Assembly (NCBI RefSeq): GCF_008831285.2
Contig: NC_045149.1
Location: 12,156,629 to 12,220,628, forward strand
Source: Nymphaea colorata
Lineage: Eukaryota; Streptophyta; Magnoliopsida; Nymphaeales; Nymphaeaceae
Direction: 5' to 3'
DNA: 64,000 nucleotides
Numbering within the stretch: the first letter of the stretch is position 1; every line of letters begins with the position of its first letter. The position numbers were made by a program, and so were the translations under genes. The notes beneath the pieces are model-generated. The model worked only from the letters and a program-made list of their open reading frames with translations. It did no database searches and was not told the DNA's origin. Shown in pieces: positions 1 to 64,000 of this stretch.

Positions 1-307
1 GGGTGGCAAGCACCACGTTGTCTTCAAGGGCACCAGTGGGATCTGTCATGGCTTTGATGCCAGTTGACCCGATTGGTGCGGAGGGAAAGAGGAAGTGAAC
101 GGGAGGGAAAGAAATAAGAGAGAGAACAAAACATCATACTAACTTGCATTAGGGCTAATCATGACCAAAAAGGGATTACAACATAAAGCAAAGTAGGTCC
201 CTATTGAGGTCCCGATCCAAACTGACTGGACATAACCGGTTCCTAATACACCCAAACATAACGTAAAATAGTACTAACATAGCCTAAACTAAAACAGAGC
301 CCAACAA
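1..307. other. Non-coding flank of old Copia relic
   Basis: No convincing reading frame is visible. The stretch lies outside the presumed 3' end of the minus-strand Copia relic that begins at 308. A purine-rich patch (about 80-130) is the only compositional feature. I see nothing else in it. Confidence 0.4.
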
Positions 308-640
308 TGTTGAAGATAAAGTTGTTTCAGTTGTTGGGAAGAAAAAAAAAATTCACTTCTCCTTGTAGAAGGAAATAAGTTAAACTGAAGACCAAAGGTG
401 TCCGAGTCGAATATGGTATTGTTTATGGAGCACAGCTTCTTGTGTGTTGCACACACCAATTTCTCTCCTAGAAAGTAGGAAAGCATACTTTCACTTTCCT
501 TAATGTGCAAAGAGCAATAACCGTTGCTGGGTAATTTCCCCTCAAATTGGTGAGCTGATCCAACCTGTTCATAATCCATTGATGCATGTTTTTTCCCACA
601 CCTTCTGAAAAATATCAGCCAGTTCTTCTTGAGTTCGAAC
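308..640 (-). repeat. 3' LTR of old minus-strand Copia relic
   Basis: Read on the minus strand, this block directly follows the RNase H end of a Copia pol relic. On the plus strand it begins TGTTGAAGAT, so on the minus strand it ends in CA, as LTRs do. Its middle (about 415-535) resembles 12620-12740, which abuts the primer-binding site of a minus-strand Copia gag relic; shared words include TTGTG, CATTTCTCT-like, GGAAAGCAT and AGCAATAAC. The two copies are clearly diverged, so the insertion is old. The boundary near 640 is approximate. Confidence 0.55.
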
Positions 641-3480
641 ATGAGGTGTGCAAATGACTTTATTATGGATTTTTTTCACAAACAAAGTGATATTCAACTT
701 GGATGTGTTTTGTAAGCTTGTGAAAAATTGGGTTTGCTCCAATGTAGATGGCAGTCATATTATTACATATGAGGGTCATAAACTTTATGACAATGGCTCC
801 TAATTTTTGAAGAAGTGCCTTAATCCAAAAAAGTTCACTTGCACATACTCTGTTCCATCACAGGATGTGGCCACCACATATTATTTTTTGCATTTCCATG
901 TAACTAATTTTTTCCAACAAACAGGCAAAAACCAATGGTCGACTTCCTATTGTTGGGATCCCATACCCAGTCTGCGTTTGTATATCTTTTAACATCAAAA
1001 TTATTATTTTGTTTCAAAATTCCTCTCCCTGAACTTGCCTTTAAATATCTCAAAATCTGATGGACAGCTTCTAAATGAGTAGACTAGGATGTTGCATGAA
1101 CTGAACAGTTAAGTAAATTAACTTTACAACAAGTCTTTGAAAGCTTTCAACATTTTGAATAGGTTCTTCATCATCTATTCTAAGTTTAAAATTTGTTTCA
1201 AGAGGTGTACCTACTGGTTTTGCCCGCCATGAATCAGCATTCTTGACAAGATCCAACATATACTTCCATTGGCATAAAAAAATACCTTTGTCTAAGTGTG
1301 CAACTTCAATTCAAAAGAAATATCTTAGCTTGGGTGTTTAATTTCAAATCTACCATGAAAAATAATGACTTCTTTCATTTGCTCCATATTGTTTCATGTC
1401 ATAATAATCTCATCCACATGCAAAAGAAGAATAATTGTACATTTGAGTGTGTGGGAGGTGAACATTGTATATCAACATTGCGTTGTTTGAACACCACTTA
1501 ACTTTAAAAAGCAAGCCTTGGGAGATTGTTTAAGGCCATAAAAAGATTTTTTTAAAAAACTTACACGTAAATCTGTTTCATGATTAATGCTAGGAAGAGG
1601 GTCCATGTAGAATTCTTCCTTTAAATTGCCATGTAAAATGGCAATAATAGCATCTAATTCAAAAGCATTTTAATTTTCATTGGCAGCCATAGATAACAAA
1701 ATTCATAGGGAATTCATCTTTTCAATAGGAGCAAACTTTTAGTGAAAACAATACCTACTTGTTGTATATATACTTTTGAAACGAGTCTGCTTTGTACCTG
1801 TCAACTGGTGCTACCATTATTATACTTTATTTTATATACCCATCTACATCCAACTATTTTTTTTTCCTATAAAGAAAGACACTGTTGTCTATGTTTTATT
1901 TTTCTCGAGCAAATAACTCACTCATTGCAATTCTCTACTTGTTATGATTATTTGCTTCTTGAAAACTTGATTGCTCACAATGAGATTAGACTAAAACACA
2001 TATTCTATGTGGATGAAAGTTCTCTAAAATCAATTTAATTTGCAATAGGATTATTTGTATTAGATGGGTTAGAGTGAGAGCAATGAGCGCGATAACCACT
2101 AAACCTAAAGGGTGACCATATGGGTGGATCTCCTAACATCTGGTACAGAATGGGCGTGGCCTTGAAAAGGGCGGAACTAGAAAAGTCATGCTAAGGGGCA
2201 CTAGTTCTAAAATTTAAAAATTTTAAGAGGCACCAATATGTAAATAAGAAAAATTATATAGTATTATCAATATAAAAATAAGCATTTTCTCCTGGTTTGT
2301 ATGGCAATTTCCCAAACCTACCTCTGCCCCGTGGGCGTTGGTTAAGAGATGACACAAGTCATGGTAGAGATGAAGAAGTAGGCGTTTGCATGATGTGAGT
2401 TGGAGAACGGTATGCGTAGTAATAATAGGTTGGACTTCAAAACCATCAACTACAAGTAATGGCTTGGTTAGACTGGTCATGATAGTGAGCAATCGTCTTC
2501 CCCTCACTGAAATCTTGACTGAAAAAAGTAGGGCTCATCTTCAAAGAAATGAACATATGTGGAATAAAGTTTTTGAGTGACAAGATAAAAACATTTAAAA
2601 CCGTTTTTTGAATAATGACCGACAAAAATACATTTGATGGTACATTTTTTAGTTTAATTTATTTTTTTTAACATGAACAAATCATTTACACTCAAGCACC
2701 TTTAGTGCTTAATAGACAAGTGATTTGTAGTCAAAATATCTATAGGGACAAGATTTTCCAAACCATCACTAGGAAGTTGGTTAATAATGTAGCAAACAGT
2801 AGCTCTAGCATCAAACCAATCCAAGTTAGAGTCAATCGGTTCCAGATAGATAAGAAGTCAAGTATAGAATTGAGGTCCATTGCATACTCATATGAAACAC
2901 AAGTGCATGTGCCATGTTGAGCAAATGTCTATTGACATCATTATGTTGTGGTGTGCTAAAGTAATATGTAGTAAAATACCTTTTTGGTGATGAGGCCATT
3001 CAATTCGTCCTTGACATACTCACTTTAGTTGGATCTGACGTGCTTAATTCGAACATTAAGCTGAACAACAATCATGTGATAAAACTCCTCAAAGCATGAG
3101 CAATTCACCTTTTTGTTTTAAAAGATAAATTTAGGCAACACGAGAGTTGTAATCAATGAATGTCATATAATATTTAAAACCTCCAAAGAATCAATAGGAC
3201 TGGTTCGTAGAAACAAAATCAAACAAGACACAATGATGTCAATACCTTGTTGAAAAGGAAGACATGTGGATTTGGCAAATTCACATGCATCACTTGATTT
3301 ATTTGAAACTAAAATGTTTGGAACTAAGGTTGTCACAACTTTAGAAGATGCATCACTTAACTAAGAAAACTATAAATCAAAATGTACATAAGTAGAAATG
3401 AAGTAGTAGCCATATTGTAATGTAAAAATAATCTGCTATACTAGACTTCTTTAGCAATCCGATTCATCTCCTTGTCTTGA
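641..3480 (-). pseudogene. Decayed Copia pol (integrase, RT, RNase H)
   Basis: This is a minus-strand Ty1/Copia polyprotein relic broken by many stops and frameshifts. From high to low coordinate (5' to 3' of the element) I can read: a pre-integrase zinc motif CDACEFAK followed by the integrase start (about 3050-3292), an integrase stretch MAHALVFHM (about 2890-2930), a reverse transcriptase stretch equivalent to the family's FLHGDLKEEVYM (about 1595-1665), the conserved FYGLKQSPKA (about 1515-1550), LRIDDEEPIQ..KLIYLTV (1071-1259), and the RNase H end NNMTAIYI..FHKLTKHIQV (about 652-780). The order and orientation are those of Copia. A MITE (2166-2333) sits between the integrase and RT remnants. 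It is non-functional. Together with the gag relic at 11.7-12.4 kb it probably forms one original element. Confidence 0.8.
2166..2333. mobile_element. hAT-type MITE, family 1 (diverged copy)
   Basis: This short non-coding insertion begins AAGGGCGGAAC and ends CTCTGCCCC, which are inverted relative to each other. The flanks (GGCCTTGA on the left, GGCGTTGG on the right) agree at 6 of 8 positions, consistent with a decayed 8-bp hAT target duplication. Its right half matches the element at 17343-17461, sharing TGTATGG and CAATTTCCCA and then CTCTGCCCC. It lies inside the old Copia pol relic, so it inserted later. Confidence 0.5.
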
Positions 3481-3953
3481 AATCAACATTCTTAGAGGGA
3501 AAATGGCCAAACAATTACATCTAAGTTATTTTGCTAACCAATAGTAGACTAGTCAAAATTTATGGAATATGAATAGGTACTCTCGCCACCCCCTCGTCTG
3601 GGTCGCCTTCTCCTCTTTCGTCTGAGCGCCATTCGGTGGAGGAAACCGCGTGAGTCTTCCTCTGGGATCACCCTCACGACATTTCTGTTGTCTGCGGTGA
3701 AACGTCCCACTTCTTGTTGCTAAAACAGAGGGGAAACAGAGACAGAAAAGAGGAATTTCTGCCTCTTTGATCACTACAGCATTTATTGCTGGCGTTGTCT
3801 AAAATCGACCAATCTTGCTGGGATCCTTAGCAGCAGCGCTTGATTTTTTGAGCGCCGCTGGTTGCGAAACAGTGCAAAGAGAGTCGTTTGTGTTTTTCGC
3901 CTCTCTATTTTCAAACCAGCGTGACCTTTATAAACGGCTGGAATCGTTATTCA
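3481..3953 (+). other. Leader-like region before Copia gag; no 5' LTR found
   Basis: This moderately GC-rich stretch immediately precedes the gag start of the plus-strand Copia at 3954. I find neither the initiator-tRNA primer site (TGGTATCAGAGC) nor any sequence matching that element's 3' LTR at 8219. It may be the element's untranslated leader with the 5' LTR lost, or unrelated DNA joined by deletion. Up to about 3500 it still belongs to the older minus-strand relic. Confidence 0.35.
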
Positions 3954-6900
3954 ATGGCATCTTCTTTGGCACCGGTTTTCCCTTATCCTTATATTGTCAA
4001 TGTTGCAAATTTTGTTTCTCTCAAGTTGCGAGCTGAAAATTTTCTTTTATAGAAGACACAAATTTTGGCACTCGTTGAGAGCCAAAATCTTCAAGGGTTT
4101 TTGACTGGCGAAGTTCCTGCTCCACCAGAATTTATTGATGATTCTTCTTCTCAGAAAATGCCAAATCCTCAATTTATTGTTTGGAGGAAGACTGATCGTC
4201 TTATCAAGGGATGGATAACCAGCACGTTGTCCGAAAGTGCTCTTGGCCTAGTTGTTGGCCTTGAAACATCCAAGGATATCTGGAGGGTTCTTATGAATAC
4301 ATTTTCTCGTAAGTCGCGTGAAAGAGAATTTCACCTCACACATTTGCTAACTTCGCTTAAGAAGAATGATGATTCTGTGGAAGCCTATATAGGAAAATTC
4401 AAACGAATATGTGACGATCTTTCAACCATTGGAAAATCTATTGACAAAGAGACACAAGTTTACTGGCTGCTTCAAGGACTTGGAGAAGGATACAAAGCAT
4501 TTATTGCATCAATGCTTTGACCACCTACTCTGCCTTATGAAGAGATTGTTTCTTTTCTTCAAAGTTTTGATTCTCGAATAAAAAGTCTCACTTCTCGTAT
4601 CATGGCTATGACACATCAACAATCTGGACGTGGTTGTGGGCATAGACGCGGCTATAGAGGACGTGGCAACTATCAAGGATGAGGATATTACCAAAAACGG
4701 CCACATGAAAAATCCAATCCTGCTTCTAATGGTGATGACAAGACAAACCCTGTTGTTTGTCAAATCTGTGGTAAGAAATATCATTCAGCAATCAAGTGTT
4801 TTGAACGATTTAATCATGCATACCAAGCCGAGGATGCCCAACAAGCATTTGATGTCATTACTATTGATGATACAAATGACTCAAAATGGTTAGCCGATAC
4901 TGGAGCATCAGCTCACATGATTGGGAATCCTGGTAAGATTTCTGAAATCTCTGCTTATGATGGAAGTGATCATGTTATTGTTGGGGATGACACGCCTCTT
5001 TCTATAACTCATATTGGTAACAGTGAAGTTGTTACAGGCAAATCATCTATTCCTCTTTCTCATGTTCTACATGTTCCAAAACTAAAGAAATACTTACTTT
5101 CTGTTAGTCAATTAACTAGTGTGTTACCATATGTTTTGAATTTTCTTCCTCATGTTGCCTTATAAAGGATAGGAGAACAGGGAAACTAGTGGCACATGGC
5201 AGCAAGCGTGATAGAGTTTATACCATCGGCAAGGTCAGGCATATAACATATTTTTCTTCCAGATTTCAGCGTGTTTCAAAAGAACAATGGCATTTCAGAT
5301 TAGGACATCTCATAATGGTATCGTGAGACATTTCCAGCAAAAAATTTTGATTAATGTTTGCTCTTCAGTTCCTATAACTTCTATTTGTCATAGTTGTCAA
5401 CTTGGCAAATCATGTAGGTTGCCGTTTCTTGAACGAGAAAATAAATTTGTTGAACCTTTTGAAAAAATCCACTCGGATCTATGGGGACCAGTGCCTGCTT
5501 GTTCTCATTTTGGTTATCGCTACTATGTGATTTTTATTGATGAGCATTCTAGATTCACTTGGCTATACCCCTTGAAGTTCAAATCTGAATTTTTTGTCTA
5601 TTTTCAATATTTTCAGAAATTTGTTGAGACACAATTTAATAAAAGGATAAAATTTTTCAATCAAATGAAGAAGGAGAATATACTAGTACAAAATTCAGTA
5701 TCTAAAGTCTCTTGAAACAAAACAGCAATGCTCTTGCCCATATACTAAACAATAAAACGGTATGACAGAAAGAAGACATTGTAATATCATGGAACTAGGT
5801 CTAACCATGATGTTGCATGCCAATGTTCCCAAGCGTTTCTGGTTTGAAGCCTTTAACAGTGCTAACTTTCTCATCAATAGGTTACCATCATCTTTCATAA
5901 AATGGATTCTCCTTACTTGAAATATTTGGGCAGCATCCTAAGTATGATTTTCTTTGTGTTTTTGGATGTCGATGTTTCCCTTACTTGAAAGATTATGCAA
6001 AAGATAAATTGGAGCCTCGATCATTGTCGTGTATTTTTCTTGGGTATAGTGACAATCACAAAGGATATCACTGTTTGTATCCGACTACCGGAAAAATGTT
6101 TGTCTCTCAACATGTTTGTTTTGATGAAGATTTTTTTCCTTATAAAGATCCTGCAAAATTATATGGTGGAGATTCTCTAACTTCATATATTTGATTTCTT
6201 TCAATGAGGAACAAGAGAACATAGAGCAAATGGTTCCCAAAGATGACAATCTTATTCGAACAAATGACGTTCATCAGGAAGAACAAAGTGATATTGGCAC
6301 TCGCTCTCAATCTCAAGAGCTTCCAATTGACAATGTGCCAATTAATGAACAATTGGTTCACAATTTGCTGGATAGTCTCGGTCAGGTTGAGTATCAGACA
6401 GCCACGACTGACACCATGGAACAAAATCAAGTTCACAGAAATGAAGAAAACACTATGCTAGTCAATGAACAGTCAATTCAAGATCAAAACTTGGAAGAAG
6501 GTAATCATGGTATTCTTGATACAAACACAACTGAAAACTTGGAACAAAGTGAGCATATTTTCACTACTACTTCTCATTTCGCTATGGTTAGAACAATGGT
6601 CACTAGATCGATGGTGGGAACCTTTAAACCAAATCCCAAGTATGCCAACTTACATATTTTGTACCAAGATATTCCTAAAGAACCTTCAAGTATTAATGAA
6701 GCACTTAGGAAACCAGGCTGGAAAAAGGCTATAGATGAAGAAATTAGAGCCTTAGATGAAAATAAAACCTGGAGACTTGTACCCTATGATCCCAAGAAGA
6801 ATCTAGTTGGTTCAAAATGAGTGTTTAAAACAAAACTCAAATCAGATGGGACGTTGGAAAAACTTAAAGCTAGACTTGTTGCTCGGGGGTTCACTCAAAA

Positions 6901-8210
6901 AGAAGGAATTGACTTTCATGAAACCTTCTCTCCTGTAGTTCATCCTACTACTATTAGAATGATCCTTTCCATTGCTACTGTTCGACGATGAGAAATAAGG
7001 CAGCTTGATATTAAGAATGCATTTTTTCACGGTGCCATTCATGAAGATGTATACATGAGACAACCTCCCGAGTATGAAGATAAAACAAAACCAGGCCATG
7101 TTTGTAAATTGCAGCGAGCTATTTATGGTCTAAAACTGGCGTCACGTGCGTGGTACGCTAGATTAAGCAGTTTTCTTCTTGATTATGGTTTCACAACTAG
7201 CATGGCTGATCCGTCTATGTTTACTTTGCATCAAAACTCTAGTACTCTTGTGCTCCTTGTGTACGTTGATGACATGATCTTAACTAGAAATTGTTCCATA
7301 TTTTTTCGAAGTTTTATTAATAACTTTTGCAAGGAGTTTCCTGTCAAAGATCTTGACAGATTGAGTTATTTTTTAGGAGTGGAAGTGACCTGGACAGAAC
7401 AAGGGATTCTCTTATGTCAAACCAAGTATGCTGAAGACATTCTTGAAAGATTGCAAACCTGAAGATTGCAAACCAAGTACCACGCCAATGAGTTCGAAAA
7501 TGCCTCAGGATAAAGGTGATGAAATGAAATTTGACAATCCTACTCTCTATAGGCAGATGGTTGGTTCCTTGCAATACTTGACTCTAACGCGACCAGACAT
7601 CTCTTTTGCTGTCAATTATGTTAGTCAATTTATACATGAGTCAGTTCAGATTCACTATCAAATGGTCAAAAGAATTCTAAGGTACATCAAATGATCAATA
7701 CACATAGGACTACACATATTGATGCAAAGCACTCTTGATTTATATGCTTTTTCAGATTCAGATTGGGCAGAATGTTCTCGAACTAGGAGATCCACCACAG
7801 GATTTTGTGTTTTTCTTGGAGCTAATTGTGTATCTTAGAGTGCAAAGAAGCAATATAGTGCAGCAAGATCTAGTACCGAGGCTGAATATGAAGTCATGGC
7901 ATCGACAGTAGTAGAACTTACATGGATGCAATTCTTAATGGACATTGGAATTCAGATTATGAAAATTACAATCTTACACTGTGATAATAAGAGCTCTCTT
8001 TATATGACGGCAAATCCAGTGTTTCATAACCGAATCAAGCACATTCAAGTTGATTTTAATTATGTAAGAGAAAGGGTCGCTCAAAAACAACTTGAGACTA
8101 AGTACATTTCAACCAACAACCAAGGCGCCGATCTTTTTACCAAAAGCTTATCAAAGCGCATCTTTAATCTTCTCAAGAACACACTCGACCTCCAGCAACG
8201 GCTCGGTTTG
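3954..8210 (+). pseudogene. Copia gag-pol relic (plus strand)
   Basis: Nearly whole Ty1/Copia gag-pol, inactivated. The gag starts at ATG 3954 and shares frame with the stretch to about 5160. Visible in order: the gag domain (UBN2-type), a CCHC zinc knuckle CQICGKKYHSAIKC (about 4759-4800), aspartic protease WLADTGASAHM (about 4890-4920), pre-integrase HFRLGH and integrase IHSDLWGPV..FIDEHSRFTW (5287-5600), [21 protein letters not shown] (about 6875-6940), LDIKNAFFH, YVDDMIL (about 7264), and RNase H STEAEYEVMAS (about 7870-7910). Five in-frame stops each fit one G:C to A:T transition: TAG 4050, TGA 4680, TGA 6818, TGA 6989, TAG 7836. Further stops and frameshifts occur near 4518, 5163, 5713, 6192 and 7460. 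It is inserted in, or juxtaposed with, the older minus-strand Copia. Confidence 0.9.
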
Positions 8211-8218
8211 AGGGGGAA

Positions 8219-8560
8219 TGTTAACAGAATAAGTAAAGAGGATAAAGACAATGAATCAGCAAGAGAGAAAAATGCCAACCAGAAATTGGAAAAACGCATG
8301 AAGCTATTAATGGGAGATTGTACGAGAAAGGAAGAAAAATCAGGAAATATGGAAAGGCTACAATCATGGGATCAGATGGAGATTTCATCTAATCTAGGCA
8401 AGAACAATCTTGCCTATGATAACACGTAATTGTTTTGCCTATAAAAGAGACTCGACTGCAGCATTGTAATCATCTTCTCATCAATAAAAAATCGTCTGAG
8501 TGCCTTCCGATCGTGGACGTAGGCTCAATCAGAGCTGAACCACGTTAATTCATGTTCTCT
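8219..8560 (+). repeat. 3' LTR of the plus-strand Copia relic
   Basis: It directly follows the polypurine tract GAGGGGGAA (about 8210-8218) and begins TGTTAACAG. It contains a TATA-like CTATAAAAGA (about 8440) and a polyadenylation-like CAATAAAAA (about 8483), as expected of U3 and R. The right boundary is unclear because the sequence runs into a CT-rich tract; the LTR could extend to about 8.7 kb. No matching 5' LTR is present upstream of 3954. Confidence 0.65.
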
Positions 8561-8579
8561 TCTTTCATTTTTCTTTACT

Positions 8580-8623
8580 TCTCTCTCTCTCTCTCTCTCC
8601 CACTCTCAACCGATTGTTCTCTC

Positions 8624-8665
<42 letters not shown>
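8580..8665. repeat. CT microsatellite (compound)
   Basis: Two CT-repeat runs, about 8581-8600 and 8628-8665, separated by a short spacer. It generates low-complexity Leu/Ser reading frames that are not genes. Confidence 0.9.
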
Positions 8666-8668
<3 letters not shown>

Positions 8669-8670
8669 TG

Positions 8671-9722
8671 AATGTTCACTGTTGCTCTCTCTATCTTGTG
8701 CTCTCTCTCATTCTCTTAGACTCCCATGGTCTTACTCACTGCTTGCACACCTTCCCACCAGCTTTCATGTTCTCTCGCTCTCTCGTTTGCTCACTCTCAT
8801 TCGCTTGCAGATTTGTTTGGGTTGGTTGGAGATTGGGGAATACAATTTCCTCTTTTCTTTCCAGTAAATTGAGAAGTTGAGGGTGAGAACAGCAGACTAT
8901 CATCGTCGTTTGGTGGCTGGCCTAACATTCGGGGTGGGTTGTGGGGGATGCTACATTTAGAGTATTGTTAGACGGGTGAGCACGGTAAAACAACCCTAAT
9001 TTAATGCATGTTTGTTCTAAGAGTGTTAATAATTATCTTTTTAGTATGACAGATTCAATCATATGACAGATTTATATTTGAAGTGTTTAGAGAGCATGGT
9101 GGAGATTTTATAATATTCCGGATCTTTAGGATTGTTTTAGTAGGATCTTGATGCGTGATCTTTGATATGAACACTACGTTTCTTATGGGAAAAGAGAACT
9201 TATGAGGATTTGCTTCTTAAATTTACAGTTTGACAAAAGACGAAACACACAAGTTAGTTATTAAGGTTCAGATGTGCACAAAGGTGAGAAAGAAACACCA
9301 ATTTTTGGTTGATTTGATTGATTGTATGCTCGTACTAGTGAACCTAATATTGAGACAGCATCAGATTTTTAATTGAGGAAACATAATTGCAATAGTGATA
9401 GTGACACTTATCCCATTTACACCAATAACTTGGTGTAAGGGGATTACAAAGGGCATCAGCCCGTCGAGTTGTAAAGAGGAGGCACTGTCACCCTCCCCAC
9501 CCCTTCTGCCTGGGTGGCTTTGGCTGTGTCGTGGGCTCTGCCGATGGCACAACACCTCCCTTCCAAAGTTTGGGATCAAACTTTCCAATAAGCTTGACTT
9601 GTCGACCCGTTTGGCGTAGCTTCTTTTTTGCATCAAACAGTCACATTTCTTAAAAGGGGGAGGCATCCACCTCTGCCAGTGCCCTGTCGGGTGGCGCTGG
9701 GGGGCAGTGGACACCTCCCCTA
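8671..9722. other. Intergenic, nothing recognised
   Basis: AT-rich DNA with no recognisable protein similarity. The 9440-9720 part is GC-richer and reads like unclassified repeat DNA. Open frames here lack family motifs and are discarded. Confidence 0.4.
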
Positions 9723-9730
9723 CCTGTTGC

Positions 9731-9900
9731 CAAGGGCGGAGGGAAGGGGGGGCGCTTGGGTCATGGCTCGGGTGAGCGAGGAAAAAAAAATTATATTAAA
9801 AAAGTCAATTTTTTTTAGTTTGGGTCGACCGGTCACTCTTTTTGGCCCGACCTGCAGACCATTTGGCCCACCCCTAAAAAAAATTCTGGCTCTGCCCCTG
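9731..9900. mobile_element. hAT-type MITE, family 1, perfect 8-bp TSD
   Basis: A 170-bp non-coding insertion flanked by perfect 8-bp direct repeats CCTGTTGC at 9723-9730 and 9901-9908. The ends are inverted: CAAGGGCGGAG on the left, and CAGGGGCAGAGCC reading inward from the right. An 8-bp target duplication with C-A-G-type termini fits the hAT superfamily. It has no coding capacity, so it must have moved with a transposase supplied elsewhere. The preserved duplication suggests a comparatively recent insertion. Confidence 0.85.
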
Positions 9901-9908
9901 CCTGTTGC

Positions 9909-11615
9909 AAACCTCAGGCATGCCAACTGCTTTTTTAATACAAGTGAATGGAATGTACCCCATACGCCAAAAAGCTGACGTAAGGGAAAACACTATATGT
10001 ATGTGAAAAAACTTGAAGGAAGGTCCTACTCGCCATTTAACCTCTCAGCACTTTTTACAATCAACAACCTTCACTTGATAGCCCTCATTCCTACATAAAT
10101 AGATTTTTAAGGGTGTAGTGTGTGTGGAGAAGTTCTTGTTTTGAGTTTTTGCAGGTAGACTGGATACGTTGAGCAAGCCCTGAGAGACCAGATTCAGTGC
10201 TAGAGGCAATTTTTGGTGTTTGTAGATGTGCGCATAATGTATGACAGCATTCCAAGCACTTGCCTGATGCTAAATATAGATTGTTTCTTGCATTCCCAAA
10301 TGTGAACTATTAGGGTACGTAACACCCCTATCCGTCCCTTCTTGATGAGTAGCGGATCAATTACTGACCACTAGCCGGCCTCCTTTTTCCTCTCATTAGA
10401 AGAAGGATCGTTGAGAGGCTGATCAGAGAGAATAGGTGGTGTAGCGGTTTCTTGTTGGATCCTATGAATGTGTTCTTGTTTGAATGATAAGTGCATGAGC
10501 CTGCTTCTTGACATATGAATGGCTATGTAAGATTGATTGACTGCATTTAATTATTATGTGATGGCATATGCATGATAGAATCATAACTGTATAGGACAGC
10601 TTAGTCGGGGTATTGAGTCGAGTACAACTTTGATCCCGATTGTACATTAGTGAACATGATAAATGCTTAGGATGGCTACAAGCAAACAATGAATCGAGAC
10701 TATTGTGGTTTTGCTAAGTTTTAGTATTGATTGATTTTTATAAGATTTTGTTTGCATTGCAATTGTCAAAAGATGTGTTTGAATGAACTAATTGTATTGA
10801 GGTACTCTTAAAGTGTGCTTTGACTAGCCAAGAGTGTTGACCAATTGTATGGCCTTCTTATGAAGGCGGTATAGAGTCTGGTTACACTCATGAAGTGAAC
10901 CAACTTTATGTCGTAGCCAATCACAAAGTGAATGTCTTCATATTGATAAATTAAAAAAGATTAAAATTGGTTTGAGGGCAGTGGATGATGGCAACATGTT
11001 TATGATATTTCCAGCCCTTGCCACTCGCCAAGGTCTCATAATATAGTTGTGTGACATACTTGGAGTGTTGAGCTTCCTGTCTTCCCAACCTTGGAATCTT
11101 AGGGGAAGGCCGAATAATTCCTCTTAGAATACGCTTTTCTTTGGTGGATCCATAATGTTTCGGAAGGGCGGTTTCCCGACTTGAGGCCGCTCGTGGTGTG
11201 CATGCGCCTGTTTTTTGTACCTGCATGAGCTATAAATTACATGCATCAAACATGAAGGACTCAAATATAACTAACAAAATGTATCGTTATGACGATTGGT
11301 TAAATGTATCGTCAAGACTCAGGTTTTGTTGTTTTCTTTTTTGATGTTTCGATGAACCCAAGGCAATAGGAATGGCTCAACTCACATCCTATTAGGGAGT
11401 TTTTGCGCATAGTCATATAGGTGTGTCAAGTTTATAATCTATTGATGTCCCATTTTTATTAGACAACAATGGGGCATTTTTGTCATGAGGGCCATCTTTA
11501 ACTATGTAAAGTCATTTTTGAATGAACAGTCTTTTGGTTTAAATGAATTATTCGCCTTCTTGTTATTTTGAAATGTGTAGATCTGTTTTGATGTGTTGTG
11601 TCATCACATACACAC

Positions 11616-11618
<3 letters not shown>
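9909..11618. other. Intergenic, nothing recognised
   Basis: Roughly 1.7 kb without a supportable gene. Short open frames at 10462-10689 and 10951-11226 show no recognisable motif and no splice-consistent continuation. It probably belongs to material inserted between the two halves of the old minus-strand Copia. Confidence 0.4.

Positions 11619-11677
<59 letters not shown>
11619..11677. repeat. AT dinucleotide microsatellite
   Basis: About 29 uninterrupted AT units, preceded by a short CA run. It gives Tyr-Ile repeat frames on both strands, which are artefacts. Confidence 0.95.
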
Positions 11678-11679
<2 letters not shown>

Positions 11680-11719
11680 CAGGTATGACATTCTGTATCA
11701 TAACATAGTCAGCATTGAA

Positions 11720-12400
11720 GGAATGAAGTAGACCGGTTACAAGGATTTGACCACAAAACTATCATGTTCATTCCCTAAACCAACAAGAATCATGAATATT
11801 TTGTATTTTCCAAATAGTGGTTTTGGAACCAACAAGTCAGCAGTTGAAGGATGATGCTCCACATCCCCCATAAAGTCCCAACATAAATGTTGAAAGGTTT
11901 ATTCGCTCGAGTGAAATCAACAACCTCTTATGAAGTTCCTGTACTCGTGCAACATTGTTTTGTTCACCATAAACTTCTTTGTCGGCCTCTCAAACTTCCT
12001 TTGCATTCTCCATAAATAGAAAGCCCTTGAAAATCTGGGAGGTTCCACTAAGTTGAGTAACTATGGCATAAGCGTGTCATTGGCCGACTCTCATTGATCA
12101 TAACTTGCCTCAATTTTCCCTGCAGGTTTCAGTACTTTACCAATTGCATAGCAAAGTTTCCCTTTCCTGCTCAAGAAAAGCTTGGAATCTTTGGCCCAAC
12201 TAACATAGTCAGTGCCGGAAAATGGGTGGTGGCAATCTTCGTCCGATAATTATTTTCTTAGACAACAGCTTGTGTGTTGCTGGAGAGCTTGCTACCAATG
12301 GAGATGATGTATTTGTGCTTGCAGCCACGTGCATATTTGAGTTGATAGGCATGAACAAAGAGACAATGGACAAAAGATGAACCATGATCAAGAAGTATGC
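11720..12400 (-). pseudogene. Copia gag relic (minus strand)
   Basis: On the minus strand, downstream of a Copia-type primer site, the sequence reads as a decayed gag: a stretch resembling the family's SKDAKLFLSGKGKLCY (about 12160-12200), a well preserved KGFLFMENAKEVWEADKEV (about 11970-12030), then EQNNVARVQELH (about 11925-11965), and VGLGNEHDSF further on (about 11745-11775). Frameshifts and stops are frequent. Position, orientation and LTR similarity make this the missing 5' part of the element whose pol lies at 641-3480. Confidence 0.75.
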
Positions 12401-12521
12401 TAGAATGATTCTAGAGATGCTCTAATACCATGTTGAAATCACACAATATAACATAGTTTTCTAGAATGATTCTAGAAATTTTCTAATACCATGTTGAAAT
12501 TACACAATCTAACATAGCGAC
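12400..12521. repeat. 61-bp tandem duplication spanning primer site
   Basis: Two imperfect copies, 12400-12460 and 12461-12521, each containing CTAGAATGATTCTAG, a TCTAATACCA primer-site remnant and TGTTGAAAT. The duplication spans the LTR/primer-site junction of the minus-strand Copia. On the minus strand the primer site reads TGGTATTAGAGC (12419-12430), one transition from the usual initiator-tRNA sequence. Confidence 0.75.
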
Positions 12522-12760
12522 GAGTAATTAAGTGGTAGGGCAGGTTGCCTACAATGACATGAAGACATTCAAGAACTTTTCATTAAAAAATGTTCTTTAC
12601 ACCATAGCTTATTCTGGTTATAACTTCTATAGAAAGACTGTTGCACATCATCTTGTGCATTGAACACCCCCATTTCTCTAGGAAAGCATATTTTCGCTTA
12701 ATGCATGAAGAGATGCATGCACAGCAATAACTGTAGGTAGACCGGGTGTATGTATAAATA
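12492..12760 (-). repeat. 5' LTR of old minus-strand Copia relic
   Basis: It starts TGTTGAAATT beside the primer-site remnant and matches the LTR at 308-640 over about 12620-12740, with substantial divergence. This ties the gag relic here to the pol relic at the left edge. Because of the 61-bp duplication the inner boundary could be 12431 or 12492. The outer boundary is a guess. Confidence 0.5.
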
Positions 12761-13377
12761 TTTTAGAAAGCAAGAAACCACAGCGATAGATATCCGTGAT
12801 GGCAAATGAATCAACCGACTGTCAGTCATTGAGGCAACGTTTGTTACTTCTTAGGGGTTTCTAGTTCCTTAGATCTTGTCTTTTGAGATGACATTTAAAA
12901 TCCTTTTTGATGGCTTGTTGAACAATGTTTTTACTTAGTTCTCCCTATTTTTCTCTCTTTCTATTTCTCCCATGCTATGCACGTGCCACGACCATAATAA
13001 TCATGGCAGCCTCTCATGGTAATTATTTCTCTCATTCTTTGTCTACAGCAGCCATGGCGCTTTTCAGCAATGGCTATATTTTCTCTCTCTTCCTTTTCTC
13101 TTGCCTTTTCTGGTTTCCACATTTTCTGCAAAAAATAGGGCATTGAAGTCCTTCTTTCCAGCAAATAATGAAGGTTCTTCAGTGAAAAATAAAGGACATC
13201 AACGCTCTTTTTTGGGAAAAAATATGTGTTACATGATCATCTGATTCACATAGATGATTCAAAGAAAAATTAAGAGAAAAATGTAATAGGTATTTTGGTC
13301 ATTTAGTATTATTTGACATTTTTTTATTATTTTCTCTAATGGTCCATAAGATGGATGAGACAACCTCATAACTCATA

Positions 13378-13444
<67 letters not shown>

Positions 13445-13728
13445 GGGAGAGAGAGATGAGAAGGCGAATCAAAATAGCAATTAAATTGAACTACTTTCTT
13501 ATATTTATTCCAGCTTTTTCAGGAGGCAAATTTTAGTCAAAAAAAAAAAAAACAGAGAAAAGAGAAACTAAAAAAAGTGAAACCAACAAACATGTCTTAA
13601 TACTTATTCCAGCTTTTCTAGAGGTAAGTTGTACTAAAAGAAAACCTTAAAACAAAGGAAATTAAGTAGCCTCGTTTTAATCTAATATCAAACCCACCAG
13701 GTCTTCCCTCTCACACACACTCATATTG
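12761..13728. other. Intergenic 3' of flotillin
   Basis: AT-rich with CT patches and the AT microsatellite at 13381-13441. No reading frame here shows a recognisable domain. A short near-repeat, TATTCCAGCTTTT followed by GGAGGCAA or AGAGGTAA, occurs about 13505-13530 and 13605-13630. Confidence 0.4.
13381..13441. repeat. AT dinucleotide microsatellite
   Basis: About 30 uninterrupted AT units, bounded on the right by AGGGGGAGAGAGAG. Confidence 0.95.
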
Positions 13729-13734
13729 TTTATT
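13729..13734 (-). terminator. Candidate poly(A) signal of flotillin gene
   Basis: AATAAA on the minus strand, about 97 bp beyond the flotillin stop codon, in an AT-rich context. Position and sequence fit a plant near-upstream polyadenylation element. There is no transcript evidence. Confidence 0.5.
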
Positions 13735-13830
13735 TATAATCAAGTGAAAGCAGGCGGCCGTGCCGCCGGTTGTTCCTCCTGCCTTGCCGCCCCTGTCCCT
13801 CTGGTCCTGTCCAGTAGCAGGGCGGAGTGA

Positions 13831-15342
13831 TCAGTTGCTGCTGGTGGTGGACTTGGCGTCTGAATCAGGTTCAGGCACAACCAACGCCGGTTTGACCTCG
13901 TCACCCTTGTTATCTTGCACATGCTCCTCTACCACCGGCGCCGTCATCTTGTACGTCCCCACCATCGTCTCCATCGCAACGTTCAGCACGTCGTTGACGG
14001 ACGATAAGCTGCCATCGGGAATGTTGCCGCCCGATCCGCCGTAGCCGACCAGCATCTGTGTTGGCGCCCCCGCTGCCCTCCTCATCAGGCATGCCTGCTT
14101 GACGGCGGAGTCATGAGGCAGCCCACCACCAAGGGACCTCGCGACCTCCCTGTAGAGGCCGTTCTGGAGCATGATGTAGTCCCTCAACGCGCCGTAGTTA
14201 CCGCCCAGTGCGTCCAGCAGTACCTGTATGTGGTGGGCCTGCGCGTCGGAGAGGGCGACCAAGGATTCAGCTTCCCTCATCTTCCTGTATAGATCGGCGT
14301 CCGCTTTCCTCTGGTTGGCGTACATCTCCGCGTCGGCGGCAAGTTTTTTTGCTTCGGCCTCCTTCTCCTCTGCATAGCGCTGGGCGTCGGCTTTCTTCTG
14401 CTGCTGGTAGTACCTGGAGTCGGCTTCCTGCGCCCTCGCCGCCGAATCCACCGCCGCCTGCGCCCTGGCACGCTCCCCTTTTACCATCGCCGCCTTAGAC
14501 TCGAGCTCCACGTCCAGCTCTGCCTCCCGGATCGCCATGGCCTTCTCGGCCTCGAGCCTGGCCTTGTCGGCCCGGCCCTGGGACACGGCCCTGCGGGACT
14601 CGAGCAACCAGGCGGACTCAGCCACTGACGCGTCCATCTCGTTCTGGAGGATCTCCTTCTCCGACGCCATCTTCATCGCTGCCTTCGACGACTCGAATTT
14701 CATCCTCTCCTCGGCAATCTTCGTCTCACTGTCGAGTTTGGCAGCGTTCTGGAGCACCCGGGCCTCTCGGGCCTTGGACAGGATCCGGCCCTTCGTCTCC
14801 GTCTCGGCGACGTCGGAGGCGGCCTCCATCTGGATTTTCCGGCCGAGGTTGTAGAAGTAGTTGCAGCCCTCGATGTCCCTGAGTTGCTTCACGTTGGCGT
14901 TGTAGATGTGGAGCCCGAACTGGTTGAGCTCCAGCTGCACCTTCTCGAACACCTCCCTCTTGAACTCCTTGGTCCCCTTGAAAATCTCCTCCATGGTCAT
15001 GGAAGCCGCCACCACCCTGGTCTCCCCCATCACGATGCCCAAAACCAAGTCTTCCAGGTGCTTGGCGAAGTTCTTGCTGGCCAGTGGCATGACCTTGGCG
15101 TACCTCAGCAGGCTCTCGTTGTCGTCCAGGCGAGGTCCGATGGTGAAGACGGCAGGCAGCAGGAAGCGGAGCTTCTCGGAGCTCATGGCCTGGACCTCCA
15201 CGGAGTAGTTGACGGGAGAGGTCTTGACCCTGGAGCAGTGCTGGCCGGGCCATACCCACGCCTTCCTCGCCAACTTCACGTCCTTGATCCGGTAGCCGGT
15301 GATCACCAAAATCTCCGACGGCCTCGCCACCACGAACGCCAT
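13831..15342 (-). CDS. FLOT: Flotillin-like protein
   Basis: A 503-codon uninterrupted gene for a plant flotillin, a peripheral scaffold protein of sterol-rich plasma-membrane microdomains, implicated in plants in clathrin-independent endocytosis and membrane organisation. The start at 15342 is chosen because MAFVVARPSEILVITG aligns with the family's N-terminus; the frame stays open 38 codons further upstream, but that part has no family resemblance. The SPFH/band-7 domain covers about residues 5-170 (NYSVEVQAM, FTIGPRLDD). A long charged coiled-coil flotillin region rich in A/E/K/R follows (about 190-380; EKEAEAKKLAADAE), then a C-terminal segment (about 390-503; QVLLDALGGNYG) and an acidic Ser-rich tail. 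The gene is markedly GC-richer than its flanks, which explains the long antisense open frames that are not genes. It looks intact. Confidence 0.95.
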   Translation of the reverse strand: MAFVVARPSEILVITGYRIKDVKLARKAWVWPGQHCSRVKTSPVNYSVEVQAMSSEKLRFLLPAVFTIGPRLDDNESLLRYAKVMPLASKNFAKHLEDLVLGIVMGETRVVAASMTMEEIFKGTKEFKREVFEKVQLELNQFGLHIYNANVKQLRDIEGCNYFYNLGRKIQMEAASDVAETETKGRILSKAREARVLQNAAKLDSETKIAEERMKFESSKAAMKMASEKEILQNEMDASVAESAWLLESRRAVSQGRADKARLEAEKAMAIREAELDVELESKAAMVKGERARAQAAVDSAARAQEADSRYYQQQKKADAQRYAEEKEAEAKKLAADAEMYANQRKADADLYRKMREAESLVALSDAQAHHIQVLLDALGGNYGALRDYIMLQNGLYREVARSLGGGLPHDSAVKQACLMRRAAGAPTQMLVGYGGSGGNIPDGSLSSVNDVLNVAMETMVGTYKMTAPVVEEHVQDNKGDEVKPALVVPEPDSDAKSTTSSN

Positions 15343-15420
15343 TTCAAGCGATCTATATATGTGTGTGTGAGCTCTTGTGAGAATGCAACTGCGTCTGCGA
15401 CAACCGACTGGTTTGGAAAG

Positions 15421-15430
15421 GAATATATAA
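15421..15430 (-). promoter_or_regulatory. Candidate TATA box of flotillin gene
   Basis: The minus strand reads TTATATATTC about 80 bp upstream of the chosen ATG. A start site about 30 bp downstream would leave a short 5' UTR of some 50 bp and would exclude the upstream in-frame ATG at 15456 from the transcript. This supports the shorter protein. Confidence 0.45.
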
Positions 15431-16832
15431 GAGAAGAGTGTGGAGGAGAGCTTCATGGTTCAGGCAGTTGGCGACCATGAACATCGGAGCTTGAAGGAGA
15501 GCAGTTCAAACTGCTAGAAATGGGGAGAAAGACTCTATCGCCATTGAATTGATCCGCTTGACTTTCTCATGTGATCATTACAACTGGTTTTCCGGCTCAG
15601 GATTAGTGGCATTCAACTGTTTCTGTGTTCTTCTTGGATTTTATGCAATTGGATTTGAACCCAGACATGAATTTGAACCTCATTAATGTTGAATTTTTTA
15701 TCCAAATCCTGATCACTAGAATATTTATGGGTAGGCGTCTTAGTCTCACATCAGACTTGGATTCGGATTCAGTTGCACAAAGCTGCATACCAAATTCGAG
15801 TTTGAATAGAATCAGATTTGAATTTGTTTATCAGATCTACCTAGCTGAACAGTCTTCAGATGGTAGTTTAGAACTGTTGCATATGCATCCATATTCTCTC
15901 TGCTGAATCCATTAATCCAAAACACTCTCTCTCTCTCTCTCTCTCTCGGTGTGTGCGTGTGTATGTGTGCGCACCTACTTACGACTACCACGCACCTACT
16001 TACGACTTCCCAGCTTATCCATGTGTCCTATAATTGTATTAAAAGGTGTTTTAAACAAAATATAAACTTCTTCCTAGTGTGTTCATAAACATTAACTTTA
16101 TATAAATCGTACGTCAAGTTATTTTTGTAAAAAAATTGTTCCTTTGAAATATCGAAATTTTGATGTTAGAAGAGCCGTTCATTTTTCAGTTGTTAAAAGA
16201 CAATATTAAAGTAAAAAAGAAATGACTAACTTAATATATGTGTTTCGTTAAGGTCATATCTATGAAGTTATATTGCAGAAAATTACTTTCATAGTTAATT
16301 TTCGTGGGTCTGATTTTTATCTCTAACTGAAGCGGTCTAGCTTCTACCAACTTTCCTACATGTCTATGTTCCTTTACACAGATTATATGTGTTCAATAAT
16401 GTCGATCGCTACTGTGTCACAATTTTTTTTTTTTCCTCTGCAATTTCTACTACGTAAGTGCAACGTGCATGCAGAAGTTCATGTATTATTGGTGAACATG
16501 TTTAACTTATATTGGTTTGTAATATTACGCTCTAAAAGTGACTGGTATGTGCCCTCCGTTACATATAAAATCTTATTTATACATCAAAAGATTAAGCATA
16601 ACGATCACGTTTTTAAGTCAAAACTCTTAACACCTTTCCACTCTAGATATGCTTAAGAGCACCTAGTCTAAGTTTGTATGCTTAGAGAATCTAATCCAAG
16701 AACCTCAATGACTCTCCCCGGGCGATCAACAAACGTAAGCCTTTTGAGATTTTGGTGCTGTTGCTTTGTTTTTGTGTGCTTGTTTGGTCTTTGCTCTACG
16801 GTTTTCGATTTCCATTTATTCTTGTCTTGCAG
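15431..16832. other. Flotillin upstream region, intergenic
   Basis: No gene recognised. It contains a CT microsatellite (about 15926-15947), a GT-rich patch after it, and a short duplicated CGCACCTACTTACGACT (about 15970-16010). Promoter elements of flotillin beyond the TATA box are not identifiable by eye. Confidence 0.4.
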
Positions 16833-16885
16833 ATAGAGGAACCGTTCATTATGACATATTATAATCAGGGTTATGATCCACCAGC

Positions 16886-17023
16886 ATGCTACGAAGAACA
16901 GGCAAACCTTTATGGGTTGCATCTGAAGACATGGAAATGGATGTTTTTATGTCAGCAATAGAAGCGCAAGCTCGTGGCATTGTTGATCTTGTAGCAGTTG
17001 ACGGTAGTGAAGATTTTGTGTAA
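16886..17023 (+). other. Unrecognised 45-codon open frame
   Basis: A small open frame starting [13 protein letters not shown] and ending VDGSEDFV, rich in acidic and small residues, preceded at 16831-16832 by a plausible splice acceptor (TCTTGTCTTGCAG). It could be a degraded last exon of a pseudogene or chance. I do not recognise the family and see no upstream exon that joins it in frame. Confidence 0.15.
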
Positions 17024-17342
17024 ATCGGCAATTCAAATCATGGTTCATTCGGATCATGGTTCGAAGTTGAATTAATCATAAGGTTAAGGGTTGATCTAAA
17101 CCAATCGATTCTATGTACGATCCAGCATGCAAACTATTAAACAACTTATTAGAAACACATGACAGCCGATGAGAAATGTCATGAAATCTCATGCTCTTGA
17201 GCGTACAGGAACATGTAGATCATGAACTGACACTCTTTAAGTGAATGAGATACGTTTCTTACACCACACATATTTTGTTTCTTAATGCTCTTAATAGCCT
17301 TGAAAATATATATCCTAATATGTGCTATGTCACTGTCAATTC

Positions 17343-17461
17343 CAGTGGCAGAACCAGACATATTGGTTGAACGACAAAAATAATTTGGGATCAACCATTA
17401 TGTAAATTAGGTAATTTTATAGGACTGTATGGACAATTTCCCACATGTGGCTCTGCCCCTG
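17343..17461. mobile_element. hAT-type MITE, family 1 (short copy)
   Basis: A 119-bp element beginning CAGTGGCAGAACCAGA and, read inward from the right, CAGGGGCAGAGCCACA, forming clear imperfect terminal inverted repeats. The flanking octamers GTCAATTC and GTCGGCTC differ only by transitions at three positions, consistent with a decayed 8-bp duplication. It shares its right half with 2166-2333 and its ends with 9731-9900. Confidence 0.6.
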
Positions 17462-20136
17462 GTCGGCTCATACCATGAATTTCAGTTTCAATAAACATTT
17501 CCAAACTTTTATTATAGAAAACTCTTCTATGGTTTGATTCAAAAGTATAGGTCTTAAAATATTATATCTTTCTTGAAAGGAGAAAAATCTTTCTCAAAAT
17601 GTCCTAGACTTCATAACAGGTTTTGAAAATCAAGGTGTAAATTAACTTATCAAAGATATCGAATTTTGTTATTATTTGTTAAATCATGGATTCTCCACCG
17701 TGTTTCATTTTTTGCTAATTTTACCCTACAAATGTTCTCATTATTGCATTCCTCACTGCCTAAGGTTTTCTACGGTTCTTTTGCAAGGTCTTCATTCAGA
17801 AAAATATGTTCTAGCAAGGGTTTATAGTACATAATCATAAAATTGCTTTTAGATTCTTCAAAATTTAATTCAAATTAGATTTTGAGATTTTTTTTCAATT
17901 TCTTAGGATGTTTTATTCTTGGATTTTAAATTTTTAAAAATGTTTTCAGAAAATTTATTTGAGAACTTTGTTATGTTGGCAATTCATCAAACGTGGTTGA
18001 TGATAACCTGTTGTTTTAATGGCAAAAATGAACAGCAATTGTTCCTTTCAAAGATAATGAGTCGTTTATTTTTTTAAGCTAGATTTATATTGAACCTTAA
18101 GTTGGGTATGATGACAAGTTTGCAAATAAGAGAAGATATTTGAAAAGGAGCCCAAATTTGTCTCTTATCCTAATTCGGAACAAGTGAGATTTTTATGACA
18201 ACGTATAGCCCTTTTAATGAGTCAATCTAAGTTCAATGCTTCTTGAAAGGTGCAAAAAGTTAGGCGTATTAATTGAAATTACCACGTATGGTACAAATAA
18301 ACTTTGGTTAAATAGTAATTAACAATCAGAACACAATCCAGACACAGAGGAGACTCTAGCAATTGGACGTTGGATCTTGGTCGAGATTTGAGAACCTGGA
18401 TTAGAAATCCAAATTTGAAATCTTTATTTTAAGTTGAGATCCATAATGGATTGCTGATCTAGTGCAGTGGAAGATTTGAATTCTGGATATGGAATATGTT
18501 CTTGGACTCGGCCAAGATAAAAAGTTGGAATTTGAGATTGAAATCTAGATCCGAAGAGAAGATACAAAGTTGGGCTGATATGGAGGAGGTCAAAGCTCAT
18601 GTCAAATAAAAGATAGACGAAGGGATCCAGATCTAGAATTGAGATTCAGTTTCAAAACAAAAGGTCAACCAGGGATCCAAATTGAAATTAGATTTTCAAG
18701 GATCCAAACAAAGGAAGTGATACTGGATCAAAGATCACAGATTGGATTTGGAAGATGAGTTCAGATCCATGATGCAAGGCACACTATGAATCCAGATTAA
18801 GCCATGAAGCTGGGTCAGGAGAGGTCCAGATCAAGGAGATGATACTGGATCCTAGATCAAAAGGTTTTGGATAAGCGATTTGGATGAAATGTTTGATATT
18901 TGAAAAGAAGAGAATTGAATGTCGAATCTGGCTTGGTTCAGCTGACTAGGACCTAGTTTATAGCTAGGTCAGACACATGATAAGTGGGCTCAGACTAGGA
19001 TCACATTTGGGAGAGGTAGACTTAACAGGTCAAGGCCGGTTCTTGGTCAGGTCTAGGCTAGTGTTCAGCAAGTGTATGGGAGCACATGATTCAGCATTAG
19101 ACCTCACTAAATCGATGATGGGTCCTATGTGGCTTTGAAAACCTCTAGACTAGGTCCTTTAGTGCAAAGAATTAGGAGAAAGTTAGAATGAAATTCTAGT
19201 CCTAGGAGAAAGTTAGAATGGAATTCTAGTCCACCCTAAGTCTATTGTACAAATGATCATTTTCTCCCTAGTGAGGTTTCTAAGTTATAGATGATGACTG
19301 GTCAATCCAACTGGATCAAACTGTAGGCTTACATTAGATCAGGCTTGGTTAAATTTTTATCTGAAAACACTTCACAAATTGCTCTAAAAATCAGATTTCC
19401 CAAAAGAGCACAAGAGCTCACTTACCTCACTCACTTCATCCTATATTTGATGTTGGAGCTTAATTTTAAAATCAACCAATTTGACTGAGCTCAGGCCATG
19501 ATAGGTTCAGGTCTAGCACACCCAGATCTACCTATCTTTAGTTCAATTCAAATGCCACATATTCAGTTCAATTCAATTTCCATAGTGCTTTGAGCTCATT
19601 TGCCTTGCACACTTCATTCTATATTATTCTACGTGGAGCTCATTTTCCAATCTTTTAGCAAATTTCCATTGGGGGCTACTGATCTGAGTATCCTCAGGTC
19701 TACCCATAAAAATTCTAGTAAGAACTTGATTTTCCCAATTTGCACTCTAATTCCTCATGTTTATCTATGAAAACTAAACTAAGGCTGAAATACTCTAATT
19801 GTGAATGATTTAATTCGGACTTTAATTAAGCCCAAACGCCCACTAAGTCGAAGAGGGTGACACCTAGTGGAAAAAACAAGCTGATCCAAAACTAAAATCT
19901 GACGATCACAACTCATGGCCAAACTCAAAGGACTATGGTGAACCCTGACTTGAGCTTAGTCTGAACTGAAGTGTAAAATTGGTTTAGAAATTATAAGCAG
20001 TGGACCCCATATTAGTAATGCAAATAAAAGGAAGAAAGAAAAGTTACACGCTCATTGGTTCGAAATTTTTTCTTGCCTCCACCACTGCCAGGTGATCATG
20101 GAGAACTCGGTCATTTGCTTCGAAGACAACATATCA
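17462..20136. other. Long non-coding stretch, possible LTR remnant
   Basis: About 2.7 kb without genes. 18300-18900 is rich in degenerate GGATCCAGATT-like words. 19410-19470 and 19588-19648 form an imperfect direct repeat (GAGCTCA...CACTTCAT..TATAT..GGAGCT). TTGGGGGCTACTGATC at about 19670 resembles a polypurine tract followed by an LTR start of a Ty3-type element, but I find no polymerase remnant nearby, so this is only a suggestion. Confidence 0.3.
19173..19232. repeat. 30-bp tandem duplication
   Basis: TAGGAGAAAGTTAGAATG with its following 12 bases occurs twice back to back (19173-19202, 19203-19232), with one base difference. A local slippage-type duplication. Confidence 0.85.
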
Positions 20137-20504
20137 TGAGGCTGCACAATGAGTCGAGTCAGTCCAAACTCAGCTCATCAAAACTCAACTTGATATAAAA
20201 GAGTTGAGCTCAAGTTCAAATGTATATTTGAAATGTTAAACGTGTAAGAACTCAGCTAGTTTAAACTCAGACTTAGCTCGACTATATAATGAATGTTGAG
20301 AAAATAGTTAAATGAATAGTAAGTTAATAAAACGAGTTAAAAGAAACAATACATGCTTAATACAAACGAGTTAAACGAATCAAGTTCGATTCTTGATGTT
20401 ATATCGTTGAATCAAGCTCGAGCTTGTTCTATCAAGTTCAAGCTTGAGGTTTTTCTAGTCGAGCAGGCCCAACTGGAGCTCGACTAAGCTCATGTGCAGC
20501 CCTA
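20137..20504. mobile_element. hAT-type MITE, family 3 (diverged copy)
   Basis: It begins TGAGGCTGCACAATGAGTCG and, read inward from the right, TAGGGCTGCACATGAG, the same termini as the well-preserved element at 63125-63841. The interior is rich in GAGCTCAAG/CTCGAGCTTG palindromic words like that copy. The flanks show no convincing 8-bp duplication, so it is old or its edge is altered. Confidence 0.55.
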
Positions 20505-20970
20505 TGAATCACGATCCAATTTAAACATTGGTCCCCAAAAAAATCCCATGATAAGTGCCACAGATGAGCACAATTTTTTGCTTCTATCTAGCATGATGAC
20601 TCACAAAGTCAATTAAACAGACGAGAAAGGGAGGCAAAGTTAAGTATATGCTCGTACACCCTTTTCTTTCCACAAGCGACAAAGTCAATTTACACCTGTT
20701 CGACACCAATCCGAAAATAGAGAGTTCGAAGCCCAGTTCTTCAGCAGAGGCCAACGCTGGAGAAACTTCTATATTGCCCTAACTAGCACCCCCATTGTGA
20801 GAGCGACCTGCACACGCAATACCCCTTGACAGGGTGACCTGTAACTGCAATGCCAAAATCATCAAACTCTACATGTGTTGGGAGTAGATGAAAAATAAAT
20901 CTACTCCAATTTCAATAGCATTGAGCTTCAAACCATTCTCCAACAGTGGCTAAAGATCCCTATTAGCTAT
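20505..20970. other. 3' flank of the CTL1-like gene
   Basis: No open frame of note. On the minus strand it holds the presumed 3' UTR of the choline transporter-like gene; no canonical polyadenylation signal was identified with confidence. Confidence 0.4.
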
Positions 20971-23900
20971 TCATTGAGTGAGTCTCTGCATTTCCTCCTG
21001 GTTATTAAGGGTCTCCATCAGAAGTGGGGGAGCGTACTGAGCTGTTCCTTCGTGCTCTTGAGCATCCTGGCAGAAGGAGAGGATGATGGTGTCTATTGCC
21101 ATCTCAACTACTCCAAAGAAAAGTGTTGCGACAACATATCCAAGTCCCCAACAGATCTATACAAATACTAGAGCTTGTTACATCTTTTGTGGATGCAGGG
21201 TTAACTGCAAATGTATCATGTAGTGTTCCATTTGTCATAGAACCATTAAAAGTTTTGCCAAAGAATAAACTTGAAAGTACTAAATTGAGATTTCTATATG
21301 ACTTGAGACAAAAAGAGATGATGACTTACAAGTACAGGGAACAGAGGTGAGGATATCTTGTTATGCGCAGATCTGTATTTGTGTGTGTCCAACATGAGAA
21401 ATGCAAAAAGGACAGAAATGAGGCTGACACATAGCTTCCCAAGAAATAGAATAACATCTCCTGTGACATTAACTTTTCCTATCCGGAGTATGTTGTTCAT
21501 GATAAGTTCTGTTGCCACTGCAGAGGCTTTGCAGAAACTTTTACCAGTAATAGCAATCTGTTGAACGGACAAAAATAACAGATATTAACCAGGTGTGTGA
21601 AGGACAATATCCAAGTGCAGCATAAGAACAAAGCTTACTTATGCAACAGACGTCAAAGACATCAGATATTTCTGTTTTTACTTCCTTTTGCAAAGGATAA
21701 AACAATTGTGATTGATTAACAAGATGAATGCCATAATTCTAGATTCAGGTGCCATAAACAAGGAAGACCGAAACTTCATGTGGCTGGTTTTAGTTTCAAC
21801 AACAGGCATGCATAATAGGCCTGAAAGAAGCAATATCAGACATACCATTATGTAAGCATTGCGGTTAAAAGACTGGATGGTCCATTCAACACAACCAAGG
21901 CAGCACTGGGAAGAACATGATAGCATTTTGCCGATCCAGCTAAATGCTGAAAGATTAGTTAGTCTCAGCCTACGTCGTACTGATTCCAACATGAAGCGAA
22001 CTGCTTCAACAACAGACACTACAAGTGAACCAAGAGCAACAGAGCCAAGGCTGTATCGTACAAGGCGCTTCACTGAAGAAACTACTGGCAGAAATGGAAT
22101 CTCCTGTTCCAACAAAAAACATATAAGTTGTCTCTAGAGAAACTCAACTCTCAATGGAACATCTAGAACTTCCAGTGAAACAAACAGCATCCATTAGTAG
22201 AACACTTGATGATTTTTTTTTTTTATGGTCACTTTCCTTTCATAGTAGAGCCAATGGGAGATCTAGTAACGTGACAAATTAGTTATCTGTTTCAAATGTG
22301 CAAATAGCAAGTCGCTTACCAATGTTTCACCAGATGCCCAATAGTATGAAGCAACAGACCCTGCAATTGCTGTCGATGAAAAAGCAATGAAGAACTGGGT
22401 TGCCCAATAACATCCAAAGAGGTGAAAAATGATAGCTGCTGCAATATGTGGAGTATAATGAACACTATAGCCACAGCAACCATCACACTTTACCCTATTC
22501 AACTTTAGATCATAAGAACAGCAATCACTGTTGCAATTATTCTGAAGAACTTGCCCAGAACTGAAGAGATGAAGGGCAGCAGAGAACCAAAACATGAAAA
22601 AGATGACTAGCATAGTGTATGGAAGGATTGGGAAGATAATCAGAGCCTGAACCTCTCCTATAACCTTGGAAGCAACCTGCACAAAGCTCAAAGTTGGGAC
22701 AAAATATGGCACAAAAATGGTCATTATCATTGGGTAAAAGCATCCCCAAAATCACAAGAATATAGTTGGACTCCTAGGGCTCCTTATTTGAGCAAGCCCA
22801 GATTTTCTTATGCGAAAATCAGAAAGGTGTTCACCTGCATGAAACAATTCACTTAAAATGTTTTCTACAGTGAAACTAATGGCAACCAACCTTCTACGTT
22901 CAAGAATGCACAACTGGAAAACCTTTAAAATGGTGAAGTATGTGAATTAGAAGAAAAGGGCAAATCCTTTTACCCAAAAAAAAAAAAAAAAGAAAAAAGG
23001 AAAACAGATCTGGCCTTATTTAATCAGCTACAGTTCCAGGGAGGAATGAAAGATCAAGTCTCCTCCACCTTCCCCTTGCCCTGAGGGAATAGGATTGCAT
23101 CAATTTGCACAGGAGGTTGACACCCACGGGAACCCAATCAGGGACCAGCCTTCTACCAGTCACTGGTCTAACCAGCTAAGCTAAACCTCTTAGGGCTATT
23201 TGATCAGCCACTGTTGAAATGCAGAATCAGATGGACAAGTTGTAGCATATAAGTCCATACATACCTTTAGGACAGATGTCGCCATGAGAATGCGGCGAAT
23301 AATTGCTATTGAGGATAGAACTGCAATGACCATAACTACGGTCATCAGAATGGCAGTGGCTCGAAGGTGATTTACCTCCTGAATGAAAAATATCAATATG
23401 AAGATTTTATTAAGTTGGAGAACGAATTATCAATTTTGGTAGATGATTAGGTCGCTAACTTACTCTTCCACTAATACTGATATATGGATCAGGTTCACCA
23501 ACCACTGGCGAGATTGCATCATTTCCAATCCACCCAGCTACAGATGAAAAAATTTTTGTTAACAATAATACTTGTCAGTGATCAGAAAATTCTGAATTAG
23601 CAATAGATGAGAATTGAAGCTGGTGATTCCAGAAATTAAACAGTCCTTGCCTCGAATATTTATTTTTTCCTTCCTCAACAAAAAAAAACAAATATATAAC
23701 ACTCGAACTGGATAAAAATTAACATCATTAACTGGAAGAAAATAAATGCTCTATGAATTTGAATCATGATAACACCAAACTTGTCATCTCAGGCTAGCTC
23801 CACTTTTCCTTTGAGAAAAATCGTGTTCCTTGGTAACTTATTCGAAGAATCTCGCACACTGAAAAATAAAATCAACTGCAACAAAAATCTAAAAGGATAA

Positions 23901-26028
23901 TAAAAAAAAAGGTTTAAGTAGTGTTTTTTCATGACAAATATAAAAGAAATTTTCTTTTTCAAATAAAAGAAAAAAAACTCATTAGTATTTTACAAAACCA
24001 AGAGAGACTCGTGTTTCAAACAAAAAAAAAAACTGTTAACATCACATATTTCCAGAATAACAGCCACCACACGTTGGCTATGATTATAATGAACTTTGAC
24101 TTTTCGAGCCAATATAAATCAAAAAATGTCAACTGGAGGAAGCATGATAGAGAAATCCTTCTTACCTGCTCAATAAGCCAATACTGTGTCATATGACAAA
24201 TGCAATGGATGGAGGATAATGTTCTACAAACTACTGATAACAGCACAAATACCATGATGGCCATGACAAAGCAAAAAAAAAAAGTATCATATATAGTTCA
24301 TGTTAAACCAAAGGTGGAGTTTAGAAACGACTTCAATATGCACTATGCAGTAACATGGAATGGACTGATCATGACGTCTGTGTAACACCTCCTAAAATTA
24401 AATCTAAGTGTACAATGAAGAACAATACACATCAACCACTTGTGGAACGTGGGACAGTGTATAAGCTAGTATATAACAAATACATCAATAAATCATAACA
24501 TGAGTATCATTGCTGGGTGTGGATGCAGGTGCACCATTTATCAAAAAGACTTAGGTCCAGGTGTCGCAAGGTTGTGTTGTTGTGTGTGTATGTCACTATA
24601 TATATTTGATATTGGATCATAAAGGATAATAACTATCCAACTAGCATGGCCATGTTTCTGAGTTGCACATGTCATCCTACATTTGCTGCTCCCAATGCAA
24701 TGATAAGGACAGTAGCAATTTGGTTTTAGAAGACTTCCAAATATTGTTTACAAGCTTTTCTCAGGTGCTTTTCAGGAAATTATTTTCCTTCGAAAGTTCC
24801 TGCGTACTCAAAAACTAAAAAAAATATTAAAAAAAACAATAGTAAGCTTATGAAACTAAGAACTTTTTACTAATTCTCTTAGAGGAACATTAAAGATTCA
24901 ACATAATTTTTAAAATGTTAAATAAGCAAAAACAGAAAAATGGTTTAAAATAAAATAAAAGGGTTCTCTGAAGGAGAAATATCAATCTTATTGCCAGATT
25001 TGGTGACATGATCTTCATTGCCGCTTCTTCCTTCTCTGCAATTTTCTTGTTGTGAACAGGCTATGGAGATTTCAGAAACCATTACTTATTTTTCTAGGTG
25101 GAAACAACCAAGGACTGCTACAGAAAGCAGGCCTAGTAAACTGATTAAAAAGATTAATAATACGAGATGACTGGCTAGAGGTTTATTTTGTGATCTCTAG
25201 GACAATTGCCACAAATGATGTTCTAAGCACATAAGCTACTTGATTCATTTGCTTTACCTTGTGATGCACGTGGCGTTTGCCAGGGTGTGATATGTTTATG
25301 TTTTGGTTCAAATGATTTATTGATCCATTGTTAAGTGCTTTAGTTATTTTTGGGGGAAAATGGAGAGAAACTTTCAAGGTGTAAAATTACACCAACCTCA
25401 TGCGAAACAACAATCATCCTACTTCATTCATACTCAGTTTCCTTCATCTTCTATTGTGCATTTTCTCCCAGTTAAATTTCATATGTCATTTTGTTAGTGT
25501 GACTTTCTCTTCCTCCATGTCTTCAATCTTGTATATATATCTAGTTAAAAGTTAAAAAGTTCCATCAATTCATACATCTGGAAAGAGAGGAGTGGCAGAG
25601 AGAGAGATAGATTGCTAGTTTCCACCAGACAACCATTATTTACCTACAGCGCTATGCATGAACCTCGAAATAAGAACAGCTGGGGGTCATAAGCACATAT
25701 TTGTACCTAAAGAAACTTACTTATCTACTAGCACAATGTGAACACTTAGGAAAAGATCTCTAACCTTTCATATAGAAGAACATTGTGACCGATACTACAA
25801 GAATGTTGAATAAAATCACAGTGACCCATGTCATTACAGCAACAAAATGACGAACCATGAATAGCCAAATAACTGACAAAAACAAAGGCAGTATCCCTCC
25901 ACAAACAACCAGGACAGGCCAGGCTTTGCCAATATCAGCCACATACCTCTGCAAACAAAACAAGTAAACATCAACTCAAGAAGTAAAATAAACACTCAAA
26001 AATTTGAGTCACAAGCAGACAAACAGGC

Positions 26029-26099
<71 letters not shown>

Positions 26100-28654
26100 A
26101 GAGCAATAATAGGGTAAGTGAGACAAGGCAAGAGGAGATCAGGATATGCAAATAAATAAAATTTAACCAAAAGCCCAAAGGAAGGTTTCCTAGCAATAAG
26201 TGCATAAACTTTGCATGCATTTTTGGAAGTGTGACCTTAAAAGGATGCGTTTGGATGTAGGGTAAAATGCACCCTATATGAATTTATCCTTCATTGAAAT
26301 AAGGGTAACATTCCCAAATGCACCCAAACATTGGTGAATGTTTGCTTTCTAGCCCAAAGATGAGTTGAAAAATTTTTCAACCACAAGGGGTCTGATTTTC
26401 TCATCTTTAGACAATCAAATGCTTTATTTTTTTATGGAAAAAATGTATCCCTCCTTCAAAACCAAAACAAACTATCCCACTGGAAATATTTCCCCTTCCA
26501 ATCCGTGCTTGTTTAATCTTGCATGATTGCATCAAAACACAACCAAAGAAAGTATAGGAAAATGAATACAGTGATCATTAGCAGCTTTAGTGTAAGAAGC
26601 AACTATTAGTTTGCACTTAAAAGAACGGGAAGATATTACCACTTATTAGCAAAAGTTGAATTTTCCATTTAGAGAAATGAATATAGCTAAGACATAGAAT
26701 TTCAACCGACTCTCGATGGAAGTCTGACAGCATAGCATAAAATTGCATAAGAAATATGATGGTTTTGATAACAATAACGTTCAATTTCAAAATTATGATT
26801 AGCTAGTCAACCTTCAACACAGCTGATGGGGAATTGATGACACCATGAACAGACTGTTCCATGAGTCTCTGCTCGTTGATATTTACTCCACCCATCTGCT
26901 TCCACTGCCTTAAAGACTCATTTGAAGCACGTGATATTAACTGGCAGCTCCAGAATACTAGACACAGCAAAAAGGAGTTGTTACTTCGGCTTAATTGATA
27001 TTTGATACAACTACAAAAACAAGACAGACTGAGGAAACTTGTCCCCATCCTGCCACTGGTAGTCCCAAACCTCCTCTTGGTTATTCATACGTAGAACGCC
27101 AATGATAATGCTGCTCCTTAGATGAAGCAAATATTCACGTTCAAGCTCAATTGTTTCTTAATAAAAGGTAGCATTGGATACACACAAACAGTTGGTCAGT
27201 AAAGAATCTTCTTCCACCTTTTAGAAAGGCTGAGTTAGCTAAAATGCATTGGAAGACAAGAATAAAACAACTGCTGATAGCATGTGTATGCATGTAGAGA
27301 GGCATTTACTCGTCGGTCCGTATGCCCATCAATGTGTCAAATTGACAGATAAAAGGGGAAGGGGAGGAAGAGAAAGAGAGAGGCTCAAGACTAGCAGAAG
27401 AATGGAACTAAGTCAACCACGAAAAAGTTTAGCTTTGACACTATTTTAAACTAGTACACACCAGTTATACTTTACCACATTTAACTGGAGTGGAATCAGG
27501 CTGACCATACCCAGATATGGCTATATTTGGGCTAAAATAGTTGACTACACCTGTTACAGCATATGTTGCCAAAGGCTCATCAAGGCTTCTACCTGGGCTC
27601 TTAGGCTTAGCTGATCAACAAAACTAGATGGTTTTAGGTGACCTACCATTCAAAAACGCCTAGAACACCATTTATGACATTTAGGTGCTCAATAGTGCAG
27701 GTATTTTCATTGGAAAGCTACATTTTTGTTCTTTTTTCCTTCTTACGTTTCAACCTAAATGTAGGTGCTCAATCAGGCTGTTGCATGTACTTTTGGATAA
27801 GAAGTATATGTGTGTGTACACGCATGCTTATAATTACAGTTTGTATACAATTATACTTTAAATATTCTATGTTATTTGTAAGGTTTTAACTAGCATATAT
27901 ATGCATTGTCTTCATAATATTTTTCTTGTTTATTAGAATTGTAATAGCAACCAAGTTTACAGCAAGCAATGTCAGTATAAACTACGACTAACTTAAGGAT
28001 CAATCTATGTTCCCGTTTTTAATTAAATTATTACCTTTATGTTAAGTTTTAAGATTTTAGCTTTGGAAATTAGAATTAGAAATTTAACAGTTAGCATGTA
28101 GGAAATTGTAAGATTTTGCATGCTCTAGAAGACTAGAACATTGGTGCATTCTTATTAAGTCGTGATTTTTGGAGCTATATAAACTTTAGTTATTCAACTT
28201 CATTAAGTTTGATCTTTCAAACATTAATTATACTTATTATCATGTTATGAAATGTTTAACGTATTTGTTTTACCATGCATTTTAATTGTTTTGTTGTTAT
28301 CAGTTGATAGATATAGGTGGTCCGCTTAGAAATATTTCAGTGTTATTAATTTTAACAAGTAGTATTGCATTGCATTGGCCTTTCCCTAATAGAAATGGCT
28401 AGCTTAATGTGCCTAACTGATTAGTCCTTCTACCATAAGATAGATATTACTTTTCTTCTTTTTTGCTTCCTAGAAATAATTAAGAGATACTAATAGTAAC
28501 CATTCGAGCCAAAGAAATTAGTAATATTATCCGCGAATGGATTGAGTAATATAATGGAGAAGTAAAGATTGTGAACACTGGTACCGTACTTCAAGTGGGC
28601 AACAGCATAATCCTGGCATGTAGGCTCATCTAACTACTTGAATTGCACAACATC

Positions 28655-28693
<39 letters not shown>

Positions 28694-31582
28694 TCTCTCT
28701 CTTTCTTAATTTAATTGTGTTATTTCTTTGAATTGTCTTTATTGTTTTAATAATCTTTATGTGACTGCATGTAATTGTCTATTATTTGGTGACAGCACTT
28801 AACTGCATATAACTGGCAATTATGATGATCAACCACAAAATGAACCATGATATTGTGATGATGCCTATTTTATGTACTTCCTCTCTCATGTCATAACGTG
28901 AATGATACAATGCTAACTTTTTACATGCTTTATTTTTGCCTTTCAGTAAAAGAATTTTTTCATTAATTCATTTATTGAAATTGGCATATTTCATTACTTG
29001 ATTTACTATTTTCAGCCATTAGTGCAAAATATACTTTTGGTTATTTTGTTAATCCATGACTACAGCTTCATACATACATCCAGTTTTTAGATAGACAATA
29101 ACACATAATACTAAAGAAATAAACAAATAGCAGTATCAAGAAATCACATGGAAACTGAACCAACAAAAAATTTGTGATAAATAACATATATGATCCAACT
29201 CTTGTCTGTACGGTGATTATACTTGCAGACTATGTATCAATCAGAAAGTTATAAATCACTAAAGGTGAACTGGAGCTTGTATTATTAGAAAAAGAGCACG
29301 ATGAAAGTAGCATTCATCGGGATTAAGTCCCCACATAAGATAACCAATATTTTCTATTTAAAGAAAATAACTGTCACATGAGTTATCTAAAGAAGATACC
29401 CACCATTAATACTAGGGAATATGACAGGGTAACAAGGACCCTGAAGCTGAAGAGAACTATTCCTCATAGATGGAGTGAGAAATTCAAAGTAATCATAATT
29501 TCTATCTATCCAGTCATCCACGGTGAGGCGAATATCCCCATCAGGGTAGTCACACACCCAATTGAGTGAATCTTCTGATGGAATAGGGCACTCCATCAAG
29601 CAGACGGCACGTGCATCTGAGACTTTGAATTTTGTTTCCGGCAAACTGCTCTCATACACTTGATTTGGATTTACCCAGTATCTAACTTCCAGTTCTCGGA
29701 GATTTGGCTCCGCATGCTTATCCCCACAGACATTTCCCTTGTAATCAAGTCCATAGACAAGCCTGGGATGAACACATACCATCACAGTTAGAACACCACA
29801 CACAAACACACAGCTTCAGCCTTCAAGGGCATCAACACAAGCCCCTAAAATTCATCAATAGAACTATACATTAGATCTAAAGTAGGTTTTTGCAAGTGAA
29901 AAGTCATCAGGACACAAGCCCTTTATATTTAGGAAATTAAATCACTTTATCATCACCAAATGTCTAATACCTGGAACAGCTGCAATGAGCATTTCGCATA
30001 GAACTCCACCAGCACAAAGGAGAAGCAAAAAAATAGCTTATCAATAATAAGGAATCTATCTATCAGCAGCCCATTATAATGGTTACAACTTACAATAGAT
30101 GAGAATCAAAATGAGTTTTGAATATGTGAAGATGTGCTCATGTATGTGTGGTAAAGCCACAATACATTGAGAAGAAAGAGTTTCTCTATGCATGCAAACA
30201 TGCACACATGATCAGTTTCATTTTTTACTCTCTTGGGAAAAAACTGCAGCCAACCAGCCACGCATATGTAAGAATGACGGTACCTTTTCAAATAAGTGGA
30301 GATTGGGAATAGTATAAAAGTTCAAAGTATGCACTTGGCAGCATAATCTGCCACCTGTAGTCATGGAAAAGCAAAATAGGTGTGCATGTTCACTGAAGCA
30401 TACAGTTTCCTAGTGGTGATCACATGAATAGAGAGCAGTGCTACTTAGATTTGTACATGGGGAGAAACAGAGTCAAGAGAAACAGAGTCAAATATTTATG
30501 AATTTACAACTTCTAATGTTGCGTGTATGCCCTATCCCTAAATGAGAATATGAGAAATTGACCTTCTTGTTTCCGACAGATATCCTCCTAAAGAAAATAT
30601 GCTATTAGAATATCAGTATTTCAGAACATAACCATGGGGTCTGCCACTTTGTAGTTTGTACTACTGCAAGCAAGAACAGAAAAAGCAGAGTACATTACTC
30701 TCCTGGTCCAAAGCTCCCATATAATCATATAAAAATTGCTGCAATCCCCTCGGAGCTACGAATGAAAGTAGCCTGTGAGACATCACCAGACTAAAACTTG
30801 TGATAAATACGTAGTGGGAAGGCTGTTCAAATAATGCATGGTTCTTCGATATATCATCTGCTTTTGCAAGAAGTAGCTGGTCAGAGGAATCAACCCCATG
30901 TTTCTGTATTCAAAGACCAAGTATTTTATATTTTCACCAAGCAATGGCCATCTAAAGGAAGAAAAACGACAACAAGAAGGACAAAGAGCACCTCACGTAG
31001 GCATGGATGCGTAACATACATATTTTTGAAATTCTCTAATAATAACACAAGCAGGAGCAGAGGCGTCGTGATTTCCCGAAAAAGACCACGTACTGGAATT
31101 CCTAGGTCCGACCAAAATAACAGTCACATGTCACATCCCGTCTCTCATAATGCAAACAGTTTCAAACGCAAGAGCCAAACTAAAATATCAGTAGCAAACA
31201 GAGGATCACCCAGAGGGGACTCAATATAAAGCGTGTAGATCGTCCCCAAACGCAACTAGAGATCAAGAAGCGCCCGTGAACTGCAAAGAAACAACCAACT
31301 CACCCCCACGGGCACCACCATAGGTCCATAGCTAATTCCTCGTCGGTCAAATCCAAATGCAGAGCAGGAAGAGAGTGTGTACCTCAAAGGATTGCCTTGA
31401 TTGAAACCAAAGCTAGAATTAACAATCATGGCAACCCAGAAGGCGATAAAGATGATGAGGAAGACCACGTCCCTGCATTTCCTGTTGTGATTAATGATGC
31501 CACTTTGCTGCTGAGGATCCCCATTGGGGTGCGCGGCGGATGTCGGGTACCTCCCTATGATTGCACCAAGAGGACCTCCCAT
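20971..31582 (-). CDS. CTL1: Choline transporter-like protein (CTL1/CHER1-type)
   Basis: A complete ten-exon gene: 31582-31383, 29762-29404, 26957-26812, 25948-25765, 23537-23464, 23378-23265, 22676-22320, 22103-21846, 21557-21330, 21156-20971. The exons sum to 2106 nt, 701 residues plus stop, with all phases consistent and GT..AG introns. MGGPLGAIIGRYP at the start, a first membrane helix (about 39-57, FLIIFIAFWVAMIV), a large extracellular loop with Cys residues and an NSS site (about 68-235), and about nine further hydrophobic segments from residue 245 match the plant CTL family (Choline_transpo domain, C-terminal half; GKVNVTGDVILFLG near 590). In Arabidopsis CTL1/CHER1 acts in choline transport and endomembrane trafficking, affecting sieve-plate formation and auxin carrier sorting; a similar role here is inferred. 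Introns 1-4 are long and AT-rich with CT and GT/GA microsatellites; intron 6 carries a SINE-like insertion. No lesion seen. Confidence 0.95.
23036..23195 (-). mobile_element. tRNA-derived SINE-like insertion in CTL1 intron 6
   Basis: On the minus strand the 5' end contains TAGCTTAGCTGGTTAGACC, a good pol III A-box, and about 45 bp on GGGTTCCCGTG, a partial B-box. The 160-bp block is flanked by related 20-mers at 23016-23035 and 23196-23215 (16 of 20 positions agree; both contain TATTT and ATCAGC), consistent with an old target-site duplication. There is no coding capacity. It could alternatively be a tRNA-like pseudogene. Confidence 0.5.
26031..26094. repeat. Compound GT/GA microsatellite in CTL1 intron 3
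   Basis: A GT run (about 26031-26064) passes directly into a GA run (to about 26094). It lies within intron 3 of the CTL1-like gene. Confidence 0.9.
28653..28703. repeat. CT microsatellite in CTL1 intron 2
   Basis: Two CT runs interrupted by one TAT, inside the 2.4-kb second intron. Confidence 0.9.
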
Positions 31583-33058
31583 CCTATCTTTCTCACTCTA
31601 TCGGTTCTCACTTCCCTCGAGGCCCTGAAGAAAATGATAGTTGCGAAGCTAGGGTTTACAGCAAGTGCGAGAGGGAGTGAAGTAGAGGAACTGGGATGGT
31701 GAAGGAATCAATCAACTACGAGAACCCTGGCAATGTTCCACCCTGCCATTTGAGAACAACGTTTGGCAAGACGATTCAGTGACTTGACATCGTCCCGAGA
31801 TGGGACTCACAAGCCCTCGCCCGACTGCGATATTCGAAGTACGACTGTACGAGTCAGCTTTTCTCGGGTAAAACCCCTTGAAGATGATTCTACCTCCAGT
31901 GAAACACGCCGTAGTTATTACAAACATTGAAGGACGATTCTGCCCCACGCCTTTAAATCTTCGTGACCCTTAAGTTTACTGGAACCTCGTTTACCAAATT
32001 ACCAGAAGAGACTAGAGTTTCCACTGCGAGTGGTTGAGAAGAGTTAAATGGCAGATGCATTAATGGCGGACGTAGTTAAGGCCCCGGTCGGTGATAAGGA
32101 AGAATTTTGGGTGGTAATTTTTTTTATGGAAAAAATTTTAGGAAAAGTATGTGAAAGGAAGAAATTTGATTTTTCCAAATTCAGGCAACGTTTGATGGCA
32201 GTTGGAAGTTTTTCTTGGATAAAATTCTTTGTGTCCGTTGCACAGGGAAAAAAAAAACCACAGATCATTTGTTTACTGTGTTTTCAACAGTTTTCAAACC
32301 AGCAACTAAAGGCATTTGCCACCACATTCACAACACCAAAGCAAAACTAATTTGAATCAACGTTCACAAAACAACAACATAATTGCAACGATGTTCACAA
32401 TAATTGCAAGGACGTTCACAAGACAAAAGGCTACGTTTATTGAGAAAACCAATCTTGGAGCTTTGAGACTAGTATAGAACCAATTCTTTTCTTCTCGTCA
32501 TTGACCACGCATTAGCATTCAGCTGAAACAACCAACTATCAATGATAGCTGAAAATGTTGATGTGAGACAAGTTTCCAATAGCTCACAAGTTCACAACTG
32601 TTTAAGCTTTTCCTCAGGTTTCTGTTGATATAGATGCAAGCTGCCAAGACTGATTATCGTGCAAAGTGTCAAATGAATGTATCTGCAAAGTGCACTAATG
32701 ATCAAAAAATTCATACCCTACTTGTGCCTACAAGCAAGCATCTGTAGATTCCAGGCATTAGAACTGCAGCTAGAGCTCTATAATTAGTGGAGTTCATCCG
32801 AATGGTAGTGAAAAAAGGCCTTCCCATGTAAATGACTAAATCTTCTACTTTAGAGACAAAATTTTTCACCACCATCATCACCATTACCACCAAGGATAGT
32901 AAAGTTTGCAAAATAGCATTCTGCACAACTTGGTTTAATACATTAATCAAAAGAGCAAAAGCCAACATTGACATATTAAACCAAAGTAAAGGAAGTCCTA
33001 TTTTTTCATGCATTCATTAAAGGGCAAAAGCCAACATTGCTTCAAGCATACATGCCAC
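31583..33058. other. CTL1 upstream region and intergenic DNA
   Basis: No clear TATA box is seen for the CTL1-like gene. A 100-codon open frame on the plus strand (32048-32350, start MADALMADVVK) lies head-to-head with CTL1 but shows no known motif; most of it is biased, T-rich sequence and I do not call it a gene. Confidence 0.35.
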
Positions 33059-33146
33059 GTCAATTTAGAATCAATATTGAGACAATAATCAAAAGAAGAG
33101 AAGTCAATTTAGAATCAATATTGAGACAATAATCAAAAGAAGAGAA
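33059..33146. repeat. Exact 44-bp tandem duplication
   Basis: Units 33059-33102 and 33103-33146 are identical (each starts GTCAATTTAGAATC and ends AAGAGAA). Identity suggests a recent duplication by slippage or unequal exchange. Confidence 0.9.
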
Positions 33147-33832
33147 GAATCAACCTAACGATTTCCACCAATTTCTAAAAGTTCTGCCATTCAATATAAC
33201 TAAATACACACAAATTAACACTACATATCCACAAAACAAAATGCATAACCAACTACCATGCACATCATAATTTATAGGCATAGCATACATAAACATGTAT
33301 CAAAGTTATACAATTTGTTTCAAGACCAACATACCATGTAATCACAACCAAAACTTAGCAGTGTCCAACATAGGAGTTAATGTCCATATTATTACTTCAG
33401 GTATGACAGACTAGTACCCATTTAGTATATGAGTCTAATGAGGTCAAATCTAACAAAAAAAAAAAAAACCGTTAATCACAAAACAAGTAATCCAACATTG
33501 GTGGCTGCACTTCTATTCAACAAACTTTACATCTTGTAGTTCTACATTTCGCGACCTTCCTTTGAACACTGCATAGTACTTCTAGTGAAGCTTCGTCTAC
33601 GTAGTCTTGTTCAAAATAAAATAGATGTCAAGCATATGTATGCAAATATCATCAATTGATAAACAAACTTACTATGATTAATAATCTGTAAACATTTGAG
33701 TTGTTATAGTTGTTCTCAGAGAATTTACTTCCTCGTTGATATGTTTGTCATGTGATTTTGGGATTGCTTATGAAACCATTATCATTCAATGGAGCATCTT
33801 CATCAACAAATTGTTCGGCATTGAGATTGTGT
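33147..33832. other. 3' part or flank of Harbinger relic
   Basis: AT-rich, no clear coding. It may be the untranslated end of the adjacent minus-strand PIF/Harbinger element; its terminal repeat was not identified. Confidence 0.35.
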
Positions 33833-34430
33833 TCAATGATGAAATTGCGTAATACGCATATAGCAAGAACAATTTGACTTTTTTTTTAACAGATATTGCA
33901 CTTTTTTCAATATTGGAAATTGTCCTTTCAACATGCCAAAGGTTTTTTCTATTGTGTTTCGAAGTGATGAATGTCTATGGTTGAATAATTCTTCCAGAGT
34001 TTTAGGTGTGTATGCCCCAAGTGTGTTAAACTCAAACATATGATAATGATACTCCCAATAATGTTTGGATAACCCCCATCAGCAAGATAATATTTTCCTA
34101 TAAGCCAAGACAAATTATTCAAACATTGTTGATTGCCTATGCAAATGTATGTAATTTTAGTGGAAGTACTTACCTTGTAGCACGACAAATAGGTCAGTTG
34201 AATGATCAAGTGCATTGAATAATACTCTTGAGTCTATTGCATTTTCTTCCCAATCCTACCAAGACATAGTGGAATCAAGTGTTGAATCCAACTACAACCA
34301 TGACATTTTGAGAGATGGCTTCTTTTCTATTGCGAAATCTTACTTGATCTGATGTTAGTGCTTATACAGGCACACAGGTGCCATCAATTGCTCCTAAACA
34401 ATCTTATATGCATATTTCAAGTTAGACATC
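33833..34430 (-). pseudogene. PIF/Harbinger DDE nuclease relic
   Basis: A minus-strand, broken copy of the plant Harbinger transposase (DDE_Tnp_4 / HARBI1-like nuclease). Readable pieces in order: LGAIDGTCVPV (about 34360-34395; first catalytic Asp region), SQNVMVVVGF (about 34290-34320), YVLVGLG (about 34255-34275; family YVLAGWEGSA), the YYLADGGYPN segment (about 34060-34095), and TPKTLEELFNHRHSSLRNTIEKTFGMLK (about 33900-34005; the E-bearing region). Several stops and frameshifts make it non-functional. ORF1 of the same element lies upstream at 35209-36455. Confidence 0.85.
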
Positions 34431-35208
34431 TTGCATGGTAGAACCATGAGAGTATAATTATGAAATTACCTGAAAATATATGAGAAGTGCTTACTTCATC
34501 GAATACTATTGGTATGTCGTTGTTGGGCCACTAGATGTAATTTTTACCCAACACACATATTGTTCGTAGGACAATGCTAACATGTTTACTTATTGTTTGT
34601 CATGAATGTTGCAATGTATTTTGAGTTGCACGATTGCGCTCATTATGTATAATGGTCAATAAAAATGTAGTTACTTGCTCTTCTATGCTAATGTCACAAA
34701 CATCTTCTAATAACTTCTTAGTTCTTAGAGTATTACATAATGTCATATATGTGCACCGATCCATACAAAGTAAGTCCAGTTAATTTCTTGGATGACCTTG
34801 AAACATGAATTAGGCAAACAGAGGAATAACATCTCTAAAAGGATGAACAATCCTCCTAGTTTGAGGTATCGCCTTCACAAGAAAAAGATAAAGCCAAACG
34901 CTACCCGAATCGAATAGCTCTCTTGTTGTTTGCGTCATCAAACATGTCTGCATCAACCATTTCTGCTAAATTGCATGACCCAAAATAGCAAAAAATATTG
35001 AAGAACTTATGAAAAAGTGTACAAGCATGTTGAATTAATGAGCAAGCAAGAGCAATTGAACATGTGAACACCAATTAACATCACCAACATATATGAAAAC
35101 AACCATTACAAATATCATAGAAAAACAATGAACACACAAGAAATGCTAAATGCATAAAATATACAAATAAAAGAACCAATCAACGTATAATTAACAATCA
35201 ACTCTCAC
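34431..35208. other. Interval between Harbinger nuclease and ORF1 relics
   Basis: Minus-strand transposon DNA linking nuclease and ORF1. The 34430-34960 part reads like the decayed N-terminal half of the nuclease gene (stretches such as HVSIVLRTICVLG); the remainder is AT-rich and featureless. Confidence 0.4.
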
Positions 35209-36455
35209 CTATGGATCATCAAGTTTACATGTTAACCATGACACCCGCTGTGGAGGTGGAAGGTCAACAAAGATCATGGGGTTGGTGTCATCTAATAATA
35301 TCTCAATAGCGTTCATGTATATATCATCATCTATTTGTTTAATCTCCTCCAACTCTTGAAATATGTCACAACAAGTGACAAATTGAACCCCTCTACATGC
35401 ACGTGTCATAGACTTCACATCATCAGCAAATTCATGCAACAAATTATAATGTCCTTCATCATAGGTTGACTTGGTCCTTCTAAACCTACTTGTGGTCCTA
35501 TTGGTTGTTATTATAGCCTCTTGAGATGTAGGAGTCTAAGATATTAGTGATTGTATGGGAGGACTATCCTCATGAAGCATTTGTGTGAATAATTGCGAAT
35601 TTTCATATTGCATGAAAAATGATGTCGAGATGCAGGTATACTTGGGTAAGGTTTAGTGACCTCATCTAAGAACATGTTATTGCATGTGTCTGCTTCATTA
35701 CCAATTGCATAGGAATCACCATATATCTTGACAAACTCCTCATAGTACCTCCATACTTTTGGACCTTTGCGCTTTTTCCTATTCAAGTATTTCTTGAAAA
35801 ATTCTATGTGTTCAAATACTAACAAATAATGACATCTGAGACATAACTTAAAATTAGGATCTCTATAACATACGTCAATTTACTCACTCCAAACTTGGGG
35901 GTCAACATCAATGCATTTGTTAATGAGGTTATACGTAAACCCACTTGCATTCAAAATTTCTTTGTAGGGTTTCACATATTGCAATTTGTTTTTAATTTTG
36001 CCCTTAGTGAATTCCCTTCTGCAGTGGTCTATCATGCTATCTTCAATTGCCATGTAGGTAAGAGTGGGCATCGGGCCAAGGCCTGGGCTCGATGGGCCAG
36101 CCCGGATCGGCTGACAGGGGCCCAATCCAGCCCGATTAATTTTTAAAATTATTTTATTATTAATATTATAATAGTTTTTGTATTATCAAAAATATATTTT
36201 ATACTTTAAAAAATAGTTTTTTATTATAACCAGGTTGGGTCAGGCCCGGCCCATGCTCGGGTTTCGAGTGGGCCTAGGCCCAACTACGGACATCAGCAGG
36301 CCCGATGCCCACCCCTACATGTAGGCTTGTGACTTTAAACCACCACTTGATTTCATACCATGAATGCATGATTGCTCCAGAAAAAGCTTCACTAAGTAGT
36401 CCATCTATGCCTCAGTCCACTTAAGATGCTCTCTTGATGGACGGCTATCTTCCAT
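35209..36455 (-). pseudogene. PIF/Harbinger ORF1 (Myb/SANT-like) relic
   Basis: The accessory DNA-binding ORF1 of a plant Harbinger element, minus strand. It starts at ATG 36455 (MEDSRPSREHLKWTEA), hits a TAG soon after, continues MDYLVKLFLEQ, and is then interrupted by a MITE (36059-36317). After the MITE the Myb/SANT-like domain resumes: KIKNKLQYVKPYKEILNASG and NKCIDVDPQVW (35880-36030), then the plant-specific tail KKRKGPKVWRYYEEFVKIYG (about 35760) and a C-terminal segment (35209-35442). In intact elements ORF1 binds element ends and cooperates with the nuclease. Frameshifts and stops separate the segments. Confidence 0.8.
36059..36317. mobile_element. hAT-type MITE, family 2, perfect 8-bp TSD
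   Basis: A 259-bp insertion flanked by perfect CATGTAGG duplications (36051-36058, 36318-36325). Terminal inverted repeats: TAAGAGTGGGCATCGGGCC on the left and TAGGGGTGGGCATCGGGCC inward from the right. The ends are GC-rich and the centre AT-rich. It interrupts the Harbinger ORF1, whose frame would be continuous if the insert and one duplication copy were removed. Confidence 0.9.
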
Positions 36456-38282
36456 GATGTATTAATTTATACAATATTCTTTCACAACTATAATTTCAGT
36501 ATGACAACGTATGCAGAAATGAGAACTGAAAATGAAGACTAAAGTAAAGAAAGAGAGAGGGCAATGTAGGCCAATAGTATGAAACATTTATGTGAAAATA
36601 ATGACATAAAAGTCTCTTAACTAGTATAGCTATTCAACTTGAAATTGATAACATATGATTTTGTCACTACCACTTTCTTTTATCTACCAAATCAACATGT
36701 TGGCAATATAGTCATCAATATTAGTTTGTAATTCTTGCCTTGTATAACAAGATTGTCAGACAATTGAAAAAAAAAAAAACTATATTTATTTTTTGAATGT
36801 ATGACAACATAAAAAACTTTTTCTTCATTTATTTGCCAGCCACACAAGCTGTCATGATTTTGTAAGTCAGACAAGCCAAACATTGGATAGCCCTTGATAG
36901 GGCAAAAAAGGGAATGGCAAAAATACATTAATTTAGAACTATTTTAACAACATATGTCAAGCAACTCTAATGGCATCATTATCAACTTTGCTAATTAAAC
37001 AAGCTTAAAATATAAAAAAGTGAAAAGCAACTTGAACCTATTATCTACCATGTAAAAAAGTGACAAGCCACAAGAGAAAACCCGATGGCCATAATGACAA
37101 AGATGAGCGACTGCAGAAAAAATATAAGCATGAACATCTTTCACATATAATATGCTATCAGGCACACAGACCCATAAAATACCAAAGAAAATGTCAGTTG
37201 ACAATGCTTCTTAATCATAAACACACACTTGAATAAAGAGGGCAAAAATAAAAACCCAGTTTGAGAAGCAAGGAGGGAAAAAGGGCACAACTTATTATGG
37301 TTGTTCTCACTCATTAGAATGTCAGTTCATTAGCACCAGCCTCTCATTAAAACTAAAAAGGGGCAATCAGTTTCGTAGGACATAATGCCAAACAAGTGGT
37401 CAGATTTACAAGCAGTGATAGAAAAAAAGTTTGTAGTGCCCTGATGTATCTCTAGCAAGATATTATGCGTACTGAGTGCCTAGGAAGAATTGTTGCAAAT
37501 CGACTGTATAGTGAAAACCAATAATCACTTCCATCTTAACAATATTTGAGAACACAAATGGAAACAACATGAATAGAAGCAAATGACATGAACATTGACA
37601 ATAAACATATGATTGCAAAGGTTGAGCAGTTAGGGTGTTACCTTTGTTGTAGGTGAAGATTATCAACATAAGGGCAATTGACGATCCTCTAACCACCCTA
37701 TAAGAACAAATAATGCGATGACAAAGATATAGAGGGCCTAGGAAGAAAGTTCAGTCATAGTTGGTTAGGGTTTTACCAATGCCAATCAATATTAGGATCC
37801 TCTGGTCTCACGAACAACATGCTTCTTAGATGTACCTACATACGAAGAAAAATGGATGATGAGGGGAGGAGAAGTTATAGAGGTAAAGAAAACATGAAAA
37901 ATGGACGATGAGGGGAGAATGAGTGAAAAAGAGAAGGCACAATGGTGCTTCGTGGTGTGCACTAACATACAGAGGGAGAGGGACAATGACTGAATAAATA
38001 TGGTGAGAGAGAGAAATGGTCATAGAATGCACATCTGCTGCGCCGTGCACTTTTGTGAGAATGAAGAAGATAGACGAGGAGAAAGAGGAAGCCCTACAAG
38101 CAAAAATAAAATCCATGAAAAAAAGTCAAACCCCCAGGGTCTAAGTTTTTTTCATAGTAAAATCACCCTGATCCATCAAAAAACGCATGGGAATTTTCCA
38201 TGTGTTTGATTACACATGGAATCGACATAAAAAAATGACAAATTTCATATGATGCACAGTAAAATCCATGTGCATCAAATGG
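36456..38282. other. Non-coding, probably transposon flank
   Basis: AT-rich without recognisable coding sequence. 38150-38280 contains repeated ACATGGAA/CATGTG words. No terminal repeat of the Harbinger element was identified. Confidence 0.35.
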
Positions 38283-38757
38283 GGTGGGCAACTAGGTAGT
38301 TGAGTACCCGGCACGTGACAGGTCAAGCTTGGGTTAGTTATTTGACACTTGGGCCGACCTGATTTTAAAAATTAACCAGGCTGGGTTGGCTCGAGTAAGG
38401 TATTGGGTGCCCAACTCAACACACACACACACACACACACAACATATGACACTAACAATTGTCTTACTTAGAAACTTTTGGTGCATCTCTGATGACTCCC
38501 TTAGAAACTCTTCATGTGTTGCTAATGACACTCTTATAAACTATTCATGTGCCACCAATGACTCCCTTAGCAACTCTTGGCATGCTAGGGTTTTTGAGAT
38601 AATAAAATATGAAATATTAAAGGTTTCAAATATAGGTGGACATCGAACCGGATACCCGATGGGTACAAAGTTGTCAATCGGGCTGCTAACAAAGACTTTG
38701 GGCCAGCCCTAGCCTGACTTTGTGGAGCCTTGGGCCGGCCTAATGTCCAGCCTTATA
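38283..38757. mobile_element. Fragments of GGGCC-rich hAT-like MITEs
   Basis: GGGGTGGGCAACTAGG at 38283 and TAGGTGGACATCG...CCGGCCTAATGTCCAGCCTTA (38631-38754) resemble termini of family 2. No 8-bp duplication could be matched, and a CA microsatellite (about 38418-38442) lies between. The assignment is tentative. Confidence 0.3.
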
Positions 38758-41453
38758 CATAGTGAAAAATTTTCAGTGAATGCAATGAAGACACTTCTGT
38801 AAGTAACTTAGGTGAGTTGTCCTTGTGTTTGCTCATGTATAATGTTGATATTTGAGGTTGTTTGTTTAAGAAGAGTAAAGGAGATGATGGAGCATCTTTA
38901 GTCAAATAAAACAAAGAAAATTCTTCCAAAACGAGAACCAGTCAAGAAACCAGAAAAGTTGAAAGATATATATGGCATTGTTGATGAGAACAATAGTTTC
39001 ATGTTTGACAATATTACAAAAAGAACTATTGTGTTTGGTAAGCACTATCAGTCACGTTTGGATATGATGGGTCCGTTTTTGGCGACTGAGTCATCCCCAT
39101 CATCTCAAGCTAAGGAAAACCAACTATGGTCTGCAGTTTCAGAGTCCCCAACCAATGAGGTGGATGGTGTAGTGATCATAAACGATGAAATATTTTCGGA
39201 ACTATCATTGTTCAAGTTAACCAAACAAAAGGATGTCTACCACAAATCTGATTGATGAGACTGAGAAGTGGTCTCTAAGAAACCTTGTTGATGAAGCTCA
39301 ATAACAATTAGAGGAGTAGAGGTGCATGTTAAATCTTGTTGATATGGATCAAAAGCAGGTAGATAAGAAAAGGGCTCCATGTTACTGGTAGTTATTAATT
39401 CACTACTGCACTCTCTGCAAAAGAATCAAAACCCACCGATGATAGCTAGCAAGTTTCATGCCACCAACCAATGGTGGCACATTTGAAAAATGTTGTAGAT
39501 GATAGACATCTAGAAGAGTAGAGATGCTTTGTATCAGCAACAAGTAGGAAGTTGTCATCCTCTAAGCAAGACATACAACCAGATGCTAAGATGCAGCCAG
39601 AAGAGGTGACATTTTGCCATCATCCATGGCCGAAGAATGTTTGTCATCAGAAGAAGTCATCTATTTTTCGATAGTAGAAGATTTACCACTAGTGAGCGAA
39701 GGTCAATGTTTTCGGTGAAATCTCTGCAATAAGCACATGTAAAATGTTCAATAATGAGTTGAGTTGCTCCATCTTTTTTTTTCTAACCATTTAATGTTTA
39801 GTGACATTTTTAGCTATATATGCACAAATCACGTAAATCATATAAGACCTTGAAGCAGTTGGCAATTATGCATAAGATGTGGTTGTATTGCCTCATGTAT
39901 ACAACTAAATATGTAGGGAGCAAAGCAACAAAAGTTTTAGGTGGTCTCTAGCCAATTGTGCAAGTAAATTGCCATATACACTAATTTGTTTTAAATCTAA
40001 TATATGTGTTACTTCTTAAATTGTCATGTGTGGTGCAGGTTTGAATGTGGGAATACGTCACCGCTCCTCTATTGATGTAGATGCATGCCATTGGTGAGAG
40101 AAAGAAAACAACAACGCAAAACGTGGCCTAATGAGGGGGGTTTTTCCGTAGATTGCAAGTTTATGAAGTACATTTGTTTTTCGCGAGTTATTTATTTGTT
40201 TTATAGTCATATCACTATCAGATTTTTAAATCAAGTTATTTAGTTGTCCTATCGTCATCAAATATGTTGATCATGATGTTTTTCCCATGTATGTCATGAA
40301 GACTCAAAACCATTTTACGAGCCCTTTTCAAAAGTCTCCAGCTTCCAAACTTTTCTCATCCACTTTTCATATTAAGAAATGTCAGCAATTGTCTTCTTCA
40401 TACCTCCCAACAAAATCCACACTTCAACTCTAACAAAAACCTTGCATGGATTTAGGAATCAGGATAATAGGAATTGGAAGCATGGATCGAAAAAAAAAAA
40501 ACTCTTCAGTTGCCTTTGATAAAGGCATTGGAGACGACCCAACCTTGTATTGACAGGTGGGTACATCTTCAAATTTGAAAAATGGAGGCAGGTTTCAAAT
40601 TCATTTTACACAATCACAAAATTCTTCCCCTCCAATGAGTGATACGTACCCATTTGAGATTCATCTCTTGTGAATAATCAAGATAATTATTTTTCAAAAC
40701 CAAAACAAGTTTTAGATGCAAACACTTAGGTCCCACCTCTTTTTTTCTCTTCTCTTCATCTGGTAATTCATCTTCACTCTCCCTTTAACGCTTGTTTGGA
40801 TGGAGGGAAAGGGAAGAAAAGGGAGGAATGGAAAGGAAAGGAAAGGGAGGGAAAGAGAATGGAAAAGGAATGGAATGAAAATGAAAGGAAAGAAAAGGAA
40901 AGATGTGATTATAATGCATGTTTGGATAGAAAGGAAGGAAATGCTCAAATCATGTTTGTTTGTACTACATAAAGGAAAGGAAATGATAGAATTTATAATA
41001 CTTTACAATAATGCCCTTAACATTCAAACTCTTTCCTCTAGTGATATGGAGATCCACTCTAGTTGCTCAAGCTCACTGATCGCAGCCGCTAGCCTCTTTT
41101 CGAGCTCTCCTATCATGGCGGCCTGCAGTCGGTTTTGGGAGTGTCGATCAAGGTGGACTCTTTGAAGTCGAAGAGACCTAACCTATCTATCGATTTTCTG
41201 ACCAAGATCCTCATCATTCAAATAAAAATATTTTTAATTTGATTTCCTGATTAAATAAAAGAGAAACTACACTTACACTCTACATTTCATTCTATAGTAA
41301 TAAATATAATAAAAATTTAGATCAATCAAACAAAATATAGGTAAACATAATTTCATTCTATGGTAATTACGTTTTTAGTGCTTTTCTTGGAATTCCTCTA
41401 TGCTATTTAAAAATTCTCACATTGTTGCTAACTGACAAGTTAAATGCCTCTAT
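38758..41453. other. Intergenic, one unrecognised open frame
   Basis: A 98-codon open frame on the plus strand (38959-39255, MKDIYGIVDENNS) has ordinary composition but no recognised motif; the frame appears to be open upstream (about 38893) and may be a decayed transposon or host fragment. 40790-40985 is a purine-rich tract with two GTTTGGAT words. Otherwise nothing. Confidence 0.3.
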
Positions 41454-41508
41454 GAGTATTAGGACTTGGATTTCCCCATCAGGCTGGGAAATCCAAGTCC
41501 TAATACTC
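41454..41508. repeat. Perfect 23-bp inverted repeat (hairpin)
   Basis: Arms 41454-41476 (GAGTATTAGGACTTGG...) and 41486-41508 are exactly complementary, with a 9-nt loop CATCAGGCT. Pairing extends outward through about four more pairs past one mismatch. It could be a young foldback element, a small-RNA precursor or a replication-error product. No terminator or gene is adjacent. Confidence 0.9.
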
Positions 41509-43544
41509 AGAGATCTCATGAGAACCATTGTTGTTTATTACCAAGATATACTGTTTATAGCAAAACACAGAACCTTCACCCAAATTCATATCTGTTGTTA
41601 GTATCATTATAATTGATGATCAAGGTTCCAATGGATTGGGGGAAGTCTTCCTCCTTTATATCATATGCCAGTCAAAACTTCTGAGAATGAAATGGAAAAG
41701 TGATAGAGTAGGAGGAGGAGGAACAAAAGCAATAGCAGCAAAAAAGAGGAGAAAAAAATGGCCAGCAAAGAGAAGGGGAAGGGGGACAACGACACAGATG
41801 TATTATTGTGATGCCTCTAAAGTCTTTGGTGGGGATGAGGGGGGACTGCGACACAGATGACTCGCCACCCATTGTGCTTTATATTCTTTTTGTTGAGGAA
41901 CGCCTAAATGGTCTTCTGTCTAGTTCTTGGTAGAATCCATACAAGAAATATTGGTGTAAAAACCTTCTGAAGGCGTTGTTTGCATTCCAAAATTTTCATT
42001 GGTTTTGAAGTGCTCTAAAAAAATGAGGTTTTATTTTGAAATAGGAAAGAAATGGACTCGTCCATCAGTACGAGGATTGACCGTTCCCGGCGCCTTTACC
42101 GGGGGTAATCAATCCAAGGGCTATGTTTATTATTGATGCATTTCGTTTTAACTTGAACATATCTTTGATTCTATATGCGGTGTAGAAAAATATTGAAAGT
42201 TTGATGTTTCAAACTTTTAAAAAGGTTCTTGAAGAGTTGCTTGAGAATGTGAAATGTTTTGGGAAAACTAGAAAGAAATCCTTGTGAATATCATTAGAAA
42301 TCTTGAAAAGTCATTTTGAAATAATTTTAGTGTTCTCTTAAGACATTAAGTAGGTTTGAGATTTTGTTCTAATTCGGTTACCACCTAGTTAGAGCTTCAT
42401 CTCATCTTGCTTAAGTTCTTTTAGATATGTGCTTGTGATCATATGTGACATTAAGTGAGTGAAAATGAATGGATGCATTGATCCTATATGATTGAAAGGG
42501 AAAAACATTTATTCATACCATAACATTCATCTAGATGCATTTCTACCATAACATACATCTAAGATTTTTGTTTTTGTAAATATTATATATATGAATGATA
42601 AGTTTTTGAAAATGGATTGGGGTTGTAGACCATCAAGTATGAATCCAATATTAGGTCATTACTTGGTTTGTGGCATTGATGAAGTCAACAAATGAAGAAT
42701 TAAAATCTTAAATGGTAAGATATTGAAAGAACGGAAAAGATGAAGGACTACATCCCAAGAGGGATATAGAGAAAGAAAAAATCTTGAAAATCATAAAATC
42801 ACATGTTTTGAAAAGAAAGATATGTATTTGTATGCATATATGAAAGCTTATGAAAATGATGTTTATATCAAGTAGAGAAGAGAATATCATTTTAGAAAGA
42901 GAAAGAGAGATTTTAAAATGGAATACACGTACATATATATATTTATATATACATATACGAGAGTTTATAAAAGTATGTTAAATCATAGAAAGAGAAACAA
43001 CAAATAAAGATATTCATGTGCATGCATACGTATATAACATGTATATACACATATATTTTCATAAATATGAAAATCAAGGAATGATTTGAAAATAGCTGAC
43101 TTTAAATTTTGTCATACGCTGAAAGGGAGCTTGGACTCATGCAAGAGCCTAAGCTAAGTCTCCAAGGCCGCATTATAGAGATTTCTTTTGAAAATGTTTT
43201 GGAAAATATGATTTATATAAAAACATATAATATTTATGGTTTGGTTACAAGGGAATATGTTTCTTCCACCGTTGGGTATGGAAGAAAATCTAGCAATACA
43301 TCGAGGCACTTTTTAGGGTTTCTAATGGGGTGATTAGGAAAAAAACTAGCGTAAAATGACATGCAAATGTATTTTAACATGTACATTTTCGTGATGGTTT
43401 CCCCAGGTTGGACAAGCCTCAACCTCAAAAATTAATATGAAAATAAAGAGCTCCAAGCCATACTCTTATTCTCACCGTTCATTGGCATCTAAATAGAAGA
43501 TTATAATATCATGCATGAATAATATATCGACAACATTCAAGGAA
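41509..43544. other. Intergenic, nothing recognised
   Basis: AT-rich, with several ATATAT/ACATAT patches (42920-43070). No gene. It may belong to the untranslated or LTR part of a large retroelement together with the repeats that follow, but no polymerase motif supports this. Confidence 0.35.
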
Positions 43545-43692
43545 GGAAAAAGAGAGAGGGAGAGCATGACGGAAAGGGAAGAGAGAGAGAGCACGATAGA
43601 GAGGGAAAGACATAGAGAGAGAGAGAGAAACGTAAAGAGAGAGAAAGGTTGAGAGAGAAAGATATAGAGAGAAATAGAGAGAGATAGAGTGA
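43545..43692. repeat. Purine-rich (GA)n-like tract
   Basis: An irregular GAGAGA/GGGAAA tract about 150 bp long. The antisense Ser/Leu frames are low-complexity artefacts. Confidence 0.85.
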
Positions 43693-43718
43693 AAAACTAT
43701 GAAATGATATTCCTTCCC

Positions 43719-44215
43719 ATTTTCCATGCTCTCGGTGCACTTGAGCATAACCTCTTGTCTCTATAATAGAGATTGAGTGTCATCTCATTTGGCCATGAAG
43801 AGATGAAGAATAGAAGGAGAAAATGAAATGAGAAAGACAACAAAAATATATTCAAGAAATAGAAATAGCAATAACAATGAAGAAAAATAACAACATCAAG
43901 AATATTTGAAAGAGTATCATAAAATAAAATATCATCTCATCCTTTCATGCTGTCGGTGCACTCGAGCATAGTCTCTTGTCCCTATAATAGAGATTGAATA
44001 CTATCTCCTTTAGCTATGGGGAGATGAAGAAGAGAGAAAAGAAAAGGAAAATGCTACATTCAATAAGAGAAAAAAAATGAGCTAATCATAAAATGAATGA
44101 TCATATCATTTTCCATGCTCTTGGTGCACTTGAGCATAGTCTCTTGACTCTAAAATAGAGTTGAGAGCTATCTCTTTTGGCCATGAGGAGAGGAAGAAGA
44201 GAAGAAAAAAAAAGA
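43719..44215. repeat. Three spaced ~100-bp direct repeats
   Basis: A unit containing CATGCTCTCGGTGCACT, GAGCATA, CTCTTGTC, AATAGAG and TATCTC..GG..ATGA..AGA begins near 43720, 43940 and 44110. Copies differ at scattered positions and are separated by purine-rich spacers of 70-120 bp. Probably an old tandem array. Confidence 0.75.
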
Positions 44216-44664
44216 GAGTGATGATGATTACATACCTCTAAATGAGAAAATGACTTAGAGAAAATAAATAATCATCCTTGAAATAAACTCGAACTCACCT
44301 TGAATGAAGCTCCGAGATGATGAAGATGAGTCCTCCAAGGGGTCTTTGGTGTTCTCTTGAAGAGTTGTAGCTAGCTCCAAGTTGGAGAGAAATGGAAAGA
44401 GGAAGATAGAGAAAGAGAGCTCAAGAGAAACCCTAAGTCTTCAAGTGAGAATACTCTAGGGTTTCTCCCAAGAGCCACTCTTGCCCAAGAGGAGGGGAAG
44501 TGAAGAGTATTTATAGAGGATTTTGGAGCCAAAACCCTGAATTTGAATTTTTTTGAATTTCACCTCATTTTCATCTGAATTTTCACATAATTTTGAATTA
44601 TTTTGAAAAAGAAATGGTTTGAAAATGGTATGATTGGCCATTAGGCTTATAATTTTTTTTTTTC

Positions 44665-44955
44665 AAAATGAGTTGGTCATTTGTCCACCCAAAAAGATTA
44701 AAATCGCAATGGAGTTTTTTTGTCAAAAAGAGGGACAAATGGGTCTTGCTCACCAAAAAAGACTAAAATTACATTCTAAAAGGAGGTTTTTTGTCAAAAG
44801 GATGAACAAATGTGTCTTGCCCACCAAACGACTAAAATCGCCCTCTAAAAGAAGGTTTTTTGTTAAAATGAGGGGCAAATTAGTTTTGTCCACCAAAAAG
44901 ACTAAAATCACTCTCTAAAAGGAATTTTTTTGTCAAAAGGAGGAGCAAATGAGTC
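44665..44955. repeat. ~69-bp tandem repeat, about four copies
   Basis: GACTAAAAT recurs at 44761, 44830 and 44900, with a diverged copy at 44696. Each unit carries a variant of TTTTTTGTCAAAA, a GGGACAAAT-like word and CCACCAAA. A frame stays open through the array (44634-44918), producing repeated Lys/Arg-rich segments; I regard it as a by-product. Confidence 0.85.
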
Positions 44956-45950
44956 TGAAATGCTTGATTTGGATTTGAACTTAGGCTTTGGATCTAATTT
45001 GTGATCCGAAATTGACATTTTGTGTTTTGATAAAAGTGTATAGTCTTTTGAAAAAATTTGGGGTGATTATAGGCGTCAACTATAATATGTAGGAAAACGC
45101 CAGTTTCTAATTGTAAGTAACTAAGGATGCCATTAGATTTTGAGCTACACATTTTTCTAGTTAAAAGCATGTAACCTTTTTATTTTTTTTATTTGTCATG
45201 CTACAATCAAACATCTGACCTGTTGCACTCGTAGTGGATTGGCTAAAATGTATTGATTCATCTGCTTCATTGGGGTCTGCTCAATGAAGCATACCAACTA
45301 GTTTGACCTGATCAAATTAAAAAGAACAAGCTAATCCACTCTTCTACTCAACAAGATTGCAAATAAATTATTGTAGAAAGCTTCTCCATCACATGTATCT
45401 GCTAAAATAATGAGAAACATACCAACAAAAAGCATGAGAACAACTCAATTCAACTCGCAATTTGCCATAATAGTCAAAGAAGAAAAGAAAGAAATTAATA
45501 ATAAGAAAGCAACACAAATTCAGCATAAATAGATTTTCATTTGGCAAGATTATACTGGCACTGGAATTTCTCATCAGTTTCAAAATAACAAAAATCAAAC
45601 AGGATACAGACGATGAATATGATGATCGCTAAAGGTAGCAAATTACAAAAAAATTTGGAAGTTCAGAATGAAAAATCCATAAAAGTATTAATCAACCTAT
45701 CAGTAACTCACGAAGGAAAAAGGAAGAAAAGAGTTCATGCGACGAAGTGGGCTGCAATTTAAAATAATTTTACATAGAAAACAAAAAAAAAATGTCAACA
45801 GACATGGCAACGAAAAGTGCACCTTTCTGTGTTTCAAGAACGAGCGGGACCAGTCAAGTGACTGAGGAAACCAGAGCAACCCTGATATGATTTATATGGT
45901 AGCAAGTCTCGTGCTCTTTCATAAAGACAAAGTCGGGTGGGTGGAAAGGG
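44956..45950. other. Upstream region of the tetraspanin gene
   Basis: No gene. AT-rich DNA leading to the putative promoter. Confidence 0.4.
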
Positions 45951-45958
45951 TATAAATA
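45951..45958 (+). promoter_or_regulatory. Candidate TATA box of tetraspanin gene
   Basis: TATAAATA preceded by a G-rich stretch and followed after about 40 bp by a long pyrimidine patch (TTCCTTTTCCTCCC), the arrangement of many plant core promoters. It lies 467 bp upstream of the ATG, implying a 5' UTR of about 430 nt or an unseen 5' UTR intron. Confidence 0.45.
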
Positions 45959-46417
45959 GCAGAAAGGAGTAGACGTTTCGTGTTTATTCCTTTTCCTCCC
46001 TTTGTCTCACCCTCTCCTCTTTCTCATCCTCAACTTTGGACCACATTGGGTAACAAAAATGACTATGTTTTACTTTTTACATCTTCTCTTAGCTAGAAGT
46101 TGTCATCGGTCATATGTAAAACGACGCCGGCTTAATCTTAAGAACTCGTAAGAGTACCTTCATGCGGGGCTTTCATAGTGATCAGATTCGTGGGTTTTCA
46201 GTCTTTCTGCAGGTCTTCCACAAAAAGATGAAAAGTAGTTTTTTAGTGGGCTCAGCTTAGCTGACTCAAGCACGTGTACTGCCAGCCCCCCCCCCCCCCA
46301 TAAAAGCGTGCACAAGCAGTCATGAACCACAAGCACTCCTGAACCAACTGATTGCATCAGTCTCAGGAGCGCTATCTCTCTCTCTCCCCCTGAATAATTA
46401 CAGTCGCAAGAGGAACA

Positions 46418-49400
46418 ATGAGTGCAGGAATGAGCACTTTCATGATCAAATGGATCAACCTCCTGTCCACGGTACTCCGAATACTCCCTCTTTGCTCTTG
46501 CCTGCTTCTGTAACTTACACTCTTTTGTTCACTGGTTCTCGTTATTTTCTTTCTTCTTTGCAATGTGTTGCGTAATTTTTTCCCGAGGTCCTGCTGTTCA
46601 CTTCTTCCTGGGTGAGAAGTTGTCTGCAGTTGGTGTCATGGGTTATGGCGTTTGGATGAGTAGTCAGCATGATGACTGCCGAAGGTTCCTCGCTCTCCCT
46701 GTTTTGGCCCTTGGGGCGGTTGTCCTCGTGATGTGAGCTTACCATTAATCTCTCTTACTTTTGATGTCTTGATGTTGCTTTTATGTCCTCTCACTCTCTA
46801 TAAGCATTGTTATTGCTGCCTCTCTCTGTCTCTCTTGATCAGATCCCTCTTTGGGTTTGTGGGTGCTCTCAAGAACGTTGCAATACTGCTATGGCTGGTA
46901 TCCTTCATCTATGTACTGGCTCTTAGTTTTTATTTTGTGCAAAATCATGAATGATGAGCTTTTTACTTTTTAGAAGGATGGTCATAGTGTTGTGTGTCGA
47001 GTCCTTGACAGCCCTTATGCAGTATCTGCTAATGCTCTGCTTGATTCTACTGGCAATCCTGGTCGTCACAGTGCTCGCGTAAGTTCTTTTGATTCAAACG
47101 CTTGTCGATTCTTCTCTTTTCTGTTTTTCACCGTGTGGTAAACCTGGACCCTTTATGATGATATACGAAATTTGAACCTTTTTTCATTTGCATTTTCTTC
47201 TCTGTTTGAGAATACTATATTTCAGCATTATATTTCGTTCTCCTTTATGATCCCCCCAAAAAGCAAAAGCCTATACTGATTAACTGATGTGACTGCAGCT
47301 GGTATTTGACGTTCTTTTGTTTGCTATTTGTAGTTTCTCATACACCGCAGGCTTTGCACCAAATGCGATGTAGTTTTTCTGTAGGTTTATCTGCCCTCCC
47401 CTTATTCATTAGCTTCTGAACGAATACCATAAGGTTTCCTCGTCTGAAAAGCATCTACATTCATTCACACAAGTGACAAATCCACAAATTTGTAGTACCT
47501 GGACTCTGTACAGGTATAATTTTACCCCATGTATATTACTAGTCCAATACTTAGGTTTCACTAAGAAATCAATCAATGTGATGCCATAGAGCGTTCATGT
47601 TTCATTTTAACAATCGGCTAAGCTGCTCAAATTCATAATGGTTGAATAATTAAGAGGGGGGAATAATCCCTTGTTGTGGCCTTGTTCATCTTAAAAAAGG
47701 TCCTATTATAGCTGATAGTTTTTTAAGTAAAATTAAGATGTTTGAAGAGGCAGAGGACTATCTTGCTTATCATATGTTCCCAAACTGGGCATTATTATCT
47801 CAAGCAACAGTAAATTTGACAATTGAAAGAAAAAGCTGTTACCATATTTGTGAAGCTGTTTCATTTTGTTCGGGTCAACTTTGAGGTGTATCTGAAAGAT
47901 GTTTTGGAATTATCTTACAAGATTCTTGAGATGCCCATTCAAAATAATATCTGAAAAGAAAAGAATTGCATCTGTTTTGGCAACATAATGTATTTGTGTG
48001 GTCAAAGGAATGATGTGTTTCTTGTGCTGGAGCTTTAGCACTTTCATGCTCATGTCCACAATGTGGATGAAGCACCGATGAGTGGGCATCTCTACAGTAA
48101 CATTGTACCACTGGCAAAGAGGTTGGGGGGGTGGGGGGTGGGGGGTGGGGGGGGGGGGGGGGGGGGATGGGGGCGGGGTGGAGGGAGGCAGCGGTAGGGG
48201 GAGAGAGAGGGATTAACTAGAACAACAAAAATGGTGAGCTTGTAGATTTACAGTTTTTGCTTCAAGGGGCCTTGATCATTCAATCAAACTCCTCACATAG
48301 TGGTCTTGGGCATAAACAGTTGTATGTACCTCTTGGTTTCTCTTGTTGCTCAGCTTGACAGTTAATGAAGGTGTAGTGAGACTCAATTTCTATTAACTAA
48401 ATATAAGTCCTTTAAAAGTTATCATAAAGGATGAGCAGGCCCTCTCATCTGTTATGACAACTATGGACATGGCTTATGGAATCACAGAAATTAGGGCAAA
48501 CAGGTATAGGAAATCAAGAGGTAGGAAATAGATCAGACATAAATCAGAGGAATAAATATGGATGCAGAAAAGAAGGAAGGAAACAAAAAATGAAGTATTC
48601 AAAGAAACAATGTTATCCATATTGTACGATACAGACCCATATTGTACAATACCACTTGTATGAGTGAAGAAAACCCATACGATACGGGCCCAATACACGA
48701 TACGCTGGCGTATCGTGCCTGTATCGGATGTATTGTACGATGTGGGCAAGTGTATCGTACGTATGGTATGATGCACCCTAAAATTCTAAAAAGGGGCCCA
48801 AGGCCCCCTTTTGCATCGTTCTTTTAAAACCGGAATCCTCTCTTTCTCTCTCTAAAACTTCTGTAAAAGCTGTGAGAGGGAGAGATTTTGCTGGTTTTTC
48901 CTAAAAATACTCATTTGATGATGAAACCATTGATTTGGGCCTAAAGATTTGCTCATGGGAATGGGGGAAGTTTGCTTCTTGCTTGAAAGAGAGCTTTCAT
49001 CATTTTAGGGCTACTAACACGAAGAGGTATGAAATTTCTCATTACCATCTGCCATGCTTGATGAGGATGATTTTGATTTTTTTAATAACCTTGAAGGGCT
49101 AGAAAAGTTTGTTGAAGGAGAGCCATGGAATGTGGATATTGATATTCCATTTGAAGGCATTGGAGCAATTCCAGAAGACAATGATATAAGGAAGATGAAG
49201 ATGAAAATAAAGATGAAGATGAAGATGTTGAAGATGATGATTAGATTAACACATTGATTGATGATAATCATGTGAATTTGTAATGACTGATGGTTAATTG
49301 ATTATAACTTATATGTGATGATTTTTTTTAATGAAATGCATTTTTCTTGATTTTTCTGACTTGTAGCTATTTTTTCCAATGTTGTAAAAAGCGTATCGTA

Positions 49401-52400
49401 AGCCGTATCGGTCGGGCTTTAAGATACGCCGTATCATAAAATATCGTAACATATCGTATTTTTTTTTTAAAATAATAAATCAGGAAAAATTGAAAAAAAA
49501 ATCGAAAAATTCATAAAAAATCAGTAAAAAGAAAAAATAATAAGTTCTTCATAGAAAACATGTTTTTGATAATGATAGACTTATTATTGCTATAAAGTTA
49601 CGTGTTCATCATTCATAGACATCAAAATTCATAACAGTATCATTCTAGAAACTTACAAAACACAAAACATTCAAGATTCAACAACCATAGATTGATAAGT
49701 CATAAAATCCGTAAGTCTATGAGATACTACATCAAAAAACAAGTTCTAAATGTTATGTATTATAAATTTACATCACAATAGGCCCAATACATATAAAATT
49801 AAAGCACTTTTGACTCTCATTCATAATCTTCATCATCATCATCTCCATCTTCTTCTTCATCTTCATCTTCATCATCTCCATCTTCTTCTTCATCTTCATC
49901 TTCAAGAATTTGAAGATCCTCACCAACATATTCACCACGAGGAGACTCTCCTTCATCAACAAATCCTTCTGTTGCTTCAGCTTCAAGGTTGAAACATTGA
50001 AGATCTTCATCAAATATTGTAGTTGGTTCTTCCTCAATCCATGGCTCTAGATCGTCCAAGTTTTCCAAGCTGATAGGATCAAACTGAGATGTGTGCTTCC
50101 TTGCTAATGCTTTTTGTAATTCTTTATGTTAAATAAGAGAAAACTTGTTAATATATAATTACATATAAATATATTGTACAAAAAATGTAAATATTAAACT
50201 ATATTACCTTTGTTTCAACCTCATATTATATCGAACAAAGACAAGGTCATTCAATCTTTTATGTTCGAGCCTATTCTTTTTTTGCTATGGATATGTTGGA
50301 ACACGCTCCAGTTTCTTTCGCATCCACTAGCACTGCATGTCTGGCTGAGGACTTTGATTGCAAACGTGTTAGGTTTGGACAGTCAAACCTAAACCTATTC
50401 CACCATAAATCTAAACAAAAATATAACAAATCAATGTGAAAGTTCTAAAAGAATCAAATGTAACAAATGCAAAGTAAATTAAAAATTTTTATGTATTTAC
50501 CTGGACGCATGGTTGTCCTGGCTCGAACGGTGCCAGATTCTCCCATGTCCCGAAAACAAGTAGCATATAGATTCAACTCATTGTGCATAGCATCTTGTTC
50601 TCTAGAATCTGTCACTAACACTTTAATACAATTCAACAAACCATGCAGGACTTCTCTGTCCTTCTTAAATGTAGGAGAAAATCTAATTGCAGGATTTAGA
50701 TAGTAAGCTGCTGCATGAAGAAGTTGATGAAGCATTCCAGTCCACCTTTTATCTATAATCTTCCATATGGGCATATATAATTTTTTCTTTCCTTTCAAGT
50801 TGTCTCAAATTGCCTCTTTTGCTTTATCCATAGCCTTGTATAAGTACCCTATGAAAGGTCTATCCTTGCTGTCAACTAACCTGAGAACTTTAACTAATGG
50901 AACACAGACCTTCAATAGTTTCAAACATGATTCCTAAAATTCGTTATTAAATATAATATCCACAACTAAAGAATCATTTCTTTTATGAGCATGTGGATTA
51001 GGCCTAAGCGTCGGGCCGGGCCGCCACCGGGTACCCAGTACCCAGCCCGGTCGGGCCCGATGGTGCGGCCCGGCCCAGCCCCCATGCTCCTCCTCCTCCT
51101 CCTCCTCCTTCCGTCCGACCGTCCTCCATCCTCCGCCTCTCCTTCTTCCCCCTTCCCCTTCCACCTCCTCCCCCTCTCCTTCTTCCCCCTTCCCCCTTCA
51201 CCTCCTCCGCCTCTCCTTCTTCCCCCTTCCCCCCATTGGGCCGAGCAGGGCCGGGACCCGGGATATCGGGTCGGGCCGGCCCAGCCCGGCCCGATACCCA
51301 ACCCTAATGTGGATATGCAACTCATTCTTCACTAGCGAACATTTGCCTCAAAGGAGTTCTTTGTTTCACCATACTCTGCACAGTCAATACATTTGTGGCA
51401 AATCTAGTTTGTGCAGGTCATATTAATTCAACTCTTCTTGTAAACTTTCTCATCAAACTCAATACATATGCATGATTATAGATAAATTTTATTACCTCTT
51501 GGCATTGGTCAACAACTGATTTCATATCATGCATCTCATTAAGATCTTGAAGCATTAGATTAACACAATGAGTGACACATGAACTCTAATAAAATGTTCT
51601 ATACTTTTGAAATAACAGATTCCCTGCAGCTCTATAATTTGCAGCATTGTCTTTAATAAACTGTACAACATTTTCAGGTCCAACTTCTTGTACGACATTA
51701 TCAAAAACATTGAACAAAGTCTCAGCAGTTTTAGAAACATCAAACAAATCAAAAGATTTTAAGAACATTGTACCTTTAAGGCAATAAACAAGAAAATTTA
51801 CAAGTGTTCTTGACCTTGTATCAATCCTTCCATATGACATAATGGAGCAACCTGTTTCCTTCCAACATAATTTCAACTGATCACAATATTTAGACACTTC
51901 TTTCACCATATCTTGAAGAATTTTGTCCCTCAACTGATGATATTGTTGAATAATATGTGTTAGGTGGTATTTTTGAATATTTAAGAGTTTAGGAACAACT
52001 CTTTATAAATAAGTGTTTTATTTATGGACCTCTTTTGTAATTTTTTAGTTTACCCTAATTCTCATTTAACATGAGATTAGGGCAGCTTTAGTGAATACGA
52101 TAGAAAGTTCTCTCTCTCTCTCTCTCGTTCTCTTCTCTCCTCTCCCTTGGCTGCACATAACATGGTATCAGAGCCCAACCTTCTTTGGGACTGAAACCTC
52201 TCTCACCGTGCTCATCCTCTGTCTCTTTCTCTTCCTCTTCTTCTATTCTTGTGGATAGTTTTGAGAGCACGACAGGCTGAATGTGCATATTGGGCTCGAT
52301 CTAGGGGTTTCTTAAGCAAAAGATTAAAAACCCTAGATCAATGCCTTGTTGAAGTGGACGTGGATGGAAGTTGCAGGTGTCTCCCTCACGTGGCAGAAGT

Positions 52401-55400
52401 TTCCTTTGTGGTCAGTGGTCACTACTTGTGGTCACTACTTGTTGAATGGAAGTCGCTGCAGCCGTGGATATTACAACCTTTTTTTTTATCAGCCGTGGAT
52501 CTGCCCTAGGGTTCTGCCAGCCGTGGATCTGTCCTTCCTTTTGTTGGATGTTGCTGCCGTCGATTTGCTATAAATTTCAGTCAGTCGTGGATCTGCCCTA
52601 GGTGATATCTGTCCTTTTTGTTGGATGTTGCAGCCGTGAATATGAATTCTTTCTTTAACGTGGATCTGCCCTTGCTGGTGTTAGATGTTGCAACAGTCAT
52701 ACTGCTCTAAGGTTCAGTCAGCCTTGGATTTGCCCTAGGTGCGATCTGCTCTAAGTTTCAGTCAACCGTGGATTAAAAATCCCTTATCATTTGCATACTT
52801 TATCATCCCTTTCTGCGGTATATATATTAGTGTTGTTCTCTTTTTGTGGGAGTTGTGATGGAGCTTAGATAGCAGTCTGATATGGGAGACAATTCTAAGA
52901 TCGAGTCTCATACTGAACACAAGGTGGTTGGGAATCCTTTCTTCTATGGTTCTACTGTGAAATTAGATGGTCACAAGTATGAAATTTGGTCACGAATGTT
53001 TATGATGTCTATAGTAGGACATCAGAAAGACCATATCATTGAAGAAGATGAACCGAGTGTTAAAACTGGGAAAAATACCACATGGAAAGAAGATAATAGT
53101 ATTGTTATGTCTTGGATCATGAACAGTGTGCAGACAGATATAGCTCCTACTCTTGCCTACTATACGACTGCCAAACAAATGTGGACGTTCTTGAGACAAA
53201 CTTATTCTCATGACAAGAATGTCTCAAAAATTTTACAAGTTGAGGAAGAGTTACTCAAACTGCAGCAAGGTGAATTGGAACTATCTCAATACTTTGCTTC
53301 AGTTAAAGCTGCGTATGAACGATTGAAGGCTCTTCGACCTCCATGTCAGGCATGTTACAAGACGCATTTTGAGCAGACTATGGTGGCTAAGTTCTTGGCT
53401 GGTTTGTCCCGTAAGTATGAGGTAGCAAAAGTTCAGATGTTTACTGGAGCAGAAATTCCAGACCTTGCTGAGACATATAATAGACTCAGTAGATTGGTTG
53501 TATCTCTTTCTCAACCCCAGAGTGAGTCTCCTTCTGCAGCCTTTGCTGTGTCTGGAGGGCGTGGGCAAGCCACTAGGGGAAGAGGCTCAGGTCGTGGTGT
53601 AGGGGGCAGAGGAAGATTTCAATGTATATTCTGTGGAAAATTGGGACATTTGGAAGATAGATGTTGAGACAAACATGGTAGACCGGCTTCTACTTCCCAT
53701 GGTAGGGGATCTAGTACTTCAGGGGGCAGAGGAACCTTCTCTTCTCAGATTCCTGTAGGGTCTGCCCGAGCTGCTACACCACTTGGAGAGACTCCTTCCT
53801 CGATGAATTCTGAGAACTCCACAGTGACTATGAGTAAGGCAGAGTATGATCAGCTTATGGCTCAGCGATCTCTTCCTACCACGATGTCTACAGCTGCCTC
53901 CTCGGTCATGGTGGATTCCTCTTTAGTCTTTATCTGCTGCTAGTACTTCTTCTCATGAACCAGGTACTATGTGGATTATTGATTCTGGGGCTTCGAAACA
54001 CTTTTGCAGTCAGCCTCACGTATTTACTTCATTGCATCGTTTTCCACAGCCTCAATATGTTAGGCTTGCCAACGGAAAGCTTTCTCCTATTATGGGAATT
54101 GGGGATGTTAAACTTCCTGGTTCTATCATTCTTTCCCATGTTTTATATGCTCCAGAGTTTCTTGCTAACCTTCTATCTGTTACTCAGTTGACGAAAGATT
54201 TGCGTTGTAGAGCCATATTTATATTTGATCCTGGTTCATGTGTTTTTCAGGACTTGCAAAATGGGAAGACGATTGGTGGCGGCCATGAGGAGTTTACCTA
54301 CTGTCGGAACCAGTGGAGGGCGTGGCATCTATGGCTCTATCTAAGCCAACCCCATATCAATGGCATCTCCGACTAGGCCATCCTTCATTATCCAAGCTTC
54401 GTGGTGTTCTCCCTAATATTTCTATGTCTGAGTCATTCCAGTGTGAGGCCTGTCAATTGGGCAAACACACTAGAAGTAGTTTTCCTTCTAGCAGTAGTTC
54501 GTCGAGTCATGCAGTTTTTGATCTTATTCATGTTGATGTTTGGGGGCCTAGCCGGGTTGTAAGCCGGGCCAAATTTAGGTATTACCTTGTTATTGTTGAT
54601 GATTTTTCTTGTCTTAATTGGGTGTTCTTGTTAAAAGAGAGGTCTGAAGTTATTTGTATTCTTCAAAATTTCATTATTGAAATAAAGACTCAGTTTGATT
54701 CCATTATCAAAAACATTTGCACTGATAATGCTTGTGAGTTCAAATCCAATACCTTGCTACAGTTTTACATCAAATATGGAATATGTCCTCAATTCACTTG
54801 CCCCCACACTTCTCAACAAAATGGTATTGCCGAACGTAAACATCGTCAGCTACTTGACATGGCTTGCACTCTCATGATACATAGTTGTGTTCCGGCGCAA
54901 TTTTGGGGCGATGCCATACTCACTGCATGTTACCTAATTAACCGCCTTCCATCCTCGTCTATTGACAATCAAATTCCCATTCAAGTTCTCTATCTAGATA
55001 GACCCCTGTTTTCCCTTCCACCCAAAGTCTTTGGGTGCACTTGCTTTGTTCACATCCTTGGTCCTAATAAAGACAAACATGGTGCACAATCAATTAAATG
55101 TATTTTCATTGGTTATCCAAAACACCAAAAGGGTTATATCTGTTTTGACTCCCACACTCATAAGCAGTACATCAGTGCGGATGTTACATTCTTTGAGTCA
55201 CGTCCTTATTTTCACTCTACTCCATCATTATCCGACAGGTCGTCGTCTATGCCTTTACCTATCCCACCGGTTCCCCTACAGTTTGTTCCTTATGATTCAT
55301 TTCCAAGTGCCAGCAGATTCCATGATCCCCCACTGGTATACACCCGCCGACACACTCCTGCTCAGGATTGTCCACCAGTTGCTTCTCAGGATGTAAGTAT

Positions 55401-58400
55401 TTCTGATGTTACTATTCCTGCCCAGGATGCTCCTGACATGTCTTTGGACTTACCCATTGCTTTACGCAAAGGCAAGAGACAGTGTACTCTTCATCCTATA
55501 TCTCAGTTTGTTTCTACTACTGGTATTGGTGTGTGTCTACAGCAATTTGTGTCAGCATTGTCAGTACATTCTATTCCCTCCAACCACCAACATGTGTTAC
55601 TGGATCCTCAGTGGCAGCAGGCTATGCAGGATGAAATGGAGACTCTAATGCAAAGGGGCGCATGAGAATTGGTTGATCCTTCATCTGGTTGTGAAATTGT
55701 AGGCTCCAAATGGGTATTTACCATCAAGTACTTATCTGATGGCTCAGTGGAGCGCTACAAAGCTCGTCTTGTAGCAAAAGGTTATACCCAAACCTATAGG
55801 GTGGATTTTTTTGAGACTTTTTCTCCTGTGGCGAGGATGGGCACCATACGTCTTATTGTCTCTGTTGCAGTATATTATGATTGGCCCTTATATCAGCTGG
55901 ATATCAAAAATGCCTTCTTATATGGAGATCTTGATGAGACTGTGTATATGCAACAACCTCCTGGCTTTGAACGTCGGTGGTAAAGTGTGCAGGCTAAAGA
56001 AAGCTATATATGGCTTGAAACAAAGTCCTTGTGCTTGGTTTCATAAATTTTCAGAAGTTGTATTAAAATGTGGTTTCAAGAGATCTCAGCTGGACCATTC
56101 ATTTATTCGTCAAGAAAGGATCTAGAGGTACTGTGGTGTTAGTGGTGTATGTTGATGATATTCACAGGTGAATGTGAGCAAGAGGTAGCTCATACAAGGA
56201 AATTTCTACAACAACACTTTGTTACCAAAGATCTTGGCCAACTACGATACTTCCTTGGCATTGAAGTTGCTCGTAGTAAGGAAGAAGTGGTGTTATCACA
56301 AAGGAAGTATGTTCTTGATCTGTTACAAAACACAAGGATGCTGGGAGCTAAACCTACAACTCTTCCTATGAACCCACAGGTACACCTATTTGATGATGAC
56401 TTGAAAGAGGTAGCTTCTCGTGCATACAAATCATTGATTGGTAAGCTTCTCTATGTGACAGTAACTCGACCAAACATTAGTTTTGCTGTGGGAAAATTAA
56501 GCCAATTCATGGAAAAACCAAGAAAATCACATTGGGATGCAGCTATGTTGATTGTCAAGTACTTGAAGTCCTCCCCTAGCAAAGGTCTTTTCTTTAAAAA
56601 AGGTATATCTCTTGATGTCAAAGCTTATAGCGACGCAGATTATGCAGGCTCAGTTCATGATAGGAAGTCCACCATAGGGTTTTGTGTGTTTGTGGGAGAA
56701 AATTTCATCTCTTGGAGAAGTAAGAAACAAAATGTTGTTTCTAGATCAAGTGCAGAGTCTGAATATCATGCTATGGCTCAAACGACTGCTGAAATGACAT
56801 GGTTTAGATCCTTACTTGAGAGTCTCGGTATTCCTACTTCTACTCCTATGAAGATGTTTTGTGATAACAAAGCAGTTACTTACATTGCCAATAATCCAGT
56901 ATTTCATGAGAGGACAAAGCACATCGAAGTAGATTGCCACTATATTCGCGATATGGTTCAAGAAGGAATTATCTCAACTATACACGTAGCCTCTGAAGAT
57001 CAAGCCGCTGATATCTTCACCAAAGCCTTGCCTATTGCAGAATTTTTTAGATGTTGTGACAAGCTGAGCATGATTAACATCTATGTTCCAGCTTGAGGGG
57101 GAGTGTTGAATAATATGTGTTAGGTGGTATTTTTGAATATTTAAGAGTTTAGGAACAACTCTTTATAAATAAGTGTTTTGTTTATGGACCTCTTTTGTAA
57201 TTTGTTACTTTACCCTAATTCTCATTTAACATGAGATTAGGGCAGCTTTAGTGAATACGATAGAAAGTTCTCTCTCTCTCTCTCTCTCTCGTTCTCTTCT
57301 CTCCTCTCCCTTGGCTGCACGTAACAGATATGATGACATTTTGAATCTGGGGCCTATAGAAGCAATTGCATTTGCCATGGCTTGGAACTGAAAAGAATTA
57401 GCTGCTTAAATGGAACACATGCATCATAAAACCATTTCCCTATCGTCCTTTGTGCCTGAAGTAGCATATCTTTAGATGTCATTGCAGCACGAATCTGCGG
57501 CTGACAACCTGGGCCAGTATGTGAAGGGAAAAAACTCTTAATAGAACCAACACTAGACCTACCAGTAGGAACTCTACCACTAGGTGGTCGCATACCACGC
57601 CTGACCCCTAATATCTGGTGTGTCTCTTCTTTTCCTTCTCGATATGCCAGATCGACCTCCTTCATATATGATTCCTTTCCCTCTACGATCTCTACCTCTT
57701 GAGCTCTCCAAATCTGTTCTTAGACTGCTATCATCTTCATCATCATCAACATTTTCATAAGCTTTTTCCTCTTCCTCTTTAGCTTCCCAAGGCTCATTAT
57801 AGCCTACATCTGCCTTTTCCATTTCTTTTTGTATCTTCCTTTTTGTTGCAGCCTTGAGTCTTGGAGAGAGAAAAAGTTTCATTACGTTAACCCTAATCTC
57901 CCTTATAAAAGAGATTAGGGTAGAAAAGGGATTTACAGATTACATCAATGAAAAATAAAGAAAATATTGAAGAGGTCTTATAATTCTTTAATATTACGAA
58001 GAGTCACCTAGAAACATAAACTCTTTTAATTCAACACTCCCCCTCAAGCTGGAGTATACATATTAAACATGCTCAGCTTGTCACAACATCTAGAGAAATC
58101 ACCAATAGGAAGAGCTTTGGTGAAGATATCTGCAGTTTGATCTTCTGAAGGAACATGAATAGTGGCAATGGTTTCTGCTTGAACGAGATCCCGAATGTAA
58201 TGGCAGTCCACTTCAATATGTTTAGTTCTTTCATGGAAAACTGGATTGTTTGCAATGTATGTGGCTGCTTGATTGTCACAATACATCTTCATAGGAAGCG
58301 GAATCGACACATTTAGGCTAGATAGCATGGATCTAGCCCAAGTCATTTCTGCTGTTGTTTGAGCCAAAATGTTATATGAAAGAATTTGGATAGGACTATG

Positions 58401-61400
58401 ATGAATCTTTGGCCTTCTTGCGAAAATGGGCACCATTCATATGGTTTTTTCATTGGTCACTTACCATGGATAAGTCAATTAGATGTTAAGAATGGTTTTC
58501 TTTCATGGGGAGCTTGCAGAAGTATATATGGAGCAGCCTCTAGTATATTCAGAAGGGGACCCTAAGAGATATATGTCACCTATGGTTTGACTTCTTGTCT
58601 AAAAGCTTCCCATTGGTAACAACTTGATCATTCTCTCCTAATTTTTTGATGTAAGGGGACGATTACATTCTTGTTGATATATGTTGATGATATCATTGCT
58701 ACAGAAAATGATGAGGCACATATCTAGAAAATAAAAGATATTCTAAGACAAAGATTCAATATGAAAGATCTTCACAACCTTTGATACTCTTTTGGGGTTG
58801 AAGTGGATGCAGAAGACAGTCTTCTTTGCCTTATTCAACAAAATTACACAAATATATTTAAGATTTATTGGAGAAGTCTGGAATGCATGATGTAAGTGCT
58901 TGGTCACTTTCAGTATTCTTACTCAGAAGCTGAGCCAACAAGTGTTTATTTGAGTTGCAGGAACCAGATGCTAAATGTCTTCTTTTATGTGATAATAAAA
59001 GCATTATGTAGATTTCTTTTAGTCTCATTTAACACAGTAAAACTAAGTACATTTGAAGTTTAAACTAACCAATATTGATTGGGCAGAAGATTGAAGACAA
59101 GGAGATCTAGCCTAATTTTCTTCTGTCGAATGATCAGATCACTGATTTATTTATTAAGGGACTTGTGAAGGATATGGTTCCTAAAAGCAAATTTATTCTT
59201 AATTCGAGAATACACACAAGTAAAGGGGCAACTTTAAGTGATGTATCCATATTTATATGTGGTTTGGATCTGGACCAGTTTTTTATTACATTACTTGTAT
59301 CCATTCGTGCAGCATATGTGTAATGCCCATTGTACATAAGTGTATCCTTGTAATTTTTGAACTAGGGGACCCTTTATTGTTAATGAATTACTCACAATGT
59401 CTCCTTCTATTGAGATGTGTGATTTCCAGCCACTTGGTCTTTCTTTTGAATTTCTTTCTATTGTGAATATATTTTGGGGATTCTAACAATGAAGGGCAGC
59501 AAATCTACCTCTGATTATATTATCTTTAGTAGGTAAAGCGATTGCTTGATCCTGTAAAAAACAAGGTTGAGTTACTTAATATGCTTAAGAAGCTGAATAT
59601 CTAGCTTGTCATATTGCAGCCACCTATGCTGATTGAATAAATAGTTTCCTGAAAAATTTGAAATTAGATCTTGATCAAGGCCAGTTCAGTTATACTATGA
59701 TAATGAAGCAAGCGATGAAAAATAGATTTGTAAGCTCGAAAAGTGCACGCTTGTGACTCATATTGGGCTAAAGGTATTTGTGAACATGTTGAGATGAAAA
59801 ACCTGAATATGGGAAGCCTAATAAGTGATCCTGATTTTAATGAATAATTTACAGTGGAAAGTTGAAGTATGGAAAACTCTGTAACTGCCCTTGACAGAAA
59901 CCTATATGGCGCAAGTTTGCAGTTTCATGGCTAGGGAGGAGATGTGGGGTTATGGCCATGACCATGCCCATACCCATCATAATGGATGAGAGGGCTCACT
60001 CATCTGTTATGATGCGCTCTCATCCATTGTGATGGCTGTTAAAGAACTTACATCCCCTTAGTGGAAATTAAGTCCCACTCTACCTTTTAACTGCCATACT
60101 GGGTAGCAGGGGAATGAAGAGCACTTAGAATATTTTGCCTAGCACCACAATGTGAAGAGCTTGATAGAATGATAAAGGTCCCCTTGAAGCAAAACCTGCA
60201 AATCTAAAGCCCAAACTTTTGTTGTTCTTGTTAAGTTTTCTTTTCCTCTTTGCTAGCCATATGTTGTTGCTTCTGAGATTCCTGTTGTTGGTGCTAATGT
60301 TTCAACACCCTCTATGTACACAATCATATATTGCTGTTCATGCATGGGAGACTTAAATTCTGAAGATCAAGAAAGTCTTCTATTACCTTGACAAGCATTC
60401 TGTTATTTGTTCACCAGAAAAGGTACTGTCAACCTAAATATATTATTTGTGCTTGGACATTTCTAACTTTCCGTTCTTAACTCTGTTAACTGCATGGTTC
60501 TTTATTAATATAACAATATGAATTCCTTGTATTATGCTATATCAATCTATGTAAATGAATTATAGAAAATTCTCCTTTTCATGCTTATGTTTTTATGGAG
60601 TTCTTGTGTTGGACCATCTGGAAAATGGAGGATCTGATCCATGATTAAATGGTTTCAGGTTTATTGTTATAAATAATGGCACTGGACATACAGTACCTGG
60701 ACAAAGGTTAGCTACCCATTTATACTTCAGTTTTACTAATTGCTTCTCTGGAAGGTTACACACAGTTGTTAGCTTTGACCTGTGGAAGCTTTAGTGGGAT
60801 TCCATATTGTTTGAAGCATGCATGTTACACTGGGTAAAGCAATGATTGAGCCTCAAAGTGCAAAATGGATGAGGTTCAAGTATTTAGACGAGACGGATTG
60901 AAGTTTGAACTTTGTTTAGAAGATTGTTCGAACCATTATGATATGCTGTGTTGTCATTTCTCTTTCAAAATGTCCCTATTTATGAAAATTGTAAGACTAA
61001 AGTTATACTCTTGAAGTGTGTGATATCTGTTTCTCCTTGAGAAAACAAAACACCTGTTTTCAGGAAATTTTGGATTACCTCCTTCTTCTTAGCCATCTGC
61101 AATTCTGCATCAACTTAGGGTACTGAGGAGGAGTAACTTTTGTTGATCATCGGACAGCTTAATTCTTGAATCCAGAACAGGTTCTTGCTACCTTAGTCTT
61201 TGTACAAGTGAAATCATCTCCTGCTTCTTCTCTTTTCGAATCACTCAGTGAGATTAGCAATATAAATTGTTTGGTCAAGAAATCATAGTTTTATGAGAGC
61301 ATTCACCATCTCTGGTCAAGAAACCATAGTTTTATGAGAGCATTCAGGATCTCTCTTATAAAATTTCAGACTCGTTGCACACTTTCTCATTGGGTTCATG

Positions 61401-61963
61401 GGTTGTAATTCTACCTTTATGGACCAGTATATGTAGTCAATCAACATGAACTTTTTATATTGAAGATGATGGGTAGCATATCCAGAAGCACATTTTACTC
61501 TTATTGACCTTCATGCAGCTTTCATGCAGAATTTCATTTATTTCCAGCTAGCTTCTGTAGTGATATGTCCTTTTTCCAATGCATGAACAGATATAAGGAA
61601 TATCAACTTTCAGAGTACTCATCTCTGTTTAAAAAGCAAGTATGTTATAAATTTTGTTACTAATATTATTGTGGTTATTGCTGTTTTGGTTGTTGAATTT
61701 AGCATATTTTCTTGTACTTTTTGCAGCTAAACAACAAGCATTACTGGGAACACTTGAAAAGTTGTCTTGTTAGACCAGATGATTGCAAAAACCTGGCTAA
61801 GGAATACAAGGTCATCTTTTGTCTACTACTTGGCTTCAAGTTCAAACTAAAAGGTATATGATCTCATTTTGGCCACCCGCTCTTTCTTTGTTCAGATGCT
61901 TAAACAATACAAAGCTGCAATATTGACCCCAATTGAAGCTGGTTGTTGTCGACCACCATCTGA
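46418..61963 (+). CDS. TET10: Tetraspanin-10-like protein (3' end outside window)
   Basis: Exons: 46418-46471, 46620-46732, 46843-46897, 47023-47078, 60659-60706, 61591-61639, 61727-61810, 61896-61963. Phases join throughout, giving 175 residues plus two bases; the final exons (about the last 110 residues of a usual ~285) lie beyond the edge. The start MSAGMSTFMIKWINLLST leads into TM1; GYGVWMSSQHDDCRR is the short first loop; PVLALGAVVLVISL begins TM2, then FGFVGALKN, TM3 YLLMLCLILLAILV, and the large loop with NNGTGHTVPGQR, YKEYQLSEYSS, CLVRPDDC and the plant tetraspanin signature EAGCCRPPSE. This pattern matches Arabidopsis TET10. Tetraspanins organise membrane protein microdomains; TET10's specific role is little known. 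Intron 4 is 13,580 bp and full of nested transposons; intron 8 contains a further Copia. Other introns are 85-884 bp. No coding lesion seen. Confidence 0.92.
47079..48122. other. Left end of tetraspanin intron 4
   Basis: Ordinary intron sequence beginning with a consensus GTAAGT donor. No transposon coding recognised in this part. Confidence 0.5.
48123..48206. repeat. Poly(G)-rich tract in intron 4
   Basis: Runs of up to about 20 G with scattered T, followed by GGCGGGG, GGAGGGAGG and GAGAGAG. It has G-quadruplex potential on the non-template (sense) strand, i.e. in the pre-mRNA. Exact length is unreliable because such runs are prone to sequencing error. Confidence 0.85.
48207..48470 (-). repeat. 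Copia LTR fragment, inverted partner of 59.9-60.2 kb
   Basis: This block is similar to the reverse complement of about 59940-60240. Shared segments include AGAACAACAAAA, TTTTGCTTCAAGGGG, GGCAGTTAA-like, and CCTCTCATC. The right partner follows a Copia RNase H relic and so looks like an LTR; this copy would then be a solitary LTR fragment in the opposite orientation. Confidence 0.5.
48608..48790. other. hAT end-like block with repeated CGATAC/GTATCG
   Basis: CAATGTTATCCATATTG at 48608 resembles the CAATGTTGTAAAAAG at 49377. It is followed by many GTACGATAC, CGATACG, GTATCG words in both orientations. Repeated short motifs near the ends are typical transposase-binding sites of hAT elements. 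Probably the end of an internally deleted element. Confidence 0.4.
49054..49256 (+). pseudogene. Acidic C-terminal tail of a hAT transposase (relic)
   Basis: The frame MLDEDDFDFFNNLEGLEKF followed by EPWNVDIDIPFEG resembles the acidic tail that ends plant hAT transposases, such as the one at 49817-50068 on the opposite strand. Near 49190 the frame shifts; in the neighbouring frame the GAAGATGAA-type repeat encodes Glu/Asp and ends at a TAG (about 49243), whereas the open frame reads Lys/Met. Only this end remains. Confidence 0.4.
49377..49470 (-). other. Presumed 3' terminus of minus-strand hAT element
   Basis: CAATGTTGTAAAAAGCG at 49377 looks like a hAT terminal repeat facing right, followed by CGTATCG, CCGTATCGG, GATACGCCGTATC subterminal words. 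It lies about 350 bp beyond the transposase stop. The opposite terminus was lost or hidden by the Copia fragment at 57844. Confidence 0.45.
50999..51306. mobile_element. hAT-type MITE, family 2, perfect 8-bp TSD
   Basis: A 308-bp element flanked by perfect ATGTGGAT duplications (50991-50998, 51307-51314). Ends: TAGGCCTAAGCGTCGGGCC on the left, TAGGGTTGGGTATCGGGCC inward from the right, related to the element at 36059-36317. The interior has a long CTCCTC/CCTTCCCC pyrimidine tract that creates spurious Gly/Arg-rich and Pro/Leu-rich open frames. It is inserted in the hAT transposase relic. Confidence 0.9.
51944..52162 (+). repeat. 5' LTR of the full-length Copia
   Basis: Begins TGTTGAATAATATG and ends GCTGCACATAACA, TG...CA termini. 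It contains TTTATAAATAAG as TATA region (about 52002) and a CT microsatellite before the end. Confidence 0.95.
52163..52174 (+). other. Primer-binding site (initiator Met tRNA)
   Basis: TGGTATCAGAGC, directly abutting the 5' LTR. This is complementary to the 3' end of plant initiator methionyl tRNA, the usual Copia primer. Confidence 0.95.
52882..57096 (+). pseudogene. gag-pol of the full-length Copia (broken)
   Basis: gag starts at ATG 52882 (MGDNSKIESHTEHK) with a UBN2-type domain and the zinc knuckle CIFCGKLGHLEDRC, where a TGA (53665) replaces an expected Trp. The protease WIIDSGASKHFC (about 53970) is in another frame. A frameshift at about 54310-54370 leads to the pre-integrase HLRLGHPS..CEACQLGKH and integrase core (DVWGP, ICTDNACEF, NGIAERKH), ending at TGA 55663. 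The RT part (FSPVARMG, LDIKNAFLYGDLDETVYMQQPPG) breaks at about 55980 and again near 56125; the catalytic YVDDI is at about 56147. RNase H (YSDADYAGS, SSAESEYHAMAQ, IFTKALPI) is intact to the stop at 57096. At least five lesions make it non-coding as a whole. Confidence 0.92.
57095..57103 (+). other. Polypurine tract
   Basis: GAGGGGGAG immediately before the 3' LTR, the second-strand priming site. It overlaps the last pol codon. Confidence 0.9.
57104..57326 (+). repeat. 3' LTR of the full-length Copia
   Basis: Nearly identical to the 5' LTR. The differences are A/G near position 77, T/G and G/C in the TTTGTAAT...TTACCC region, A/G seven bases from the end, and two extra CT units. Confidence 0.95.
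57844..58036 (-). repeat. 3' LTR of a minus-strand Copia fragment
   Basis: A 193-bp LTR (minus-strand TGTTGAATTAAAAG ... GGCTGCAACA), same length as and about 96% identical (8 differences by eye) to the LTR at 62603-62795. It directly follows a minus-strand RNase H end and polypurine tract. It truncates the 5' end of the hAT transposase relic. Confidence 0.9.
58044..58436 (-). pseudogene. Copia RNase H fragment (minus strand)
   Basis: An open minus-strand frame containing QTTAEMTWARSM, MYCDNQAATYIANNP, HERTKHIEVDCHYIRD and IFTKALPIGDF, ending with a stop at 58044. It is closely related to RNase H of the 51944-57326 element but has a different LTR. The rest of pol is missing; upstream of about 58400 the similarity ends abruptly. 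Confidence 0.88.
58460..59200 (+). pseudogene. Copia reverse transcriptase relic (plus strand)
   Basis: Heavily decayed. Recognisable pieces include the LDVKN..F.HGEL..VYMEQP region (about 58473-58540), the catalytic block ILVDIC/YVDDIIA (about 58670-58700), a segment equivalent to KDL..L.YFLGVEV (about 58755-58805), LLCDNKSIM (about 58980-59010), and LSNDQITDLFIKGL (about 59125-59165). No frame is open throughout. Confidence 0.7.
59201..59484. other. Possible LTR of the preceding Copia relic
   Basis: AT-rich, downstream of the decayed pol end. It could be its LTR, but no termini or partner were identified. Confidence 0.3.
59485..59840 (+). pseudogene. Second Copia RNase H relic (plus strand)
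   Basis: Reads as GSKSTSDYIIF, EAEYLACHIAATYAD and FLKNLKLDLDQGQ with stops between, which corresponds to the RNase H domain of a Copia lineage different from the full-length element. It lies after another RNase H remnant, so it represents a separate insertion. Confidence 0.65.
59855..60240 (+). repeat. Putative LTR after the second RNase H relic
   Basis: It contains a near-palindromic GGATGAGAGGGCTCACTCATC and GCGCTCTCATCC block (about 59980-60020) and matches 48207-48470 in inverted orientation. Placement directly after an RNase H end suggests an LTR. Termini are uncertain. Confidence 0.45.
60241..60658. other. Right end of tetraspanin intron 4
   Basis: AT-rich intron sequence ending in GGTTTCAG before exon 5. 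No transposon remnants recognised. Confidence 0.5.
61273..61354. repeat. 41-bp tandem duplication in intron 5
   Basis: GGTCAAGAAATCATAGTTTT... and GGTCAAGAAACCATAGTTTT... repeat with a 41-bp period (61273, 61314) and few differences. Confidence 0.85.
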
Positions 61964-62602
61964 GTAAGTACCACTATTTAACTTCTTTGTGATACTTTTT
62001 GCTGTTATTATGAGTAATCAAATGTGATGTACAGATGCTTCAGAATTTTTTGCTTGTGCATGTCTCTGAGAGAGAGAGAAGAAGAAGAAGAAGAAGGAGA
62101 AGAAGCATCTCTCCTTATTTAAGTTGTTGGTCATAGTTCCTCTGGGATTATAAGGGATTGATTTGATGTGTTGATGCTCCAAAAGTTTTCTGTTTGTGCA
62201 TGTGTTATAATTGTTAAAAAGAAACTGTATCTTAACTTGTCATAAAGCTGTAAATATTTATTGAATAAAAAATGAAGGAAATTATTTTTGCATTGTGATT
62301 ATAGATGAAATAAATAATTTAAGTCCCTAAGCTTCTGCCAGTACAGCTGTTCCAAAACACTGAACGAATTTACAGAACTCTCAGACACGCTTAAGCCTTA
62401 ACATCTTTGACCAAACAATGAATCAGCCAGAATTACCAAAACAATTGTAAAGAACTAATAATCTTAGTATCCAAGTTGAACTGAAAGTTCTAATCTCGAT
62501 ATAGCACATTCAGATGATATAAACGTAACAGAACTTGCATGTCAACCCGATCTTGGTAATGTGGTACAGCAAATCGTTAAATTTTGAAAATCTGCCCTTA
62601 AC
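61964..62602. other. Tetraspanin intron 8, left part
   Basis: It begins with a consensus GTAAGTAC donor. It contains a GA/GAA repeat (about 62070-62106) and otherwise nothing recognisable before the Copia LTR at 62603. Confidence 0.5.
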
Positions 62603-64000
62603 TGTTGAATTAGAAGAGTTTATGTTTCTAGGTGTTTCTTCGTAATATTAAAGAGTTATAAGACCTCTTTAATATTTTCTTTATTTTTCATTGATGTAAT
62701 CTGTAAATCTCTTTTCTACCCTAATCTCTTTTATAAGGGAGATTAGGGTTAACGTAATGGAACTTTTTCTCTCTCCAAGACTCACGGCTGCAACATGGTA
62801 TCAGAGCAGTCTCCTGCGGTAACAGTCAAATAAGTTTTCCGGCGACCTTCTCTTCCGGTGACCTCTCTCCGACGACCTCCTTTTCCGACGACTTTCTTCT
62901 TCTTTCCTCTTCCCGTCACCCATCTTCATCTCTTCTTACCCACCAACAGGGAGGTAGTAAAAGAGATAAAAGTTGGGTGTGCTGCGTGGAGAAGGATTGA
63001 TCACGCGTATGTGGAAGGCGTGATCAGATCCTTAAGTGGGGCTCGTGTCTCCTGTTTGGTATGAAAACCTCAAATCGTGTGGAGCAGCGTTTGGCATGTG
63101 GAGCAGAGTTGATCTGCTGATCGTTAGGGCTGCACACGAGCGGAGTCGAGCTCGAGCTCGGCCGGCTCGAGCTTGACTCGAGCTCGACACGAGTTTTGAA
63201 ACTTCAGCTCGAGCTCGACTCGAGTGACAGACTTCGAACTCGAGCTTGACTCGACGGCTCGCTTATCCTCGGTAAGTCAAACAGCGTGCAGTGCACTGCG
63301 CACGCTGTCGCCCTGGCCTTCCTTTTCGCTCCATCAATGACGACGATGTGGAACTTGCAGCCCTTCCTTTTCACTGCATCGATGACGACGTGGAGTATGA
63401 CATGGGGAGGAGGAAAGGCTGCCACCTGACATGAGCACCCCATTAAGGCATGGGGGAGGAGGAATGGCGTTGTGAGAAAAGAGAAAAAAAGGAGGGAAAA
63501 TGGGGTGTAATAACGAGGGTAAAAAAAGGCGTGAGGGTGAAAAGAAACGTGGCGGCGTGAAGAGAGGCAAAAAAAGAGGAAAATTAAAAAACTTAAAACA
63601 AAAAATGAGATTAAGCGGGAAAGAAAAAAAAGGAAGGAAAATTAAAAACACAAAATAAAAAATGAGATTAAATCGAGCCGAGTCGAGTTTAATCGAGTCG
63701 AGTTCGACTAACTCGAACTCGACTCGTTAACATACTCGAGTTTATATTTAAGCTCGAGCTTGACTCGTATAAAAAACGAGTCGAGCTCGTGTCGAGTTTA
63801 TCGAGCGAGCTCGAGTTGGCTCGACTCGTTGTGCAGCCCTACTGATCGTGAAGGTTGTTTCAGCCTTGTTACTCGAATGACAAGAATGTTAGCAAGATAT
63901 TGCAGGTGGAGGAGGAATTACTTAATTTGCAACAGGGTGACCAGAGTCTTGCTCAGTATTTCGCTTCCCTCAAGTCGATCTATGAACGACTTAAAGCTTT
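62603..64000 (+). mobile_element. Copia element, 5' part (continues past window)
   Basis: 5' LTR 62603-62795 (TGTTGAATTAGAAG ... GGCTGCAACA), primer site TGGTATCAGAGC at 62796-62807, a leader with GGCGACC/CCGACGACC repeats, then a gag fragment from about 63870 reading YSNDKNVSKILQVEEELL, which matches the gag of the 51944 element. The gag N-terminal part expected before this is absent, so the copy is probably defective. A 717-bp MITE lies in the leader. The LTR family equals that at 57844-58036. Confidence 0.88.
63125..63841. mobile_element. hAT-type MITE, family 3, perfect 8-bp TSD
   Basis: A 717-bp element flanked by perfect CTGATCGT duplications (63117-63124, 63842-63849). Terminal inverted repeats: TAGGGCTGCACACGAG on the left and TAGGGCTGCACAACGAG inward from the right. 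Both ends carry many GAGCTCGAG/ACTCGAG palindromic words over 100-180 bp, giving long foldback potential. The central part is purine-rich and lacks a transposase. It is nested in a Copia leader that is itself in tetraspanin intron 8. Confidence 0.93.

Follow-up and report, generated by a model that had tools for sequence, protein, structure and literature searches.

How does a small tetraspanin gene keep its coding sequence together across an intron of 13,580 bp that is filled with mobile elements? The question is raised by a TET10-like gene of Nymphaea colorata (genome 408 Mb; 407.8 Mb in 783 contigs) that starts within the 64,000-nucleotide stretch of DNA analysed here, referred to as the window, and leaves it downstream. 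Our hand-built model, which includes the downstream sequence, comprises 11 coding exons (Table 1) and yields a 265-aa protein with the frame open throughout; confidence is lowest for exons 1/2 and 11. Compared with the Pfam tetraspanin family PF00335, the protein covers profile positions 3-225 of 225 at 110.7 bits, and a solved-structure search returned three rows: an irrelevant designed TIM barrel (E 0.002), CD53 (0.77) and Tetraspanin-7 (1.1). All ten introns have GT-AG borders, a count that is partly built in, since the borders were set by hand to suit GT-AG and the frame. The gene presumably resembles Arabidopsis TET10. With 10 coding introns, the model fits the 10-12 introns given for TET10 orthologues in the available part of a published survey (PMC6705802). 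Having both a whole-length tetraspanin domain and a many-intron structure, the gene appears to be of the TET10 type. An open frame may persist for some time in a silenced gene.

Exon 4 ends with GTG-CTC-GC at position 47078 and is followed by the donor GTAAGT at 47079, and the acceptor TTTCAG ends at 60658, with exon 5 resuming as G-TTT-ATT-GTT at 60659. The sequence-only reading had proposed that exons 4 and 5 join in phase across these 13,580 bp, and it was borne out: the coordinates are exact, and the tetraspanin score rises from 55.7 bits for exons 1-4 alone to 82.9 bits when exons 5-8 are joined to them, exons 5-8 on their own giving no match to Pfam Tetraspanin at E 0.01. The other introns complete in the window measure 148, 110, 125, 884, 87 and 85 bp, so the earlier statement that most of them span 85-150 bp fits five of the six, the exception being the 884-bp one. 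Beyond the window the introns measure 6,858, 82 and 102 bp; the first of these, intron 8, means that intron 4 is not the only large intron of the gene. As a control, successive located peptides belonging to different exons of the neighbouring choline-transporter-like gene lie no more than ~2.5 kb apart. The left end of intron 4 (47079-48212) probably belongs to the older intron; a sample of 20 pieces of 10 kb gave no match to 47079-48180 or to 60311-60658. Across the whole window, nothing was returned by Rfam at gathering scores or by a tRNA scan. The recursive-splicing motif YCAGGTRAG is absent from intron 4, which says little, as only 0.2 occurrences are expected by chance.

Table 1. Features of the TET10-like gene and of the repeats in its enlarged introns (window positions).
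Feature	Position	Strand	Remarks
Coding exon 1	46418..46471	+	start codon 46418; boundary placed by hand
Coding exon 2	46620..46732	+	acceptor GAGAAG weak, picked by hand
Coding exon 3	46843..46897	+	
Coding exon 4	47023..47078	+	
Intron 4	47079..60658	+	13,580 bp, GTAAGT...TTTCAG
Intron 4 left end, without assigned repeat	47079..48212	+	no repeat match listed in window
LTR-like repeat, left arm	48213..48479	-	inverted partner of 59956-60234
hAT-type relic lacking one end, with MITE and Copia-1 inside	49377..57843	-	transposase on - strand
hAT-type MITE within hAT relic	50999..51306	.	8-bp TSD ATGTGGAT
Copia-1, full-length, sense to gene	51944..57326	+	LTRs 51944-52162, 57104-57326; TSD GATAT
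Copia-2 piece, antisense, in hAT relic by nesting order	57844..58436	-	3' LTR 57844-58036 and RNase H end
Older degraded Copia, sense, beside hAT relic	58470..59170	+	reverse transcriptase and RNase H remnants
LTR-like repeat, right arm	59956..60234	+	inverted partner of 48213-48479
Intron 4 right end up to acceptor, without assigned repeat	60235..60658	+	
Coding exon 5	60659..60706	+	
Coding exon 6	61591..61639	+	
Coding exon 7	61727..61810	+	
Coding exon 8	61896..61963	+	intron 8 follows, leaves window
Full-length Copia-2 in intron 8, start	62603..64000	+	5' LTR 62603-62795; TSD TTAAC
hAT-type MITE nested in intron-8 Copia-2	63125..63841	.	TSD CTGATCGT
Exons 9-11	window-equivalent 68822-68947, 69030-69105, 69208-69276	+	sequence downstream of window

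Transposons account for 10,307 of the 13,580 bp of intron 4 (~76%), of which 7,889 bp (58% of the intron) are directly matched; the difference, 2,418 bp, consists of stretches of the hAT relic that were attributed to it only through position and reading. Copia-1 accounts for 40% of the intron and has the LTR pair, tRNA primer site, polypurine tract and 5-bp target-site duplication of a full-length element (TGGTATCAGAGC, GAGGGGGAG and GATAT), with integrase ahead of reverse transcriptase (rve before RVT_2), as in Copia. Its gag and pol are interrupted by stops and frameshifts, and its LTRs differ at 4 of 219 sites; its age is ~0.7-6 My, depending on the rate used. The surrounding hAT element is called a relic because a second end with terminal inverted repeat and 8-bp duplication was not found with up to 6 mismatches allowed, only the left-end motif at 49377, which we take to be hAT terminal-like. 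DUF659, which we assume to be a mark of hAT-type transposases, was found at 51586-51943 (E 3e-41, 141 bits) in one of the four hAT-like pieces scanned, whereas Pfam matched none of the remaining three, and a single hAT frame remains open across the Copia-1 empty site. The stretch at 48.5-49.37 kb resembles the hAT relic only in being acidic and of low complexity, and it was left out of the assignment. A further Copia remnant read by eye at 59.5-59.8 kb was dropped, tblastn having given no support. In a sample of 20 x 10 kb from contig C12, Copia-1 pol had two weak matches, the older Copia relic one and the intron-8 MITE one; of the 17 query pieces, the remaining 14 had none. The earlier description of the intron as nested transposons, namely a hAT relic, a full Copia within it, a MITE and Copia fragments of both orientations, is confirmed, with two further Copia remnants present, one per orientation, and with target-site duplications, domain matches and nesting order in agreement. 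Intron 8 ends at window-equivalent 68821 and carries its own full-length Copia, with the 3' LTR at window-equivalent 67727-67919 and LTRs differing at 5 of 193 sites.

Judged on its letters, intron 4 thus appears to be a TE-expanded spliceosomal intron, with GT-AG borders, preserved phase and a transposon majority. The reading that we consider very probable is that a conserved TET10-type gene had its intron 4 swollen by successive, mostly neutral nested insertions, and that the intron would still be spliced as an ordinary GT-AG intron. It may have started at perhaps 1.6 kb or less, as suggested by the unassigned ends, although any ancestral length is a guess. By the nesting order, the hAT relic arrived first, and the MITE, the antisense Copia-2 and the sense Copia-1 then landed within it. 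In the plant, exon 4 would be joined to exon 5, with the elements presumably CHG- and H3K9-methylated and IBM2/EDM2-type factors suppressing premature polyadenylation, as extrapolated from Arabidopsis and rice.

A different account of how the gene copes is that inverted repeats in the pre-mRNA shape splicing, the pair near the intron ends folding the intron out and a second pair, spanning introns 4 and 8, competing with it and looping out exons 5-8; this is unlikely. The two end arms are 79% identical over ungapped columns, and the predicted duplex of 48180-48500 with 59940-60260 has -293 kcal/mol as compared to an average of -114 when the letters are shuffled 30 times. The second pair (57844-58366 and 67422-67919), which flanks exons 5-8, is 91% identical over 523 columns, with a predicted duplex of -863 kcal/mol for slightly longer stretches. 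Folding of the end arms would remove ~11.6 kb, with 1,558 nt then separating donor from acceptor, whereas looping by the 91% pair would favour a 249-nt in-frame skip of exons 5-8, or a circle. However, pile-ups of transposons are expected to give inverted copies anyway, stems across 9-12 kb face competition from co-transcriptional folding, proteins and heterochromatin, and skipping exons 5-8 cuts the tetraspanin score to 71.7. A genome search with the right arm gave at least four matches, and among those listed two are the arms themselves; as the search omits very common words and its counts are lower bounds, rarity of the arm is not proven, and most other intron-4 pieces likewise lack a match in the 200-kb sample. 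A similar proposal, of complementary repeats bringing splice sites near each other, has been made for large introns of mammals, where inverted SINEs and LINEs form the stems; in the part of that study available to us, human stems average -258 kcal/mol (PMC2773006). Here the host is a plant, the repeats are LTR-type and the stems few, and in both cases the idea is a hypothesis. Folding of this pre-mRNA by inverted repeats is speculation, and the fuller model, with the end repeats closing an 11.6-kb loop that aids splicing, the Copia-2 pair competing and transposon orientation setting the balance of tetraspanin isoforms, would seem doubtful indeed.

As to their origin, the arms may be either LTR-like or leftovers of one local event. 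We rejected the idea that they are the inverted ends of a single large Mutator-type element, since the outer flanks share neither an exact 8-mer nor a 9-, 10- or 11-mer with up to one mismatch, and also that they belong to a high-copy LTR family, given the few genome matches, at least four in a lower-bound search that skips very common words. An old Mutator-type element could have lost such flanking duplications. By eye, a purine-rich stretch precedes the right arm.

Alternatively, the insertions may have effectively broken the gene, most transcripts stopping within intron 4 and the full protein seldom being made. The earlier interpretation is supported in part; of the many cryptic sites and polyadenylation signals that splicing was said to have to avoid, no unusual load is seen. 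AATAAA occurs 12 times in intron 4 (8.2 +- 2.9 expected from dinucleotide shuffles) and GTAAGT 5 times, the true donor among them (2.6 +- 1.7 expected), which at ~1.3-1.4 SD is no clear excess; the two Copia-1 LTRs contain no AATAAA but each hold AATAAG and AATAAT once. Plants tolerate variation in their poly(A) signals, so weak signals in these sense-oriented LTRs are possible. A premature end in intron 4 would yield a 93-aa product because the codon directly after exon 4 is an in-frame TAA, and intron 8 is enlarged too. According to the portions available of the rice and Arabidopsis studies, a role at heterochromatic introns is established for IBM2 in rice (PMC7145194) and for IBM2/EDM2 in Arabidopsis (PMC4417168), and reduced IBM2 function leads to premature polyadenylation in comparable introns of both. 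Among grape genes with large introns, single-EST clusters are more frequent (46.0% vs 32.8%; PMC3058033). Against breakage, the 11-exon frame is complete despite two large introns and a Copia-1 of the age given above, and AATAAA shows no clear excess; we regard it as quite unlikely. By analogy, dependence of intron 4 on IBM2/EDM2 is plausible. Finally, that an assembly error fused two unrelated halves is highly improbable: a long G-rich tract at ~48125-48182 and the repeats are sites where assemblies can fail, but the window holds no N, matching target-site duplications and the open hAT frame across the insertion make the middle coherent, and both exon halves fit a single protein.

Successive nested insertion, the reading we favour, has parallels among known plant introns. 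In grapevine, ESTs support 2,697 introns with lengths of 3-100 kb that are >80% repeats, with Copia outnumbering Gypsy ~6.5 to 1 (PMC3058033); intron 4 is likewise large, repeat-filled and Copia-rich, but many grapevine insertions are very young, whereas here nested relics accompany full-length copies of ~1-9 My, depending on the rate. In the accessible part of the rice work, 5,809 heterochromatic introns are counted in 4,227 gene models, and those regulated by OsIBM2 are similarly long and TE-associated; they lie in transcribed genes, and heterochromatic introns are enriched promoter-proximally, unlike this intron 4 of 10 (PMC7145194). Intron 1 of Arabidopsis RPP7 also carries a Copia, COPIA-R7, within a functional gene, as far as the extract consulted describes it, while intron 4 here is known from anatomy alone (PMC8116057). 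In Chloranthus and magnoliids, LTR elements lengthen introns with coding length staying similar, as here, although the available text reports a genome-wide trend and ours is one locus (PMC8626473).

A transposon-filled intron of this kind is ordinary in plants, with thousands in grape and rice, and the kind is not new; the least ordinary features are the inverted repeats near both ends of intron 4 and the 91% pair around exons 5-8. The locus offers a clean, datable case of plant intron growth by nested insertion without destruction of the gene. Two introns of this small gene are enlarged and the inverted repeats are well delimited, which makes the locus a convenient test case for asking whether heterochromatin masking of the IBM2 type or RNA folding enables the splicing of long transposon-filled introns.

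We assembled the tetraspanin gene, whose closer likeness we take to be to TET10, from eight coding exons placed by hand in the window and three more in the next 20 kb beyond it, yielding a predicted protein of 265 aa that aligns with positions 3–225 of the 225 in Pfam Tetraspanin (110.7 bits). Its ten introns measure 148, 110, 125, 13,580, 884, 87, 85, 6,858, 82 and 102 bp, and all have GT-AG borders, which is partly by construction, the borders having been picked to fit. Exons 1–4 alone score 55.7 bits and exons 5–8 alone have no Pfam Tetraspanin match at E 0.01, as compared to 82.9 bits when the two groups are joined; thus, one protein fits both sides of intron 4. The intron count of this putative, hand-built model fits the 10–12 introns reported for Arabidopsis TET10 orthologues (PMC6705802).

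Coding exons of the tetraspanin gene (start 46418, + strand), contents of intron 4, inverted-repeat pairs and other features, in positions of the window (C12:12156629-12220628; genome 407.8 Mb); w.e., window-equivalent, the numbering carried on 3' of the window
Feature	Position	Strand	Remarks
Degraded Copia element	602-2818	-	open pieces; tblastn with Copia-1 pieces
Degraded Copia element	4053-8426	+	open pieces; tblastn with Copia-1 pieces
Flotillin-like single open frame	13834-15459	-	542 aa, SPFH/Band 7 domain
Choline-transporter-like gene	20977-31582	-	Pfam Choline_transpo in 2 of 4 pieces scanned
62-nt sequence, four copies	44685-44956		spacing 69-71 nt; 71-87% alike to reference copy
Coding exon 1	46418-46471	+	hand-placed
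Coding exon 2	46620-46732	+	hand-placed
Coding exon 3	46843-46897	+	hand-placed
Coding exon 4	47023-47078	+	hand-placed
Intron stretch, no element assigned	47079-48212		
Long G-rich run	~48125-48182		could hinder polymerase or sequencing
LTR-like repeat, left arm	48213-48479	-	
Intron stretch, no element assigned	48480-49376		
hAT relic	49377-57843	-	DUF659
MITE in hAT relic	50999-51306		TSD ATGTGGAT
Copia-1 in hAT relic	51944-57326	sense	primer-binding site, polypurine tract, TSD GATAT
Copia-2 3' end	57844-58436	antisense	
Older Copia remnant	58470-59170	sense	tblastn E 5e-6 and 4e-4
LTR-like repeat, right arm	59956-60234		inverted partner of left arm, 79% over ungapped columns
Remaining intron to acceptor	424 bp 3' of right arm		
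Coding exon 5	60659-60706	+	hand-placed
Coding exon 6	61591-61639	+	hand-placed
Coding exon 7	61727-61810	+	hand-placed
Coding exon 8	61896-61963	+	hand-placed
Intron 8	61964-64000, through L002 (3' sequence) to w.e. 68821		enlarged by full-length Copia-2 (TSD TTAAC) with hAT-type MITE inside
Match to first 137 bp of intron-8 MITE	L012 (elsewhere in genome) 8400-8525		73%
Coding exon 9	w.e. 68822-68947	+	beyond window
Coding exon 10	w.e. 69030-69105	+	beyond window
Coding exon 11	w.e. 69208-69276	+	beyond window
Tandem array in L003 (further 3')	w.e. about 76500-83000		681-bp unit (tandem-repeat tool's period limit, 500 bp); 90% self-match at 681-bp shift
Pair A	48213-48435 with 60019-60234		near both intron 4 ends
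Pair B	56774-57111 with 58029-58366		local
Pair C, LTR part	57844-58036 with 62603-62795		
Pair C, longer version	57844-58366 with 67422-67919		downstream sequence added; 91% over 523 columns
Weak self-complementary stretch	63143-63252		listed by a smaller search

The sequence-only reading described intron 4 as nested transposons between exons that join in phase, and correctly so. Transposons are assigned 10,307 of its 13,580 bp (76%): direct matches or element borders underlie 7,889 bp (58%), the other 2,418 bp being attributed to the hAT relic from their position. One of the four relic pieces scanned against Pfam matches DUF659 (E 3e-41), the other three giving no match. A putative hAT-end-like motif lies at 49377; no counterpart was found, nor was hAT sequence recognised beyond the antisense Copia-2 piece. 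Joining the flanks of Copia-1 leaves one hAT frame open across the insertion site; stops and frame changes do occur in hAT coding sequence lying further upstream. In Copia-1 itself, stops and frameshifts divide gag and pol among several frames. Between its two LTRs 4 of 219 aligned sites differ, and between those of the intron-8 Copia-2, 5 of 193. At 1.3e-8 and 7e-9 substitutions/site/year, this corresponds to 0.7 and 1.3 My for Copia-1 and 1.0 and 1.9 My for Copia-2, with wide 95% ranges (e.g. 0.2–1.8 My for Copia-1 at the fastest rate). The rate of 1.51e-9 quoted in PMC8626473 gives 6.1 and 8.7 My, respectively.

The claim that splicing across intron 4 has to avoid many cryptic and poly(A) sites finds no clear support in motif counts. 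On the sense strand there are 12 AATAAA and five GTAAGT (one being the true donor), where 100 dinucleotide shuffles give 8.2 ± 2.9 and 2.6 ± 1.7, respectively; both are somewhat above the shuffles, neither clearly. The Copia-1 LTRs are free of AATAAA and carry one TATAAA, one AATAAG and one AATAAT apiece; two of the 12 AATAAA fall within the body of the element. Neither AGGTAAG nor a strong acceptor pattern nor a recursive-splice pattern occurs in the intron (0.8, 0.4 and 0.2 expected, numbers too small to tell). On these counts, which are a blunt tool in plants, no unusual cryptic-site load is evident in the sequence. Reading the exon 4 frame into the intron meets TAA immediately, an outcome inherent in a phase-2 GTAAGT-type donor; the 93-aa product is predicted, by the tetraspanin plan, to comprise the first three membrane segments. 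IBM2, EDM2 and heterochromatic marks are reported to favour proper transcripts of genes with such introns in Arabidopsis (PMC4417168), as is OsIBM2 in rice (PMC7145194), and by analogy we infer that the tetraspanin gene may depend on factors of this type.

Separate places in the window form three opposite-orientation pairs of at least 100 columns, and intron 4 contains one or both arms of every pair. With A paired, 1,558 nt would separate the splice sites. Pair C flanks exons 5–8, whose total length of 249 nt is a multiple of three, so that an in-frame junction of exon 4 with exon 9 would be possible. For arms taken with small margins, predicted duplexes reach −293 (A), −389 (B) and −311 kcal/mol (C, LTR part), the means of 30 letter shuffles each being −114, −118 and −49 kcal/mol; the longer pair C stem is predicted at −863 kcal/mol, a figure without shuffle control. 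Stems of this kind were proposed for mammalian large introns by Shepard and colleagues, with a mean of −258 kcal/mol reported for human ones (PMC2773006); that they might act on splicing of the tetraspanin pre-mRNA is an idea rather than a finding. A genome search with the right arm found at least four places, namely both intron 4 arms and two short, distant ones on contigs C6 and C7 (L026 1501-1612 and L027 1501-1567, which correspond to the repeat's outer and inner portions). If the repeat is truly rare, the count being a lower bound, two copies within one intron would hint at a single event; no flanking duplication was found around the pair A repeats.

Intron 4 is the longest intron found in the window and is exceptional there: in the choline-transporter-like neighbour, gaps from one located peptide to the next on another exon are at most about 2.5 kb. 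For this control the peptides were selected by reference to a relative, and an exon expected between 25763 and about 23384 was not found. Among plant introns it is not exceptional, because counterparts are reported from grapevine (2,697 introns of 3–100 kb, more than 80% repeats and Copia-rich; PMC3058033), rice (5,809 heterochromatic introns over 4,227 gene models; PMC7145194) and Chloranthus with six magnoliids, where introns of a shared gene set are 1.3–3.7 kb, as compared to 153 bp in Arabidopsis and 372 bp in rice (PMC8626473). The tetraspanin intron is a fine example of a familiar kind.
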